DNA of 64,000 nt, taken from NCBI RefSeq assembly GCF_016862515.1, contig NZ_BONC01000045.1:1-64000 (forward strand). Reading direction: 5' to 3'. The stretch is from Asanoa iriomotensis (GTDB lineage: Bacteria > Actinomycetota > Actinomycetes > Mycobacteriales > Micromonosporaceae). The notes under the pieces are model-generated. The model searched no databases. It saw only the letters and a list, made by a program, of their open reading frames with translations, and had not been told where the DNA came from. The translations under genes and the position numbers were made by a program. Shown here piece by piece: positions 1 through 64,000 of the stretch. Position 1 is the first letter of the stretch, and the number at the start of each line of letters is the position of its first letter.

Positions 1-93
1 CGCACGGACCGGCGACCTAACAACGCCACCCCTGGCGCGCCGGCGCGTCCGGCACAGCCGGGCGCCCGCGGCTGCCACGACGCAGCCGATTGG

Positions 94-1266
94 TCACCAT
101 GAGGCGTCCGCGTCCGGAGGGGTGTCCGGCAGCACCGGGAGTTCCGCGCGGACTCGCCAGCCGCGGCTCGCGGTCAGGGGGCCCGCGGCGAGGGTGCCGC
201 CCAGGGCCGTCACTCGCTCCCGCATTCCTTCCAGCCCATGGCCCGGCGCGCCGGCGGGGACCGCGCCGCCGCGGCCCGTGTCGGTTACCTCGACCACCAC
301 CGACTCCGGTAGGTGTGTGATCACCACCGCGGCCGAGGCCGCGCCCGCGTGGCGCAGGACGTTGGTCAGCGACTCCTGGACCACCCGGTAGGCCGCCAGG
401 TCGACCGCCAACGGCAACTCCGCCGCCGAGCCCACCACCGACAGCGTCACCGGCAGGCCCGACTCGGCCAGGCGGTCCCGCAGCGCGGGCACCTGGTCCA
501 GGCCCGGCGCCGGCGCGCGGTCGCCGCGTTGGCGCAGCACCGAGAGGGTGACGCGGAGTTCGTCCAGGGCCGCCTTGCTGCTGCGGCTGATCCGGGTCAG
601 GGCCGCCTCCGCCTCCTCCGGTTTGCGGGGCAGCAGGTGCAGCGCGATCTCCGCCTGCATGTTGATCGCGGCCAGGCCGTGGCCGACCACGTCGTGGACC
701 TCCTGCGCCACCCGTAGGCGCTCGTCGTCGGCGATTCGGCGTGCCTCGTCCGCCCGGGAACGCTGCACCGCCTCCCGACTGACCTTGACCGTCACCCCTA
801 TGGCGAACGGGACCGCCACGAACGCGGCCGCCGGGAGCAGGCCGTTGAACTTGGTGTTGGTGAAGTCGTGGAAAGGGAAGAACGCGTGCAGGGCCAGGAG
901 TACGAACGCCACCACGCCGAACCAGGCCGCCCGGCGCAGCGGGATTTCCCCGGCCACCGTATAGATGGCCACCGCGAAGCTGATCAGGATGGGGCCGTAG
1001 GGAAAGCCGAGAATCAGATAGGCCGCGGTCAGGCCGGCCACCACACCGAGCGTGGTGACCGGCCAGCGCCGCCGAACGATGGTCACCGCCGCGGCGGTGA
1101 AGATCATCGCGTAGCCGAGGGCGTCCAGCGGTGTCCGCAGCGCGCCCGTGGCCTCCTGGTTCGACTGCGCGAAATGCGAGCCGAAGCCCCCGATGAGGAG
1201 CAGGAAAGCCGTGATGAGCCCGTCCGCCAGCCACCGGCGCACACTGCCGGCGCGCTTCGCGCTCAT
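94..1266 (-). CDS. Two-component sensor histidine kinase (HisKA_3 / NarL-type)
   Basis: Membrane sensor kinase of 390 aa. Five or six hydrophobic segments fill residues 13-160. A HisKA_3 dimerisation helix follows, with phospho-acceptor H191 in VAQEVHDVVGHGL. The C-terminal ATPase domain has an N-box (VVQESLTNVLRHA) and a G-box (GHGLEGMRERV). I chose the ATG at 1266 because it lies 16 bases after the ABC permease stop; a longer reading would overlap the permease. It is the last gene of a leftward operon with an ABC exporter, a common arrangement for self-sensing drug or antimicrobial-peptide exporters. The partner response regulator would be expected further left, but no start for one is visible in bases 1-93. 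Confidence 0.9.
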   Translation of the reverse strand: MSAKRAGSVRRWLADGLITAFLLLIGGFGSHFAQSNQEATGALRTPLDALGYAMIFTAAAVTIVRRRWPVTTLGVVAGLTAAYLILGFPYGPILISFAVAIYTVAGEIPLRRAAWFGVVAFVLLALHAFFPFHDFTNTKFNGLLPAAAFVAVPFAIGVTVKVSREAVQRSRADEARRIADDERLRVAQEVHDVVGHGLAAINMQAEIALHLLPRKPEEAEAALTRISRSSKAALDELRVTLSVLRQRGDRAPAPGLDQVPALRDRLAESGLPVTLSVVGSAAELPLAVDLAAYRVVQESLTNVLRHAGAASAAVVITHLPESVVVEVTDTGRGGAVPAGAPGHGLEGMRERVTALGGTLAAGPLTASRGWRVRAELPVLPDTPPDADASW

Positions 1267-1282
1267 CACGGCACCCACAGTT

Positions 1283-2113
1283 CTAGAGAATGTCACGACG
1301 GCGGAGGACCACCGTCCCAAGCGCGACGAAACCGACCAGGTAGCAGGCCACGACCAGCGACGCCACCCCACCCGACATCACCGACTCCACCCCCGGCGTG
1401 CCGGCCGGCGCACCGAGCGACGACACCAGCGACCCCGCTCCCGGCCCGGGCAGCCCTCGCTGCGCCGAGTCCACCCACGGCAGCAGCGGCGCCGCCAGCT
1501 CCGAGATCAGGTTCTGCACGACCAGCATCCAGACGAGCCCGAGCCCGACCGCCAGGGCGACACCCCGCAGCAGGATGCCGAGCACCGCGCCGAACATCGT
1601 CCACATCGTGGCGATCAGCCAGCCCGCGCCGATGCCGCGCAGGATGTCCGTGGCCGACGGGAACGCCATCGACGCGTTCTCCGCCGACGCGATGAGCAGG
1701 CTGGCGACCGTACCCATCAGGAAGATCGAGAGTACGAAGCCCAGCGCCGCCAGCGTCAGCACCGCGAACTTGCCCGCGAGCACCGAACCCCGCGACGGAC
1801 CCTGCGTCAGCACGGTCTTCCACGCGCCCCAGCCGTACTCGCCCCCGACGAACAGCACGCCGAGCACGACCAGCAACGCCCCGAGGAAGACCGGGTAACC
1901 GCCGAGCGTGTTGCCGACCACCGCGGCCGGCAGGGTCGCCGCCAGGCCGCGGTCCGCGGTGGGGCCGGTAGAGCCGCTGGTCGCACCGAGATAAGGGATC
2001 ACATAGGCGAACAGCGCACCGAGGGTCAGCGCGATCCCCAGCAGGAGCCACACCGCCGGCCGCTTGGTCAGCTTGAGCGACTCCGCGCGGAAACTACCGA
2101 CCATTGCTCTCAC
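1283..2113 (-). CDS. ABC-2 type transporter permease
   Basis: Membrane subunit of an ABC exporter, 276 aa. Six hydrophobic segments can be seen, the first at about residues 20-40 after a basic amphipathic start (FRAESLKLTKRPAVW), which is typical of ABC-2 permeases of the NatB/bacitracin-export type. The start at 2113 overlaps the end of the ATPase gene by 20 bases; the ATG at 2104 (MVGSFRAE) is an equally possible start. Translation is therefore probably coupled to the ATPase. Substrate cannot be inferred. Confidence 0.9.
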   Translation of the reverse strand: MRAMVGSFRAESLKLTKRPAVWLLLGIALTLGALFAYVIPYLGATSGSTGPTADRGLAATLPAAVVGNTLGGYPVFLGALLVVLGVLFVGGEYGWGAWKTVLTQGPSRGSVLAGKFAVLTLAALGFVLSIFLMGTVASLLIASAENASMAFPSATDILRGIGAGWLIATMWTMFGAVLGILLRGVALAVGLGLVWMLVVQNLISELAAPLLPWVDSAQRGLPGPGAGSLVSSLGAPAGTPGVESVMSGGVASLVVACYLVGFVALGTVVLRRRDIL

Positions 2114-2984
2114 CCCCGGTCAGCTCCAGGAACACCTGCTCCAGATCCCGCTCGCGCGGCCGCAGCTCGCTGACCGAGACACCCGCCTTCACCAGCGACT
2201 CGTTGATCTCCGCGGAGCGCGCGGGGTCGACGGTGACGTCGAGAGCACCATCCACAACCGACACCGCCGGAGCCCCCAGCACCAGCCGCAGCCACGACGC
2301 GGCGTGCTCGACCGGCGTCGCCTGGATCCGCAACCCGGCCCCACCGCGCAGCTCGGCCACCGTGTTCTCCTCGATGAGCCGCCCATGCGCGATGATCCCG
2401 ACCCGGTCGCAGATCTGCTCGACCTCGCCGAGCAGGTGGCTGGAGATCAGTACGGTCGAGCCCGCCGCGCCGAGCCGCCGGATCAACGCCCGCATGTCGG
2501 CCATGCCGGCCGGGTCGAGCCCGTTCGTCGGCTCGTCCAGGATCAACAGCTGCGGGTCCTTGAGCAGCGCCGCCGCCACCCCGAGCCGCTGCTTCATGCC
2601 CAGCGAGTACGTCGCGTACTTGTGGCGGGACCGACCCGACAGGTCGACCAGGTCCAGCACCACGTCGATCCGCCGCCGGTCGACCCCGGCGTAGCTGGCC
2701 AGCACCCGCAGGTTGTCCCGCCCGCTCAGGTACGGATAGAACGCCGGCCCCTCGATCATCGCCCCGACCCCCGTCAGGTCGCCCGGCGGCCGCCCGTGCA
2801 GCAGCACCCGCCCACCGGTCGGCCGGACCAACCCGAGCAGCATCCGCAGCGTGGTCGTCTTGCCAGCGCCGTTGGGCCCCAGGAAGCCGTACACCTCACC
2901 GGACCGGACCGTGAGATCGAGATCTTGGACGGCCACCACCGACCCGTATCGTTTTGTCAGCTTTTCGCACACCACCGGTTCCAT
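2094..2984 (-). CDS. ABC transporter ATP-binding protein
   Basis: Cytoplasmic ATPase of 296 aa, first gene of the exporter operon. It shows Walker A (GPNGAGKTTT, about residues 36-45), a signature region (YSLGMKQRLGVAAALL) and Walker B (LLILDEPTNGLDP). The C-terminal 80 residues are the usual extension of the DrrA/CcmA subfamily that pairs with ABC-2 permeases. The ATG at 2984 is followed by a normal N-terminus (MEPVVCEKLTKRYG). The 85-base gap to glnD on its right must hold the operon promoter; I see no clear hexamers there. Confidence 0.93.
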   Translation of the reverse strand: MEPVVCEKLTKRYGSVVAVQDLDLTVRSGEVYGFLGPNGAGKTTTLRMLLGLVRPTGGRVLLHGRPPGDLTGVGAMIEGPAFYPYLSGRDNLRVLASYAGVDRRRIDVVLDLVDLSGRSRHKYATYSLGMKQRLGVAAALLKDPQLLILDEPTNGLDPAGMADMRALIRRLGAAGSTVLISSHLLGEVEQICDRVGIIAHGRLIEENTVAELRGGAGLRIQATPVEHAASWLRLVLGAPAVSVVDGALDVTVDPARSAEINESLVKAGVSVSELRPRERDLEQVFLELTGGESNGR

Positions 2985-3069
2985 GGCTCATACGCTGCCG
3001 CGCCAAAAGGACAAAAGCGTCCGAGCCAAAGCGGCATCCGGAGTACGCCCGGCGACGTAGAGAACGGCC

Positions 3070-5319
3070 TCAGGACTGCGCGGCAGCGAGCACGGCGTCC
3101 GTCACGGCCTGCTCACCCGACCCGAACCCCACGAGATAGAACGCGTCCACCACGTCCCCGCCGAGGGTGGAGATCCGCGCCGCCCGCACCGCCGCACCGG
3201 CCTCGTCGAGCGCACTGGCCACCCGGTAGAGCAGCGCCGGCGAGTCCGCCGCCCGCAACTCCAGCACCACGGCGTCGGTCGCCGCGTCCCGGTGCCAGAC
3301 GACCCGCGGCGGCGCACCCGGTCCGGTGGACCGCCCGCTCCGGGCCCGCAACCGCTGCGTCACCGACACGTCCCCGGCCACCGCCCGCCGCAGGTCGCTG
3401 GCGAGCGCGATCGGATCCGGCGGCGTGCCGAACCGAGGCTGCACCAGGAACTCGACCAACGCCCGGCCCTCCACCGTGGACACGTCAGCACCGAGCACGT
3501 CGAGGCGGTGCAACGCCAGACACCCGGCCACCGCGGCGAGCAGGCCACGCCGGTCGGCAGCGGCCACCGCGACCCGATCACCATCGAGGTGTACGGCCGG
3601 CAGGGGCCCCGCCACCAACGCCGGGTCGGGTGTGGGCAGCGCCGGCAGCACGCCGGTGTCCAGAGCCGTATGGGTCCGACGGACGAGCTCCGCCACCAGC
3701 CGACCCTTCCAGTCGGACCAGGCCGCCGGCCCGGTGGCGAGCGCGTCCGCCCGCGCCAACCCGTGCAACAGGTCCAGCGTCGTCGCGTCACCCACGGCCG
3801 ACACCACGGACGCGATCGTCTTCGGGTCGGAAAGATCCCGCCGGGTCGCCACCTCGGGCAGCAACAGGTGCAGGCGCACCAACTTGGAGATCAGCGCGAC
3901 GTCGGCCAACGGCAGCCCGATCCGGCTGGCGACCGCCTCCGCGACCGGCGCGCCGACCACGCTGTGGTCACCGGGCAGCCCCTTGCCCACGTCGTGCAGG
4001 AACGCTGCCAGCAGCAACAGGTCGGGCCGGTCGACCTCGCGGGTGAACGCGGTCGCCTCGGCCGCCGCCTGCACGAGGTGCCGGTCGAGCGTGAACCGGT
4101 GCACCGGGTTGTGCTGCGGCAGGCTCCGCATCCGGGCCCATTCCGGCAGCCACCCGTCGACAAGCCCGTACCGGTCGCAGGTCTCCCAGGCGGGCACCAG
4201 CCCGGCACCCGCGCCGAGCAGTGTGATCAACGCCGACAGGGCAGCGGGCGGCCAGGGAGAAGGCAACGGCGGGCAGTAGGAGGCCAGCCACTCACACGTC
4301 GCCCGCGAGATCGGCAGCCGCGTCGTGGCCGCGGCCGCGGCGACCCGCAACGACAACGACGGATCCGGCCGCGCACCGATCGCGGTGCGTGCCAGCACCA
4401 GCTCGCCGTCCTGCTCGACCACGTCCCGTGCCACCGGCCGACGCGCGGGCTTCCCGTCGGCGCCGCGCCGGCGGATCATCCGCACCCGGTCGGCGGCCCG
4501 CCAGGCGTCGTCGAGCGCGTTGGCGACCGTACGCGCGTCGCTGGCCACCCGCCGCAGCAACGCGTCGCCGTCGTCGAGCCCGAGCAGGGCGGCCACCGCC
4601 GCACGCTCCTGCGCGACCAGCCGGTCGACCCGCCGCCCGACGACGACGTGCAGGGCGTCGCGGGTGTCCAGGAGCCGCAGGTGCGCGGCCCGCACGGCCG
4701 GCCGCAACGCGTCGGTGACACCCGAGCGCGCGATCCCCCGCAAGACGCCGACATCCCGCAGCCCGCCGGCCGCCTCCTTGAGATCACCCTCCAACAGGAA
4801 GGCCAGCTCCCCGTGCGCCTCCCAGCGCGCCATGGTCACCGAGCGCAACGCCGGCAACTGCCGGATCGCCGTGCGCCGCCACTGATCGGCGGCGGCGGAG
4901 GCCAGCGAGTCGGACAGCGCGGGATCGCCGGCGACGTGCCGCGCGTCGAGCAGCCCGAGCGCCACCTTCACGTCGTCGTGCGCCACCGACAACGCCTCCG
5001 GCAGGGTGCGCACGGAATGATCAAGGCCGAGCCGCGCATCCCAGATCGGATACCAGAGCGACGCGGCCAGCTCGTCCATCCCCGGCACGCCCGCGTGCAG
5101 CAGCACGAGATCCAGGTCGGCGTAGGGCGCGACCTGCCGCCGCCCGAGCCCACCCACGGCCACCAGCGCGACACCCGAAACCGCGGAGGGAAAGAGCTCC
5201 CGCAACCACGCGTCGAGCGCGTCGGACCGGGCGGCCCGGGCGGCCGCGCCGACCCCGCCAGGAACGACAAGAGGATCGACACCGGCCGAAGCCGGTGCCG
5301 ATCCCCTTGAAACAACCAT
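3070..5319 (-). CDS. glnD: [Protein-PII] nucleotidyltransferase GlnD
   Basis: Bifunctional nitrogen sensor (749 aa) that nucleotidylates PII and removes the modification. Seen: nucleotidyltransferase motif GGLGRRQVAPYADLD at residues 56-70 with metal-binding D68 and D70; HD hydrolase motif FLHDVGKG near residue 442; two C-terminal ACT domains starting near residues 580 and 680 that should sense glutamine. It is shorter than the roughly 890-residue E. coli enzyme, as usual in Actinobacteria, where the family member adenylylates PII (known for Streptomyces and Corynebacterium). It ends the amtB-glnB-glnD operon, 5 bases after glnB. The N-terminal 30 residues are Ala/Gly-rich and probably disordered. 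Confidence 0.95.
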   Translation of the reverse strand: MVVSRGSAPASAGVDPLVVPGGVGAAARAARSDALDAWLRELFPSAVSGVALVAVGGLGRRQVAPYADLDLVLLHAGVPGMDELAASLWYPIWDARLGLDHSVRTLPEALSVAHDDVKVALGLLDARHVAGDPALSDSLASAAADQWRRTAIRQLPALRSVTMARWEAHGELAFLLEGDLKEAAGGLRDVGVLRGIARSGVTDALRPAVRAAHLRLLDTRDALHVVVGRRVDRLVAQERAAVAALLGLDDGDALLRRVASDARTVANALDDAWRAADRVRMIRRRGADGKPARRPVARDVVEQDGELVLARTAIGARPDPSLSLRVAAAAATTRLPISRATCEWLASYCPPLPSPWPPAALSALITLLGAGAGLVPAWETCDRYGLVDGWLPEWARMRSLPQHNPVHRFTLDRHLVQAAAEATAFTREVDRPDLLLLAAFLHDVGKGLPGDHSVVGAPVAEAVASRIGLPLADVALISKLVRLHLLLPEVATRRDLSDPKTIASVVSAVGDATTLDLLHGLARADALATGPAAWSDWKGRLVAELVRRTHTALDTGVLPALPTPDPALVAGPLPAVHLDGDRVAVAAADRRGLLAAVAGCLALHRLDVLGADVSTVEGRALVEFLVQPRFGTPPDPIALASDLRRAVAGDVSVTQRLRARSGRSTGPGAPPRVVWHRDAATDAVVLELRAADSPALLYRVASALDEAGAAVRAARISTLGGDVVDAFYLVGFGSGEQAVTDAVLAAAQS

Positions 5320-5324
5320 CGAAA

Positions 5325-7063
<1,739 letters not shown>

Positions 7064-7173
7064 GCTGCCTCCTCTCGGTAGGTTCCTCCCTCCGGCAGGC
7101 AGAGCAGCGTCGCCCGACAGCCGGTTTCGCGGGAAGCCTCCCGGGCCGCTGTTTCGCGCAAGGTCGCGGGGCG

Positions 7174-7199
7174 GTTACCGAAGCGTGACGGGTTGTTTC
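7174..7199 (-). promoter_or_regulatory. Candidate GlnR-binding boxes upstream of amtB
   Basis: Read on the minus strand the site is GAAAC-n5-GTCAC-n6-GTAAC, 111-136 bases upstream of the amtB start. Actinobacterial GlnR boxes are described as gTnAC-n6-GaAAC half-sites repeated about every 11 bases. The spacing here matches to within one base, and a further GTTTC occurs at 7151-7155. The match was made by eye and is not scored. Confidence 0.45.
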
Positions 7200-7257
7200 G
7201 TACGTGTGAAGAAACCCACCCTATCGTGTGTTCAGGGAACGACACGGGACGCACGGA

Positions 7258-8088
7258 TCAGCGGAGTGCGTACTCCAGAGTGTGACGTTCGTAGTCGAGC
7301 AGGCGGAGATCGCGCATCGGGCGCCGAAGGTGACCTTTGTGCACGATCCGGACGAAAGCCGGGTCGCCGGCGGCGGCCATCCGGCGGATGCCCTCGACGT
7401 GGTCGACGATCCGCTTGCGGATCGTCCTGACCAGGCGCTGCCGGTCACGCGGGATCAGCCCGTACGCGTCGGCGAACATCCGCAGGCGCTGCGGCCGGTT
7501 GGGCCGCTTCCAGCCGAGCGTGTAGGAGTCCCGGTCGGAGAACAGCGGCACCCAGGTCCACGCGGCGTACGCGACGTCGTAGATCCGCGCCCCGGGCGAG
7601 GCGAGGTCGAAGTCGATCAGCGCGAGCGTGCCGTCGGGGCGCCAGATCACGTTGTGCGGCGCCGCGTCGTGGTGGCAGATCACCTCGGTGTCCGGCGGCG
7701 GCGGCCCGAACGAGCGCCAGACCGCACCGGACGTCGGCTGGAACCCGTACTGCGCGTCGTGGAACATCCGCAACATCGTCGCGACCGTGACCAGCGCCTC
7801 GTCGGTGACCCAGTGCGGCGCCAGCGGGTATTCACCGCACTCCCCCTCGAGGTAGGAGAGGACCTCGCGGTTGCGCTCGTCCATGCCGAGCACCCGCGGC
7901 GAGCCGGTGAATCCGACGTGCTCCAGATGGCGCAACAGGGCGTGCACCGAGGGGGTCCAGGGTCCGGCGTTGCGCCGGACCGTGTCGCCGACCCGCACAA
8001 CGGTGCTGACGTTCCCCCCACGAAGGGGAACTTCCTGTTGCGTCACGTACGGTCTCCCGAGTCCGGAGGCCTGCGGCTGGTAGGTCAC
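7258..8088 (-). CDS. Aminoglycoside phosphotransferase-family kinase
   Basis: Protein kinase-like small-molecule kinase of 276 aa. The catalytic loop HHDAAPHNVIW contains the Brenner-type HxDxxxxN, and the metal-binding segment is IDFDLASPG. The N-terminal lobe has a shortened beta-sheet (VVRVGDTVRRNAGPWTP). It begins with GTG, six bases downstream of the ftsY stop, so it is probably cotranscribed with ftsY. Members of this group act on amino alcohols, sugars or antibiotics; the substrate cannot be read from the sequence. Nothing in the context suggests antibiotic resistance. Confidence 0.8.
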   Translation of the reverse strand: MTYQPQASGLGRPYVTQQEVPLRGGNVSTVVRVGDTVRRNAGPWTPSVHALLRHLEHVGFTGSPRVLGMDERNREVLSYLEGECGEYPLAPHWVTDEALVTVATMLRMFHDAQYGFQPTSGAVWRSFGPPPPDTEVICHHDAAPHNVIWRPDGTLALIDFDLASPGARIYDVAYAAWTWVPLFSDRDSYTLGWKRPNRPQRLRMFADAYGLIPRDRQRLVRTIRKRIVDHVEGIRRMAAAGDPAFVRIVHKGHLRRPMRDLRLLDYERHTLEYALR

Positions 8089-8094
8089 CCGAGG

Positions 8095-9225
8095 TTACGC
8101 GTCCGTGCCAACAAGCGCGTCGACGAAGGCCGCCGGTTCGAACGGCGCCAGGTCGTCCGGGCCCTCGCCCAGGCCCACGAGCTTGACCGGAATGCCCAGC
8201 TTGCGCTGGACGGCGATGACGATGCCGCCCTTGGCCGTGCCGTCGAGCTTGGTCAGCACCACGCCCGTCACGTCCACCACCTCGGTGAACACCCGCGCCT
8301 GCTCCAGGCCGTTCTGGCCGGTGGTGGCGTCGAGCACCAGCAGCGTCTCGTCGACCGGGCCCTGCTTCTCGACGACCCGCTTGACCTTGCCGAGCTCGTC
8401 CATCAGGCCGACCTTGTTCTGGAGGCGCCCGGCGGTGTCGACCAGCACGGTGTCGACGCCGGTGTCGACGCCCTTCTTGACCGCGTCGAACGCCACGCTG
8501 GCGGGGTCGGCGCCCTCCGGGCCGCGGACCACCTCGGCGCCCACCCGGCCGGCCCAGGTGGCCAGTTGCTCGGACGCGGCGGCCCGGAACGTGTCGGCGG
8601 CGCCCAGCAGCACGGTGTGGCCGTCGGCGATCAGCACCCGAGCGATCTTGCCGCAGGTGGTGGTCTTGCCCGAGCCGTTGACCCCGACCACCAGCAGCAC
8701 GGACGGCTTGCCGGCGACGTTGAGCGAGCGGTCGAGGGTGGGGTCGAGCGCCTCGACCAGCTCGGCGGCCAGCAGCGCGCGCAACTCGGTCGGGTTGCGG
8801 GTGCCGAGGACCTTGGTGCGCTCGCGGAGCCGGCCGACGATCTCGTGCGTCGCCTCGACGCCGACGTCGGCGGCGATCAGGCTGTCCTCGATCTCCTCCC
8901 AGGCGTCCTCGTCGAGTCGGTCCCGGGCGAGCACGGCGAGCAGGCTCTTGCCGAACACGCTCTGCGAGCGGGAGAGCCGCCCACGCAGCCGCACCAGGCG
9001 GCCGGCGGTGGGTGCCGGGGTCTCGATGGTGGGTGCCGGCGCTTCGGGCGCCTCCGTCGGGCGTTCCGGCGCCAAAATGCCGACGCCGCCGCCCTCCTCG
9101 GGCTGGTCGGCGGCTTGCGGCGGGGCCGGCGGCACGGCCCGGCGGCGGATCCGGGGCACGAGCAGGCCGAGCCCGGCGAGCAGCAGCACGCCGGCCAGGA
9201 CGATTCCGAGGATCACAAACTCCAT
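8095..9225 (-). CDS. ftsY: Signal recognition particle receptor FtsY
   Basis: SRP receptor GTPase, 376 aa, for co-translational membrane targeting. The start MEFVILGIVLAG gives an N-terminal transmembrane helix (residues 2-22), as in other Actinobacteria. An acidic Pro-rich linker follows, then the NG domain. G1 is GVNGSGKTTTCGKIA, G3 DTAGR and G4 TKLDGTAKGG. A start 33 bases further upstream would add an unlikely Cys-containing stretch in front of the helix. It stops with TAA, rare in this window. The upstream 139 bases are shared with the divergent PhoD-like gene. Confidence 0.97.
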   Translation of the reverse strand: MEFVILGIVLAGVLLLAGLGLLVPRIRRRAVPPAPPQAADQPEEGGGVGILAPERPTEAPEAPAPTIETPAPTAGRLVRLRGRLSRSQSVFGKSLLAVLARDRLDEDAWEEIEDSLIAADVGVEATHEIVGRLRERTKVLGTRNPTELRALLAAELVEALDPTLDRSLNVAGKPSVLLVVGVNGSGKTTTCGKIARVLIADGHTVLLGAADTFRAAASEQLATWAGRVGAEVVRGPEGADPASVAFDAVKKGVDTGVDTVLVDTAGRLQNKVGLMDELGKVKRVVEKQGPVDETLLVLDATTGQNGLEQARVFTEVVDVTGVVLTKLDGTAKGGIVIAVQRKLGIPVKLVGLGEGPDDLAPFEPAAFVDALVGTDA

Positions 9226-9364
9226 ACCGAAATCCTGACATGCCCCGCACAGACCCACGCGGCTGCGGGTGTGAGGTGTCGCGCCATTCGGCTATGGCGC
9301 ACTACGTAGGTGGGTAGAAAAGATAGTCGCGGCTCCCCCCACCCTCACTGGAGGTTGAAAACGT

Positions 9365-11143
9365 ATGTCCGCCGGCACACGTCTGCTGATCGGTCCGGTG
9401 CTCCGCCGGGTCGTCGACACCCGGGCCACGATCTGGGTCGAGACGGCCGCGCCGGCCGAGGTGACCGTGCGCGCAGAGGGGGGCGCGGAGGGTAGCGCGC
9501 GTACGTTCACCGCCTTCGACCACCACTACGCGCTGGTCGTGGTCGAAGGACTGCCGCCGGACGCGGTCACGCCCTACGAGGTGTTCGTCGACGACGCGAA
9601 GGTCTGGCCGGATCCCGACTCGACGTACCCCCCGAGCGTGATCCGCACCCGGATGAGTGACGACGGCGGCCAGCCGGTGAAGTTGATCTTCGGTTCGTGC
9701 CGGGAGGCGACACCGCGCTCGACCGGGCACAAACTGCCACCGGACGCGCTGGACGCGTTCGCCCGGCGGCTGATGGCTGACGAGGGGATCCGGCCCGACC
9801 TGATGGTGCTGCTCGGCGACCAGGTCTACGCCGACGTGACCTCCCGGGAGGTGCGCCGGTTCCTGCGCACCCAGCGCAAGCGCCGCAAGTCCAAGCTCAC
9901 CGACGCGCCGCCGCACCAGGTGGTCACGTTCCACGAGTACACCGGGCTCTACCTGGAGTCGTGGCGCGACCCGGAGATCCGCTGGCTGCTCTCGACGGTG
10001 CCGAGCGTGATGATCTTCGACGACCACGAGATCATCGACGACTGGAACTCCTCGGCCTCCTGGCGGGTCACCGCCCGGGAGCAGCCCTGGTGGCGCGAAC
10101 GGATCACCAGCGGCCTGGCCTCCTACTGGGTCTACCAGCACCTCGGCAACCTGCACCCGGACGAACTGGCCGGCGACGCCGTCTACCCGAAGGTGATCGA
10201 GGCCGGCGACGCGACCGAGATCCTGCGCGAGTTCGGCGAACGGGTCGACAAGGAGGCCGACGCCGCGCACGACACCGAGCGCTGGCGGGCCACCCAGTAT
10301 CAGTGGTCCTACCGCGTCGACATCGGCCGCACCCGGCTCGTCGTGCTCGACAACCGGTGCAGCCGGGTGCTCGACCCCGACACCCGCGCGATGCTGCCGC
10401 CGGGCGAGTGGTCGTGGTTCCTCGACCAGGCGCACGGCGACTACGACCACCTGGTGGTCGGCTCCTCGCTGCCCTGGCTGCTGCCGCACGGCATCCACCA
10501 CCTGGAGGCGTGGAACGAACGGCTGGCGGCGTCGCCGCGCGGTTTCGTCGCGCACGCCGCGGAGACGATGCGCCGCGCTGTCGACCTCGAGCACTGGGCG
10601 GCGTTCCAGCGTTCCTTCGAGGATCTGGCGGAGCTGTTCGCCCGGCTGGGCTCCGGCCCCCGCACGGTCGGCGGCGAGCGGGTCGGCGCCGGTCCCGCCT
10701 ATCCGGCGCCCGCGTCGATCAGCGTGCTGTCGGGCGACGTACACCATTCCTATGTGGCCCGGGTCGGCTTCGCGGACCCTGCGGTCAGCACACCGGTGCA
10801 CCAGCTCACCTGCTCACCGATCCACAACGCGGTGCCGGCGGTGATGAAGCCGGTGATGACGCTGGGCTGGTGGCGCGGCCCGTCGACGCTGGTGCGGGCA
10901 TTGGCCAAGACCGCACGGGTACGCAAGCCGAGCGTCCGCTGGCGCAAGCTGGCCGGCCCCTACTTCGGCAACGCGGTCAGCACGCTGACGCTGTCGGGCC
11001 CGTCGGCCGCGGTCACGATCGAGGGCACGCGCGACGACGGCGTGCTGACCCGGGTGGCGTCGCTCCCGCTCACGGACCCGACGCCGGCACCCCGCCCGGC
11101 ACCGGATAAATCGAGCGGCGTGCCGGCGAACGAAACGGCATGA
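9365..11143 (+). CDS. PhoD-family metallophosphatase, cytoplasmic form
   Basis: Phosphodiesterase/alkaline phosphatase-like enzyme of 592 aa. After an N-terminal beta-sandwich (residues 5-90) the catalytic domain shows the metal-ligand motifs LLGDQVYAD, FDDHEIIDDW and SGDVHHSY. There is no Tat or Sec signal at the N-terminus, unlike secreted PhoD, so it should act inside the cell. The ATG has a Shine-Dalgarno (GGAGG at about 9351-9355). The natural substrate of these cytoplasmic relatives is not known to me. The gene ends 7 bases before the DinB-like gene. Confidence 0.85.
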   Translation: MSAGTRLLIGPVLRRVVDTRATIWVETAAPAEVTVRAEGGAEGSARTFTAFDHHYALVVVEGLPPDAVTPYEVFVDDAKVWPDPDSTYPPSVIRTRMSDDGGQPVKLIFGSCREATPRSTGHKLPPDALDAFARRLMADEGIRPDLMVLLGDQVYADVTSREVRRFLRTQRKRRKSKLTDAPPHQVVTFHEYTGLYLESWRDPEIRWLLSTVPSVMIFDDHEIIDDWNSSASWRVTAREQPWWRERITSGLASYWVYQHLGNLHPDELAGDAVYPKVIEAGDATEILREFGERVDKEADAAHDTERWRATQYQWSYRVDIGRTRLVVLDNRCSRVLDPDTRAMLPPGEWSWFLDQAHGDYDHLVVGSSLPWLLPHGIHHLEAWNERLAASPRGFVAHAAETMRRAVDLEHWAAFQRSFEDLAELFARLGSGPRTVGGERVGAGPAYPAPASISVLSGDVHHSYVARVGFADPAVSTPVHQLTCSPIHNAVPAVMKPVMTLGWWRGPSTLVRALAKTARVRKPSVRWRKLAGPYFGNAVSTLTLSGPSAAVTIEGTRDDGVLTRVASLPLTDPTPAPRPAPDKSSGVPANETA

Positions 11144-11150
11144 TGCCCCG

Positions 11151-11666
11151 ATGACCTGGACTGCCCCCGAGATCGAACGCCGCAACGAGCCCTACGTCGC
11201 CGACGAACGCACGATGCTGCAGGGCTGGCTCGACCTGCACCGCGACACGCTGCTCTGGAAATGCCAGGGCCTGACCGGCGAGCAACTGACGCGGCGCACG
11301 GCCGAGCCCTCGACGCTGAGCCTGCTGGGCCTGGTCCGCCACATGGCGGCGGTGGAACGAAGCTGGTTCCACCGCGCCGCCGGCGCGCCGCACGAGGACC
11401 TCTACTACACCGAGGAGAACCCGGACGGCGACCTCAACGACGGCACGGCCGAATCCGCGGAAGCGGACTTCGCGACGTTCCGCGCGGAATGCGCTAAGGC
11501 CGACGCCGTGGTGGCGGACCTACCTCTGGACCACACGTTCGACACGACCCGCAACCGCACGATCAGCCTGCGCTGGGTCTACACCCACATGATCGAGGAG
11601 TACGCCCGCCACAACGGCCACGCGGACCTACTCCGCGAACGCCTTGACGGCACAACCGGCGACTGA
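11151..11666 (+). CDS. DinB-superfamily protein (DUF664)
   Basis: Four-helix-bundle protein of 171 aa. The three-histidine metal site expected for DinB/YfiT folds is suggested by LVRHMAAVERSWFHR and EEYARHNGHADLLRE. A central acidic insertion (YYTEENPDGDLNDGT) is typical of the actinobacterial DUF664 branch, some members of which are thiol-dependent transferases. The start lies 7 bases after the phosphatase gene, so the two probably form one transcript. Biochemical role unknown. Confidence 0.85.
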   Translation: MTWTAPEIERRNEPYVADERTMLQGWLDLHRDTLLWKCQGLTGEQLTRRTAEPSTLSLLGLVRHMAAVERSWFHRAAGAPHEDLYYTEENPDGDLNDGTAESAEADFATFRAECAKADAVVADLPLDHTFDTTRNRTISLRWVYTHMIEEYARHNGHADLLRERLDGTTGD

Positions 11667-11671
11667 CCGCC

Positions 11672-12016
11672 TCAGCGGCGAGCGATTAGTCGCCCGGTGA
11701 GGATGGTCAGGACCTCTCCCAAGAGGCGAGGGCCGATATTGCCGACGTGCTGGCGGACGAACCGCGTGTCAATCACACGGATCTGCTCAGTCATGACGAA
11801 TGACTTCGCGGCCAGTCCGTTGCGATCGTCCGGCGCCACGGCGACGTGGTTGGGGACACCGCGATCCTTTGTCGTCAACGGACAGACCAAAGCGAGATTA
11901 GGAACACGCTCATACTCATGACTGTGGACCACCAGGACAGGTCGGTAGCCACCCTGCTCTGCACCGCGGGCCCTGGGCTCACCAAGGTCGGCGATGTAGA
12001 GGGCACCCGCCCTCAC
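11672..12016 (-). CDS. MazF/PemK-family mRNA interferase toxin
   Basis: Type II toxin, 114 aa, predicted sequence-specific endoribonuclease. The SH3-like barrel is recognisable from GALYIADLGEP at the N-terminus, YRPVLVVHSHEY, LALVCPLTT and the terminal MTEQIRVIDTRFV, which carries the conserved Q-I-R. Its ATG overlaps the antitoxin stop by four bases, the classic coupled arrangement. It converges on the DinB-like gene with a 5-base gap. Codon use is looser (more A/T at third positions) than in the neighbouring core genes, which fits acquisition by transfer. Confidence 0.9.
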   Translation of the reverse strand: MRAGALYIADLGEPRARGAEQGGYRPVLVVHSHEYERVPNLALVCPLTTKDRGVPNHVAVAPDDRNGLAAKSFVMTEQIRVIDTRFVRQHVGNIGPRLLGEVLTILTGRLIARR

Positions 12017-12291
12017 CGGTCGTGAATGGTCAGAGGTACGTCGTCGACCATGTCCGGCGGCGACGGGATCGGACCGATGCGCGGTAGGTGGGCGTACTCT
12101 GGGTAGTCATCGTCGTCGCCGCCGGCATAGCCGTCGGCATAGCCAGCCGACACCTTCTCCCAGAACTCGTGGGCCTCGGCGATGTCCAGCAACACTTCTA
12201 TCTCCTCCCCCATCGGACGACCATGTCGGGCGGCCCACGCCGCTAGTCGGTCGCGGGTGCTTGACTCGACGCTGATCGTGGTCTTGCCCAT
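12013..12291 (-). CDS. Antitoxin partner of the MazF-like toxin
   Basis: A 92-residue protein upstream of and overlapping the toxin. The N-terminal 45 residues (MGKTTISVESSTRDRLAAWAARHGRP) look like a ribbon-helix-helix DNA-binding module. The acidic C-terminal half (GGDDDDYPEYAHLP) would wrap the toxin. Such antitoxins autorepress their operon. There is no Shine-Dalgarno; TACGCT lies six bases before the ATG (minus strand, 12303-12298), suggesting a leaderless mRNA. Assignment rests on position and fold pattern; family not named with certainty. Confidence 0.8.
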   Translation of the reverse strand: MGKTTISVESSTRDRLAAWAARHGRPMGEEIEVLLDIAEAHEFWEKVSAGYADGYAGGDDDDYPEYAHLPRIGPIPSPPDMVDDVPLTIHDR

Positions 12292-12366
12292 ACCGACAGC
12301 GTAGCGAAATTCAATGCCGCAAGGCGTGCCAACTATCGGCGCCGAGCATGCCGCCAGGCATAGCGG

Positions 12367-12984
12367 CTAGAGGTCGAGGGCCGCGCGGATATAGGAAAGG
12401 TCGCTCGGGCCGGTCCAGCGGTGGGCGGACAGGCCCGCGGCGCGGGCGCCGTAGACGAAGCGGGCGCTGTCATCGACGAAGAGCACGCGGTTCGGCGGTG
12501 TGCCCAGGGCCAGGCAGGCTGCGCCGAAATACTCGGGCGCCGGTTTCGGGATGTGCAGGTCCGACGAGTTGATCACCGCGTCGAACTCGTCGGTCAGGCC
12601 CAGTGTGCGGAGGTCCGTGTCCAGGAGGTCGGTGGCGTTGGTGGCCAGACCGACCTTGATGCCGGCGGCGCGGGCCTCGCGGATCAGCTCCAGCAGGCCC
12701 GGTTCGACCGTCCCCCGGTAGCTCTCCCACTCCTTGACCGCCGCGGCGGCGCGGTCCGGGTCGCCCGTCTGGTCGGCCAGGTCCGCGGCGATCACCTCGG
12801 CCCACTCGTCGTGGGTGATGTCCCCGATGATCGCCGGCATGAGGCGCGACCAGTCCATGGCGGCCACGTAGAGCGAGCCGCGCTTGAGGTCGTGCGCCGC
12901 CTCGATGCCGTGGATCACCTCCGGGTCCCAGCGGCGCAGCGTGCCGTCCAGGTCGACCAGCAGCGCGGTGGCCTTGGGCCGCAT
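12367..12984 (-). CDS. HAD-superfamily hydrolase
   Basis: Haloacid dehalogenase-like phosphatase of 205 aa. Motif I is LLVDLDGTL (nucleophile D11), motif II GLATNAT, motif III K near IPKPAPEYF and motif IV VLFVDDS. A helical cap lies between residues 15 and 90. The ATG abuts the smc stop codon directly (TAG-ATG), so it is translated from the smc transcript. Substrate unknown; phosphoglycolate or nucleotide phosphatases look alike. Confidence 0.85.
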   Translation of the reverse strand: MRPKATALLVDLDGTLRRWDPEVIHGIEAAHDLKRGSLYVAAMDWSRLMPAIIGDITHDEWAEVIAADLADQTGDPDRAAAAVKEWESYRGTVEPGLLELIREARAAGIKVGLATNATDLLDTDLRTLGLTDEFDAVINSSDLHIPKPAPEYFGAACLALGTPPNRVLFVDDSARFVYGARAAGLSAHRWTGPSDLSYIRAALDL

Positions 12985-15900
12985 CTACTCCTCCTCGCTG
13001 CCGAGCCGCTGGCTGATCACTTCGGTGACGCCGTTGCGCATGGTCACGCCGTAGAGGGCGTCGGCGACCTCCATCGTGCGCTTCTGGTGGGTGATGATGA
13101 TCAGCTGGCTCTTCTCCCGGAGCTGGGCGAACAGCGTGATCAGCCGGCCGAGGTTGACGTCGTCCAGCGCCGCCTCGACCTCGTCCATGATGTAGAACGG
13201 GCTGGGGCGGGCCCGGAAGATCGCGACCAGCATGGCGACCGCCGTCAGCGAGCGCTCGCCACCCGACAGCAGCGAGAGCCGCTTGATCTTCTTGCCCGGC
13301 GGGCGGGCCTCGACCTCGACGCCCGTGGTCAGCATGTCCTCGGGGTCGGTGAGCACCAGTCGACCCTCGCCGCCCGGGAAGAGCACGTTGAAGACGTTCC
13401 CGAACTCGCGCGCCGTGTCGTGGTAGGCGCTGGTGAACACCTCGAGGATCCGGTCGTCCACGTCCTTGACGACGGTGAGCAGGTCACGCCGGGTGTTCTT
13501 GAGGTCCTCGAGCTGGTCCGAGAGGAACTTGAAGCGCTCCTCCAGGGCCGCGAACTCCTCGAGCGCCAGCGGGTTGACCTTGCCGAGCAGGGACAGCTCG
13601 CGCTCGGCCTTCGCGGCCCGCTTCTCCTGGGTCGGCCGGTCGTAGGGCACGGGCTCGGGCTCCGGCTCACCGGCCGCGACGGCCGCGGCAAGAGCCACCT
13701 GCGTCGGGGGTACGGGCTGCTCCGGCCCGTATTCGGCGACCAGCGTCTCGACGTCGAGCGAGAAGTCCTCGGCGGCCTTGATCTCGAGCTGCTCGATCCG
13801 CATGCGCTGCTCGGCCCGGGCGACCTCGTCGCGGTGGACCTCGCTGGTCAGCCGCTCCAGGTCGGAAGCGAGCCGCTTGGCCGCCGCGCGTACCTCCTGG
13901 AACTCGGCCTCGCGGGCGGACCGTGCGCTGGCGACGGCGTCCCGGGTCTCCTCGGCCGCGGCCAGCGAGACCGCGACGCGGGCCAGCGCCTCGCGGGCGC
14001 CGATCTCCACGGCCCGGGCGATCCCGGCACCGCGGACCCGGGCGGCCCGGCGGGCGGCGGCGCGCTCGCGGGCGGCCCGCTCGGCGGCGGCCTGGCGGGC
14101 CAGGGACTCGGCCCGGCCGGCGATCGAGGCGACCCGCTCCTCGGCGGTACGCACCGCGAGCCGGACCTCCATCTCGTTCTGCCGTGCCTGCGGCACCATC
14201 GCGGCGAGCTGGTCGCGCTCCTCGGTCGACGGCTCCTCGTCGATCGGGGTGGTCTCGGCCAGCTCGAGCCGGGTCTCCAGCTCGGCCAGCGCGGTCAGGT
14301 CACGCTCGCGGGCCTCCTCGGCGCGGGCGCGGGAGGCACCCAGGCGCTCGGTCTCCGCGGCGGCGGACCGGGCGGCGGCACCGAGCTCGGCGAGCCGGCG
14401 GGCGGCGGCGTTGCGCTGCCCCTCGGCGGCCCGCTTCTCCCGCTCGGTGACCTGCACGGCCTCCTTGCGGCTGGCCACGGCCGCCCGTCCGGCGGCGAGC
14501 TGGGTGCGTAGCTGCTCGATCTGCTCCTCGGCGCGCGCCCGGTTCGAGGCGGCCTCGTCGACGGCCGCCTGCAGTTCGATGAAGCTCTGCGCCTTGGCCG
14601 AGCCACCCGCGGCGGCGTAGGCGCCGACCACGTCGCCGTCCGGCGTCACCGCGCGCAGCTGCGGGTTGGCGGCCACCGCACGGGTCGCCAGTTCCAGGCT
14701 CTCGGTGAGGATCACGTCGCGCAACGCCCAGTGCACCGCGGGCCGGATCCGCTCGTCGCAGCGCACCACGTCGGGTGCCCAGCGCGCGCCGTCCGGCAGC
14801 GCGGGCCGCAGCGCGTCCGGCGTGCCGATCATGCCGGGGCCCGCGGGGGTGCCGACCAGCAGCGCTGCCCGCCCGGCGTCCTGGATCTTGAGGTAGCGCA
14901 TCGCCTCGGCCGCCTCGTCGACGCCGGCGACCGCGACCGCGTCGGCCAGCGCGCCCAGCGCCGCGGCCAGGGCCGCCTCGTGCCCGGGCTCGACGGTCAG
15001 CATCCCGGCGAGGCTGCCCAGCAGGCCCGGCACCTGGTCGGCGCGGGCGAGCAGCGCGCCGGCGCCGTCCTTGCGGCGCAGGCCGAGCGAGAGCGCCTCC
15101 TCGCGGGCCTTCCAGGTCGCCGCGTCCTTCTCGGCGACCCGCTCGCGGTTGGTCAACTCGCGGACCTCTGCGGCCGACTCCTCGTGCGCGGCGACCGCCT
15201 CGTCGTGGCGGGCGTCGAGGTCGGCGTCGGCCAGGTCGGCCTCGGACGACTCGGCGGCGACGGCGTCGACCTCGGCCTGGGCGCGCTGCGCCCGGGTCTG
15301 TGCGTCGACGTGGGCGGCGGCGAGCCGCGAGATCTCCTCAGCGCCGCTGGTGCTGCGGGCGCGGGCGGCGTTGACCTGACCGGTCAGCTTGGCCAGGCCC
15401 TCGCGGCGGTCGGCGATCGCCTTGGCGGCCGCGCGCAGCGCCTGCTCGGCGGCGGCGAGCTGGCGTTCCAGGCCCTGCCTGGACTCGACGGCCTCGGCGA
15501 GGCGGGCCTGGTCGTCCTTGAGCGCGCCGCGGAGCTTGTCCTCCTGCGCGCGCACCCGCTCCGACTCGGCGGCCAGCTCGTCCGGGTCACGCCCGGGGCG
15601 TTCGTCGTCGGGCGTGGCGGACAGGTGCCGCAGCCGCTCGCTGGCGAGCTGCTCGGTGGATCGAAACCGCTCCTGAAGGGCGGAGAGCTTGTACCAGGCG
15701 TCCTGTGCGGCGGCCAGCAGCGGCGCGTCCTCGGCCAGCGCGGCCTCGAGCTGGGCCAGCCGGCGCTGCACCTGGTCGTGCTCGTCCTCGACGTACTCGC
15801 GGCGCTCGCGCAGGGCCGCCTCGTCGGCGATCTCCTTGTCGAGCGTGGTGCGCAGCGTGTGCAGGTCGTCGGCGAGCAGCCGGAGCCGGGCGTCGCGCAG

Positions 15901-16563
15901 GTCGGCCTGGATGCCGGCGGCCCGCCGGGCCACCTCGGCCTGCTTGCCCAGCGGCTTGAGCTGGCGGCGCAGCTCCGCGGTCAGGTCGGTGAGCCGGTTG
16001 AGGTTGGTCTGCATCGCGTCGAGCTTCCGCAGCGCCTTTTCCTTGCGCTTGCGGTGCTTGAGGACGCCGGCCGCCTCCTCGATGAACGCGCGGCGGTCCT
16101 CCGGCTTGGCGTGCAGCACGGCGTCGAGCTGGCCCTGGCCGACGATCACGTGCATCTCGCGGCCGATGCCGGAGTCGCTGAGCAGCTCCTGGATGTCGAG
16201 CAGCCGGCAGGAGTTGCCGTTGATCTCGTATTCGCTCTCACCGGAGCGGAACATCCGGCGGGTGATCGACACCTCGGTGTAGTCGATCGGCAGCGCGCCG
16301 TCGCCGTTGTCGATGGTGAGGGTGACCTCGGCGCGGCCCAGCGGCGCCCGGCCGGCGGTGCCGGCGAAGATCACGTCTTCCATCTTGCCGCCGCGCAGCG
16401 CCTTGGCGCCCTGCTCGCCCAGCACCCAGGAGATGGCGTCGACCACGTTGGACTTGCCAGAGCCGTTGGGCCCCACGACGCAGGTGATGCCCGGCTCCAG
16501 CCGCAACGTGGTCGCGGAGGCGAAGGACTTGAAGCCCTTCACGGTCAAGCTCTTGAGATGCAC
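12985..16563 (-). CDS. smc: Chromosome segregation protein SMC
   Basis: Condensin ATPase of 1192 aa. The N-terminal head has Walker A (GPNGSGKSN, residues 32-40). A long coiled coil follows, interrupted by the hinge at about residues 515-655, then a second coiled coil. The C-terminal head has the signature LSGGERSLTA and Walker B FYIMDEVEAALDD. Length and layout are those of bacterial SMC. The ScpA/ScpB partners are not in this window. In related genomes smc lies near mutM; here a surface-protein and polysaccharide locus separates them. Confidence 0.98.
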   Translation of the reverse strand: MHLKSLTVKGFKSFASATTLRLEPGITCVVGPNGSGKSNVVDAISWVLGEQGAKALRGGKMEDVIFAGTAGRAPLGRAEVTLTIDNGDGALPIDYTEVSITRRMFRSGESEYEINGNSCRLLDIQELLSDSGIGREMHVIVGQGQLDAVLHAKPEDRRAFIEEAAGVLKHRKRKEKALRKLDAMQTNLNRLTDLTAELRRQLKPLGKQAEVARRAAGIQADLRDARLRLLADDLHTLRTTLDKEIADEAALRERREYVEDEHDQVQRRLAQLEAALAEDAPLLAAAQDAWYKLSALQERFRSTEQLASERLRHLSATPDDERPGRDPDELAAESERVRAQEDKLRGALKDDQARLAEAVESRQGLERQLAAAEQALRAAAKAIADRREGLAKLTGQVNAARARSTSGAEEISRLAAAHVDAQTRAQRAQAEVDAVAAESSEADLADADLDARHDEAVAAHEESAAEVRELTNRERVAEKDAATWKAREEALSLGLRRKDGAGALLARADQVPGLLGSLAGMLTVEPGHEAALAAALGALADAVAVAGVDEAAEAMRYLKIQDAGRAALLVGTPAGPGMIGTPDALRPALPDGARWAPDVVRCDERIRPAVHWALRDVILTESLELATRAVAANPQLRAVTPDGDVVGAYAAAGGSAKAQSFIELQAAVDEAASNRARAEEQIEQLRTQLAAGRAAVASRKEAVQVTEREKRAAEGQRNAAARRLAELGAAARSAAAETERLGASRARAEEARERDLTALAELETRLELAETTPIDEEPSTEERDQLAAMVPQARQNEMEVRLAVRTAEERVASIAGRAESLARQAAAERAARERAAARRAARVRGAGIARAVEIGAREALARVAVSLAAAEETRDAVASARSAREAEFQEVRAAAKRLASDLERLTSEVHRDEVARAEQRMRIEQLEIKAAEDFSLDVETLVAEYGPEQPVPPTQVALAAAVAAGEPEPEPVPYDRPTQEKRAAKAERELSLLGKVNPLALEEFAALEERFKFLSDQLEDLKNTRRDLLTVVKDVDDRILEVFTSAYHDTAREFGNVFNVLFPGGEGRLVLTDPEDMLTTGVEVEARPPGKKIKRLSLLSGGERSLTAVAMLVAIFRARPSPFYIMDEVEAALDDVNLGRLITLFAQLREKSQLIIITHQKRTMEVADALYGVTMRNGVTEVISQRLGSEEE

Positions 16564-16815
16564 CTAATCGAATCCTCGTCCGACGGCCCGCCGTCGGGGC
16601 ACACGTGGGGTATCCAGCCTGAAGCGTATCCCGGCGCGCCCGCACCGGCTGGGTGGCTTCCGGGCAGTATGGGCGCCGACCTGGGGTGACGCGTGCGACA
16701 CGCCGAAGAGGGGCGGCGCGCCCGGGGCAAAAAGCTGCGCGCCGACACCTGGGTGGCGGCGCGCTTCTGGTGGTGCGTGCGGGTCGTGCGAGCCGGATGT
16801 GGCCGGCCGTCGAGC

Positions 16816-17010
16816 TCAGGTCAGTGCGGGCTCGGGGAGCCGGAGCAGGCCATCTGCTTCGGCGGCCGCCGCGGCGAGCCGGTCATTTTCGGCGCGCAAC
16901 CGCGTGATCTCGAACTCGAGTGCCTGAACCCGGGCACGCAATCGGGTGACCTCGTCGAGCAGGCGCCGGTCGGGCGCCGAACCCACGTGGCCGTAGAGGG
17001 CCTTCGCCAT
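16816..17010 (-). CDS. Small coiled-coil protein, conserved in Actinobacteria
   Basis: A 64-residue protein starting MAKALYGHVG and continuing with a leucine-heptad coiled coil (LLDEVTRLRARVQALEFEITRLRAEND). I chose ATG 17010 because AAGGAGACG lies in perfect Shine-Dalgarno position; upstream in-frame sequence would give an implausible Arg/Cys-rich tail. No function is known to me. It is transcribed away from the CAP-domain gene. The 252 bases between its stop and smc hold only a 7-bp hairpin (16580-16597) and no convincing gene. Confidence 0.75.
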   Translation of the reverse strand: MAKALYGHVGSAPDRRLLDEVTRLRARVQALEFEITRLRAENDRLAAAAAEADGLLRLPEPALT

Positions 17011-17166
17011 ATCGTCTCCTTGTAATGCGCAGCCGGAAATGGCCGGCCAACGCGCGCCCAATGCCTCGCGACGTCTGCCCACGGGCACAAGTGGGCACGA
17101 TCGGGCGCGACTGGCGACAACTCCATGTTCCGCCTGCGGCCCGCGTTCGTCAAGCGCAACAAGAAA

Positions 17167-17260
17167 GCCTTAGGAATTCCTTAGGCAGATTGCCCGATTC
17201 CGCAGGTCACGTATAGCGTCCAGCCCGGTTTGACGCAACAGGTTCGACCCAAAAGGGTCG
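17167..17260 (+). promoter_or_regulatory. Upstream region of the CAP gene: tandem CCTTAGG repeats and a leader hairpin
   Basis: In an unusually AT-rich patch the heptamer CCTTAGG occurs twice, at 17168-17174 and 17179-17185, exactly 11 bases apart (one helical turn, same DNA face), around a central AGGAATTCCT palindrome. Downstream is a weak promoter candidate TTGCCC (17190-17195), 16 bases, TATAGC (17212-17217). Then comes a perfect 6-bp hairpin with an AAAA loop (17245-17260), ending four bases before the Shine-Dalgarno TAGGAGG. Confidence 0.4.
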
Positions 17261-17276
17261 CGTTAGGAGGGACCGG

Positions 17277-18068
17277 GTGCAGGACACCGAGCACTTGGGT
17301 GCGGCCAAGCATCGCAACCCGAGGCGTACGTTCGGCCCACTCGGCCTCGCGTTCGTGGTCTTGATCATTCTAGGTGGCCTCGGCGCCGGCGCGGCATTGT
17401 TGCCGTCAAGCCTGGTCGGCAGCTCCTCCAACGGTTCCGCCAAGGGCGCCATCGCCGGCCCGGGTGGCGGCGCTCTCGATGCCGGCCTCGAAGGCGGTGC
17501 GGACAGCGACGGCTACTCGGGAGAGACGCTGTCCACGCCGTCACCGACGCCGACCGAGATCGTGCCGACCAAGCCGCCGTCACCGAAGCCGACGGTCCGC
17601 AAGACCACGCCCGCGCCGCGGAAGACGACCTCGTCGCCCGCCACGAAGCGGTCGACCGCGACCGTCTCGACGAGCGGCGCCGGCGGCACCCAGCAGGCCA
17701 AGGTGGTCGCCGAGGTCAACCGGCAGCGCGCGATGAACGGCTGCGGCGCGGTGACCGTCAACGCGAAGCTCACCAAGGCCGCCCAGCTGCACAGCGTGGA
17801 CCAGGCAGAGCACAACAAGATGTCGCACGACGGCAGCGACGGCAGCACGCCGTGGGACCGGGCTGGTGACCAGGGCTACAACAACGCGATCGGCGAGAAC
17901 GTCGCGATGGGCTACCGCGACGCCGCTTCCGTGATGGAGGGCTGGATGAACAGCCCCGGGCACCGGGCCAACATCCTCAACTGCCAGGCGAAGGCGATCG
18001 GAGTCGGGCTCGCGAAAGCCTCCGACGGGAGTCCGTACTGGACGCAGCTGTTCGGATCGGTGAAGTAA
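17277..18068 (+). CDS. CAP/SCP-domain extracellular protein
   Basis: Surface or secreted protein of 263 aa. After a basic cytoplasmic start, one hydrophobic segment (residues 22-45) acts as signal anchor. A Thr/Pro/Ser/Lys-rich linker follows (about 80-140), presumably crossing the cell wall. The C-terminal CAP (CRISP/antigen 5/PR-1) domain occupies about 145-263, with AAQLHSVDQAEHNKMSHDGSDGS, GENVAMGYRDAASVMEGWMNSPGHRANIL and a C-terminal strand YWTQLFG. Two cysteines (CGAVTV, LNCQ) may form a disulfide. Start is GTG after AGGAGG. The bacterial function of the YkwD-like CAP group is poorly understood. Confidence 0.88.
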   Translation: MQDTEHLGAAKHRNPRRTFGPLGLAFVVLIILGGLGAGAALLPSSLVGSSSNGSAKGAIAGPGGGALDAGLEGGADSDGYSGETLSTPSPTPTEIVPTKPPSPKPTVRKTTPAPRKTTSSPATKRSTATVSTSGAGGTQQAKVVAEVNRQRAMNGCGAVTVNAKLTKAAQLHSVDQAEHNKMSHDGSDGSTPWDRAGDQGYNNAIGENVAMGYRDAASVMEGWMNSPGHRANILNCQAKAIGVGLAKASDGSPYWTQLFGSVK

Positions 18069-18165
18069 CAGTCACTTAGTCGACAGGGCGTGCGTCGGCG
18101 CGCCGGTGGGTCGTTGCGCTCTGCATGACCCAGCCCGCCGCCGCCGCGGCGCACGGAGTCCCGTC

Positions 18166-19596
18166 GTGCGCGTCGCACTGATCAACGAAGGCACCTACCC
18201 GTACGCGCCCGGAGGCGTCGGCACGTGGTGCCACCAAATCCTCAACGGACTCGACGGGCACGAGTTCCACGTCGTCGCCCTCACCGGCCACGCTGGACCG
18301 CGCGAGTCCGCCTACCCGGTGCCGAGCGCGGTCACCGCGGTCGACACCTACCCGGTCTGGGACCGGCCGGTCACCGTGCCGGGCCGGCTCACCAGGCACC
18401 GGCGCCGCCGAGGCGCGTCGGCCGCGGCCGTGCTGCTCTGCCGTGGCCTGCTCGGCGACGACCCGCACAGCGCCGGCATGTTCGCCGACGGGCTGCGCCG
18501 GCTCACCGAGCTGTCCGGTGACGGCAGTCACCCGCTGCACGGCGTCGAGTTGGCCGAGGTGCTGCTCGACGCGTGGCAGGCGTCGGCCGGACCCGCGGCC
18601 GGGCGGCCACCGCTCCCCCGGCTCTCACTGCGCGACGCCCGCGCCGCTGCGGTGCTGCTGGAGCACGCCGTGCGCCCGCTGGCGTACGCGACACCGCCGG
18701 TCGACCTTTGTCACCCGGCCGCCGCGGGCCTGCCCGTGCTGGTCGCGCTGGCCGCCAAATGGCGTGCCGGCGTGCCGTTCCTGCTCACCGAACACGGCGT
18801 CTACCTGCGAGAACGCTATCTGGAGCACGGGGCTGACCGGCCGATCGGCGTCAAGACCGTGCTGCTGCGCTTTTACCGCGCCCTGGCCCGCCTGGGCTAC
18901 GCCGAGGCCGCGCTGGTCGCCGCGGTCAGCCGGTTCAACCAGCGCTGGGAGCTGCGGCACGGCGCGCACCCGGCCAAGGTCGTGGTGGTGCCCAACGGCG
19001 TCGAGCCGCTGCGCTACCCGCCGCTGGCCACCGAGCCGACCGTGCCGACGGTCACCTGGGTCGGCCGGATCGACCCGCTCAAGGACCTGCACACGCTGAT
19101 CCGGGCGATGCGCACGATCCGCGACGCGGAACCGCTGGCCCGGCTGCGGCTGGCCGGTCCGGTGCCGGAGACGGGCCGGGACTACGCGGCGAGCTGCCTC
19201 GCGCTGATCGAGCGGCTCGGCCTGCGCGCGGCCGTCGACCTGTCCGGGCCCGTGTCCAGCAGCCGGCAGGCGTACGCGCAGGGGCACGTGGTCGCGTTGT
19301 CGAGCATCTCCGAAGGCATGCCGTACACGATCATCGAGGCGATGATGTGCGGCCGGCCGACGGTCAGCACCGACGTCGGCGGCGTCCCCGAGGTGGTCGG
19401 CGGTGCGGGCGTGATCGTGCCGCCGGGCGACCCGGTCGCGCTCGGCCACGCCTGCCTCGAACTGCTCGGCGACCGCACCCGGCGGCGGACGCTGGGCGCG
19501 CACGGCCGCTCACGGGCGCTGGCGCATTTCACGGTCGACCGCATGCTCGCGGCTTATCGGGCGCTTTATGCGGACGTACGGGCGGTGGCGGCATGA
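18166..19596 (+). CDS. PelF-type GT4 glycosyltransferase
   Basis: Cytoplasmic family-4 glycosyltransferase, 476 aa. The N-terminus VRVALINEGTYPYAPGGVGTWCHQI is the hallmark of the PelF/DUF3492 group. The C-terminal Rossmann domain has VVVPNGVEPLRY, VTWVGRIDPLKDL and the nucleotide-sugar E-x7-E motif E383...E391 (EGMPYTIIEAM). PelF in Pseudomonas polymerises UDP-GlcNAc/GalNAc into the Pel exopolysaccharide. I chose the GTG at 18166 because GGAG sits 7 bases upstream and the PelF start motif begins there; longer in-frame starts add only Arg-rich sequence. First gene of an ATGA-coupled three-gene operon. Confidence 0.85.
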   Translation: MRVALINEGTYPYAPGGVGTWCHQILNGLDGHEFHVVALTGHAGPRESAYPVPSAVTAVDTYPVWDRPVTVPGRLTRHRRRRGASAAAVLLCRGLLGDDPHSAGMFADGLRRLTELSGDGSHPLHGVELAEVLLDAWQASAGPAAGRPPLPRLSLRDARAAAVLLEHAVRPLAYATPPVDLCHPAAAGLPVLVALAAKWRAGVPFLLTEHGVYLRERYLEHGADRPIGVKTVLLRFYRALARLGYAEAALVAAVSRFNQRWELRHGAHPAKVVVVPNGVEPLRYPPLATEPTVPTVTWVGRIDPLKDLHTLIRAMRTIRDAEPLARLRLAGPVPETGRDYAASCLALIERLGLRAAVDLSGPVSSSRQAYAQGHVVALSSISEGMPYTIIEAMMCGRPTVSTDVGGVPEVVGGAGVIVPPGDPVALGHACLELLGDRTRRRTLGAHGRSRALAHFTVDRMLAAYRALYADVRAVAA

Positions 19597-21005
19597 GAGC
19601 ACCCGCCGCTGGACCGCAGTCGATCGCGGATCTGGCCGAGCGGTTCGCCGGCAGCGTCGTGGTCGTCGACGTGGACGAGCTGGTCGCGGCCATCGAGGCG
19701 GCGGGCATCAGCGACCGCCAGGCACAGGTGAGGTACGGCGTGCCGACCGTGTTCGCGCTCGGCGAGGCGGTGCTGGCCCAGCTCTGGGCCCAGCGTGGCC
19801 GCCCCGGCGCCAGAACGCCCCGCGACCGGCGCGTGCCGTTCGCCCGCGCCGCGCTGGCCCGGGCGGCGCTGTTCCTGACCCCGGCCCTGGCCACCCTGGC
19901 CGCCGGCGGCCCGCTCGCCCGGGTCGGCTGGCCCCTGCTCGCGGCGACGGTCGTGGTCGGCTGGTCCGGCGGGCAGGCGCTGGCCTGCGCCGGCTACGCC
20001 CGGGCCGCGCACGGCAACACCGGCGCGGCCCTGCGCCGGGTGGCGGCCGGACTGCTGGTCGCGTCGGCGGCCGGTGCGGCGGCGGTGACGTTCGGCCCAC
20101 CGGCGCTGGTCGGCGAGCGGATTCCCGCGTACGCCGTCTGCGGTGTCGAGCTCCTGGCCTTCGCCGGCGTGGCCGCCGCACTGGTCGCGGGCCGGGTCGG
20201 CGCGGTGCTGCGCTGGTCCGTGCCGGTCTGGCTGGTCAGCCTCGCGCTGCTGACCGGTCTCCTCCCGGACCGGGCGGGCTGGCTGCTCGGCGCCGCGGTC
20301 GGGCTCGCCGCCGCCCGCGCCTTCGCACCCGCCCTGCGCCGCGACCCGCCTGAAGCCCGGGTGGGTGCCCGCGCACCGTTCGGCGCGGTCGTCGCGTACG
20401 TGCTGATCGGTGCCGGCCAGGCGGGCGCGTTCCTGCTCGTCTGGCGGCTCGTGCCGGGCGACGGCGCCGCGCCCCCGCCGGCCACGGTCCCGCTGCTACT
20501 GGCGGTGCCGCTGATCGAGCTGTTCGTGGCCTGGCACGCCGCCGGCGCCGCGGCCGGGCTGGACCTCTACGACGACGTCGCCGCGTACCGCCGCCACCTG
20601 CGCGCGCTGGGCGCCGCCACGCTCGCGGGGCTCGTGCCGCCGCTGGCGGTCGGCGCCGCGCTGCTGGTCGCCGCGTTCCGGCTGCCGTACGAGCTGTCCC
20701 GCCACCCCGACGCCCGGGCGCTGGTGCTGTCCCTCGCGGCCGGCGCGCTGCTGGCCGGTGCCTGGGCCGCGACCCTGCTGCTGGCCACCCGGGGCCGGCT
20801 GCTGCTGGCCGCGCTGCTGGCCCTCGCGCCGGTCGCCTTCGCGGTGGTACCGGTCGCCGGTTGGCTGGTGGCCGTGCCGGGCGGCAGCGTCCACTCGTTG
20901 ATCCAGGTGATGTTGCCCGCGACGGTGGCCGGCCTGGCCGCGACGTCGGTGCTCGGCCTCGCGGCCGCCGCCCACACCGTCTTTCAATCCGGGAGCTACC
21001 GATGA
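19593..21005 (+). CDS. Polytopic membrane protein, putative PelG-like exporter/flippase
   Basis: Integral membrane protein of 470 aa with about 12 hydrophobic helices between residues 85 and 465. A cytoplasmic N-terminal domain of about 75 residues precedes them (SVVVVDVDELVAAIEAAGISD, RYGVPTVFALGEAVLAQL). Between helices, ELFVAWH and LDLYDDVAAYRRHLRALG resemble the loop of polysaccharide flippases. Its position right after a PelF-type transferase (start overlaps its stop as ATGA) and its helix count suggest the PelG role of moving the polymer across the membrane. No sequence motif proves this; assignment is by context. Confidence 0.55.
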   Translation: MRAPAAGPQSIADLAERFAGSVVVVDVDELVAAIEAAGISDRQAQVRYGVPTVFALGEAVLAQLWAQRGRPGARTPRDRRVPFARAALARAALFLTPALATLAAGGPLARVGWPLLAATVVVGWSGGQALACAGYARAAHGNTGAALRRVAAGLLVASAAGAAAVTFGPPALVGERIPAYAVCGVELLAFAGVAAALVAGRVGAVLRWSVPVWLVSLALLTGLLPDRAGWLLGAAVGLAAARAFAPALRRDPPEARVGARAPFGAVVAYVLIGAGQAGAFLLVWRLVPGDGAAPPPATVPLLLAVPLIELFVAWHAAGAAAGLDLYDDVAAYRRHLRALGAATLAGLVPPLAVGAALLVAAFRLPYELSRHPDARALVLSLAAGALLAGAWAATLLLATRGRLLLAALLALAPVAFAVVPVAGWLVAVPGGSVHSLIQVMLPATVAGLAATSVLGLAAAAHTVFQSGSYR

Positions 21006-21697
21006 ACGAGCTGCCGCGCCGGGTGCCCGGCGCCGCCACCGCCGGACCGGCGCCCACCACGCTGCTGCCGCTGTACGTGCATCCGCTCGAGGACCCGGAC
21101 GCCTGGGACCCGGACGCGTTGGCCGGCGCCACGGTGGTCGTCAACGTCCAGGACGGACCCGGGCGCGCGCTCGACCCGACCTACGCCGAGGTGACGGCGC
21201 GGCTCGCGGCGGAGGGGGTGCCCATGCTCGGCTACGTCGACGTCGACTACTCCGCCCGGCCGATCGCGGACATCCTCGACGACGTCGACGGCTGGACCGC
21301 GTACCCGATGTCCGGGATCTTCCTGGACCGCTGCCCGACGGGCGCCTACGGCATGGGCCCGGTGGCGTTGGCGATCCGCGTCGCCCGGCGGGCCGGCCTG
21401 TTCGCGGCGGTGCTCAACCCCGGGACGCCGCCGGAGCCGGTCTACCGGGACCTCGGCGTGCCGATCTGCGTGTACGAGGGCTCGTGGGACGACTACCAGG
21501 ACTGGGCGGGCGAGGGCGCGCTGCCCGGCGACGGCCACCTGATCCACAGCGTGCCGCCCTGGCAGCTCGAACACTCCCGCCGCGTGATGGCCTGGCGCGG
21601 CGCGGGCTTCGGGCTGGTCTCGGACCGCTGGATGACGAGCCCCTGGCAGGGACTGCCCTCGGACTCACCCCGCCCACTGGCCGTCGTGCCGGGTTAG
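21002..21697 (+). CDS. Spherulation-specific family 4 (GH114/TIM-barrel-like) protein
   Basis: A 231-residue protein matching the spherulin-4 family: [16 protein letters not shown] at the start, [36 protein letters not shown] around residue 105-112, and [12 protein letters not shown]. This family belongs to the TIM-barrel group that includes GH114 and the PelA hydrolase domain (established family knowledge, recalled). The Asp in FLDRCP and the Glu in YEGSW are likely catalytic candidates. No signal peptide is visible from this start, which is odd for a polysaccharide hydrolase. The ATG overlaps the membrane gene's stop (ATGA); the 3' end overlaps mutM by 33 bases. Confidence 0.8.
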
Positions 21698-22540
21698 CAG
21701 CCGTGGCCGGGGCTGGCACTTCGGGCACGAGAACGACGAGCGGTTCATGAACGACTCACGCCGGATCGGGCTGCCGCACCGGTTGCAGGGCTGGCCTTCG
21801 CGGCCGTACGCGTTCAGGCCGCGCTCGAAGTAGCCGCTCTGGCCGTTGACGTCGACGTAGAGCGCGTCGAAGCTCGTGCCGCCCTCGCGGATCGCCTCGC
21901 CGAGCACGTCGCGCACGTGGCCCAGCAGGCGCAGCGCGGCCGGCCTGGTCAGCCGGTCCGTCGGGCGGGCGCCGTGCAGCTGTGCCCGCCAGAGCGCCTC
22001 GTCGGCGTAGATGTTGCCGATCCCGGAGATCAGCGTCTGGTCGAGCAGCGCCCGCTTGACCTCGGTGCGCCGGCGGCGCAGGCCCGCGACGAAGCCCTCG
22101 TCGGAGAACTCCGGGTCGATCGGGTCGCGGGCGATGTGCGCGATCTCGGCGGGCAGCTCCGCGCCGCCCGTGGAGACCGACAGGCCGCCGAACGTGCGCT
22201 GGTCGACGAAGCGCAGCTCCGGGTCGCCGTCCGCGAAGCGGAAACGGATCCGCAGGTGGATCTCGTCGGGCATGGTCGCCGGCTGGAGCAGCATCTGGCC
22301 GGACATGCCGAGGTGGCCGACGATCGCGTCGCCGCTGTCGAGCGGCAGCCAGAGGTATTTGCCGCGGCGGCGGACGTCGAGCACCCGCCGGCCGGCGAGC
22401 TGGCCCGCGAAGTCGAGCGGGCCGGGCAGGTGGCGGCGGACCGCCCGGGGGTGGTGCACCTCGACCTCGGCGATCCGCCGGTCGGCGACGTGCTTGACCA
22501 GGCCGGTGCGGACGGTCTCGACCTCGGGTAGCTCGGGCAC
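21665..22540 (-). CDS. mutM: Formamidopyrimidine-DNA glycosylase (MutM/Fpg)
   Basis: Base-excision repair enzyme removing 8-oxoguanine, 291 aa. The N-terminus [10 protein letters not shown] supplies catalytic P2 and E3. The conserved lysine is in RGKYLWLPL, the H2TH region is [14 protein letters not shown], and the C-terminal zinc finger is C-x2-C-x16-C-x2-C (CNRCG...CPKCQ). Start is GTG. It is convergent with, and overlaps by 33 bases, the spherulin-4-like gene, and follows rnc as in mycobacteria. Confidence 0.97.
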
Positions 22541-22549
22541 CGGGTAAAC

Positions 22550-23293
22550 CTATTCGGCCGCGCTCGGTGCGGCCACCTTCTCGGCCGCCTGCTCGGACAG
22601 CTCCTGCCAGGCGGTCTCGGCGGCCCGCTGCTCGGCCTCCTTCTTGCTGCGGCCGTCGGCGCCGCCGTAGCGCTTGCCGGCCACCACGACCCAGGCGGTG
22701 AACGTCTTGGCGTGGTCGGGGCCGGCCTCGTCGATCCGGTATTCCGGGACGCCGAGGCTCAGCGTGGCGGTCAGCTCCTGGAGGCTGGTCTTCCAGTCCA
22801 GCGCGGCGCCGCGGCCGGCGGACTCCGCCATCAGCGGGTCGAACAGCCGGTGGATCACCACGGCGGCGGTGTCCAGGCCGTACTGGAGGTAGATCGCGCC
22901 GAGCAGGGCCTCGAGCGTGTCGGCCAGGATGCTGTTCTTGTCGCGGCCGCCGGTGGTCTCCTCGCCCTTGCCGAGCAGGAGGTAGGGCCCGAGCCCGTCG
23001 GGACCGAGGCGGCGGGCCACGTCGGCCAGCGCCCGCATGTTGACCACGCTGGCGCGCAGCTTGGCCAACTGCCCCTCGGGCAGGTCCGGGTGGTTGTTGA
23101 ACAGCGCGGTCGTGATCACCACACCGAGCACCGAGTCGCCGAGGAACTCGAGCCGCTCGTTGGTCGGCAGGCCGCCGTTCTCGTACGCGTACGACCGGTG
23201 GGTCAGCGCCCGTTCCAACAGCTCGACGTCGAACCCGATGCCGAACGCGGCCTCCAGATGCGCGACCGGAGGCCGTCTGCGCTTATCAGTCAT
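22550..23293 (-). CDS. rnc: Ribonuclease III
   Basis: Double-strand-specific endoribonuclease, 247 aa, for rRNA and mRNA processing. It carries the family signature [13 protein letters not shown] with catalytic Glu/Asp residues, the second acidic site [12 protein letters not shown], and a C-terminal dsRNA-binding domain (about residues 165-235, [30 protein letters not shown]). Its ATG overlaps the plsX stop (ATGA), so expression is coupled. Confidence 0.97.
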
Positions 23294-24306
23294 GTGGTCA
23301 CCTCGATAAGGTCGGCAAGCGCCGTAGCGATCCGCGGGATCGTGTGGTTTCTGTGCAGGTTGGCGGCGAGCGCGAGGCCCGACGCCAAGTCGTCGGGGGT
23401 CGCGCCGCCGTGGCAGATCACGACGGTGCCGTGCACGCCCAGCAGGGCGGCGGCGCGGGGCGCGGCGCGGCCGGGCGGCGGGCCGCCGGCCATCGCGTAG
23501 GCGCCCTCGATGCCCTTGAGCAGGATGTTGCCGGTGAAGCCGTCGGTCACCACGACGTCGGCCCGCTCGCCGGACGACACGTCGTAGCCCTCGACCAGCC
23601 CGACGTAGTGTGCGTCGCCGCCGAGCTTGAGGTCGGCGAGCATCGGGTCGGTGGTGCGCCGGGCGCGGTCGCCCTTGCCGGGCTCGTGGCCGATGGAGAG
23701 CAGACCCACCCGGGGGCGCGGGACGGCGTGCACGATGCTGGCGTACGCGGCGCCGAGCAGGGCGTGCCCGGCCAGCGTGATCGGCCGCGCCTCGACCGAT
23801 CCACCGACGTCGAGCAGCGCGACGGGTCCCGCGATGGCGGGGATGGTGGCGAGCAGGGCCGGCCGGCGGATGCCCGGCCAGCGGCTCAGGCTGAGCACGG
23901 CGGCGGTGACGATGGCGCCGGTGGCGCCGGCGGAGACCAGCGCGTCGGCCGCGCCCTCGGCGACGGCCAGGGCGGCACCGCGGACGGTGGTGTCGGACCG
24001 GACCCCGCGGTACGGCGGGTCCGCCATCGAGACGGCACCGCGCAGCGGGCGCACCGACGCGCGATCGCGGTCGGCACGCGGCAGGGCACGGATGACCTCG
24101 TCGGCCACCTCACCGGGGCCGACGAGCAAGAGGCGCAGATCGGGATCAGCGGCTAACGCCCGCAGAGCGCCGTCAACCACGACGGCGGGAGCTCCGTCCC
24201 CGCCGAGGAGGTCGACGGCGATCCGCACGGCGACCGGTTCCGCGGGTCGACCGGGAACCGGCACGCCGGGCGTCGACGCTGCCCGACCGAGGGTCGGGTG
24301 CGTCAC
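23290..24306 (-). CDS. plsX: Phosphate acyltransferase PlsX
   Basis: Membrane-associated enzyme making acyl-phosphate from acyl-ACP, the first step of phospholipid synthesis. Seen: [12 protein letters not shown] (family usually DxMGGD), [26 protein letters not shown] and [18 protein letters not shown]. The reading from GTG 24306 gives 338 aa with an extra Pro-rich N-terminus. A GTG at 24228 ([10 protein letters not shown]) gives 312 aa, closer to the family start, and may be the true one. It lies between rpmF and rnc. Confidence 0.93.
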
Positions 24307-24313
24307 GCCGAGG

Positions 24314-24487
24314 TCAGACCTCGATGACCTGACGGCCGTTGTAGGTGCCGCACACGCTGCACGCCGCGTGGGGCAGCTTCGGCGACTTGCACTGCGGGCA
24401 GGCCACGGTCGCGACCGCCGAGGTCTTCCACTGCGCCCGGCGGGACCGGGTGTTGCTCCGCGACATCCGACGCTTGGGAACGGCCAC
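24314..24487 (-). CDS. rpmF: 50S ribosomal protein L32
   Basis: A 57-residue protein [20 protein letters not shown] followed by a four-cysteine zinc ribbon (C30, C33, C43, C46: CPQC...CSVC). Start is GTG, two bases after the DUF177 stop. Seven bases separate it from plsX. A four-cysteine L32 implies a zinc-requiring form. Confidence 0.97.
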
Positions 24488-24489
24488 GG

Positions 24490-25053
24490 TCAGTCTCCTT
24501 CATTGTTGAGTTGCGACAGCGCCGCCCAGCGCGGGTCGACCTGCTCATGATGATGATCGGCGGGCAGGTCGTCGAGCAGCCCCCCGCATTCGGGGCACAG
24601 CCCAGGGCAGTCGGCACGGCACACCGGGTTGGTCGGCAGTTCGAGCACCACCGCGTCCCGCACCGCCGGCTCCAGGTCGATCAGGTCGCCCTGTAGCCGG
24701 CCGATCTCGTCCTCGTCGGTCGTCTCGTCCGTGGTGCTGTGCGCGTAGGCGTACAGCTCCTGGATGTTGACGACCACCGAGTCGCTGATCGGGCGCAGGC
24801 AGCGGCCGCACTCGCCGGTGACCGGGACATCGACCGTCCCGGAGACGAGCACGCCCTCGGACACCGACTCGAGTCGCAGATCGAGACGCAGGTCGGCGCC
24901 TTCCGGCACGCCGATCAACTCCAGCCCGAGGTCGGACGGTGCCTTGACGACGCGGTCGACCGTGCGCATGGCACCAGGGCGGCGCGGCAGTTCTCGAGTG
25001 TCGAGAACCAGCGGCGACCGCGGGTCTAGGAAGGATTGCGTGTTTTTTGGCAT
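24490..25053 (-). CDS. DUF177 (YceD) family protein
   Basis: A 187-residue protein found upstream of rpmF in most bacteria. In E. coli YceD affects 23S rRNA; it is the homologue of M. tuberculosis Rv2926c. It has two zinc-binding-like pairs: CGRCLRP in the middle and a [14 protein letters not shown] cluster near the C-terminus. I chose ATG 25053 ([22 protein letters not shown]); a start 30 bases earlier is possible. Expression is linked to rpmF. Confidence 0.92.
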
Positions 25054-25126
25054 AGTCAGACTCCGGCCCGTCGAGGCCGACATGCCAGGTTACCCGAGGC
25101 CCCCCGGGCGCGGCGAATCGGGCCGG

Positions 25127-25624
25127 TCAGAACGGCAGGGGACGCTCGGTCTCCTCCCCGACGAACGAGCCGATCTCGCGCAGGGCGTGCATCTTGTCGC
25201 GCCCACGCTCGATCGAGGCCAGCGCCCGGGTGAGGAACTGCTCGAAGTTGGCCAGCGCGGTGTCGACGTAGTCGTCGACCTCTTCACGCAGCCGCTGCGC
25301 CTCGGCGCGGGCCTCGGCGACGATCCGGGCGCCCTCGTGCTCGGCGCTGACGGTGATCTCGTTGACCGAGACCAGCCGGGCATGCTCGGCCTCGCCCTCG
25401 CTGATGATCCGGTCGGCCTCGCGCTTGCCCGCGTCCATGATCTTGTCGCGCTCGTCGAGCAGCGCCGCCGCGCGGCGAATCTCGGCGGGCAGGTCGGCCC
25501 GGAGCTCGTCGAGCTTCGCGATCATGGGGCCGCGATCGATCATGGCGCTGTGCCGCGACATCGGGACCGCGCGGGCAGTTTCCACCATCGCGATGATCTC
25601 GTCGATCTGCTCGAACGGATCCAC
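25127..25624 (-). CDS. SepIVA-like DivIVA-family coiled-coil protein
   Basis: A 165-residue largely coiled-coil protein. Synteny (directly upstream of DUF177-rpmF-rnc) equates it with M. tuberculosis Rv2927c SepIVA, a DivIVA-family division factor essential for septation. The N-terminal VDPFEQIDEIIAMVETARAVPMS is followed by a long helix rich in Glu/Arg/Ala. I chose GTG 25624 because AAGGAG lies about seven bases upstream; the ATG 15 bases earlier overlaps that Shine-Dalgarno. Confidence 0.88.
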   Translation of the reverse strand: MDPFEQIDEIIAMVETARAVPMSRHSAMIDRGPMIAKLDELRADLPAEIRRAAALLDERDKIMDAGKREADRIISEGEAEHARLVSVNEITVSAEHEGARIVAEARAEAQRLREEVDDYVDTALANFEQFLTRALASIERGRDKMHALREIGSFVGEETERPLPF

Positions 25625-25784
25625 CGCACTCTCCTTCATTTTCGGCCGGCGGCCGGTCGGCTGCTCCGTCCATGATGCGGCCACGAGGCGACACCCGGCC
25701 CATTACGGGTCGGCGCGTCGCCCAGCCATCGGCGGGGCCGCACACCCGATATAGAACCACGACGATATAGGTCGCCGCGGAACG

Positions 25785-26273
25785 TCACCTTCCGGCGCCG
25801 GCGCCCAACCGCTCACGCAGCGCCGCGAACACATAGTCGGGAACATGGGCCGACACGTCGCCGCCCCATTTCGCGACCTCTTTGACCAGGCTCGACGAGA
25901 GGTACGAATAGAGCGGGTTCGTCGGCATGAACAATGTCTCCACGCCGGCGAGCCCGATGTTCATCTGCGCCATCTTGAGCTCGTAGTCGAAGTCGCTGAC
26001 CGCCCGCAGGCCCTTGACGACGACCGCGGCCTCGACGCTGCGGCAGAAGTCGACCAGCAGGCCCTGGAACGACAGGATCCGGACGTTGCCGTAGCCGGCG
26101 GTCGCCTCGCCGAGCATGGCTATCCGCTCGTCGACGCTGAACAGCCCGGACTTCGACTGGTTGATCAGCACGCCGACGATCACCTCGTCGAACAGCCGGC
26201 TGGTCCGGCCGATGACGTCAAGGTGACCGTTGGTTACCGGGTCGAACGAGCCGGGACACACCGCACGCCTCAT
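25785..26273 (-). CDS. coaD: Phosphopantetheine adenylyltransferase
   Basis: Coenzyme A biosynthesis enzyme (4'-phosphopantetheine plus ATP to dephospho-CoA), 162 aa. Nucleotidyltransferase signature GSFDPVTNGHLDVI with the T/HxGH motif, then LINQSKSGLFS, VVKGLRAVSDFDYELKMAQMN and YSYLSSSLVKEVAKWGGDV. ATG 26273 overlaps the rsmD stop (ATGA). 160 bases separate it from the SepIVA-like gene. Confidence 0.97.
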   Translation of the reverse strand: MRRAVCPGSFDPVTNGHLDVIGRTSRLFDEVIVGVLINQSKSGLFSVDERIAMLGEATAGYGNVRILSFQGLLVDFCRSVEAAVVVKGLRAVSDFDYELKMAQMNIGLAGVETLFMPTNPLYSYLSSSLVKEVAKWGGDVSAHVPDYVFAALRERLGAGAGR

Positions 26274-26833
26274 GATCGGCGACCGTACCAAAGCGTGGTC
26301 TCGCCGTAACGGCGACTGCGCACGGGGGTGACGCCTTCCACCTGCGGGGGTGGGCCGCCGCGGGACGAGCGCTCCACGACGAGCACGGCGTCGGGCGCCA
26401 GCCAGCCGCCGTCGACCAGTGCGGCCACCATCGCGGCGATCTCCTCGTCCGGCATCGCGTACGGGGGGTCGGCGAACACGACGTCGTAGGGGTCGCCCTC
26501 GGGACCCCGGTCGAGGACGGCGGCGACCCGGTCGCTGACCAGCCGGGCGGCCGGCGCGGCGTCGAGCGCGGCGAGGTTGGCGCGGATCGTGCGGGCGGCC
26601 CGGGCGTCGGACTCGACCAGCAGCACGTGCGCGGCGCCGCGGGACAGCGCCTCGAAGCCGACCGCGCCCGAGCCGGCGAAGAGGTCGGCGAACCGGGACC
26701 CGTCGAGCTCCACCATCGACTCGATGCTGCTGAACAGCGCCTCGCGTACGCGATCGGAGGTGGGTCTGGTGCCCGCGCCCGGCGGTGCCGACAGCCGGCG
26801 ACCGCCGAGTGTCCCCGCGACGATGCGGGTCAT
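26270..26833 (-). CDS. rsmD: 16S rRNA (guanine966-N2)-methyltransferase RsmD
   Basis: Rossmann-fold SAM methyltransferase of 187 aa. MTRIVAGTLGGRRLSAPPG at the start, TRPTSDRVREALFSSI, the SAM loop DLFAGSGAVGFEALSRGA and the catalytic motif FADPPY identify it. Start ATG 26833 gives the standard length. Operon with coaD; the divergent YceI gene begins 127 bases away. Confidence 0.96.
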   Translation of the reverse strand: MTRIVAGTLGGRRLSAPPGAGTRPTSDRVREALFSSIESMVELDGSRFADLFAGSGAVGFEALSRGAAHVLLVESDARAARTIRANLAALDAAPAARLVSDRVAAVLDRGPEGDPYDVVFADPPYAMPDEEIAAMVAALVDGGWLAPDAVLVVERSSRGGPPPQVEGVTPVRSRRYGETTLWYGRRS

Positions 26834-26960
26834 GACTGCCTGCCCATACCGCTGCACGGTACCCGTTGTGTCGAGTGACACCTTGCCGTCAGCGAACCCG
26901 GGGGCGAGGACCGGCGTCCTTATGCTGGTTAGGTCGATCTTGGGGGGAGTGAAGACAACC

Positions 26961-27617
26961 GTGTCCACATTCGCGACCAGGACCTGGGAGGGCATGACCA
27001 TCCCGAGTGCTGGCGTCTACACGCTGGACCAGGCGCACAAACGGGTCGGTTTCCTCGCGCGGCACATGATGGTCAGCCCGGTGCGGGGCGAGTTCCGGGA
27101 GGCCAGCGCCCAGATCGTGGTCGCGGAGGACCCCTTGGCGTCGGCCGTCACCGCGATCATCCAGACCGGCAGCCTGACCACGCACAACCCGGACCGCGAC
27201 ACCCACCTGCGCAGCGCGGACTTCCTCGACGTCGAACGCTTCCCCGCCATGCGGTACCGCAGCACGGGCATGTCCTGGAAGGGCGCCGACGACCCGATCT
27301 TCCTCTGGGCCCGGCTGCGCAACAGCAAGCTCAACCGCCGCGCGACCGGGCCCGAGCCCGCGGCCGGACCGGTGCGGTTCACGCTGCACGGCCAGCTGAC
27401 CGTCCGTGACGTGACCCGCCCGGTCGACCTCCAGGTGGAGTGGGGTGGCGTCCGCCGCGACCCGTACGGCAAGGACATCTTCGGTTTCTCGGCGACCGCC
27501 GACATCGAACGCGAGGACTACGGCCTGCTCTGGAACGTCGCCCTGGAAAGCGGCGGCGTTCTGGTCGGCAAGACCGTGCACATCGAGATCGCCGGCGAGG
27601 CCCTCCGGGCCGACTAG
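26961..27617 (+). CDS. YceI-family (lipocalin-like) protein
   Basis: Beta-barrel protein of 218 aa of the YceI family, which binds isoprenoid-type lipids. Motifs: GVYTLDQAHKRVGFLARHMMVSPVRGEF, HLRSADFLDVERFPAMRYRS, HGQLTVRDVTRPVDLQVEWGG. No signal peptide, so probably cytoplasmic. I prefer GTG 26961 (VSTFATRTWEGMTIPSAG), with a GGGGGGAG stretch upstream, because the TRTWEG-type leader is common in actinobacterial members. ATG 26994 is the alternative. It converges on the amine oxidase with a 4-base overlap. Confidence 0.9.
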   Translation: MSTFATRTWEGMTIPSAGVYTLDQAHKRVGFLARHMMVSPVRGEFREASAQIVVAEDPLASAVTAIIQTGSLTTHNPDRDTHLRSADFLDVERFPAMRYRSTGMSWKGADDPIFLWARLRNSKLNRRATGPEPAAGPVRFTLHGQLTVRDVTRPVDLQVEWGGVRRDPYGKDIFGFSATADIEREDYGLLWNVALESGGVLVGKTVHIEIAGEALRAD

Positions 27618-29215
27618 GGCGTGGCGAGGACCCGCTGGTGGATCGCCGTGACGGCGGAGCGGGCGGAGACGAACGCGCCGTGCTGCCAGGCGACCTCGTG
27701 GCTCAGCCAGTCGCCGGCGAAGTAGACCCGCCCGGACGGCTGGAGCAGCAGTTGGTAGCCCGCCGACGTGTAGCGGGGTGACGTCCAGGCGCCCTCCAGA
27801 TACTTCGTCCGGTCCCACGCCTGCGACCACGACGAGAGCAACTCGGAGCGGTACTTCTCGCCGTGGATCTTCACGCCCTGCGCCAGCGCCCGCGCCTCGC
27901 GCTCCGCGTGCGGCAGCGCGCTGTAGGTGCGCGCGGAGGCGCCCGTGTTGTAGTAGCCGACCACCAGGCCGCGCCGCCCGTGGAAGCCGTACGACGGGTA
28001 CCAGATGTGCTGCAGGTCCAGGTCGGTCTCCGTGATGCCGCCGTAGATCCGGTCGTCCTCCTCCCACCAGCGGCGCTTGTACTCCAGCCCGATCTTCCCG
28101 GCGGCCGTCACGCCGAACTCGGCCAGCGCGGCGGTCACCGCGGTGCCCAGGTTGTGCGGGACGCGGGCCATCAGGTGCGGCGGCAGCGTGGCGACGCAGA
28201 AGTCGGCGCGCAGCACCCGGGTCGCCTTGCCCTGCCGGTAGGTCACCGCCACCTGCGACCCGCTGTCGGTCACGTCGGTCACCTCGGCGCCGGTCTTGAT
28301 CCGGTGGTGGCCGACGGCCTTGGCGAGCGCCTTCGGGATCTGGTCCATCCCGCCGACCGGCTGGAACATCAGCATCGCCTGGTCGTAGCCGAGCTCGAAG
28401 GAGAAGTACCGGCCGACGTTGCTGGCGAACACGTCGGACAGCGCCGCCGGGCCGGCCAGCGGCGTGCCCTCGTCGTTGCCGGCACCCGGGTAGCTGGCGA
28501 AACCGCGCCGGCTGCCACCGGTGTAGGCCAGCGTCGAGCCGAGGGAGCCGTACGACCGCAGGAACGTGATCAGCCGTTCCTTGTCGGCCGTGGTGAGCGC
28601 CGCGTCCAGCGCGCCCTGGTTGGTCGCCTTGGCCAGCAGTTCCGAGACGTAGCCGAAGACGTCGGCCTTCGCGGTGCGGAAGCGGACCGGCGCGGTCATC
28701 CCGGCCGCCTCGTTGTAGATCAGCGCGTCGGCGTTGGCGTTGGTGAACACCTCGATCGGCACGCCCAATTCGCGGCAGTAGTCGAGGGTGACCATCCACT
28801 GGGCGAGCCGGCCCGGTCCGGCGTTGAGGTAGACGCCCTCGCCGAACCGCGCCCGCTGGGTGCGCCCGTCGAGGTCGGTCTCGGTGGTGCCGCCACGCAC
28901 AGTGAAGTTGCGGCCGCCGACGATGTCCCGGGCCTCCAGGACGGTGCAGTCGTAGCCCGCCTTGCCCAGCTCGTACGCGGTGGCCAGGCCGGCGACGCCG
29001 CCACCGAGGACCACCACGCTCGCCCGGCCGCGCCCGGTGAGGTGGAAGTCGCCCGGGCTGGGCGCCCGGTACGCGGGTGCCGCGGCGGCCGCGGTCGGTG
29101 CGAGGCCCAGGGCGCCCATGGTCGCGAACATCGCGCCGGCACCCCCGGACAGGCCCACGGCTCGAAGAAATCCACGACGGCTGACCGCGGGCGGGATGGC
29201 TTGCTGCTGCGTCAC
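27614..29215 (-). CDS. Tat-exported flavin monoamine oxidase / L-amino-acid oxidase
   Basis: Secreted FAD-dependent amine oxidase, 533 aa. A twin-arginine signal SRRGFLRAVGLSG at residues 12-24 is followed by a hydrophobic stretch and an AAAA cleavage region (about 46). FAD-binding GxGxxG-like motif VVVLGGGVAGLATAYELGKAG with ARDIVGGRN, and the C-terminal FAD segment GRVYFAGDWLSHEVAWQHGAFVSA. It resembles L-amino-acid oxidases that release ammonia and hydrogen peroxide. Start is GTG with AAGGGGG upstream. No linked operon partners. Confidence 0.9.
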   Translation of the reverse strand: MTQQQAIPPAVSRRGFLRAVGLSGGAGAMFATMGALGLAPTAAAAAPAYRAPSPGDFHLTGRGRASVVVLGGGVAGLATAYELGKAGYDCTVLEARDIVGGRNFTVRGGTTETDLDGRTQRARFGEGVYLNAGPGRLAQWMVTLDYCRELGVPIEVFTNANADALIYNEAAGMTAPVRFRTAKADVFGYVSELLAKATNQGALDAALTTADKERLITFLRSYGSLGSTLAYTGGSRRGFASYPGAGNDEGTPLAGPAALSDVFASNVGRYFSFELGYDQAMLMFQPVGGMDQIPKALAKAVGHHRIKTGAEVTDVTDSGSQVAVTYRQGKATRVLRADFCVATLPPHLMARVPHNLGTAVTAALAEFGVTAAGKIGLEYKRRWWEEDDRIYGGITETDLDLQHIWYPSYGFHGRRGLVVGYYNTGASARTYSALPHAEREARALAQGVKIHGEKYRSELLSSWSQAWDRTKYLEGAWTSPRYTSAGYQLLLQPSGRVYFAGDWLSHEVAWQHGAFVSARSAVTAIHQRVLATP

Positions 29216-29314
29216 GCGTCCCCCTTCGGGAAGATCGACATGACGCGCAGTCTGTAAGGATCAGATTTCCGGTTGGGCCTTGCGGGGTTACTGACGTATT
29301 TCCATGCGTCAGCG

Positions 29315-29878
29315 TCAGACCGAGCCGGCGCAGCCCGTGGGCGGGGTGGGCATCTTCGGGACCGTTTCGATGATCGGCTTGGAGAATACGACCGTCCACT
29401 GGGCCGGCGCCTCGTACGCCTTCGGGACCGTGACCTGGATCGGCACCTCGCGGTCGACCGTGGTCAGGACGGTCGCCTCCGGGGTCTCCGACGCGTGCCA
29501 GCAGACCCGGTTGAAGAGGCTCACCAGGTCGGTCGGCGGGAAGGTCGGCGCCGGGATGCCGCAGGCCAGCGTGATCGCCGGGTCACCGTACGCGGCGTTC
29601 TGCTCCGTGCCCTCGGTCACCGGCCGCTGTTGCCGGTCGCGCACCGCCGTCGGCAACTGTGAGAGCAGCGCGCGGCACAGCGTCTCGGCGCGCGGCGACA
29701 GCTTGGCCGCCGGCATGGTCACCGGGGTAGTCGCCTGCGGGCCGGGGGTCGGGCTCGCCGGCGCCGCCGTGGGCTCGCCGGGCGAGAATCGCCAGAAGGA
29801 CAGCAGCGCCACGACGAGGGCCAGCGGAAGGGCCACCGCGGTCGCGATGATCGCGGCCTGGCGGGTCGAACGGTCCAC
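29315..29878 (-). CDS. DUF3515 membrane-anchored protein
   Basis: A 187-residue protein with one N-terminal membrane helix (about residues 8-30), a Pro/Thr-rich spacer and an extracytoplasmic domain with three cysteines (LCRALLSQLP, LACGIP, VCWHASE) plus a terminal GCAG. It matches the actinobacterial DUF3515 family, located next to ddl/thiL in mycobacteria (Rv2980). Function unknown. Start GTG follows the preceding stop directly (TGA-GTG), so it is translationally coupled to the AsnC-type gene. Confidence 0.85.
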   Translation of the reverse strand: MDRSTRQAAIIATAVALPLALVVALLSFWRFSPGEPTAAPASPTPGPQATTPVTMPAAKLSPRAETLCRALLSQLPTAVRDRQQRPVTEGTEQNAAYGDPAITLACGIPAPTFPPTDLVSLFNRVCWHASETPEATVLTTVDREVPIQVTVPKAYEAPAQWTVVFSKPIIETVPKMPTPPTGCAGSV

Positions 29879-30112
29879 TCAGAGATGCACCACCGAACAG
29901 GTGATCGTGCGGGTGATTCCGGGTACGAGCTGGACACGGGAAACGATCATTTTCCCGAGCTCGTCGAGGGTGTGCGCCTCGGTCAGGGCGATCACCTCGT
30001 ATGGTCCGGTGACGGCGTCGACCCGGACGACGCCCGGAATATCCGAGATTGACGCGGCCACGTCACGCGCCTTTCCGACCTCGGTCTGGATGAGGATGTA
30101 CGCCTGGACCAC
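29879..30112 (-). CDS. Lrp/AsnC ligand-binding (RAM) domain protein
   Basis: A stand-alone 77-residue RAM domain without the usual helix-turn-helix: VVQAYILIQTEVGKARDVA, IPGVVRVDAVTGPYEVIAL, LGKMIVSRVQLVPGITRT. Such single-domain Lrp proteins bind amino acids and may modulate full-length Lrp regulators. Start GTG 30112. Divergent from thiL, with 79 bases between. Confidence 0.88.
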   Translation of the reverse strand: MVQAYILIQTEVGKARDVAASISDIPGVVRVDAVTGPYEVIALTEAHTLDELGKMIVSRVQLVPGITRTITCSVVHL

Positions 30113-30191
30113 GACCCATCTCCAATCGCCGCCACGTGCACGAGAAGTGAAACTACCGCAACGGAGCAGGTACCGACCCCGGAGGTTACTG

Positions 30192-31130
30192 GTGAGTGTG
30201 GCCCGCACGGGCGAGTTCGGGCTGATCGCCCGGGTGACCGCCCGGCTCCAGCCCGGCCCCGGCACGCTGCTGGGCCCTGGTGACGACGCCGCGATCGTCG
30301 CCGCGCCCGACAGCCGCGTCGTGGCGTCGACCGACGCACTGGTCGAAGGACGCCATTTCCGCCGGGACTGGGCCAGCGGCGTCGAGATCGGGCGCCGGGC
30401 GGCGGCGGCCAACCTGGCCGACATCGCCGCGATGGGTGCCACCCCGACGGCGTTGCTGGTGGCCCTCTGCGCGCCGCCCGGGCTGGACGTCCGCTGGGCC
30501 GAGGACCTCGCCGACGGCCTGGCCGCCGAGGCCGCCACGGTCGGCGCGGCGGTGGTCGGCGGCGACATGGCCGGCAGCCCGACGCTGACGATCGCGGTGA
30601 CCGCGCTGGGCGACCTAGGCGGCCGGAACCCGGTGACCCGCGGCGGTGCCCGGGCGGGCGACGTGGTCGCGCTCTGCGGCCGGGTGGGCTACGCGGCGGC
30701 GGGCTACACGGTGCTGAGCCGCGGCTTCCGCACGCCGGTGCTGCTGGTCGACGCGTACCGGCGGCCCCGGGTGCCCTACGCGGCCGGGCCGGCGGCGGCC
30801 CGGGCCGGTGCCACCGCGATGCTCGACGTCTCCGACGGGCTGCTGCAGGACCTCGGGCACATCGCCAGGGCGAGCAAGGTGGCGATCGACATCGACCGGG
30901 GGGCGTTCGAGGTGCCGCCGCAGATGCGTGACGCGGCGCAGGCGCTCGGTGTCGACCCGTACCACTGGGTGCTCGGCGGCGGTGACGACCACGCCCTGGC
31001 GGCGACGTTCCCGCCGGACCGCACGCTCCCGGAGGGCTGGCGCGAAATCGGCAGGGTCGGCGAGGGTACGGGTGTGACGGTCAACGGCCGGCCGCCGAAG
31101 GGCCCGACGGGCTGGGACCACTTCGCCTGA
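30192..31130 (+). CDS. thiL: Thiamine-monophosphate kinase
   Basis: ATP-dependent enzyme making thiamine diphosphate, 312 aa. PurM-like fold with GEFGLIARVTARL at the start, metal site LGPGDDAAIV, ASTDALVEGRHFRRDW, VVGGDMAGSP, LDVSDGLLQDLGHIA and VLGGGDDHALAATF. Start GTG 30192 chosen because GGAGG lies six bases upstream. Synteny with Rv2977c supports it. Confidence 0.95.
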   Translation: MSVARTGEFGLIARVTARLQPGPGTLLGPGDDAAIVAAPDSRVVASTDALVEGRHFRRDWASGVEIGRRAAAANLADIAAMGATPTALLVALCAPPGLDVRWAEDLADGLAAEAATVGAAVVGGDMAGSPTLTIAVTALGDLGGRNPVTRGGARAGDVVALCGRVGYAAAGYTVLSRGFRTPVLLVDAYRRPRVPYAAGPAAARAGATAMLDVSDGLLQDLGHIARASKVAIDIDRGAFEVPPQMRDAAQALGVDPYHWVLGGGDDHALAATFPPDRTLPEGWREIGRVGEGTGVTVNGRPPKGPTGWDHFA

Positions 31131-31153
31131 GCGGGGAACCCACAGGGGGCGTC

Positions 31154-31693
31154 GTGGCAAGAAGGGGTATGACCACGACGACCACCGATGCAGTGGCCGA
31201 TCCGGCGGATCTCGCCGGGATGTTCAGCGCCTATGGGCGGGAGCTGCTGCGCTATTGCACCCGCCGGGTGGGTGAGCAGGTCGCCGAGGACGTGGTGGCC
31301 GAGACCTTCCTCGTCGCGTACGAGCAGCGGTTCCGCTACGACCCGGGCCGGGGCGGCGTGCTGCCGTGGCTCTACGGCATCGCCACCAACCTGCTCCGCC
31401 GCCACCGGCGCACGGAGGTGCGCGCGCTGCGGGCTCTGGCCGACCCGGCCACCGGGCCGGACGCGGCGGACGAGCGGGTCGACGCGCAGCGCACCGTCCG
31501 CCGGCTCGCCGGCGTGCTGGCGGCGCTCCCCCGCCGCCAGCGCGACGTGCTGCTGCTCTTCGCGGTCGCGGAACTCGACTACGCCGAGATCGCCGCGGCG
31601 CTCGACATTCCCGTGGGGACGGTCCGGTCAGCCCTGCACCGGGCGCGCGCCAAGGTCCGCGCCGCCCTCGCCCCCGAAGGAGAGACCCCGTGA
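31154..31693 (+). CDS. ECF-family RNA polymerase sigma factor
   Basis: Sigma-70 family regulator of 179 aa with region 2 (FSAYGRELLRYCTRRVGEQVAEDVVAETFL and YDPGRGGVLPWLYGIATNLLRRHRR) and region 4 (LPRRQRDVLLLFAVAELDYAEIAAALDIPVGTVRSALHRARAKVR). The start may be GTG 31154 or ATG 31169. Its stop overlaps the start of the next gene (GTGA), a membrane protein that probably belongs to the same regulatory unit. The promoters it controls are unknown. Confidence 0.92.
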   Translation: MARRGMTTTTTDAVADPADLAGMFSAYGRELLRYCTRRVGEQVAEDVVAETFLVAYEQRFRYDPGRGGVLPWLYGIATNLLRRHRRTEVRALRALADPATGPDAADERVDAQRTVRRLAGVLAALPRRQRDVLLLFAVAELDYAEIAAALDIPVGTVRSALHRARAKVRAALAPEGETP

Positions 31694-32721
31694 GCGACCC
31701 CGACATCGTCGCCGTGCGCGACCTGCCGCCCGGCACGACCGAACCGACGGACGAGTCGGTCTCCCGCACCTGGCACGCCCTGACCCGCCGGCAGGCCGTC
31801 GCGCCCGGCCGCCGCAGGCCGCGCCGCTGGGTGCCGGCCGCCGCGGCGCTGCTGGTGGCGGGCGTCGCCGCCGGCGGCGTGCTGCTGTTGCCCGAGCGGG
31901 GCACCGGCCCGGCCGTCGAGGTCGGTGGCGCGCCGAGCGCCACACCGAGCGGCAAGGCCGCTGAGCCGTCGGCGGGCGGACCCTCGGCCGGCGGCGCACT
32001 GGCGCCGTCCGCGGGCGAGCCGGTCCGGCTGGGGCCGAGCGAGTCCATCGACGCCGCCACGTCGATCGACCGGCTGATCGCGGCCGCCGCCGGCTCGCCG
32101 ACGCTGACGCTGACGCCGGGCCAGCTCGTCTACAGCCGGTCGTACGGTGTGACCTCCTTCGACAACGTCGGCAACCCGGAGCCAGGCCGGATGATGCGGG
32201 ACGAGTCCGAGATCTGGTATGCCCCGGAGGGCATGGTCGCGCAGGCGATCAAGCAGAACGGTGTCGACCGGGCGACCGACGGGACCCCGGTCACCCGGGT
32301 CGACAAGCCGTCGATCTGGCAGCCGACGCCGGCGTGGCTGGCCGGTCTGCCGACCGAACCGGCCGCCCTGCGGACCGAACTGCTGGCCGGCATCGGCGCC
32401 AACGCCAAGTGGAGCGGCGACCACCTGCTCGCGAAGGAGCTCGGTGAGCTGCTTGTCTCCTCCGAACCACTGCTGACCGCCGACGTCCGGGTGGCGATGC
32501 TGAAAGTGATCAAGGACTTCAAGGGCTTGTCCGCCCGCGAGACCGTCTTCGACGGCAAGCGGGTCTGGGCCATCCGCCAGACCGAGCAGGGCCGGTTCGA
32601 CGAGCTGCTGTTCGACCCGGCCACGGGGCGGGCCGTCGGGCGCGCGTCGGGCGACGGCGACACCGTCGGCTATCAGGTCCTCTGGACCCACAAGCTGGTC
32701 GCCAAGGCGGGCCAGCGCTGA
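31690..32721 (+). CDS. CU044_5270-family membrane protein, sigma-factor partner
   Basis: A 343-residue protein with a cytoplasmic N-terminus of about 45 residues, one membrane helix (AAAALLVAGVAAGGVLLL) and a long extracytoplasmic domain after a Gly/Pro/Ala linker. The domain matches the actinobacterial CU044_5270 family, which is regularly encoded right after an ECF sigma gene. It could anchor or sense for the sigma factor, but no zinc-anti-sigma HxxxCxxC motif is present. Function is inferred only from the coupled start. Confidence 0.75.
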   Translation: MSDPDIVAVRDLPPGTTEPTDESVSRTWHALTRRQAVAPGRRRPRRWVPAAAALLVAGVAAGGVLLLPERGTGPAVEVGGAPSATPSGKAAEPSAGGPSAGGALAPSAGEPVRLGPSESIDAATSIDRLIAAAAGSPTLTLTPGQLVYSRSYGVTSFDNVGNPEPGRMMRDESEIWYAPEGMVAQAIKQNGVDRATDGTPVTRVDKPSIWQPTPAWLAGLPTEPAALRTELLAGIGANAKWSGDHLLAKELGELLVSSEPLLTADVRVAMLKVIKDFKGLSARETVFDGKRVWAIRQTEQGRFDELLFDPATGRAVGRASGDGDTVGYQVLWTHKLVAKAGQR

Positions 32722-32787
32722 CTGAGTGATCGTCACGACAGCGGCGGCAACCGGTTACCCACCGGTTGCCGCCGTACCGTCGTGTCC

Positions 32788-33255
32788 GTGGAGCATCTGG
32801 AGATCCGGCAGTTGCCGTTCGCCGCGCCCGAGTCGGTCGCCATGGTCGCCGACCTGCTGGCCGACCTCGGCGCCCGCTACAACAGCTCGGGTGACGAGAC
32901 CCCGGTCGACGCGACCGAGTTCGACCCGCCCGACGGCGCGTTCCTGGTCGCCTTCCTGGACGGCGAGCCGGTCGGCTGCGCGGGCTGGCGCAGCCACGGC
33001 ACCGACGGCGAGACGGCCGAGCTCAAGCGGATGTGGACGGCGCCCGCCGGCCGGCGCAAGGGCGTGGCGCGGGCCGTGCTGCGGGCGATCGAGGACTCGG
33101 CGCGGGACGCGGGCCGCAAGCGGGTGATCCTGGAGACCGGCGACAAGCAGCCCGAGGCGATCGCGTTCTATCTCGCCAACGGCTACGAGCGGATCCCGGA
33201 CTTCGGCTACTACAGGAACGAGCCGGGGGTGCGGTCGTACGGCCGTACGCTGTGA
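32788..33255 (+). CDS. GNAT-family N-acetyltransferase
   Basis: Acetyl-CoA-dependent transferase of 155 aa. The acetyl-CoA loop is RKGVARAVLRAIEDSARDAG after the beta-strand AELKRMWTAP, and the terminal motif is AIAFYLANGYERIPDFGYY. I favour GTG 32788 because TACCGT lies seven bases upstream with no Shine-Dalgarno, as at other leaderless starts here; GTG 32782 is in frame too. Substrate unknown. Confidence 0.85.
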   Translation: MEHLEIRQLPFAAPESVAMVADLLADLGARYNSSGDETPVDATEFDPPDGAFLVAFLDGEPVGCAGWRSHGTDGETAELKRMWTAPAGRRKGVARAVLRAIEDSARDAGRKRVILETGDKQPEAIAFYLANGYERIPDFGYYRNEPGVRSYGRTL

Positions 33256-33262
33256 ACACGAT

Positions 33263-33295
33263 CAGCCGCCGGGCCCTGCGGGGACCCGGCGGCTG
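33263..33295. terminator. Bidirectional hairpin terminator between GNAT gene and rpmB
   Basis: Perfect 11-bp inverted repeat (33263-33273 with 33285-33295) around an 11-base loop that can itself pair further. It lies between two convergent genes and so can stop both transcripts. There is no T-run, as usual for GC-rich Actinobacteria. Confidence 0.75.
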
Positions 33296-33318
33296 GACGA
33301 ACTCGTGTCGGTCGCGCC

Positions 33319-33510
33319 TCAGGCGCGCGTGACCTTGCCCGCCTTGATGCACGAGGTGCAGACCTGCATCTTGTGGGTGTTGCCACCACCGGCCGGGGTG
33401 CGCACCGTCTGGATGTTGGGGTTCCAGCGGCGGTTGGTCCGCCGGTGCGAGTGGGACACGTTGTGGCCGAAGCCCGGCCCCTTGCCACAGACGTCGCACA
33501 CGCTAGCCAC
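33319..33510 (-). CDS. rpmB: 50S ribosomal protein L28
   Basis: A 63-residue ribosomal protein: [34 protein letters not shown] (residues 1-34) and [12 protein letters not shown]. Two CxxC pairs (C5, C8, C51, C54) form a zinc site, the C+ form that is replaced by a Zn-free paralogue under zinc limitation in Actinobacteria. Start is GTG with GGAG about nine bases upstream. Its left neighbour in synteny, the FakA-like gene, is here separated by an epimerase gene. Confidence 0.95.
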
Positions 33511-33673
33511 GGGATACTCCTGGGATTGGTTGCTTTGGGGGTTGCCGGAGGGACGACGCCGACCACGCAACCTGTCGAGAATACCCGACGGCCGAGCCAG
33601 CCGCCGAATCACCTCCCGGCACAGCCGCCGGCACGGTTCACTGTAGGTGCGGGCGACAGGCGAGGAGGCGTAC

Positions 33674-34603
33674 ATGAGGGTACTGCTGGCCGGCGCCACG
33701 GGCGCCATCGGGACTCCGCTGATCCAGCGGCTGGTCGCCTACCGCCACGAGGTCATCGGCATCACCCGGTTGCTGGCCAACGCCCGGCGGCTCGAGGCCT
33801 TCGGCGCGAAGTACCTGGTCGCGGACGTCCTGGACCGCGAGGGCCTGCTGCGGGCGGTGTCCGGGATCCGGGCCGACGCGGTGATCCACGAGTGCACGTC
33901 GCTGACCCGGCCGCCGCTGCGCTACCAGGACCTGGACAAGACCAACGCCCTGCGCACCACGGGCACCGCCAACCTCGTCGAGGCGGCCCGCGCCGTCGGC
34001 GCGAAGCGGTTCCTGAGCCAGTCGATCGTGTACGGGTACGGCTACGGCGACCACGGCGCGAAGGAGTTGACCGAGGCGGACCCGTTCGGCGTGCCGGCCG
34101 ACGGTCCGCTCGGCCCGATCATGGACGCCTTCCACGAGGCGGAGGCACAGGCCACCAACAGCGACGGGCTGGAAGGCGTGTCCCTGCGGTACGGACTGTT
34201 CTATGGCTCCGATCCGGGGACAAAACGGATGATCCACGCAGTGAGCAAGCGCCGGCTGCCCGTGATCAGGGGTGGCGGCGGCGAGCAGAACATGATCCAC
34301 CTCGACGACGCGGCCTCCGCCACGGTGGCGGCGCTGGAGAAGGGCAAGCCGGGCAATGCGTACAACGTCGTCGACGGTGTGCCGGTGACCTGGGGTGACC
34401 TGCTCGACGAGATGGCCGGCCTGGTCGACGCCAAGCCGCCGGTGCGGGTTCCGTCGCCGGTGCTGAAGCTGGCGGCACCATACGGCTACACGGCGATGAC
34501 CACGTCGATGCGGGTGTCCAACGAGAAGGCCCGCACCGAGCTCGACTGGACGCCGGCGGTGGTCGACTACAAGCAGGGCCTGCGGATGATCGCCACGGAG
34601 TGA
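33674..34603 (+). CDS. NAD(P)-dependent epimerase/dehydratase (extended SDR)
   Basis: A 309-residue Rossmann protein. Nucleotide motif [17 protein letters not shown] at residues 3-20, [10 protein letters not shown], active-site [14 protein letters not shown] (Tyr present; usual SxnYxxxK lacks a clear Lys), [13 protein letters not shown], and the C-terminal [17 protein letters not shown] 33674 has GAGGAGG upstream. Substrate unknown. The degraded YxxxK suggests an atypical SDR, possibly an NAD-binding reductase rather than a true epimerase. Confidence 0.82.
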
Positions 34604-34643
34604 CGCACCTGATCCTGTCAGAGTCACCCGATAGGCTCTGTGC

Positions 34644-36314
34644 GTGTTGGAGAGCCTCGACGCCACGGCGCTGCGCCGTTGGTGCGCGGGTGCGTTGGCG
34701 GGGCTGCGCCGCCACCAGAGCGAGATCGACGAGCTCAACGTCTACCCCGTGCCCGACGGCGACACCGGCACCAACCTCGTGCTCACGCTGACCTCCGCCA
34801 ACGAGGCGCTGGTCTTCGACGCGGTCGCCGACAACGAGCCCACCCCGCACGGCCAGGTGCTGCGCCTGATGGCCCGCGGCGCGCTGCTCGGCGCCCGCGG
34901 CAACTCCGGTGTGATCATCTCGCAGGTGCTGCGCGGGCTGGCCGACGCCACCTCGACGTCGCCCGCGATCGACGGCCGGGTGCTCGCCCGCGGCCTGCGC
35001 GCCGGCGCTGACGCCGCCTACGGCGCGGTCGCCGACCCGGTCGAGGGCACCGTCCTCTCCGTCGCCGCCGCGGCGGCCAGCGCCGCCGAGCAGACCGCCG
35101 GGGCCAGCGCAGCCGAGCAGAACGCCGCGGCCGGCGCCGCCGAGCAGACCGCCGCGGCCGGGGCCGCCGAGCAGGCCGCCGGCGGCACGCTGGCCGAGGT
35201 CGTCCGGGCGGCCGCCACGGCCGGTGCCGAGGCGCTCGCCCGCACGCCCGAGCAGCTGCCCGCCCTGGCCCGCGCCGGCGTGGTCGATGCCGGCGGGCGC
35301 GGCCTGTGCGTCCTGCTCGACAGCCTGGTCGAGGTGGTGACCGGCGAGCTGCCGGCCGAGCCCCGGCTGGTGGCGGCCCCGCGCACCAGGCGGCCGCTGG
35401 TCGCCGCCCGCGAGACGGGTTCGACGGAGTTCGACTATGAGGTGCAGTTCCTGCTCGACGCCCCCGAGCCGGCGGTCGAGAAGCTGCGTGCCCGGCTCGC
35501 CGAGCTGGGCGACTCACTGGTCGTCGTCGGCACCGGCGAGGGTGACGACTCCACCTGGAACGTGCACGTCCACGTCAACGACGTCGGCGCCGCGATCGAG
35601 GCCGGTGTCGAGGCCGGCCGGCCGCACCGGATCGCGGTGACCCGGTTCGCCGACCAGATGGCCGCCGGCGGTCCCGACCGGGCCGTGATCGTGGTGGCCG
35701 CGGGCAGCGGCATCGCCGCGGTCTTCGAGGCCGAGGGCGCCGCCGTGGTCGCCGCCAACCCGTCCACCGGCGAGCTGCTGGCCGCGATCACCGCCACCGG
35801 CGCCGCGCACGTGGTGGTGCTGCCCAACGACCCCAACACGCAACCGGTGGCCGCCGCCGCGGCCCGCGAGGCGACGGCCGCGGTCCGGGTGGTGCCGACC
35901 CGCTCCCCCGTCCAGGCCCTGGCGGCGCTCGCCGTGCGCGACCCCGGCCGCGCGTTCGACGACGAGGTCATCGCGATGGCCGAGGCGGCCGGCGCCTGCC
36001 GCTACGCCGAGGTCTGCTACGCCAGCCGCGACGCGCTCACCATGGCCGGCCCGTGCCGGCGCGGCGACGTGCTCGCCCTGGTGGAGGGCGAGGTGCACCT
36101 GGTCGGCACCGACCTCGCCGACACCTGCCGCGAGCTGCTCGACCGGCTGCTCGGCGGCGGCGGCGAGCTGGTCACGCTGGTCACCGGCGCCGACGCGCCG
36201 CCGGGCCTGGCCGCGGCGCTGACCGCGCACGCGGCCGCCCACTGGCCGTTCGTCGAGGTGCACGCCTATCCCGGCGGCCACCCGCACTACCCACTCCTGG
36301 TCGGTGTCGAATGA
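34644..36314 (+). CDS. DhaL/DAK-domain protein, FakA/YloV-like
   Basis: A 556-residue homologue of fatty-acid kinase FakA (Rv2974c family). The N-terminal DhaL domain binds Mg-ADP via NVYPVPDGDTGTNLVLTL and RGNSGVIISQVLRGL; the central and C-terminal FakA domains follow (EFDYEVQFLLDA, HVHVNDVGAAIEAG, VVLPNDPNTQPVAAAAA). Start GTG with TAGGCT six bases upstream and no Shine-Dalgarno. In Firmicutes FakA phosphorylates fatty acids held by FakB; whether this one does is unknown. Residues 147-182 carry an unusual Ala/Glu/Gln tandem repeat. Translationally coupled to recG. Confidence 0.85.
   Translation: MLESLDATALRRWCAGALAGLRRHQSEIDELNVYPVPDGDTGTNLVLTLTSANEALVFDAVADNEPTPHGQVLRLMARGALLGARGNSGVIISQVLRGLADATSTSPAIDGRVLARGLRAGADAAYGAVADPVEGTVLSVAAAAASAAEQTAGASAAEQNAAAGAAEQTAAAGAAEQAAGGTLAEVVRAAATAGAEALARTPEQLPALARAGVVDAGGRGLCVLLDSLVEVVTGELPAEPRLVAAPRTRRPLVAARETGSTEFDYEVQFLLDAPEPAVEKLRARLAELGDSLVVVGTGEGDDSTWNVHVHVNDVGAAIEAGVEAGRPHRIAVTRFADQMAAGGPDRAVIVVAAGSGIAAVFEAEGAAVVAANPSTGELLAAITATGAAHVVVLPNDPNTQPVAAAAAREATAAVRVVPTRSPVQALAALAVRDPGRAFDDEVIAMAEAAGACRYAEVCYASRDALTMAGPCRRGDVLALVEGEVHLVGTDLADTCRELLDRLLGGGGELVTLVTGADAPPGLAAALTAHAAAHWPFVEVHAYPGGHPHYPLLVGVE
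35082..35189 (+). repeat. 27-nt in-frame tandem repeat inside the FakA-like gene
   Basis: Four consecutive 27-base units (35082, 35109, 35136, 35163) encode AAEQTAGAS, AAEQNAAAG, AAEQTAAAG and AAEQAAGGT. Units two and three are almost identical at DNA level. The array lies in a linker between the DhaL helices and the conserved VVRAAATAGAEALART helix, so copy-number change would not shift the frame. Confidence 0.85.
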
Positions 36315-38491
36315 CCACACTGGACGAGCCGCTTAAGAAGGTGCTCGGCGACAAGACCGCCAAGGCCCTCGACAAGCACCTCGACCTGCGCACCGTCGGC
36401 GACCTGGTCTACCACTTCCCCCGCCGCTACGACGAGCGTGGCGAGCACACCGACATCCGCTCGCTGTCGGTCGGCGAGGACGTCACCGTGCTGGGCCAGG
36501 TGCGCCGGGCCACCACCCGGCCGATGCGGCAGCGCAGCGGCAAGCTGCTCGAGGTGCTCGTCGAGGACGGCACGGGCGGCGTGCTCACGCTGACCTTCTT
36601 CAACCAGGCCTGGCGCGAGCGCGACCTGCGCCCGGGCCGGTGGGGGCTGTTCGCCGGCAAGGTCACCGAGTTCCGCGGCAAGCGGCAGCTCAACGGCCCC
36701 GACTACGTGCTGCTCGGCGACGAGGGCGAGGCGTCCGAGGAGATCGAGGAGTTCGCGGGCGCGCTGATCCCGGTCTATCCCGCGGCCGGCGCGGTGCCCA
36801 CCTGGACGATCGCCCGCTGCGTGCGGGTCGTGCTCGACACGCTGTCCCCCGTCGACGACCCGCTGCCGGCCACCGTGCGGGCAGCCCGCAACCTGGGGCC
36901 GCTCGACACCGCGCTGCGCGAGATCCACCGGCCCGCCTCCCGCGAAGACCTGGCCCGCGCCAAGCGCAGGCTCAAGTGGGACGAGGCGTTCGCCGTGCAG
37001 CTCACCCTCGTCCAGCGCAAGCTGCGGGCCACCGCGCTGCCGGCCCGGCCCCGCCCGGCGACGCCCGACGGGCTGCTGTCCGCGTTCGACGGCCGGCTGC
37101 CCTACGAGCTGACCGAGGGCCAGCGCGTGGTCGGTGCCGAGATCGCCGCCGACCTGGCCACCACGCACCCGATGCACCGGCTGCTCCAGGGCGAGGTCGG
37201 CTCCGGCAAGACGGTCTGCGCCCTGCGCGCGATGCTGCAGGTCGTCGACGCCGGCGGGCAGGCCACCCTGCTCGCGCCGACCGAGGTGCTCGCCGCACAG
37301 CACCACCGGGGCATCTCCGCGCTGCTCGGGCCGCTCGGCCGGCCCGGTGAGCTCGACGGCGACCCGGCCGGCACCCGGGTCGCGCTGGTCACCGGCTCGC
37401 TCGGCGCGGCCGCCCGCCGGGCGGCGGCCGCCGAGGTGTCCTCCGGCGCCGCGGGCATCGTGATCGGCACCCACGCCCTGCTCTACGAGGGCGTCGAGTT
37501 CAACGACCTCGGCCTGGTCGTGGTCGACGAGCAGCACCGGTTCGGCGTCGAGCAGCGCGACGCCCTGCGGGCCAAGGCCGACCAGCCGCCGCACACGCTG
37601 GTGATGACCGCGACGCCGATCCCCCGCACGGTCGCGATGACCGTCTACGGCGACCTCGAGGTCTCCACGCTCTCGCAGCTGCCCGTCGGCCGCTCGCCGA
37701 TCGCCTCCCACGTGGTGCCCGCGGCCGACAAGCCGGCCTTCCTCGACCGCGCCTGGCGCCGGCTGCGCGAAGAGGTCGAGGCGGGCCACCAGGCCTACGT
37801 GGTCTGCCCGCGGATCGGCGACGGCACCGCGTCCGACACCGAGGAGCCGCCGCCCGACGACGACGGCACCGCCCGCCGGCCGCCGCTGGCGGTGACCGAG
37901 GTCGCGCCGCTGCTCGCCGACGGCCCGCTGCACGGGCTGCGGATCGGCGTCCTGCACGGGCGCCTGCCGGCCGACGAGAAAGACGGCGTGATGCGCTCCT
38001 TCGCCGCCGGCGACCTCGACGTGCTGGTGGCCACCACGGTGGTCGAGGTCGGCGTCGACGTGCCCAACGCCACCGTGATGATCGTGCTCGACGCCGACCG
38101 GTTCGGGGTCTCCCAGCTCCACCAGCTCCGCGGCCGGGTCGGCCGGGGCTCCGCCGCCGGCCTCTGCCTGCTGGTCACCGAGGCGGCCGAGGCCTCCGCG
38201 GCCCGCGAGCGGCTCGACGCGGTCGCGTCCACCACCGACGGTTTCAAGCTGGCCGAACTCGACCTCGAGCAGCGCCGCGAGGGCGACGTGCTCGGCGCCA
38301 CCCAGTCCGGCCGGCGCTCCCACCTGCGCCTGCTCTCGCTGCTCAAGGACGAGAAGCTGATCGGCGAGGCCCGCCAGGAGGCCATCGACCTGGTCTCCGG
38401 CGACCCGGAGCTGACCGCGCACCCCGCCCTGGCCCGCTCGATCGCCCTGCTCGTCGACGAAGAGCGCGCCGAATATCTGGAGAAAGGCTGA
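36311..38491 (+). CDS. recG: ATP-dependent DNA helicase RecG
   Basis: Fork-reversal and recombination helicase, 726 aa. N-terminal wedge/OB domain (DLVYHFPRRYDERGE, GQVRRATTRPM). Helicase motifs: Walker A LLQGEVGSGKTVCA, motif II VVVDEQHRFGVEQ, motif III MTATPIPRT, motif VI QLRGRVGRGSAAG. Start ATG overlaps the FakA-like stop (ATGA), as in mycobacteria. Slightly longer acidic insertion near residue 520 (SDTEEPPPDDDG). Confidence 0.97.
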   Translation: MTTLDEPLKKVLGDKTAKALDKHLDLRTVGDLVYHFPRRYDERGEHTDIRSLSVGEDVTVLGQVRRATTRPMRQRSGKLLEVLVEDGTGGVLTLTFFNQAWRERDLRPGRWGLFAGKVTEFRGKRQLNGPDYVLLGDEGEASEEIEEFAGALIPVYPAAGAVPTWTIARCVRVVLDTLSPVDDPLPATVRAARNLGPLDTALREIHRPASREDLARAKRRLKWDEAFAVQLTLVQRKLRATALPARPRPATPDGLLSAFDGRLPYELTEGQRVVGAEIAADLATTHPMHRLLQGEVGSGKTVCALRAMLQVVDAGGQATLLAPTEVLAAQHHRGISALLGPLGRPGELDGDPAGTRVALVTGSLGAAARRAAAAEVSSGAAGIVIGTHALLYEGVEFNDLGLVVVDEQHRFGVEQRDALRAKADQPPHTLVMTATPIPRTVAMTVYGDLEVSTLSQLPVGRSPIASHVVPAADKPAFLDRAWRRLREEVEAGHQAYVVCPRIGDGTASDTEEPPPDDDGTARRPPLAVTEVAPLLADGPLHGLRIGVLHGRLPADEKDGVMRSFAAGDLDVLVATTVVEVGVDVPNATVMIVLDADRFGVSQLHQLRGRVGRGSAAGLCLLVTEAAEASAARERLDAVASTTDGFKLAELDLEQRREGDVLGATQSGRRSHLRLLSLLKDEKLIGEARQEAIDLVSGDPELTAHPALARSIALLVDEERAEYLEKG

Positions 38492-38494
38492 GTC

Positions 38495-38588
38495 AGGTCG
38501 TGTCTCGTGGATCAGGGTGGTGCGCCGGCGAGGTCCAGGCGGCGTCCGGGCCCGGCGGCGCGGCGCCCTGATCCACGAGACACGACCT
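38495..38588. repeat. 94-nt palindromic element, copy A
   Basis: Perfect 23-bp inverted repeat (38495-38517 with 38566-38588) around a 48-base GC-rich spacer containing GGTCCAGGCGGCGTCC and GGGCCCGGCGG. It lies between recG and the HIT gene. The same architecture and spacer core recur after the HIT gene (copy B). It may act as terminator for recG, but arms of this length and a conserved spacer suggest a repeat family. Confidence 0.8.
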
Positions 38589-38608
38589 ATGCCCTATTCT
38601 CCCGTGCC

Positions 38609-39049
38609 ATGGACGATTGCCCCATCTGTGCGAAGCACCGCGGCGAGGGTCCACTGAGCGGCGGTCCGGAGATCTGGCGCGACGACCTCGTCGTGGTGAC
38701 CCATTGGCCGGGCCCGGCCCTGCTCGGCTACCTGTTCGTCGAGCCGCTGCGGCACGCGGCGCACCTCGAGGACCTGACCGATGTGGAGGCCGCGGCGGTC
38801 GGCAGCGCGGCCCGCCGCGCCGCGATCGCGTTGCGCTCCGAACTGGACGCGGAATACGTCTTCTCGGCCGTGATCGGCACCGGCGTCGCCCGCATGCACT
38901 TCCACCAGCACGTCTTCCCGCGCTACCGCGGCACACCGGACGACACGCCGTGGCACGCGAGCGCCACCTGGCCGGACGCGCCGCGCGGCGGCGAGCCGGA
39001 GATCGCCGCCGTCGCCGACCGCCTGCGGCGCTATTTCACGGGGGTTTAG
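38609..39049 (+). CDS. HIT-family protein
   Basis: Histidine-triad nucleotide-binding protein of 146 aa. The active-site triad is MHFHQHVFPR (H-F-H-Q-H-V-F); an N-terminal CPIC plus KHRGEG suggests a zinc-binding start. It would hydrolyse nucleotide phosphoramidates or dinucleoside polyphosphates. No Shine-Dalgarno; TATTCT lies eight bases before the ATG, so possibly leaderless. The gene is enclosed by two related palindromic elements, which isolate it as its own unit between recG and ddl. Confidence 0.88.
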   Translation: MDDCPICAKHRGEGPLSGGPEIWRDDLVVVTHWPGPALLGYLFVEPLRHAAHLEDLTDVEAAAVGSAARRAAIALRSELDAEYVFSAVIGTGVARMHFHQHVFPRYRGTPDDTPWHASATWPDAPRGGEPEIAAVADRLRRYFTGV

Positions 39050-39140
39050 GTCCTATCCGACGGCTCAGCGCGAGCCGAGCCGGAGTCCAGGCGTCGGCTG
39101 GGCCCGCCGCAGGCCGTGCTGAGCCGTCGCACGGGACCTA
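39047..39140. repeat. 94-nt palindromic element, copy B
   Basis: Arms of 23 bases (39047-39069 and 39118-39140) pair except for a 4-base internal mismatch, around a 48-base spacer that shares AGTCCAGGCG and GGGCCCG with copy A. Arm length and spacer length equal those of copy A exactly, although the arm sequences differ. It overlaps the last three bases of the HIT gene and the last three of ddl, so it lies exactly between two convergent genes and could terminate both. Confidence 0.8.
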
Positions 39141-40241
39141 GTGCAGGCCGCTGCCGCGGCGGAGGGCCGTGCGGATCAGGCGGTCGACCAGCTTCGGGTA
39201 TTCGAGGCCACTGGCCGCCCACATCCGCGGGAACATCGACGTCGCGGTGAAGCCCGGCATCGTGTTGATCTCGTTGAGCAGCACCTGGTTGTCGTCGGTG
39301 ACGAAGAAGTCGACGCGGGCCAGGCCGGCGCAGTCGATGGCGTTGAACGTGCGCACCGCGAAGTCCTGGACCGTCCGCGCGACACCGTCCGGCAGCCGCG
39401 CCGGGATGTCGTACTCGCAGTCCTCGCCCAGGTATTTCGCCTCGAAGTCGTAGAACTCGTGACCCTCGCCGGTCACCCGGATCTCCGCGAGCAGGGACGC
39501 CTCCGCCCCGCCGCCGGCCTCGGCCTCCAGCACGCCGCACTCGATCTCGCGGCCCACGATCGCGGACTCGACCAGCACCTTCGGGTCGATCTGCCGGGCG
39601 GTGGCGACGGCCGCGTCGAGGTGGGCCCAGTCGGAGACCTTGGTGATGCCGTACGACGACCCGGCGCGCGACGGCTTGACGAACACCGGCAGCCCGAGCC
39701 GCTGCTTGTCGGCCTCGCTCAGCGACACCCCGTTGCGCAGCACCGCGTAGGGGCCGACCGGGATGCCCTCGGCCGCCGCGAGCTTCTTGGTGAACTCCTT
39801 GTCCATCGCTGCGGCGCTGGCGAACACGTTGGCACCCACATAAGGAATGCCGGCCATCTCCAGCAGCCCCTGGATGGTGCCGTCCTCGCCGTAGGCGCCG
39901 TGCAGCGCCGGAAAGACCACGTCGACGGAGCCCAGCGCGCTCAACCCGTCGGACGGCTCGACCACCATGAGCCCGCGCGCGGTCGGGTCGCCGGGCAGCA
40001 CGACCGCGGTGCCCGCGCTCGCCGTGACCTCCGGAAGCCGCGCACCCTCGATCGCGAGCGCGCCAGGATCACCGTCGGTGAGCACCCACTGACCTGCACG
40101 GGTGATCCCGACGGGAATCACCTCGTATTGATCAGGGTCCAGCACCCGCAGGATGCTTCCGGCGCTGACCGCCGAAATCGCGTGCTCGGTGCTGCGGCCG
40201 CCGAAAACGACCGCGACGCGGATCTTCCTAGGCTTGGTCAC
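39138..40241 (-). CDS. ddl: D-alanine--D-alanine ligase
   Basis: ATP-grasp enzyme of peptidoglycan precursor synthesis, 367 aa. [21 protein letters not shown] at the start, [28 protein letters not shown]-grasp [16 protein letters not shown], and the metal/D-Ala site [10 protein letters not shown]...[11 protein letters not shown]. Start GTG with TAGGGT eight bases upstream and no Shine-Dalgarno. The family's Tyr/Ser active-site features look normal for a D-Ala-D-Ala (not D-Lac) enzyme, but this was not checked by alignment. Confidence 0.96.
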
Positions 40242-40345
40242 AGGTCAGGACCCTACTCTGCCGGGGCGCGTGAGGCTGGCTGGTCCAGCGATCACGCTGC
40301 GTGCGCGCCGTTTTCCGAGCGCCCCGGCGGGGAATCCCCGGGCCC

Positions 40346-40660
40346 ATGGCGAAATGGGAGTACGCGCTGCTCGTCCGCCGGCGCATGGCGCGGGTCGACG
40401 CGGCCGGCTGGGAGGTCACGTTCCACTGGTACGGGCCGGACGGCTCGATGCTCGACGTCACGCCGTTCGGCGAGACCGCGCTCGCCCACCTCAACCGGGC
40501 CGGCGGCCAGGGCTGGGAGCTCGTCTCGGTGAGCGAGAACCCGAGCCTGGAGGGGACCAGCGAGCTGCACCGCTACCACCTCAAGCGGACCGCCCCGGCG
40601 CCCACGCCCCGGCCCCGGCTCGGCGGCGCCTCCCGGGGAGGCCGCCGGACACGGGAATGA
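40346..40660 (+). CDS. Small conserved hypothetical protein (DUF4177-like)
   Basis: A 104-residue protein. The pattern MAKWEYALLVRRR, VTFHWYGPDGS, ETALAHLNRAGGQGWELVSVSEN and YHLKRTAP resembles DUF4177 proteins, which carry a Trp-Glu-Tyr start and a GWELVS motif. The C-terminal 20 residues are Pro/Arg-rich and probably disordered. Divergent from ddl over 104 bases, convergent with the PLP enzyme (3-base gap). Function unknown. Confidence 0.7.
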   Translation: MAKWEYALLVRRRMARVDAAGWEVTFHWYGPDGSMLDVTPFGETALAHLNRAGGQGWELVSVSENPSLEGTSELHRYHLKRTAPAPTPRPRLGGASRGGRRTRE

Positions 40661-40663
40661 CCG

Positions 40664-41773
40664 TCAGGACTTGTCGAGCGCCGCGACGATGTCGGCGACC
40701 AGGTCGGCCGCGTCCTCGATGCCGCACGACAGCCGCACGAACCCGGGCGCCGTGTCGTCGCCCCACTGCTCGCGCCGGTCCGCGCTGGTGTGCACCCCGC
40801 CGAACGACGTCGCGGCCGCGACCAGGTCAGACGCCGCCAGGAAGCGGGCCACCCGGTCGGCCGAGCCGAGGTCGAAGCCGACGATGCCGGGGATCCGGCG
40901 CATCTGCCGGGACGCGACCTCGAAAGCCGGGTCGCCGGGTCGCCCCGGCCACCGCAGGCCGGTCACGTCCGCGCGCCCGGCCAGCGCCTCGACCACCGCG
41001 GCCGCGTTCGCCGTCTGCCGGGCCAGCCGCAGGTCGAGGGTGAACAGCGAGCGGTGGGCGAGCCAGGCGTCGAACGCGCTGGGTATCGAGCCGGTCGTGG
41101 TGCGCCACACCGTCAGCGACTCCAGCAGCGAAGGAGTGCGCGTCGCGACGTACCCGAGCAGCAGGTCCGAATGTCCGGTCAGCGCCTTGGTGCCCGAGGC
41201 CAGCGACAGGTCGGCGCCGAGGTCGAGTGGCCGCTGCCCGAGCGGGGTCGCGGCGGTGTTGTCGACGGCGAGCAGGGCGCCGGCGGCGTGCGCGCGGTCG
41301 GCGAGCGCGGCCAGGTCGCAGACGTCGAGACCCGGGTTGGCCGGCGTCTCCAGCAGCACGAGCCGCACGCCCGCGTAGTCCGGGTGCGGGCCGGCGGTCG
41401 GCGCGAACACGACCGAGACGCCCAGCTCCGCCAGCGTCGACGTGGCGAAACCGCGCACCGGGTAGTAGCCGTCGGCGGGCAGCACGACCGTGTCGCCGGG
41501 CCGCAGGATCGACAGCAGCGCCGCGGTGACCGCCGCCTGCCCGCTGGCGAACGCGAGCGCCGGACCGCCCTCCAGCTCGCCGATCGCCGACTCGAGCAGC
41601 CGCCGGGTGCGGTTGTCGGGCCGGCCGTAGCCGTTGGGCGTCGCGGCCGGCCCGGCCTCCGGGTCGAGGTGGTAGGGGGCCGCGAAGACCGGCCCGGGCA
41701 GGAAGGGCTCACCGGGCACCGCCGGCGGCAGTCCAGCGTGCACGGACCGCGTGCCGTCGCCGTACTCGGTCAA
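40664..41773 (-). CDS. Cystathionine gamma-lyase/synthase-type PLP enzyme
   Basis: Trans-sulfuration PLP enzyme, 369 aa. TRSVHAGLPPAVPGEPF is the family N-terminus, LAFASGQAAVTAALLSIL binds phosphate, LLETPANPGLDVCDLAAL contains the substrate loop, VDNTAATPLGQ, and the PLP lysine is in LASGTKALTGHSD. It would cleave or form cystathionine. The start codon appears to be TTG: it lies one base after the gpsA stop, and VHAG follows too soon for a later start. Tail of the plsC-gpsA operon. Confidence 0.9.
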   Translation of the reverse strand: MTEYGDGTRSVHAGLPPAVPGEPFLPGPVFAAPYHLDPEAGPAATPNGYGRPDNRTRRLLESAIGELEGGPALAFASGQAAVTAALLSILRPGDTVVLPADGYYPVRGFATSTLAELGVSVVFAPTAGPHPDYAGVRLVLLETPANPGLDVCDLAALADRAHAAGALLAVDNTAATPLGQRPLDLGADLSLASGTKALTGHSDLLLGYVATRTPSLLESLTVWRTTTGSIPSAFDAWLAHRSLFTLDLRLARQTANAAAVVEALAGRADVTGLRWPGRPGDPAFEVASRQMRRIPGIVGFDLGSADRVARFLAASDLVAAATSFGGVHTSADRREQWGDDTAPGFVRLSCGIEDAADLVADIVAALDKS

Positions 41774-41774
41774 C

Positions 41775-42770
41775 TCATTCAGCTTTCGTCGTGCGGGTCA
41801 TCAGGATGATCAGCGCCTCGCGCGGGTCGGCGCCCTCGTGGCAGACCCGTTCCACCTGCTCGGTGATCGGCATCTCCACGTCGTTCTTGCGGGCCAGGTC
41901 GCGGATCGCGAGGCAGCTCTTGACGCCCTCGGCCGTCTGCCCGACCGCGGCCTGCGCCTGCTCCAGCGTCTCGCCGCGGCCGAGCCGCTCGCCGAAGGTG
42001 CGGTTGCGCGAGAAGCGCGAGTGGCACGTGCCGACCAGGTCGCCCAGCCCGGAGAGGCCGGAGAAGGTCAGCGGGTCCGCACCGAGGGCGACACCCAACC
42101 GCGCGGTCTCCGCCAGGCCGCGGGTGATCAACGTGGCCTTCAGGTTGTCGCCGAGGCCCATCGCCTCGGCGATGCCGTAGGCCAGCGCGATCACGTTCTT
42201 CACCGCACCGCCCAGCTCGGCGCCGATCACGTCGTCGTTCGTGTACGGCCGCATGTAAGGCGTCGTGATCGCGTCCTGCACCAGCGTCGCGCGGCGCATG
42301 TCGGTGCCGGCCACCACGGTCGCCGCCGGTTGGCCCATCGCCAGCTCCGGTGCGAGGTTGGGCCCGGACACCACGACCACCCGGTCCAACGGCACCCCGG
42401 CGGCTTCGACCACGACCTCGCTCATCCGTTTGGTGGTGCCGAGCTCGATGCCCTTCATGAGGGAGACCAGCGTCGCGTCGGAGTCGAGGAACGGCCGCCA
42501 GTCGGCGAGGTTGCCGCGCAGCGTCTGCGACGGCACGGCGAGCACGACGATCTCCGCGCCCGCGATCGCCTTGCCGGCGTCGGCGGTGGCGGTGACCCGC
42601 TCCGGCAGGCGTACCTGCGGGAAGTAGTCGGGGTTGTGCCCGTGCTCGCGGATGCCGGCGGCCACCGCCTCGCGGCGCGACCAGATGGTCACGTCGCGCC
42701 CGGCGTCACCGAGCACCTTGGCGAACGCCGTGCCCCACGACCCCGCACCGAGCACCGCCACATGGCTCAT
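41775..42770 (-). CDS. gpsA: Glycerol-3-phosphate dehydrogenase [NAD(P)+]
   Basis: Makes sn-glycerol-3-phosphate for phospholipids, 331 aa. NAD-binding [19 protein letters not shown], catalytic K in [46 protein letters not shown] 42770 overlaps the plsC stop (ATGA). The pairing with an acyltransferase supplies substrate and enzyme of the same pathway. Confidence 0.97.
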
Positions 42771-43525
42771 GCCTGGTCCCCGGTCGGTGTCACGGGCTCG
42801 GACGCCGGCGCGGCCTCCTTGCGCTGCCGCGGCGGCGACCACAGCGGCGGCGGGTCGGTCACGCCGCGCACCTCGGCCAGCATGTCGCGCAGGTGCAGCA
42901 TGATCGCGTCGGTCATCGCATCGAGGGTATGCCGAGTGGGTGCGGCGCCCGACCAGGCGCTCAGGTCGATCGGCTCACCGGCGTGCACGCGCACCGGGAT
43001 CCGGGGCCGCAGGCCGACCTTCGAGGTGCGCGGGTCGAACAGCGCCTGCGGGCCGTCCATCACGACCGGTATGACTGGGGCGCCGGTGATCAGGGCCAGC
43101 CGGGCGGCGCCGGTCTTGCCCCTCATCGGCCACAGGTCCGGTTCCTTGCTGGTGGTGCCCTCGGGATAGATGATGACGCTGCTGCCGTCCTTGACGGCCG
43201 CGACCAGGGTGTCCAGCGACCGCGCGGCGTCGACCGAGCCGCGCTCGACCGGGATCTGCTGGCAGCGGCTGATGATGTAGCCGACCACCGGCGCCCGGAA
43301 CACGCTGGCCTTGGCCAGGAAGCTCGGCCAGCGCCCGGCGTCGTAGACGTAGTGCCCGATGACCACCGGGTCGGCGTGCGACAGGTGGTTGGCGACGATG
43401 ATCGCGCCGCCGGAGGCCGGGATGTGCTCCATGCCGGTCCACGTGCGCTTGGTCCACCCGGTGAGCACCGGCTTGACCAGCACGACCACCAGACGTCGCC
43501 AGAACCCGAGCCTCCGCCGTGCCAC
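42767..43525 (-). CDS. plsC: 1-acyl-glycerol-3-phosphate acyltransferase
   Basis: Phospholipid acyltransferase, 252 aa. Catalytic NHLSHAD (HxxxxD), glycerophosphate-binding IIYPEGTTS and [12 protein letters not shown]. An N-terminal hydrophobic segment ([15 protein letters not shown]) docks it on the membrane. A charged Pro/Ala tail of about 35 residues follows the fold. GTG start with GAGGAGG upstream. Heads the plsC-gpsA-PLP enzyme operon. Confidence 0.92.
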
Positions 43526-43629
43526 CCTGCCTCCTCGACCCCGCCGACGCGCCCGCCCGCGCGGCCCGCAGCGAAATCATGCCTGCTCCGGGCCACGGAG
43601 GGCCAGCCAGGGACTGGCACCATAGGCCC

Positions 43630-44448
43630 GTGCATGGGGACTGGGCGGTCGTGCTCGCTGTCAAGCCGCCCGCCGCCGCCAAGACCCGGCTGCGCGGCGC
43701 CCTGCCTGCCGTGCCGCACGAACTCCTGGCCCTGGCGCTCGCCCTGGACACCGCGACCGCCGCGCTGGCCTCGCCCGAGGTGGCCGAGGTGATCGCGGTC
43801 ACCGACGACCCCGGCGCCGCCGCCGCCCTGGCCGCCCTCGGTGCCCGCCCGGTGCCCGAACCGAGCGGCGGCGGGCTCAACCCGGCGTTCACCAGCGGCG
43901 CAGCGGCCGCGCATGATCGGCCGGTCGCCGCCCTGCAGGCCGATCTCCCGGCGCTGGCGACCGCCGAACTGAGCGCCGCCCTGCGGGAGTCCGGGGAAGG
44001 CTTTGCACGCCGGTACGCCGCCGACGCGCCCGGCACGGGCACGGTGCTGCTGACCGCGCCGCCGGGCGTACGCCTGGATCCGCGGTTCGGGCCGGGTTCC
44101 GCCGCCGCCCACGCCGCCTCGGGCGCCGTGCCCCTGGCCGGGCGCTGGCCCACCCTGCGCCGCGACGTGGACACGGCGGCCGATCTCGCCGCGGCGGCCG
44201 CCCTCGGTCTCGGCCCGCACACCGCGCGCCTGGTGGGTTACGGTGCTGGCATGCAGGGCACGGTCGCGACATACGACCCCGACAGCCGGTCCGGCACGCT
44301 GCTGCTCGACGACGGCACCCAGGTCACCTACCCGGCTGCCGCCTTCGACGCCTCCGGCCTGCGGCTGCTCCGCCTGGGCCAGCGGGTGCGCATCGAGCAG
44401 GACCAATCAGGTGTGGTGACTCGACTCACCATCCCCACACTTCCCTGA
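43630..44448 (+). CDS. fbiD: FbiD/CofC guanylyltransferase with cold-shock-like C-terminal domain
   Basis: Guanylyltransferase of coenzyme F420 synthesis, 272 aa; in mycobacteria FbiD (Rv2983) uses phosphoenolpyruvate. WAVVLAVKPPAAAKTRLRGAL at the start, VTDDPGAAAALAALGARPVPEPSGGGLNPAF, LQADLPAL and LRRDVDTAADLAAAAALG are the family motifs. After residue 207 a 64-residue extension (MQGTVATYDPDSRSGTLLL ... GLRLLRLGQRVRIE) looks like a cold-shock/OB domain, absent from normal CofC. Start GTG 43630 lacks a clear Shine-Dalgarno; ATG 43579 is in frame. Confidence 0.85.
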   Translation: MHGDWAVVLAVKPPAAAKTRLRGALPAVPHELLALALALDTATAALASPEVAEVIAVTDDPGAAAALAALGARPVPEPSGGGLNPAFTSGAAAAHDRPVAALQADLPALATAELSAALRESGEGFARRYAADAPGTGTVLLTAPPGVRLDPRFGPGSAAAHAASGAVPLAGRWPTLRRDVDTAADLAAAAALGLGPHTARLVGYGAGMQGTVATYDPDSRSGTLLLDDGTQVTYPAAAFDASGLRLLRLGQRVRIEQDQSGVVTRLTIPTLP

Positions 44449-44508
44449 CACGCCACGAACCGACTGAAGTGCATTTCACGTTCAGCTCGATCGGGTAATG
44501 ATGATGGG

Positions 44509-46827
44509 GTGACCCAGACACCACCCGGCCGACGCATGCCACGACCGCGCGGGACCAACGGACGGTTCCTCCCGATCACGGTGCCCAGCGACGACGAGGC
44601 CGAGCTGGTGGCTGCCGCGGGTCCGACCGAGACGCGCAGCGCGCCAGGCCCACAGAGCCGGGGCAGCGGGCACGGCCCCGCGCCCGAGAACCCGGCGCCG
44701 CCGACGGCCAACGACCACACCGACTCGCCGCCGCCGGACGACGTGCCGCCGCTGGGCTCCGACCCGCTGCCCGAGGACCGGTTCCTCAACCGCGAGCTGT
44801 CGTGGCTCGACTTCAACGCCCGGGTGCTCGCCCTCGCCGAGGACCCGTCGACCCCGCTGCTGGAGCGGGCCAAGTTCCTCGCGATCTTCGCCAGCAACCT
44901 CGACGAGTTCTACATGGTGCGGGTCGCGGGCCTCAAGCGCCGCCTCCAGGCCGGCCTGCCGGTCCGCGGCGGCGACCAGATGCCGCTGCGCACCCAGCTC
45001 GAGCTGGTCGGCGAGAAGACCGCCGACCTGGTGGCCAGGCACGCCGCCTGCTTCGTCGACGAGGTGCTGCCCAAGCTCAACGCCGAGGGCATCGAGCTGC
45101 TCCAGTGGGCCGACCTGGCCGACGACGAGCGCGAGCAGCTGCGCACCTACTTCCGCGACCACGTGTTCCCGGTGCTCACGCCGCTCGCGGTCGACCCGGC
45201 GCACCCGTTCCCGTACATCTCCAACCGGTCCCTGTCCCTCGCCGTCTCGGTCCGCGACCCCGACGGCGGCCAGGTGCTGTTCGCCCGCGTCAAGGTGCCC
45301 AACAACGTGCCGCGGTTCGTCCGGATCGGCCGCACCAACCGCTTCCTGCCCGTCGAGGAGCTCATCTCCAACCACCTCGGCCAGCTCTTCTCCGGCATGC
45401 AGGTGGTCGAGTGCCACCTGTTCCGGGTCACCCGCAACGCCGACGTCGAGGTCGACGAGGACCGCGACGAAGACCTGCTGCAGGCGCTGGAGCGCGAGCT
45501 GGCCCGGCGCCGGTTCGGCCCGCCGGTGCGCCTCGAGGTCGCCGCCTCGATCTCCGACCACGTGCTGGACCTGCTGGTCCGCGAGCTCGACATGGAAGCC
45601 AACGACGTGCTGCGGGTGCGCGGCCTGCTCGACCTGTCGTCGCTGTGGCAGATCTACGGCGACGTCGACCGCCCCGACCTCAAGGACCGGCCGTTCGTGC
45701 CGGCCACCCACCCGCGCCTGGTCGAGGGCGAGGTGCCGCGCAGCGTGTTCTCCGTGCTGCGGGACGGCGACGTGCTTGTGCACCACCCCTACCACTCGTT
45801 CTCGACCAGCGTGCAGCGCTTCATCGAGCAGGCCGCGGCCGACCCCAACGTGCTGGCGATCAAGCAGACGCTCTACCGCACCAGCGGCGACTCGCCGATC
45901 GTCGACGCGCTGATCGACGCCGCGACCGCCGGCAAGCAGGTCGTGGTGCTGGTCGAGGTCAAGGCCCGGTTCGACGAGGTGGCCAACATCGGCTGGGCAC
46001 GGATGCTGGAGCGCGCCGGCTGCCACGTCGTCTACGGCCTGGTCGGCCTCAAGACCCACTGCAAGACGGCGTTGGTGGTGCGGCAGGAGGGCAACCAGAT
46101 CCGCCGCTACTGCCACATCGGCACCGGCAACTACCACCCCAAGACCGCTCGGCTGTACGAGGACTTCGGCATGCTGACGGCCGATCCGGAGGTGGGCGCC
46201 GACCTGACCGACCTGTTCAACGTGTTGACGGGCTACAGCCGGCAGACCGCGTACCGCCGGCTGCTGGTGGCGCCGCACGGCATCCGCAGCGGCCTGATCG
46301 AGCGGATCGACCGCGAGATCGACAAGGTCCGGCTGGGCGGCGCGGGCCTCGTCCAGATGAAGGCCAACGGCCTGGTCGACGAGGATCTCGTGGACGCGCT
46401 CTACCGCGCGTCCCAGGCCGGCGTGCACGTCGACCTGGTCATCCGGGGCATGTGCACGCTGCGACCGGGCGTGCGGGGGCTCTCCGACAACATCCGCGTG
46501 CACTCGATCCTGGGCCGGTTCCTCGAGCATTCGCGCGTCTTCCGGTTCGGCGTGGACGCCGACGACCCGACCACGGAGTTCTGGATCGGCTCGGCCGACA
46601 TGATGCACCGCAACCTGGACCGCCGGGTCGAGGCGCTGGTGCTGGTCACCGATCCCGTGGCGCGGGCCGAGCTCGACGGCGTGCTGACCGCCTCGATGAG
46701 CGACGACACCGACACGTTCGTGCTGCACGGCGACGGCAGCTGGACCCGGCGCACTTCCACTTTGGACAAGCCGCTGGCCCACCTGCAGGACCGCCTGCTG
46801 CGCCGTATCGTCGGCACGGCCGGCTGA
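44509..46827 (+). CDS. ppk1: Polyphosphate kinase 1
   Basis: Reversible polyphosphate synthase, 772 aa. A Pro-rich 80-residue N-terminal extension precedes the core, which starts [16 protein letters not shown]. Head domain, then [19 protein letters not shown], and the auto-phosphorylated histidine in [18 protein letters not shown]. Second histidine [14 protein letters not shown]. Start GTG 44509 follows a run of ATGs (44498-44506) that lead only to an early stop. 15 bases before the CYTH-CHAD gene. Confidence 0.97.
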
Positions 46828-46842
46828 TTTAGGCTGAGCCGC

Positions 46843-48372
46843 ATGCTCGAAGAGGAACGCAAGCTCGCTGCCGACGACGCGTTCCGGCTGCCGGACCTGG
46901 CCGACCGCCTCCCGGCCGGGAGCGCGGTGGTCGGTGCGCCGCCGGTCACGCTGACCGCCACCTACTACGACACACCCGACCTGCGCCTGGCCCGGGCCGG
47001 CGTATCGCTGCGGCACCGCAAGGGCGACGCCCTGCCGTGGACCGTGAAGCTGCCGGCGGCGGTGCCGGGGCTGCGCCACGAGATCTCCCGCCGGGGCCGC
47101 CAGGGCACCGCGCCGGCCGACCTGGTCGCGTTGGTGACCGCGTGGTCGCGCGGTGCGGCGTTGGCGCCCGCGGCGAAGATCCGGACCGTGCGGCACGCGT
47201 ACGAGGTGCACGACGCCGACGGCACCGTGCTGGCCGAGGTGGCCGACGACGCGGTCACCGTGTTCGACGGCAAGGCCGTGCGGATGGCGTTCCGCGAGAT
47301 CGAGGTGGAGCGCAAGGCCGGCGACCGCGCGCTGCTCGACGCCGTGACCGCCGCGTTGACCGAGGCCGGCGCCGTGGAGGGCGAGTTCACGCCGAAGCAC
47401 GTCCGGGCGCTGGGTGCCGCGGCCGCGCTGGCGCCCGACCTGACACCGCCGGGCGACCTGCCCGAGCAGCCGTCCGCCGCCGACGTGGTGGTCGCCGCGG
47501 TGCGCTCCGGCGTCGGCCGGATCCTGGCGCACGACCCGTTGGTTCGGCTCAACCAGCCGCTCGACGACGGCGACACGGCGGTGCACCAGATGCGGGTGGG
47601 CTGCCGCCGGTTGCGCAGCGACCTGCGCACGTTCGCCGCGCTGCTCGACCGCGACTGGGTCGACCGGCTCCGCGACGAACTGCGCTGGATCGCCGGCGTG
47701 CTGGGCGCGGCCCGCGACGCCGAGGTGCTGCGGGAACGGTTGCGGCACACCGCGAACGCCGACCCGCTCTGCCCGGTCGACCCGGAGGCGATCGAGCGGC
47801 TCGACGCGGCGCTCGACGTCCGGCAGCGACAGGCCCTGGCCGAGGTCGACGAGGCCCTGCGCAGCCCGCGCTACCACGCCCTGCTCGACCTGTTGGTCGA
47901 CGCCGCGCGCGAGCCGCGGGTCGCGGCCTCGGCCGCACAGCCCGCCCTGCGAATGCTGCCGCGCATGGTGGCCCGGCCGTGGCGGCGGTTGGCCTACGGC
48001 GCCAAGGGCGTCGACGGCGCCACCGACCTCGACCCGCTCGCGGCCGACGAGCGCTGGCACGCGGTGCGCATCAACGGCAAGCGGGCCCGGTACGCGGTCG
48101 ACGCGGTCGCCGCGGTGATCGGCGGCCCCGCCGCCAAGCTGGCCAAGGCCCTGGCCAAGGTGCAGAACCTGCTCGGTGAGCACCAGGACGCCGCCGTCGC
48201 GGCCGACACCTGGGTGGCCCTGGCCACCGAGTCGCCCGGCGACACCGATCTCGCGGTCGTCGCGGGCCGGCTCTACGAGCGGGAGCGCGCGTCGATCCGG
48301 GCCGTCCGGGCCGCCTTCCCGGAGGCGTGGGCGGTCGCCGCCGAACCGACAAGGACGCGATGGTTGCCGTGA
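46843..48372 (+). CDS. CYTH and CHAD domain-containing protein
   Basis: A 509-residue polyphosphate-associated protein. The N-terminal CYTH (triphosphate tunnel) domain has EEERKLAADD, YYDTPDLRLARAGVSLRHRKG, WTVKLP, FREIEVERKAG. The C-terminal CHAD helical domain (about residues 215-505) has VHQMRVGCRRLRSDLRTF and INGKRARYAVDAVA. CHAD domains bind polyphosphate (known), which fits its place right after ppk1. Start ATG with TAGGCT seven bases upstream, no Shine-Dalgarno. Overlaps mutT1 by 13 bases. Confidence 0.92.
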   Translation: MLEEERKLAADDAFRLPDLADRLPAGSAVVGAPPVTLTATYYDTPDLRLARAGVSLRHRKGDALPWTVKLPAAVPGLRHEISRRGRQGTAPADLVALVTAWSRGAALAPAAKIRTVRHAYEVHDADGTVLAEVADDAVTVFDGKAVRMAFREIEVERKAGDRALLDAVTAALTEAGAVEGEFTPKHVRALGAAAALAPDLTPPGDLPEQPSAADVVVAAVRSGVGRILAHDPLVRLNQPLDDGDTAVHQMRVGCRRLRSDLRTFAALLDRDWVDRLRDELRWIAGVLGAARDAEVLRERLRHTANADPLCPVDPEAIERLDAALDVRQRQALAEVDEALRSPRYHALLDLLVDAAREPRVAASAAQPALRMLPRMVARPWRRLAYGAKGVDGATDLDPLAADERWHAVRINGKRARYAVDAVAAVIGGPAAKLAKALAKVQNLLGEHQDAAVAADTWVALATESPGDTDLAVVAGRLYERERASIRAVRAAFPEAWAVAAEPTRTRWLP

Positions 48373-49244
48373 TCCGGGCCGCGGGAGGCGTGGTCTGGCG
48401 GCCGGCGGGCGACGGGGTGGACATCTGCCTCGTCCACCGACCGCGGTACGACGACTGGTCGCTTCCCAAGGGCAAGCTGGAGGCCGACGAGCACCCGTTG
48501 GCCGCCGCGGTGCGCGAGGTGGCCGAGGAGACCGGCGTCCGCGCCGTGCCGCAGGTGCGCCTCTCCAGCGTCAGCTACACGGTGCGGGAGGGCTTCCCGA
48601 AGACCGTCGACTACTGGTCGATGCGGTACGCCGCGGACGATCCCTCGGTCGAGGTCGACGCCGACGAGGTCAACGGGATCCGCTGGCTGCCCGTCGACGA
48701 GGCGCTGCGCCTGCTGAGCTACTCGCACGACGTCCGGGTGGTCCGCGACTTCGCCACGCTGCCGCTGGTGACCGCGGTCTGCGGGCTGGTCCGGCACGCC
48801 CACGCCGGCAAGCGCAGCGCCTGGACCGGCCCCGACACCGCGCGCCCGCTGGACGGCGACGGCCGGGACCGGGCCGCCGCACTGGCGCCGCTGCTGGCGC
48901 CCCTGCGCCCGGCCCACCTGGTGTCGGCGACCCCGCTGCGCTGTGTGCAGACCCTCGAACCGCTGGCCGGGTTGCTGGACCTGCCGATCGTGGCGGACTC
49001 CGCGCTCGACGAACCCTCGCCGGGCCAGAACCCCGACGAGAAGGCGCTGTCCACGGCCGGCCGGCTGGCCGAGCTCGCCGCGGCGGGCACCGACTTCGTC
49101 GCCTGCAGCCAGGGCAAGGTGATGCCGGGCGCGCTGACCCGGTTGCTCGACGGCAACGGAAAGGGCGACTACCACACCCCAAAGGGCGGCGGTTGGCTCG
49201 TCGCGTTCTCCGCCGACGGTGCCGTCGCGGCAGATCCACTCTAG
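48360..49244 (+). CDS. mutT1: MutT1-like Nudix hydrolase with histidine-phosphatase domain
   Basis: Two-domain nucleotide-pool enzyme, 294 aa. Nudix box GKLEADEHPLAAAVREVAEE (plus TGV) matches Gx5Ex7REUxEExGU. The C-terminal half (about residues 140-294) is a histidine phosphatase with LVRHAHAGKRSAW (RHG motif, here RHA) and ACSQGKVMPG. The M. tuberculosis MutT1 with this architecture hydrolyses 8-oxo-dGTP and diadenosine polyphosphates. ATG 48360 overlaps the CHAD gene. Confidence 0.92.
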   Translation: MVAVIRAAGGVVWRPAGDGVDICLVHRPRYDDWSLPKGKLEADEHPLAAAVREVAEETGVRAVPQVRLSSVSYTVREGFPKTVDYWSMRYAADDPSVEVDADEVNGIRWLPVDEALRLLSYSHDVRVVRDFATLPLVTAVCGLVRHAHAGKRSAWTGPDTARPLDGDGRDRAAALAPLLAPLRPAHLVSATPLRCVQTLEPLAGLLDLPIVADSALDEPSPGQNPDEKALSTAGRLAELAAAGTDFVACSQGKVMPGALTRLLDGNGKGDYHTPKGGGWLVAFSADGAVAADPL

Positions 49245-49299
49245 GTTCGGCACCCGTTCGGCCGTCCTGATCGATCTGAGCGGGCGCCAGCGCGTGTTC

Positions 49300-51192
49300 T
49301 CAGAAGACCGTGAGGGTGGCCGACACCGGCAGGTGGTCGGACGCCTCGGTGCGCGGCGCCTCGACCTCGGTCACGCCGACGTCCGGTGACACCAGCAGAT
49401 GGTCGATCTGCTCCCGGGGCGCGTCCGCCGGCGAGGTCGGCAGTGGCCGGTCGTTGGCGAAGCCGTCGACCAGGCCGGCGTCGGTGAACACGGCGAACGC
49501 CGGGTCACCCGGTTGCGTGTTGAGGTCGCCGCCGACCACCAGCGGGCGACCCGCGGCGAAACCGCGCGCGAACGCGGCCACCTCGCGGGCCTGGCTCACC
49601 GGTCCGTCGTCCGGCGGCGGCTGCAGGTGCGTGGAGACCACGGCCAACTCCTTGCCGCCGAGGTCGAGCACGACGCCGAGGGCCTGCGCGCCGGTCGGTG
49701 CGCCGGCCGCGCGCAGCCGGCTGGTCGCCGTGTAGACCACCGGCAACCGCGTCAGCACGGCGTCACCCCACACCGCGTCGGCCGCGGGCGCGAACCGGTA
49801 GGGCATGTCGAGCCGGTCCGCGAGCAGCGCGAGGGTGTCGTGGCCGCCGTTGAGCAGCCAGGCCCGGTCGACCTCGCTGAGCAGCACGACGTCGGGCCGG
49901 CGCGCGGCGATCGCGGCCGTCAGGCCCGCGAGGTCGAAGCGACCGTCGAGGCCAAAACCCATCCGGATGTTGTAGGCGACGACCCGCACGGTGCCCGGTG
50001 TCGCCGTCGTCCCGGTGCCGCGCGCGCCGGTCGGCATGAGCAGACCGGCGGCCAACGTGGCCACGACGGCGACCGGGAGAGGTGCCCAGGAACGGGCCGG
50101 TTCGACGCGCGGGTACGGCGGCCGCCCGGCGATCACCGCGACCACGACCGCGACCGCCGGTGGCACCCAGTCGTTGGGGTACCCGATGTCGTATGAGGCG
50201 TAATAGAGCACCGCGGCGACGGCGAACAGCGTCATGCCGCCGACCGCCGCGAAGCCGCGCTGCCGCGTGCCCGTGGTGGGATCGCCGGCGCGCAGCCCCG
50301 ACGCGCGCAGGGCCAGACCGAGACCGAGGGCCGTGGCCGGGATCGCCGCGACGAGGCCGGAGCCCCACGACAGCGCGAACACCGCCGTGCCCGCGCACAG
50401 GGTGAGGGCGGCGGCGACCGACACCGCCACGCCCGGCCGGGGCAGCAGCGCGCCCGCAGCGAGGAGACCGACCGACACGGCCGACAGGACGGCGGTCGCC
50501 AGCGCGGAACCCGGTGCGGGGCCGGCGATCCCGGACTCCTCGCCCAAGGCGTAGGAGACGGCCGTGCCGGCGAGCGCGGGAGAGCCCGCGACCATCGTCC
50601 ACAACAACAGCACAGGACCGACGACGAACCAGGCCGCCGGGCCGGGCGCTGAATCCGTTGTGTGGTTGGTCACCCCGGGCAGCAGGACGGCGAATGCCAG
50701 GCACAGCAGGGCAATCACCGACCAAGCGAGCGGGTTTCCCTGCCACGTCAGGTCGAACGTGCCGACGGCCGCGTGCACCGCGGTGCCTGCCGCGAGGCCG
50801 AGCACCAACCCGTGGGCCGGTGCCGCGCCGGTGACAGCGGTCGCGGCGAGCCACACCAGTCCGGCGAGCAGACCGGCGCTGGCGACGTAGAGCTGTGCCT
50901 GCCCGCCGCCGGTGGCCAGCAGACCCAGCCGGCAACCCGCGAGCGCGACGCCCGCGACGACGGCGACACCGCGCGGCCCCAACGGGCGCAGCAACGGCAC
51001 GACCGCGAAAGCGCCGACGAACCACAGCAGCGCGAAGCCACCCATCAGCTCCGCCGGCGTCGACGCGGCCTGGCCGAAGATGGTGATGATCGACGGCAAC
51101 CAGACCCGGAGCACGTCGGTCAGCAGGACGACACCCAGCGCGATCCCGGCTGCGGTGAGGAATGGGCGGCGCATCCGAGAGATTCTCGTCAC
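49300..51192 (-). CDS. Membrane-anchored endonuclease/exonuclease/phosphatase-family protein
   Basis: A 630-residue fusion. About twelve hydrophobic helices fill residues 10-385; the last 245 residues are an EEP hydrolase domain: VRVVAYNIRMGFGLDG, VVLLSEVDRAW, AVVSTHLQPPPDD, VVGGDLNTQPGDPAF and EASDHLPVSATLTV carry the metal and catalytic residues (Asn, Glu, Asp-x-Asn, Asp-His). Topology should put the enzyme outside the membrane. Substrate could be phospholipid, phosphate ester or nucleic acid. Start GTG 51192 or ATG 51174. Confidence 0.85.
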   Translation of the reverse strand: MTRISRMRRPFLTAAGIALGVVLLTDVLRVWLPSIITIFGQAASTPAELMGGFALLWFVGAFAVVPLLRPLGPRGVAVVAGVALAGCRLGLLATGGGQAQLYVASAGLLAGLVWLAATAVTGAAPAHGLVLGLAAGTAVHAAVGTFDLTWQGNPLAWSVIALLCLAFAVLLPGVTNHTTDSAPGPAAWFVVGPVLLLWTMVAGSPALAGTAVSYALGEESGIAGPAPGSALATAVLSAVSVGLLAAGALLPRPGVAVSVAAALTLCAGTAVFALSWGSGLVAAIPATALGLGLALRASGLRAGDPTTGTRQRGFAAVGGMTLFAVAAVLYYASYDIGYPNDWVPPAVAVVVAVIAGRPPYPRVEPARSWAPLPVAVVATLAAGLLMPTGARGTGTTATPGTVRVVAYNIRMGFGLDGRFDLAGLTAAIAARRPDVVLLSEVDRAWLLNGGHDTLALLADRLDMPYRFAPAADAVWGDAVLTRLPVVYTATSRLRAAGAPTGAQALGVVLDLGGKELAVVSTHLQPPPDDGPVSQAREVAAFARGFAAGRPLVVGGDLNTQPGDPAFAVFTDAGLVDGFANDRPLPTSPADAPREQIDHLLVSPDVGVTEVEAPRTEASDHLPVSATLTVF

Positions 51193-51239
51193 CCCGCCGG
51201 GCCGCGTCTAGCGGCCGGACGGGTCCACAGCGGACGCCG

Positions 51240-51289
51240 AACAGCGCCGAGGGCGCCCACCGACTCTGGTGGGCGCCCTCGGCGCTGTT
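51240..51289. terminator. hupB transcription terminator
   Basis: Perfect 22-bp stem (51240-51261 with 51268-51289) and a 6-base loop, 26 bases after the hupB stop. It is the strongest simple hairpin in the window and should insulate the abundant hupB message from the leftward EEP gene. Confidence 0.88.
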
Positions 51290-51315
51290 GTGTCAGTTGC
51301 CCCTGCTGCGCTAGG

Positions 51316-51879
51316 TCAGCGGGCCTTCTTGGCCGGTGCCTTGCGGGCGGGGGCCTTCTTCGCCGCGGCGGTGGTGCGTGCCGTGGTGGTCTTCTTGGCG
51401 GCCGCGGTGCTCGTCTTCTTGGCGGTGGCCGCCTTGCGTGCGGTGGTGGTCTTCGCCGCGGTCGACTTGGCAGCCGTCTTGGCGGGAGCTGCCTTCTTGG
51501 TCGCGGTCGCGGTCTTCTTGGCGGCCGCCGCCTTGGTGGCGGTGGTGGCCTTGGCGGTGGTCGCCTTGGCGGTCGTCTTCTTGGCGGCGGCGACCTTCGG
51601 CACGCGGCCGCTGGCGACCATCTCCCGGAAGCCCGCGCCGGCGCGGAACGCCGGGACGGACGTCTTCTTGACCTTCACCGCTTCGCCGGTGCGCGGGTTG
51701 CGGGCTGTTCGGGCGCCGCGCACGCGCTTTTCGAAGACACCGAAACCGGTGATGGCCACGCGGTCTCCCTTGGTGACCGCCTGCTGGACCTCGGCGAGGA
51801 CCGCGTCGAGCGCCGCCGTCGCCGTCTTCCGGTCCCCCAGGCGAGCGGCGAGCGCCTCGATGAGCTCGGCTTTGTTCAC
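51316..51879 (-). CDS. hupB: DNA-binding protein HU with lysine-rich tail (HupB/HupS type)
   Basis: Nucleoid protein of 187 aa. Residues 1-95 are canonical [61 protein letters not shown]. The remaining 90 residues are a low-complexity Lys/Ala/Thr tail ([12 protein letters not shown], ending [12 protein letters not shown]) like mycobacterial HupB and Streptomyces HupS, histone H1-like and a target of acetylation in mycobacteria. Between 51880 and 52063 lie its AT-rich promoter region and the leuD terminator. Confidence 0.96.
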
Positions 51880-51993
51880 AACTTCCCTCCGATGTTATTC
51901 ATGGCCTCAACGCGAGCCATTCTGCGCGCACCGTATGCCCATTGTCATCGGTACACAAACATCTCGCCGAAAAAAGACGTTGTGTCGTAACGG

Positions 51994-52028
51994 ATTCGCC
52001 CCCTCCGGTGGGACCGGAGGGGGCGAAT
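51994..52028. terminator. leuD transcription terminator
   Basis: 16-bp perfect stem (51994-52009 with 52013-52028) and a 3-base loop, 35 bases after leuD. On the minus strand a T6 run follows about 15 bases further. It separates the leuCD operon from the hupB promoter. Confidence 0.8.
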
Positions 52029-52063
52029 TCCGCGTTCAGATCGGCCGTTGGGCCGACGAAGGG

Positions 52064-52651
52064 CTAGCCGATAGCCGGCAGAAATGCCGGTCGACGCCGT
52101 TCATACTCCGTGATTTCCGCCTCATGGCGCAAGGTCAGGCCGATGTCGTCCAGCCCTTCGAGCAACCGCCAACGGCTGAAGTCGTCGAGCGGGAACGCCC
52201 AGACGTGTTCACCCGCACGGAGTTCCCGCCGTTCCAGGTCGACGGTCACGTCGGTGGTCGGGTCGGCCTCGACCAACGCCCACAGCTTTTCCACAGCGGG
52301 CAGTTCGAGCTCGACCGGCAGCAGTCCCTCCTTGAGAGCGTTGCCACGGAAGATGTCGCCGAACCGCGGCGAGACGACGGCGCGGAAACCGTGGTCCCGC
52401 AACGCCCACACGGCGTGCTCGCGCGATGACCCGGTGCCGAACTCCGGGCCCGCGACGAGCACCGTGCCGCCGGCGTACGCCGGGTCGTTGAGGACGAACG
52501 ACGGGTCCTCGCGCCAGGCGGAGAACAGGCCGTCGGCGAAGCCGGTGCGGGTCACCCGCTTGAGGTACACCGCCGGGATGATCTGGTCGGTATCCACGTT
52601 GGACCGCCGAAGAGGTACGGCGGTGCCGGTGTGCACGGTGAACTTGTCCAT
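52064..52651 (-). CDS. leuD: 3-isopropylmalate dehydratase small subunit
   Basis: Small subunit (195 aa) of isopropylmalate isomerase in leucine synthesis. [32 protein letters not shown] at residues 1-32, [25 protein letters not shown] and [21 protein letters not shown] are diagnostic. ATG 52651, 29 bases after leuC; same operon. Confidence 0.97.
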
Positions 52652-52680
52652 GGTTCCTTCTCTCCGGGGAGTCGCCGACG

Positions 52681-54135
52681 TCACAGGTCCGCCGGCGACG
52701 CCAGCCGGCCGCGGACTGCGGTGGCGGCGGCGACGGGTGGCGAGACGAGGTGGGTGCGGCCGCCACGACCCTGGCGGCCCTCGAAGTTGCGGTTGGAGGT
52801 GGACGCGCAGCGCTGGCCCGGCGAGAGCGTGTCGGGGTTCATGCCCAGACACATGGAGCAGCCGGCGAACCGCCACTCGGCGCCCGCGTCGCCGAACACC
52901 TTGTCGAGCCCTTCCATCTCGGCCGCCTCGCGGACCGCGGCGGAACCCGGCACGACGAGCATGCGTACGCCGTCCGCGACGCGGTGGCCCCGGATCACCT
53001 CGGCCGCGGCGCGCAGGTCCTCCAGCCGCCCGTTGGTGCACGAGCCGACGAACACCACGTCGACGGCGAGGTCGCGCATCGGGGTGCCCGGCGTCAGCGC
53101 CATGTATTCCAGTGCGCGGGTGGCCGCCACGCGCTCGCCCTCGGTGCCGAAGTCCTCCGGTGCCGGCACGCTGCCGTCGAGCGCCACACCCTGGCCCGGG
53201 TTGGTGCCCCACGTGACGAACGGGCTGATCCGGCTGGCGTCGAGGGTCACCTCGGTGTCGAACACCGCGCCCTCGTCGGTGGGCAGGCTGCGCCAGTAGT
53301 CCAGCGCGGCGTCCCAGGCGTCGCCGTGCGGCGCGTACGGCCGGCCCTTGAGGTAGGCGTAGGTGGTCTCGTCCGGCGCGATCATGCCGGCCTTGGCGCC
53401 CCACTCGATGGACATGTTGGCGATCGTCATGCGCCCCTCCATGGAGAGGTCGCGGATCGCGTCGCCGCGGTATTCCACGATGTGCCCGCGGCCGCCGCCG
53501 GTGCCCACCTGTGCGATCAGCGCCAGCACAAGGTCTTTGGCGGTGACGCCGGGCGCGAGGTCGCCGACCACGTTGACCGCCATGGTCTTCGGGCGGGACT
53601 GCGGCAGCGTCTGGGTCGCCAGCACGTGCTCGACCTCGCTGGTGCCGATGCCGAACGCCAGCGCGCCGAAAGCGCCGTGGGTGGCCGTGTGTGAGTCGCC
53701 GCACACGATCGTCATGCCGGGCTGGGTGACGCCCAACTGCGGACCGATCACGTGCACGATGCCCTGGTTGTCGTCGCCCAGCGGATGCAGCCGGATGCCG
53801 AACTCGGCGCAGTTGCGGCGCAGCGTCTCGATCTGGGTGCGCGACGTCGGGTCGGCGATCGTCAGCGGGTCGCCGCGCCGGAGGTTGAACGCCGGGTTGC
53901 TGTAACCCGTGGGCGTGTTGTGGTCCTCGGTCGCGAGCGTGAGATCGGTGCGCCGCACGGTGCGGCCGGCGGTGCGCAGGCCGTCGAACGCCTGCGGGCT
54001 CGTCACCTCGTGCAGCAGGTGCAGGTCGATGAAGAGCAGATCCGGCTCACCCTCGGCGGATCGCACCACGTGAGCGTCCCAGACCTTCTCGGCCAGGGTC
54101 CTCGGCGACGTTGGCTTAGGCGTGACTCCCACCAT
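52681..54135 (-). CDS. leuC: 3-isopropylmalate dehydratase large subunit
   Basis: Aconitase-family catalytic subunit, 484 aa. Iron-sulfur cysteines are in [19 protein letters not shown] and [31 protein letters not shown] and [21 protein letters not shown] are typical. The ATG sits six bases after TAGGAT on the minus strand, so the mRNA is probably leaderless. Divergent from ndgR, whose product is the known regulator of leuCD in Streptomyces. Confidence 0.97.
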
Positions 54136-54161
54136 CTGGACATCCTAAATTCTGGGAGGTA
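54122..54161. promoter_or_regulatory. Overlapping divergent promoters of leuC and ndgR
   Basis: Only 25 bases separate the two start codons. On the minus strand TAGGAT (54147-54142) lies six bases before the leuC ATG; on the plus strand TAAATT (54146-54151) lies nine bases before the first ndgR ATG, with GTGACT (54122-54127) 18 bases further up. The two -10 elements overlap by two bases. leuC shows no -35 match, which fits dependence on an activator. Confidence 0.5.
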
Positions 54162-54871
54162 TGTTTCGGCTTGTGGGACACAGTATGAGCGGTGTCGGCG
54201 TCCTCGACAAGGCGGTGGTGATCCTCGCGGCCTGTGTCGACGGCGCCAGCCTGGCCGAACTCGTGGAGCGGACCCGGTTGCCCCGGGCCACCGCGCACCG
54301 CCTGGCACAGGCGTTGGAGATCCATCGCATGCTCGTGCGGGACACGCAGGGGCGCTGGCGCCCCGGTCCACGCCTGGGCGAGCTGGCCAACGCGGCGCCG
54401 GACGTGCTGCTCACGGCCGCCGAGCCGCTGCTGTCCGCATTGCGGGACGCGACCGGCGAGAGCGCACAGCTCTATCTGCGCCGGGCGGACGAACGGATCT
54501 GCGTCGCCGCCGCGGAACGCGCCAGCGGCCTGCGCGACACGGTGCCGGTCGGCTCGGTGCTGCCGATGACGGCCGGCTCGGCCGCCCAGATCCTGCTCGC
54601 CTGGGAGCCACCGGAGGCGGTCATGCCTCTGCTGCCTCGCTGCAAGTTTACCGGCCGCACACTGGCCGAGGTCCGTCGCCGAGGCTGGGCCCAGAGCGTC
54701 GCGGAGCGCGAGCCCGGTGTGGCCAGCGTCTCGGCACCGATCCGCGACCGGACGGGCCGGGTGATCGCCTCGATCAGCGTCTCGGGCCCGATCGAGCGGC
54801 TGGGCCGCCGCCCCGGTGACCGGCACGCCATGGCCGTCGTCCGCGCGGGCCAACGGCTTTCGGGCCTCTAG
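54161..54871 (+). CDS. ndgR: IclR-family regulator NdgR
   Basis: Regulator of leucine and nitrogen-linked genes, 236 aa. SGVGVLDKAVVILAAC, the winged HTH (LAELVERTRLPRATAHRLAQALEIHRML) and the effector domain (ESAQLYLRRADERICVAAAERASGLRDTVPVGS at residues 100-132, GWAQSVAEREPGVASVSAPIRD) closely match Streptomyces NdgR and mycobacterial Rv2989. The ATG at 54161 suits a nearly leaderless mRNA; ATG 54185 (MSGVGVLDKA) matches family length better. Confidence 0.93.
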   Translation: MFRLVGHSMSGVGVLDKAVVILAACVDGASLAELVERTRLPRATAHRLAQALEIHRMLVRDTQGRWRPGPRLGELANAAPDVLLTAAEPLLSALRDATGESAQLYLRRADERICVAAAERASGLRDTVPVGSVLPMTAGSAAQILLAWEPPEAVMPLLPRCKFTGRTLAEVRRRGWAQSVAEREPGVASVSAPIRDRTGRVIASISVSGPIERLGRRPGDRHAMAVVRAGQRLSGL

Positions 54872-54893
54872 TCCCACTTTGGACGGATAAGCA

Positions 54894-54924
54894 AAACCCC
54901 CCGAGATCTGATCTCGGGGGGTTT
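54894..54924. terminator. Bidirectional rho-independent terminator
   Basis: 14-bp perfect stem (54894-54907 with 54911-54924), 3-base loop, with AAA on one end and TTT on the other, so it has a U-run in both directions. It stops ndgR (plus) and the tRNA-Glu transcript (minus). Confidence 0.9.
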
Positions 54925-54933
54925 AACCCTGTG

Positions 54934-55006
54934 TAGCCCCGATGGGATTCGAACCCACGCTACCGCCTTGAGAGGGCGGCGTCCTAGGCCGCTAGACGAC
55001 GGGGCC
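54934..55006 (-). tRNA. tRNA-Glu (anticodon CTC)
   Basis: 73-nt cloverleaf on the minus strand: acceptor GGCCCCG pairing with CGGGGCT, anticodon loop CTCTCAA (CTC), T-loop TTCGAAT, discriminator A. CCA is not encoded. Confidence 0.97.
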
Positions 55007-55083
55007 AGGACTTCCGATGTCGCGGTGGCGACGGAGCGGAACTCTATCAGAGTCCAGCGTCGCTGCCATCTCGGCATCGTTGC

Positions 55084-55155
55084 TGGGGTACCAGGACTCG
55101 AACCTAGACTAACTGAACCAGAATCAGTTGGGCTGCCAATTACCCCATACCCCAA
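55084..55155 (-). tRNA. tRNA-Gln (anticodon CTG)
   Basis: 72-nt cloverleaf on the minus strand: acceptor TGGGGTA with TACCCCA, anticodon loop TTCTGGT (CTG), T-arm GGTTCGAGTCC, discriminator G, no encoded CCA. It lies 77 bases upstream of tRNA-Glu; the two are probably one transcript. Confidence 0.97.
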
Positions 55156-55190
55156 TGGCGCTTGAAGCGCCGAGTGAGAACTTTACCGGA

Positions 55191-55223
55191 GGGGGTGGCG
55201 GTCACCAAATCGGCCACCCCCTG
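55191..55223. terminator. Hairpin after the FAH-family gene
   Basis: 10-bp stem (55191-55200 with 55214-55223) and 13-base loop, 8 bases past the stop of the FAH-family gene. No T-run. A smaller hairpin (55158-55172) lies between it and tRNA-Gln. Confidence 0.6.
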
Positions 55224-55231
55224 CTTCGACG

Positions 55232-56035
55232 TCACTCGATGGCGGTGACCGGGTTGGTCAGTTCGCCGATGCCCTCGATCTGCACCGACACCGTCTCACC
55301 GGCCAGGATCGGGCTGACCCCGGCGGGTGTGCCGGTGAGGATCACGTCGCCCGGGCCGAGCGTCATGACGTGTGAGACGTAGGACACGATCGTCGGGATG
55401 TCGAAGACCATGTCCCGGGTGTTGCCGAGCTGCCGCACCTCGAGCTCCTCGGGCGGCCGGCCGACCTCGCAGCGCACCTCGAGGTTGCTGACGTCGAGGT
55501 CGGTCACGATCCACGGGCCGATCGGGCAGAACGTGTCGAAGCCCTTGGCCCGGGTCCACTGCCCGTCGATGCGCTGCAGGTCCCGCGCGGTCACGTCGTT
55601 GGCGCACGTGTAGCCGAAGATGGCCCGCTGCGCGCCGGCCCGGTCGACCCGGCGGGCGCCCTGCACGCCGATCACGACGGCCAACTCGGCCTCGTGCTCG
55701 ACCTGCTTCGACTGGATCGGCAGCTCGATCGGGTCGCCGGGCCCGATCACGGACGACGGCGGCTTGAGGAACAGCAACGGCTCCTTGGGCACCTCGTTGC
55801 CGAGCTCCGACGCGTGCTCGACGTAGTTGCGGCCGACCGCGATGATTTTGCGGGGCAGCATCGGCGGCAGCAGCCGCACGTCGGCCAGCGCCCAGCGCCG
55901 GTTGGTGAACTTGATCTCGCCGAACGGGAGACCCTCGATCTCGGCGACGGTCAGGGCGTCGGGACCCGCGCCGGCCTCACCCTCGACGACGCCGAACGAC
56001 TGCCCGTTGGAATGGGCGAACAGAGCGATACGCAC
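55232..56035 (-). CDS. Fumarylacetoacetate hydrolase-family protein
   Basis: A 267-residue enzyme of the FAH/HpcE fold. KIIAVGRNYVEHASELG, EPLLFLKPPSSVIGPGDPIELP, QVEHEAELAVVIG (metal-binding Glu residues), GYTCANDVTARDLQ, GFDTFCPIGPWIV and LTGTPAGV are standard. Such proteins act on acylpyruvates or oxaloacetate (FAHD1-like); the substrate here is unknown. In mycobacteria its homologue adjoins gltX, which is not seen here. Confidence 0.92.
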   Translation of the reverse strand: MRIALFAHSNGQSFGVVEGEAGAGPDALTVAEIEGLPFGEIKFTNRRWALADVRLLPPMLPRKIIAVGRNYVEHASELGNEVPKEPLLFLKPPSSVIGPGDPIELPIQSKQVEHEAELAVVIGVQGARRVDRAGAQRAIFGYTCANDVTARDLQRIDGQWTRAKGFDTFCPIGPWIVTDLDVSNLEVRCEVGRPPEELEVRQLGNTRDMVFDIPTIVSYVSHVMTLGPGDVILTGTPAGVSPILAGETVSVQIEGIGELTNPVTAIE

Positions 56036-56118
56036 GCCCCAAATCTAGCCGTCGCACACCCTGTCCCCGCGCCGGCACAGGACGTTGCCAGGCTAGGCAT
56101 GCGACGGGGAGGTTCGCG

Positions 56119-56877
56119 GTGCGCGACGAGCAACCCAATGTGGCCCGCATGTGGGACTACCACCTGGGCGGCGACCGCGCGGGCAACGCCGACCGGCGGC
56201 TCGCCGACGCGGTCACGGCCGTCTGTCCCGAGCTCCCGCTGGCCGCCCGGGCCAACCGCGCCTTCCTCGGCCGGGTCGTGCGGCACCTGCACGGCCTCGG
56301 CGTCCGGCAGTTCCTCGACCTCGGCGCCGGGCTGCCGACCGACCGCAACACCCACGAGCTGGTCTGCGGCAGCCGGGTCGTCTACGTCGACATCGACCCG
56401 CTGGCCGTGCTGCACAACCGGATCGGTGTCGTCGGCAACCCGCACGCCACCGTCGTCCACGCCGACCTGCGCGACCCGGAGTTGGTGCTGCGCCATCGCG
56501 ACGTCCGCCACTACATCGACTTCGACCGCCCGGTCGCGGTGCTCGCCCTGGCCGTCTACCACCTGGTGCCCGACGTCGAGGAGCCGGCGGCCGGCGTCGC
56601 GGCCATCTACGACCACGTCCCGCCGGGCAGCTATCTCGCGCTGAGCCACGGCAGTGCCGACGACGCACCGGAGCGGGCCGCCCGGGTGACCGACCTCTAC
56701 GCCGGCGCCGGCATCCCGCTGCGGCCGCGCAGCCGGGCCGAGATCACCACGCTCTTCGATCGCTTCACCCCGGTCGGCCCGGGGCTCGTGGCCGTCGACC
56801 GATGGCAGCCTTCGGCCTCGCCGGGTGGCGCCGTCACGGCCGGATGGTACGGCGGGCTGGGGCGGAAAACCGGCTGA
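56119..56877 (+). CDS. SAM-dependent methyltransferase, PF04672 (Methyltransf_19) family
   Basis: A 252-residue protein of a family highly expanded in filamentous Actinobacteria. PNVARMWDYHLGGDRAGNADRR at the start, FLDLGAGLPTDRNTHEL (SAM loop) and VVYVDIDPLAVLHNR are the family signatures. GTG start with GGGGAGG six bases upstream. Substrate unknown; members are often linked to development or secondary metabolism. Confidence 0.9.
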   Translation: MRDEQPNVARMWDYHLGGDRAGNADRRLADAVTAVCPELPLAARANRAFLGRVVRHLHGLGVRQFLDLGAGLPTDRNTHELVCGSRVVYVDIDPLAVLHNRIGVVGNPHATVVHADLRDPELVLRHRDVRHYIDFDRPVAVLALAVYHLVPDVEEPAAGVAAIYDHVPPGSYLALSHGSADDAPERAARVTDLYAGAGIPLRPRSRAEITTLFDRFTPVGPGLVAVDRWQPSASPGGAVTAGWYGGLGRKTG

Positions 56878-56932
56878 TAGACCTTGCTCGGTTTACGCAC
56901 CCGGGGGCATCCGGCCGAGCCAGGATCTGGGC

Positions 56933-57343
56933 ATGACTGACAAAACCATGCGCTACACCGACCAGGAGCGCGACACCCTGCGCAACTCGGCGATGGGCGC
57001 GATGATGCTCGTCTCGAAGTCCGATCCCGGAATCATGGGCACGATCAAGGAGATGCTCGCGGGCTCCAAGGCCCTCCGCAGCGCCTCCCCGGACATGCAG
57101 GAGATCTTCAAGGGCAGCGGCGGCATGCCGAAGATGCCGAAGGGCTCGCAGGCCGACATGGAGAACAACGTCATGTCGATGCTGCAGCAGTCGATGCAGA
57201 TCCTGCAGAAGAACCCGCAGGACCAGCAGAACTTCCGCAACACGATCATGAGCGCCTGCGACCAGATCGCCAAGGCGCAGGGCGGCGTCAGCGACAACGA
57301 GACCCAGATGATCAACAAGATCCGCTCGGCCATGGGCGGCTGA
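56933..57343 (+). CDS. Methionine-rich conserved hypothetical protein
   Basis: I do not recognise this 136-residue protein. It is hydrophilic, apparently all-helical and unusually rich in Met (about 17) and Gln: MGAMMLVSKSDPGIMG, MPKMPKGSQADMENNVMSML, GGVSDNETQMINKIRSAMGG. No signal peptide or cysteine-rich motif; a distant likeness to TerB-type helical proteins is possible but unproven. ATG 56933 with AGGA nine bases upstream. Codon bias matches the genome, so it is likely a real, probably well-expressed gene. Confidence 0.75.
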   Translation: MTDKTMRYTDQERDTLRNSAMGAMMLVSKSDPGIMGTIKEMLAGSKALRSASPDMQEIFKGSGGMPKMPKGSQADMENNVMSMLQQSMQILQKNPQDQQNFRNTIMSACDQIAKAQGGVSDNETQMINKIRSAMGG

Positions 57344-57409
57344 CCCAGCCGACGACGGTGGCGCCGCGGGCACGGAGGGCGCGGCGCCACCGCTGGCTAC
57401 GCTGGGCGG

Positions 57410-58252
57410 ATGACGGTTCTGGAGCGCCCCGACTGGGTCGCCCGCCGGCACGCGCACGAGCGGCGGGTCGACGGGTGGGTCGGGCCGCACCTGAGTCGCC
57501 GCAAGGCCGGCGAGCGCCACCCCGTCGAGGACTTCCTCTTCACCTACTACTCCCACCGGCCCGCCCAGCTGCGCCGCTGGCATCCGGGTGCGGGTGTCGC
57601 CCTGGCCGGCGCCACCGTCGACGAACTGGGCCGCGACTACACCGCCGGGCCCGCGGGCGTCGTCGTCGACACCGAGGCGGTACGCGCCCGGCGCGCCGAC
57701 TCGATCGCCTGGATCCGCACCCTGCTCGCCAACACCGCCACCCGCCCGGCCCAGCTGGGCTGCTTCGGCATGCACGAGTGGGCCATGGTCTACCGGCAGA
57801 CCCAGCACGAGGTCCGGCACGACGCCTGGCCGCTGCGGCTATCCCCGGCCGACACCGCCGCCGTCGTCGAGGAGCGCGGCGTGCGCTGCAGCCACTTCGA
57901 CGCGTTCCGGTTCTTCACGCCGCCGGCCCGGCCGCTCAACGTGCTGACGCCGACCCGGGAACGCCAGCACGACCTGGAACAGCCGGGCTGCCTGCACGCC
58001 AACATGGACCTCTACAAGTGGGCCTACAAGCTCTCCCCGCTGGTGCCCAGCGAGCTGGTGGCGGACTGTTTCGCCCTGGCCCGCGACATCCGCGCGCTGG
58101 ACATGCGGGCGAGCCCGTACGACCTGGCGGCGCTGGGCTACGAGCCGGTGCGGATCGAGACCCCTGCCGGCCGCGCGGAGTACGCCGCCGCACAGCGCGC
58201 CTTCGCCGACCGCGCCGCACCCCTGCGCGCCCGCCTGATCGCGGCCAGCTAG
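57410..58252 (+). CDS. Conserved actinobacterial protein annotated in relatives as 3-methyladenine DNA glycosylase
   Basis: A 280-residue soluble protein rich in His, Trp and Arg: HPVEDFLFTYYSHRPAQLRRWHPG, GMHEWAMVYRQ, EVRHDAWPLRLSP, CSHFDAFRFFTPPARPLN, HANMDLYKWAYKLSPLVPSELV. Relatives in Streptomyces and Mycobacterium carry a 3-methyladenine glycosylase label, but I see no helix-hairpin-helix or known glycosylase motif, so treat that as unproven. The DLYKWAYK segment looks like an active site. TACGCT lies six bases before the ATG (leaderless). Confidence 0.7.
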   Translation: MTVLERPDWVARRHAHERRVDGWVGPHLSRRKAGERHPVEDFLFTYYSHRPAQLRRWHPGAGVALAGATVDELGRDYTAGPAGVVVDTEAVRARRADSIAWIRTLLANTATRPAQLGCFGMHEWAMVYRQTQHEVRHDAWPLRLSPADTAAVVEERGVRCSHFDAFRFFTPPARPLNVLTPTRERQHDLEQPGCLHANMDLYKWAYKLSPLVPSELVADCFALARDIRALDMRASPYDLAALGYEPVRIETPAGRAEYAAAQRAFADRAAPLRARLIAAS

Positions 58253-58866
58253 CCGACCTGTTCGCGCTGCTTGCGGTAGTGGCGGCGGGCCCTCGCCCGG
58301 TTGCCGCACATCCGGCTGTCGCACCACTGCCTACTGTGGTTGCGGCTCTCGTCGACGAAGAGCCAGCCGCAGGTCTCGCCCGGGCACTGCTTGAGCGGCG
58401 GCGCGGCCGGCGAGCCGAGCACCGCGACCGCGTCGGCGGCCGCCTCCCACGACGGCACGTCGAGCCCGGTCCAGACCGGCCGCAGCGCGCCCGGCCCGAT
58501 CCGTAGCCGGCTCATCCCGGCGCGGAAGGACCGGTCCAGGACCGCGACGTCGGCGGCATCCGGGTCGGCGCCCGCCGCGACGGCGGAGAAGAGCCGGAAC
58601 AGCGCCTCCCGCAACGTCAGCGCCCGTTCCAGGGCCGCCCGCGCACCGGCCGGGTCCGCGGCCGCCTCGGCCTCGAGGGCCGTCAGGACGGCGTCGTCGA
58701 GGCCGCCCGCGTCGCGCAGGTAGCCGGCCAGCGCGCCGTAGCCCCCGATCCGCTCGACCGGCTCCGCGGACCGCCGCCACAGCACGCTGTTGACCAGGGC
58801 GAGACAGAGCCGGCCGCCGAGGGCGTGCGCGACCGGCCGGGCCGGCCGGAGTTCGACGCTCAACAC
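58249..58866 (-). CDS. CGNR zinc-finger / ABATE-domain regulator
   Basis: A 205-residue protein: N-terminal ABATE domain (LGGRLCLALVNSVLWRR, residues 17-33, then helices) and C-terminal CGNR zinc finger C-x4-C-x17-C-x4-CGNR (CPGETCGWLFVDES, CDSRMCGNRARARRHYRKQR). The family is predicted to bind DNA and stress-related ligands. It is divergent from the alpha/beta-hydrolase gene with a 56-base intergenic region and is its likely regulator. Overlaps the previous gene's end by four bases. Confidence 0.9.
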   Translation of the reverse strand: MLSVELRPARPVAHALGGRLCLALVNSVLWRRSAEPVERIGGYGALAGYLRDAGGLDDAVLTALEAEAAADPAGARAALERALTLREALFRLFSAVAAGADPDAADVAVLDRSFRAGMSRLRIGPGALRPVWTGLDVPSWEAAADAVAVLGSPAAPPLKQCPGETCGWLFVDESRNHSRQWCDSRMCGNRARARRHYRKQREQVG

Positions 58867-58885
58867 CCTAACGAGTCTAGGCGCC

Positions 58886-58915
58886 TTGACCCGTTAAGCG
58901 CGGGCGCCGTACCGT
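58886..58915 (+). promoter_or_regulatory. Sigma-A-type promoter of the alpha/beta hydrolase gene
   Basis: TTGACC (58886-58891), 18 bases, TACCGT (58910-58915). Transcription should begin at about 58922-58923, which is the ATG itself, so the message is predicted leaderless. This is the best-matching -35/-10 pair I found in the window. Confidence 0.6.
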
Positions 58916-58922
58916 CTCTAAC

Positions 58923-59716
58923 ATGTATTCGATGTCACGCTCATTAGAGAGCCCGACGGTCACCGAGCACGGCGTCGAGGACCGCGACGGCGTGCTGGTC
59001 CGCGACATCACCTACGCGGGGTCGGCCGGTGAGCCCGTCCGCGCCTTCCTGGTCGAGCCCGCCGGAACGGGCCGCCACCCGGCCGTCCTCTACCTGCACT
59101 GGTTCGAGCCGCGGAACCCCACCAGCAGCCGCCTGGAGTTCCTCGACGAGGCCGTCGCCCGGGCCCGGCAGGGCGCCGTCGCGCTGCTGCCGGACCTGAC
59201 CTTCCCGTGGTCGGTCGACGTGGTCGGCGACCGCCGCGACGTCGAGCACGTGCTGGCACAGGCGGCCCGGCTGCGGGTCGGGCTCGACCTGCTGACCACC
59301 CGGGCCGAGGTGGGCAAGGTGGCGGTGGTCGGCCACGACTACGGCGGCATGTACGCGCTCCTGCTCGCCTCCACCGACCGCGACCGGGTCAGCGCCGTGG
59401 TGGCGATGAACGTGGACGCCACCTTCGGCAACTGGTTCGCGACGTTCTTCCTGCGCCTGTCCGGGGACGCCACGATCGCCTACGAGAAGCTGTTCGAGCC
59501 CGTCGACCCGATCCGCCTCGTCGCGGCCCGGGGCGGGGTGCCCGTGCTGTTCCAGTTCGCCGAGCCGGACTTCTACGTGCCCGACTCCACCCGGCGCGCG
59601 CTCGTCTCGCTCGCGGAGCAGCCCAAGGACTACCGCCTGTACCCCGACGCCGGTCATCAACTCGACGACACGGCCCGCGCCGACCGGGAGGCCTGGCTGG
59701 CCGCGCACCTCGACGG

Positions 59717-59720
<4 letters not shown>
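58923..59720 (+). CDS. Alpha/beta hydrolase (dienelactone-hydrolase-like)
   Basis: A 265-residue serine-type hydrolase. Substrate-facing strand HPAVLYLHWFEPRN, then VVGHDYGGMYALLLAS where the nucleophile position is occupied by Asp (GHDYGG instead of G-x-S-x-G), an oddity for the fold; DLTFPWSVDVVGDR; acid and His in FQFAEPDFYVPDS and YPDAGHQLDD. GHDYGG is seen in haloalkane dehalogenase-type enzymes with an Asp nucleophile. Divergent from the CGNR regulator. Substrate unknown. Confidence 0.8.
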
Positions 59721-60619
<899 letters not shown>

Positions 60620-60633
60620 CGCCTCGTCCCTTC

Positions 60634-61623
60634 TCACGGGATCCTGGAGAACCAGAGCATCGACGCGAGCGCGGCGAGCATGGCGACGATCAGCGCCAGG
60701 CCGATGTAGCGGGCCGAGATGTCAGCGCGCTCCTTCACGAAGCCGACCGAGGTGCCGATGTCCGCGTACACCGCGCGCAACTCCTCCTTGGAGTCCGCCT
60801 CGTGGTAGCTGCCGTTCGTCTTCTCGGCCACGCTCCGCAGCGTCTCGCCGTCCACCGGCACCGACATGGCCACGCCGCCGCGCCGGGCGATCTCGCCGGC
60901 CGTGGTGCCGAACGAGATCGTGTCGACGGGAATGCCGGCGGTGTCCGCCTCCGTGGCGGCCTCGTCGGGGTCGCGGCCGGACGTGTTGGCACCGTCGGAG
61001 AGCAACACGATCCGGGCCGGCGGCGGGTCCTTGGTGGCCCGGGCGTCGATGCTGCGGATCGCGTCCAGCGAGGTGGTGATCGCCTCGCCGATCGCGGTGC
61101 CGCCCAGCCCGGCGGTGGTCTCGTCGAGCCGGTCCACGCCGGCCTTGAACACGTCCCGGTCGGTGTTCGGCGGCACGACAACGGTGGCGTTGCCCGCGAA
61201 CGCGACCAGGCCCACGTTGAAGTGGCGGGGCAGACCGTCGGCGAACTCGCGCGCGGCCTCCTTGGCCGCGTGCAGCCGGTCGGGCTGCACGTCGCTGGCG
61301 AGCATCGACGCCGACACGTCGACCGCGATGATCACGGTCGCGCGCTCCTTGGCCACCCGCACCTCGTCGGTCGGCCGGGCGAAGCCGACCACCAGGAGCG
61401 CGAGCATCGAGAGGAACAGCGCGGCGGGCACGTGGCGGCGCCAGGCCGGGCGGGCCGGTGCCACGCGGTCCAGCAGGCGCAGGTTGGTGAACCGCACCGC
61501 GTACCGGCTGCGGCGCCGCTGCATCAGCACGTACGCGATCGCGAGCAGCCCGACGCCGACGAGCAGCCAGAGCCGGCCGGGGTTCAGGAACGCCACGTCC
61601 GGCACGCCGCCGCCGCCCTTCAC
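60634..61623 (-). CDS. VWA-domain membrane protein (BatA-like)
   Basis: A 329-residue protein with membrane helices near the N-terminus (LWLLVGVGLLAIAYVLM), at about residues 65-85 and at the C-terminus (YIGLALIVAMLAALASML). Between them lies a von Willebrand A domain with the MIDAS motif DVSAS and LLSDGANTSGRD. BatA-type proteins work with MoxR ATPases in complex assembly or stress tolerance. Start overlaps the DUF58 stop. Confidence 0.92.
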   Translation of the reverse strand: MKGGGGVPDVAFLNPGRLWLLVGVGLLAIAYVLMQRRRSRYAVRFTNLRLLDRVAPARPAWRRHVPAALFLSMLALLVVGFARPTDEVRVAKERATVIIAVDVSASMLASDVQPDRLHAAKEAAREFADGLPRHFNVGLVAFAGNATVVVPPNTDRDVFKAGVDRLDETTAGLGGTAIGEAITTSLDAIRSIDARATKDPPPARIVLLSDGANTSGRDPDEAATEADTAGIPVDTISFGTTAGEIARRGGVAMSVPVDGETLRSVAEKTNGSYHEADSKEELRAVYADIGTSVGFVKERADISARYIGLALIVAMLAALASMLWFSRIP

Positions 61624-62594
61624 CGCCCGCCTCCGACCGGCCGCTGGCGAGCCGGCGCCGCGGCCGCCCGCCGGCGCTGGTTGAGCACGTGCCGCACGAT
61701 GTCGGCGACCCAGTCACGGTCGGTCCGCAGTGGAAGGTGGGCGACCCCGGTGCGGCGCAGGGCCAGGGCCACGGCCGCCCGCTCCTCGCGCGCCGCCGCC
61801 GCGTACCGCTCCCGGAGTTTCCGATCGCCCGTCGAGACCTCCCGCCGCCGGCCGGTCTCCGGGTCGACGAACGTGATGAGGCCGACGTCCGGCAGCTCCA
61901 GCTCGCGCGGGTCGGTCACCTCGACGGCGAGGACCTGGTGCCGGGCCGCCAGCCGTTTGAGCGGCCGCTCCCAGCGGAACTCGCCGCCCTCGGTCTCGTC
62001 CATGAAGTCCGACACGACGACCGCGAGTCCCCTGTGGATCGCCGAGCGCTGCAGTCCCTCGATGGCCGCGGCCAGATCGACGTCGTCGGCGCCGGCCTCC
62101 GCCCGCCCCGCGCCCAGCAGGTCGCGCAGCAGCGCCTGGAGGTGCTCGCGGCCCGTGCGCGCCGGCACCCGCCGGATGCCGTTCTGGCGCAGCACGTGCG
62201 CGCCCAGCCGGTTGCCGGCACCGGCGGTGAGGAAGCCGACCGCCGCCACCGCGGCGACCGCCAGCTCCCGCTTCTCCACCTCGGCCGTGCCGAAGTCCAT
62301 GCTGGCCGAACCGTCGACCAGCACCCAGGTGGTCAGCTCCCGGTCGGCGTCGACCTCCCGGACGTGCGGCACGTTGGTCCGGGCGGTGACCGCCCAGTCC
62401 ATCCAGCGCACCTCGTCCTCACCCGGCCGGTACTCCCGCGAGCCCGCGAACTCCGAACCAGGGCCGGGCAGCAGGCCGAGGTACTGCCCCTGCAGCATGC
62501 CGTCGAGGCGCCGGGTGACCATCAGCTCCAGCCGGCGCAGCCGCTCCTCCGGCGCGAGCTCCCGCACGGTCGCACCGGCTGCGCTTTTGGTCAT
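61620..62594 (-). CDS. DUF58 domain-containing protein
   Basis: A 324-residue cytoplasmic protein. The DUF58 signature is EFAGSREYRPGEDEVRWMDWAVTARTNVPHVREV (residues 49-82), followed by a VWA-like fold with VDGSASMDFG. It pairs with the MoxR ATPase upstream (ATGA overlap) and the VWA gene downstream, the standard MoxR-DUF58-VWA cassette. The exact molecular client is unknown. Confidence 0.93.
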   Translation of the reverse strand: MTKSAAGATVRELAPEERLRRLELMVTRRLDGMLQGQYLGLLPGPGSEFAGSREYRPGEDEVRWMDWAVTARTNVPHVREVDADRELTTWVLVDGSASMDFGTAEVEKRELAVAAVAAVGFLTAGAGNRLGAHVLRQNGIRRVPARTGREHLQALLRDLLGAGRAEAGADDVDLAAAIEGLQRSAIHRGLAVVVSDFMDETEGGEFRWERPLKRLAARHQVLAVEVTDPRELELPDVGLITFVDPETGRRREVSTGDRKLRERYAAAAREERAAVALALRRTGVAHLPLRTDRDWVADIVRHVLNQRRRAAAAPARQRPVGGGR

Positions 62595-63682
62595 GCCGCC
62601 GCCAGTCCCCGAAGCTCCGCGTCGGGTTCCGCGGCCAGCCTGGGCGGCGGTACGACGTCGACGAGCTTCTCCACGACGGACTCCGCGGACACCCCGTCGG
62701 CGACCGCGTCGAAGGACAGCACGAGCCGGTGCGCGATCACCTCGGTGGCCAGCTCCCGGACGTCGTCCGGCACGACGTAGTCCCGGCCGCGCAGCAGGGC
62801 CAGCCCGCGGGCGGCGGCGACCAGGCCGAGCGTGGCGCGCGGGCTCGCGCCGTACGCGAGGTGCTTGTCCACCTCGATCAGGCCGAACCGGGCCGGCTCG
62901 CGGGTGGCCAGCACGAGGCGGACCACGTACTCGGCGATCGCGTGGTGCACGAAGACCTTGCGGTTGAGCGCCTGCAGCGCGCGCAGGCGGGCCGGATCGA
63001 GCACGCGCCTCGGCTGCGGGCGCTCGCCGCTCATCCGGTAGAGGATGCCCAGCTCCTCCTCGTCCGTCGGGTAGCCGACGACGACGCGCATCAGGAACCG
63101 GTCGCGCTGCGCCTCGGGCAGGTGGTAGACGCCCTCGGACTCGATCGGGTTCTGGGTGGCCAACACCAGGAACGGCTCGGGTACGGGCCACGAGCGCCCG
63201 CCGATCGACACCTGCCGCTCCGCCATCGCCTCCAGCAGCGCCGACTGCACCTTCGCCGGCGCCCGGTTGATCTCGTCGGCGAGCACGAGGTTCGCCATCA
63301 CCGGGCCGAGCTCGACGTCGAACGACTCCGTCGAGGCGCGGTAGATCCGGGTGCCGACGATGTCCGAGGGCACCAGGTCGGGGGTGAACTGGATCCGGGC
63401 GAAGGTCCCGCCCACCGTCTCGGCCAGGGTCTGCGCGGCCAGCGTCTTGGCCACGCCGGGCACGCCCTCCAGCAGGCAGTGGCCGTCGGCGAGCAGGGCC
63501 ACGACCAGCCGCTCCACCAGCCGGTCCTGGCCGACGATCACCCGCTTGACCTCGAACAGCACCTCTTCGAGCTCCGCGGCGGTGCGCCGCGCGGCGGCCG
63601 GGTCCGAGCCGGCCGCGTACGCCTCGTCGGGTGTCTCCTCCGCGAAGTCGAACTCGGACGGCGGCGGCAAGCTGGGCGTCAT
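62591..63682 (-). CDS. MoxR-family AAA+ ATPase
   Basis: AAA+ chaperone-like ATPase of 363 aa. Walker A EGVPGVAKTLAAQTLA, Walker B VLADEINRAPAKVQSALLEAM, sensor 1 ATQNPIESEGVYHLPEAQRDRF and sensor 2 in SPRATLGLVAAARG. An acidic 35-residue N-terminal tail (FDFAEETPDEAYAAG) precedes the fold. It heads the operon MoxR-DUF58-VWA-protease. Confidence 0.96.
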   Translation of the reverse strand: MTPSLPPPSEFDFAEETPDEAYAAGSDPAAARRTAAELEEVLFEVKRVIVGQDRLVERLVVALLADGHCLLEGVPGVAKTLAAQTLAETVGGTFARIQFTPDLVPSDIVGTRIYRASTESFDVELGPVMANLVLADEINRAPAKVQSALLEAMAERQVSIGGRSWPVPEPFLVLATQNPIESEGVYHLPEAQRDRFLMRVVVGYPTDEEELGILYRMSGERPQPRRVLDPARLRALQALNRKVFVHHAIAEYVVRLVLATREPARFGLIEVDKHLAYGASPRATLGLVAAARGLALLRGRDYVVPDDVRELATEVIAHRLVLSFDAVADGVSAESVVEKLVDVVPPPRLAAEPDAELRGLAAA

Positions 63683-63742
63683 GATGTCGAGACTCCCGGT
63701 TGGACACCGGGTTGGGAGGCTTTTAGCCTAATTTGCTCGTGA

Positions 63743-64000
63743 TCATTTAGGTTCCCGCAGGTCAGCCACGAAGATCGGCAGATCCCGCAACCGGTCGCCG
63801 GCCGTGCGGTCCAGTTCGTCGATCGCGAACGGCCCCGGATCCACGCGACCCAGGGTGCGCAGGACCCGCTCGGCCAGCCGGCTCAGCATCAGCCCGGCCC
63901 GCCGGGCGAACCGGTCCTCCGGAGGCGGCAGCCGCCCGCCGTGCGCGACGTAGGCGGCCAACGTCCGTTCCCGGCCGCCACCGAAGGCGTACGCCGCGTG
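63743..64000 (-). CDS. C-terminal fragment of an unidentified protein (cut by window edge)
   Basis: The last 85 codons of a leftward gene run off the right edge with no stop. The visible part is HAAYAFGGGRERTLAAYVAHGG (22 residues, given here as HAAYAFGGGRERT then LAAYVAHGG), LPPPEDRFARRAGLMLSRLAERVLRTL, VDPGPFAIDELDR, IFVADLREPK. I do not recognise the family. It precedes the MoxR operon with a 60-base gap. Confidence 0.6.
   Translation of the reverse strand, partial: HAAYAFGGGRERTLAAYVAHGGRLPPPEDRFARRAGLMLSRLAERVLRTLGRVDPGPFAIDELDRTAGDRLRDLPIFVADLREPK

Follow-up and report, generated by a model that had tools for sequence, protein, structure and literature searches.

The stretch of DNA analysed here (the window; 64,000 nucleotides of the soil actinomycete Asanoa iriomotensis) carries, at 18166-21697, three open genes on the plus strand linked by two ATGA overlaps, the arrangement put forward in the initial annotation (Table 1). 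They encode a PelF-family glycosyltransferase (P0001), a membrane protein (P0002) and a Spherulin-4 protein (P0003). The locus is flanked by smc and mutM/fpg; at their 3' ends, mutM/fpg and the Spherulin-4 gene share 33 bases. Upstream in Asanoa lies a CAP-domain gene, found in 43 of the 69 sampled smc-mutM loci. A reading as a defence system was dropped, PADLOC having given no match.

Table 1. Features of the three-gene locus and its flanks in the window
Feature	Positions	Strand	Remarks
smc	12985..16563	-	Left synteny marker, outside the function
CAP-domain (PF00188) gene	17277..18068	+	Hydrophobic N-terminal stretch; 5' of the three-gene locus; membership uncertain
PelF-family GT4 glycosyltransferase gene (P0001)	18166..19596	+	476 aa, GTG start; 8/8 checked key residues intact
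ATGA overlap	19593..19596	+	PelF stop / membrane protein start
Membrane protein gene (P0002)	19593..21005	+	470 aa; ~12 predicted helices and a conserved soluble N-terminal segment
ATGA overlap	21002..21005	+	Membrane protein stop / Spherulin-4 start
Spherulin-4/GH135-like TIM-barrel gene (P0003)	21002..21697	+	231 aa, leaderless; putative catalytic pair D109 + E159
mutM/fpg	21665..22540	-	Right synteny marker
rnc	22550..23293	-	Right synteny marker

Comparison of genome neighbourhoods revealed that the three genes recur as a unit, in the same order and without internal stops, in 6/6 Asanoa genomes (that of the window and five others). Across these genomes dN/dS was 0.15 for PelF, 0.33 for the membrane protein and 0.23 for Spherulin-4, PelF being the most and the membrane protein the least constrained of the three; the value for mutM was 0.18. 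The unit is under purifying selection, and its conserved order, uninterrupted frames and dN/dS values argue that the locus did not arise by chance.

The first protein was assigned to the PelF type from its motifs, NEGTYPYAPGGVGTWC and E383-x7-E391, both of which are present, and this assignment is borne out by matches to NCBIfam PelF NF038011 (182.5 bits, cut-off 100) and Pfam DUF3492 (147 bits). The glycosyltransferase that marks Pel systems is therefore found in P0001, which is also 57-61% identical to the PelF proteins of Micromonosporaceae Agd3-type operons. Eight checked PelF residues are intact in all six Asanoa genomes and in 28/28 Agd3-operon rows, representing 27 genomes with one entered twice; the doubled loci in the PelF residue tallies are L035 = L194 and L036 = L237.

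Hydropathy averaged across 48 relatives gave 12 hydrophobic segments for the membrane protein, matching the roughly 12 helices first proposed; P0002 alone, at another threshold, gave 13, one of them inside the N-terminal segment. P0002 had no significant match in Pfam, NCBIfam or PDB sequences, or to PelG, and the PelG model PF16933 matched nothing in the genome and none of the 32 scanned members of the membrane protein family. Profile-profile comparison (hhalign) with four PelGs of the phylum returned a probability of 0.03%, the PelG alignment being shallow (Neff 2.1). Kinship with PelG or MATE flippases had been flagged for checking in the initial annotation; a link to PelG was revealed by none of Pfam, PDB sequences and profile-profile comparison, and the protein is not recognisable as PelG from its sequence. 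Its gene position and helix count nonetheless suggest that it may export a polymer. In the wider survey, the coordinates given for the membrane protein mark its first domain within a long open frame, and some of them fall inside PelF; they served to score presence and, when plausible, to build alignments.

These data bear on whether the locus is a genuine Pel system, with a strongly diverged PelG as its membrane protein and other proteins replacing PelD and PelE. The PelF equivalog match, the position of a membrane protein of similar length next to PelF (470 aa, against 452 positions in the PelG model) and the mention of Gram-positive pel operons with pelF and pelG as the only genes found (PMC7112194, figure legend) all point that way. 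Given the lack of a PF16933 match in the genome or the 32 family members, the profile-profile result with its shallow alignment, and the Agd3-type partners carried by the complete relatives in the sample, we consider this reading improbable. In the Gram-positive Pel operon pelDEADAFG (PMC7112168) PelF likewise adjoins a multi-helix membrane protein, whereas the window locus lacks detectable PelG homology and a PelA-type domain: no PelA-type deacetylase or hydrolase domain was found in the three proteins with Pfam and NCBIfam. The search for PelD, the c-di-GMP receptor, matched none of the six Asanoa genomes, and control genomes gave no match either.

The third protein, initially described as a spherulin-4/GH114-like TIM barrel, belongs to Spherulin4/GH135 (Pfam PF12138, 81 bits; solved fungal Sph3 5d6t, E 1e-9) and not to GH114. 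It has both the GH135 domain and an Asp/Glu pair, D109 and E159, whose counterparts in the alignment with 5d6t are likewise Asp and Glu and which are the putative catalytic residues; since both are present, a catalytically dead Spherulin was dropped as a candidate. Where fungal Sph3 has E directly after the putative nucleophile, these proteins have R or Q. P0003 is a putative hydrolase of an alpha-1,4-GalNAc polymer.

P0003 has no leader and no N-terminal helix, and is not of the membrane-anchored or secreted form of fungal Sph3. A widened crude leader test, applied to the named Spherulin-4 loci, flagged 7/80 Spherulins, 44/69 GH114 and 34/68 Agd3 proteins; the seven flagged Spherulins are windows over the first barrel strand after an Arg-rich stretch, and we read them as false. 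With a narrower test the counts were 0/80, 0/69 and 2/68, and 3/85 on the family loci, which were assessed by this test. The missing leader makes a cytosolic location probable for the Spherulin-4 proteins of these operons; fungal Sph3 differs, being described in passages of PMC11356417 and PMC12054363 as membrane-bound and cutting outside the cell. For the same reason, trimming outside the cell by P0003 is unlikely.

The nearest kin of the locus are operons of the galactosaminogalactan (GAG)-like type. Bacterial Agd3 (CE18) operons combine a cytosolic glycosyltransferase and a multi-spanning membrane protein, usually with GH114 and, in some Actinobacteria, with Spherulin-4 (PMC7229062), and profiles that include Agd3-operon members match the glycosyltransferase and membrane protein of the window. 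Of 80 Spherulin-4 loci, nine were truncated and excluded; among the 71 whose flanks are complete, 62 carry Agd3, PelF, the membrane protein, Spherulin and GH114, five lack GH114 only, three (all Asanoa) consist of PelF, the membrane protein and Spherulin alone, and one has Spherulin alone. The 89 rows of this tally include duplicates (L015 = L034, L017 = L032, L018 = L033, L022 = L037), and further genomes are duplicated between the named loci and other sampled regions. The window locus differs from these operons in its lack of Agd3 and GH114, in its position between smc and mutM and in its grouping in a separate clade. The initial reading as a reduced classical Pel operon thus gives way to kinship with operons carrying Agd3, Spherulin-4 and GH114. 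Its claim of novelty holds in part: the kind is known as Agd3 operons, but the literature searched yielded no account of the smc-mutM three-gene locus, of its clade-wide placement or of leaderless Spherulin-4 proteins in such operons, and a passage search of PMC11005364 gave mentions in its reference list only.

The fungal galactosaminogalactan cluster (uge3, gtb3, agd3, sph3, ega3; PMC4817252) similarly places a Spherulin-4 homologue, Sph3, beside a polymerising glycosyltransferase. Gtb3, the synthase of Aspergillus fumigatus, is predicted to be an integral membrane protein, whereas the window locus splits transferase and membrane protein into two genes.

Elsewhere in the Asanoa genomes related genes occur unevenly. 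Agd3 is absent from the locus in 6/6 genomes, with an Agd3-like gene elsewhere in three; no GH114 gene lies at the locus, and genome matches were found in four of six, one of them weak (24.8 bits). The window's genome has a single PF03537 (GH114) match, on another contig. Neither Agd3-like nor GH114 genes were found in two of the six, among them A. siamensis, so the unit can exist without those two. On contig C39 of the window's genome, a second PelF/membrane protein pair in the same order (43% and 18% identical, respectively) adjoins an Agd3 deacetylase, a GH114/GH191-type protein and sugar-nucleotide genes; this locus differs in having no Spherulin-4 match, and its PelF falls in another clade. 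The minimal set first proposed is accordingly retained for the locus, a compact PelF-led unit with no Agd3-type deacetylase and with no PelG (PF16933) match in the genome, but not for the genome, which encodes Agd3 and a GH114/GH191-type protein on C39.

To place the locus more widely, 69 smc-mutM loci in 17 genera were sampled; they were picked from Spherulin-4 matches, so that loci losing Spherulin first go unseen. Among 80 regions covered, L145 (on a 3,245-base contig) was left unclassified. In trees thinned by omitting 28 loci, the smc-mutM PelFs form a single clade (100/100), as do the Spherulins (SH-aLRT 99). Agd3 was absent from all 69 loci. All eight checked residues are kept in only 6/41 sampled smc-mutM PelFs, all from Asanoa, and in genus g279 most key residues are lost in 25/25. 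A Spherulin-4 gene without a detected PelF occupies 29 of the 69 loci.

Such altered or partial copies in other genera raise the alternative that the locus is what remains of an earlier operon, in decay and no longer making polymer, and the relaxed constraint on the membrane protein and the lack of Agd3 and GH114 at the locus would agree with this. Intact reading frames and all eight residues in every Asanoa genome, together with a PelF dN/dS near that of mutM, make decay quite improbable. The same survey could also point to a locus centred on Spherulin-4. Here the conserved element would be the leaderless barrel, which would either cut or bind a GalNAc-type glycan or a lipid-linked sugar in a separate cytosolic role; PelF and the membrane protein would be accessories altered or lost in the other sampled genera, and Asanoa would be a holdover. 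Of the 29 orphan loci, 28 retain D109 together with an acidic residue (E or D) at position 159; orphan dN/dS (0.16-0.21, three genera) resembles that of mutM (0.17-0.18); and the g279 PelF still shows a dN/dS of 0.32, beside 0.19 for Spherulin and 0.53 for the membrane protein. We regard this alternative as rather unlikely, as PelF with all eight residues is the most constrained gene in Asanoa, the sampling through Spherulin-4 hides Spherulin-first losses, and some orphan genomes have a full operon at another site (G541: L161 and L192; G523: L229 and L197). A family-wide version is tentative and somewhat unlikely: the smc-mutM locus would be built round a cytosolic Spherulin-4 enzyme whose function is independent of an active polymer synthase, PelF having become a conserved non-catalytic protein or been lost across Micromonosporaceae while Spherulin-4 remained as constrained as an enzyme would be; Asanoa would keep the original, catalytically competent three-gene form.

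Our preferred reading, to which we give a probability of about 0.5, is a compact unit for the synthesis of a GAG/Pel-like polymer, in which a hydrolase would trim the chain in the cytosol. PelF would polymerise a UDP-N-acetylhexosamine in the cytosol, most likely UDP-GalNAc, as suggested by its relatives, into an alpha-1,4 chain. The ~12-helix protein would fill the place of PelG and export the chain, with its soluble N-terminal segment serving to dock PelF. Leaderless Spherulin-4, ATGA-coupled to the membrane protein, would cut the still-acetylated chain on the cytosolic side, setting chain length or clearing stalled polymer. As the locus has no deacetylase, the product may stay acetylated; alternatively, an Agd3-type enzyme encoded elsewhere may deacetylate it in genomes having Agd3. 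Passages of PMC12054363 and PMC11356417 give A. fumigatus Sph3 as specific for acetylated polymer and needed for GAG synthesis, a preference that fits a Spherulin-4 acting before deacetylation. In Neurospora crassa, adhesion was abolished by deletion of the synthase but not by deletion of the GH135 gene (PMC11356417, passage), so that enzymes of the Sph3 type may be dispensable in some settings. The locus, at its site between smc and mutM, would represent an old Micromonosporaceae branch of the Agd3-PelF-membrane protein-Spherulin-GH114 operon family. A simple trimming role leaves unexplained why Spherulin-4 persists where PelF is altered or not found at the same locus. The self-contained synthesis, export and trimming unit first envisaged agrees with the two Asanoa genomes in which no Agd3-like or GH114 genes were found; its trimming step is unlikely to take place outside the cell.

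Taken together, the locus may offer a minimal, naturally isolated Pel/GAG-type synthase of one glycosyltransferase, one membrane protein and one hydrolase, making testable the least that is needed to make and move such a polymer. Its leaderless Spherulin-4 proteins raise a question for the model of Sph3-type enzymes acting outside the cell, and the smc-mutM series, from intact through partly altered and pseudo-transferase forms to orphan hydrolase, constitutes a natural experiment in the dismantling or re-use of such a system.

The three genes of the window locus are joined by two ATGA junctions, PelF/TM and TM/Spherulin. Searches of Pfam, NCBIfam and the PDB gave no significant match for the membrane protein (TM), for which hydropathy resolves 13 segments in P0002, the window's copy, alone and the tabulated number only when averaged over the family. 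Its soluble N-terminal segment is conserved, with E29, A32, E35, G38, G49 and F54 invariant across 48 sequences. The third product had been described by the initial annotation as spherulin-4/GH114-like; its Spherulin-4 assignment stands, as a relative of fungal Sph3, while the GH114 part was dropped. Across six Asanoa genomes, dN/dS was 0.147 for PelF, 0.334 for TM, 0.226 for Spherulin and 0.283 for CAP, the PF00188 gene upstream, and for the markers mutM (five genomes) and rnc (three genomes) it was 0.180 and 0.072. In PelF we tracked E8, G16, G17, H210, R301, K306, E383 and E391, which we take, as in the family at large, to mark the GT4 active site.

Features of the window locus and of the second locus in the same genome (G000)
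Feature	Position	Strand	Basis or content
PelF-family GT4 (P0001)	18166-19596	+	NCBIfam PelF 182.5 bits (cut-off 100); Pfam DUF3492
Membrane protein TM (P0002)	19593-21005	+	Hydropathy, 12 hydrophobic segments
Spherulin4 protein (P0003)	21002-21697	+	Pfam Spherulin4; solved fungal Sph3 (5d6t)
Spherulin-4/mutM overlap	21665-21697		3' ends overlap convergently, 33 bases
Second Pel/GAG-like locus	L003 (G000:C39:40000-59000), 7345-17677		Agd3-type, PelF, TM, nucleotidyltransferase, epimerase, GH114/GH191-type, UDP-sugar genes

Two PelFs score above the NCBIfam cut-off in this 8.57 Mb genome. The second belongs to the locus on contig C39, which has a TM homologous to the window's membrane protein and no Spherulin-4. 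Its PelF keeps all eight residues and is sister to that of another genome, G601 (L176). The C39 Agd3-type protein (755 aa, PF25115 and PF25116) matches PDB 6nwz with an E-value of 3e-14, and the GH114/GH191-type protein is lipoprotein-like, carries PF03537 and has 9ep5 as its best PDB match (E 1.7e-77), with TM_1410, named TmGH191 in PMC12054363, also ranking ahead of the GH114 enzyme Ega3 (5e-6). Agd3-like proteins were found in three of six Asanoa genomes and PF03537 in four of six, the G002 match being a weak one, at 24.8 bits within an open frame of 711 aa. G004 and G005 have neither match and still carry the three-gene unit, which can thus do without Agd3 and GH114 partners, as far as these two families are concerned.

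Scanning a Spherulin-4 alignment against genome contigs yielded 181 relatives, of which the best 80 were used; 71 of these loci have full flanks, and the nine others, which are truncated, were set aside. Among the 71 (best 80 of 181), Agd3, PelF, TM, Spherulin and GH114 are all present in 62, GH114 is the one missing gene in five, Spherulin is the sole gene in one, and PelF, TM and Spherulin stand without the others in three, all Asanoa. Since this survey was anchored on Spherulin-4 and limited to the best 80 of 181, it is uninformative on operons without Spherulin-4.

In Asanoa the genes stand as smc-CAP-PelF-TM-Spherulin, with mutM and rnc beyond. Four of five Asanoa relatives showed mutM: one has it right next to Spherulin-4, the arrangement of the window, and in three (L016, L018, L019) 1.5-2.5 kb separate the two genes; in the fifth, A. 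siamensis (L034), it lies within 10 kb. Within Micromonosporaceae, 123 of 300 genomes have a Spherulin-4 match. We classified 87 regions, 79 around matches in other genera and eight more (five Asanoa, three others), with several genomes contributing two; 69 sit at smc/mutM and 18 elsewhere. The 69 span 17 genus codes (25 loci from g279) and comprise 32 with PelF, TM and Spherulin, three more likewise with one marker in the region, five with PelF and Spherulin but TM undetected, 16 with Spherulin alone and 13 with Spherulin and a GH114 match, below 130 bits in 12 of the 13; none carries Agd3. Elsewhere, 16 regions have all five genes and two have Spherulin alone. Selection by Spherulin-4 presence makes losses of Spherulin-4 itself invisible in these counts. 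In the PelF tree the smc-mutM members group as a single clade (24 rows, support 100/100), and in the quick tree of Spherulins the smc-mutM members likewise group together (46 rows, SH-aLRT 99), with long branches flagged in both trees; this clustering points to one old smc-mutM locus rather than repeated insertions. GH114 was probably also in the ancestral locus, since matches adjoin Spherulin-4 there, a strong one with a lipoprotein-like leader in L195 (genome G450) and weaker ones in L167, L179, L190-L192, L199 and L230-L235.

D109 and E159 of P0003 align with an Asp and a Glu of 5d6t, 56 residues apart. We take the Sph3 pair to be Asp166/Glu222, a spacing that fits this alignment; we therefore infer that Asp196 is a misprint for Asp166 where the pair is printed as Asp196/Glu222 in PMC12054363. 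D109 and E159 are each kept in 88 of 89 aligned Spherulins (four genomes counted twice); L035, a remnant, and L020, a degenerate locus, are the exceptions. In 88 of the 89 the Asp is followed by R or Q, where Sph3 has E. At these two positions the 71 smc-mutM Spherulins, window and one doubled genome included, have D/E in 47, D/D in 20, H/E in two (both from the doubled genome) and D/A in two; away from smc-mutM, D/E occurs in 30/30 rows.

In 88 Spherulin frames whose starts were inspected (80 at named loci, eight more), the start lies at or just ahead of the first barrel strand, and in many cases the frame overlaps the upstream gene. A crude signal test on the best-80 loci flagged 7/80 Spherulins, read as false calls, versus 44/69 GH114 and 34/68 Agd3 proteins, and a leader is absent in all ten smc-mutM orphan loci examined in full. 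Three Spherulins of the family set do have leaders (L174, L175, L176), two of them, L174 and L175, looking secreted, with a signal-like N-terminus and the fungal-like D-E pair; judged by sequence, a secreted class of Spherulin-4 thus stands apart from the leaderless one within the same family.

We favour, at roughly even odds (about 0.5), a reading in which PelF would synthesise a chain, the membrane protein would export it and Spherulin-4 would trim it on the cytosolic side. A cytosolic Spherulin-4 would meet the chain prior to export and to any deacetylase, which fits Aspergillus fumigatus Sph3 as described in PMC12054363 and PMC11356417: specific for acetylated GAG, required for GAG synthesis and proposed to cut the chain on leaving the synthase. 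In N. crassa, a GH135 deletion strain is still adherent and a synthase deletion strain is not (PMC11356417). The claim that the window locus is a Pel system is weakened: PF16933 (PelG) has no match in G000, and profile-profile comparison of TM with four of the PelGs from the 7/396 genomes of the phylum above the PF16933 cut-off gave a probability of 0.03%, the PelG side being shallow. TM may work like PelG, which is compatible with the absent match. This kind of operon is already published, and PMC7112194 mentions loci in Gram-positive bacteria where nothing beyond pelF and pelG was found; searches of open-licence papers turned up nothing that describes leaderless Spherulins, the altered PelF series or the smc-mutM locus in its stand-alone form.

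All eight PelF residues are intact in 6/6 Asanoa and in 28/28 Agd3-operon rows (27 genomes), and among the other 35 smc-mutM PelFs sampled none is free of changes at these positions. Changes are fewer in g281 and g273, with L222 differing at one glycine only; most key residues are also gone in g278 and g7. In two g7 loci, L020 (G011) and L189 (G460), the N-terminal glycine motif and the two E-x7-E glutamates are missing from PelF, and A replaces the catalytic E of Spherulin, the two active sites being lost together. Orphan Spherulins in three genera have dN/dS of 0.19, 0.16 and 0.21 (mutM 0.17-0.18). The model of synthesis, export and trimming does not explain why orphan Spherulins, and PelFs stripped of their key residues, persist; this keeps a Spherulin-centred explanation of the smc-mutM locus in contention, though we consider it rather unlikely overall. 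A gap of ~1.4-2.5 kb separates the PelF and TM matches in g279 loci L182, L200-L204, L206 and L207. PelF is altered in 25/25 g279 loci (L180-L184, L200-L219), 24 of them at seven of the eight positions; in the remaining one the match does not cover the N-terminal part. All 25 retain E391. Despite the lost residues, these homologues are open and constrained (dN/dS 0.32, with 0.53 for TM and 0.19 for both Spherulin and mutM), and the g279 PelF homologue is a candidate genus-wide pseudo-glycosyltransferase.
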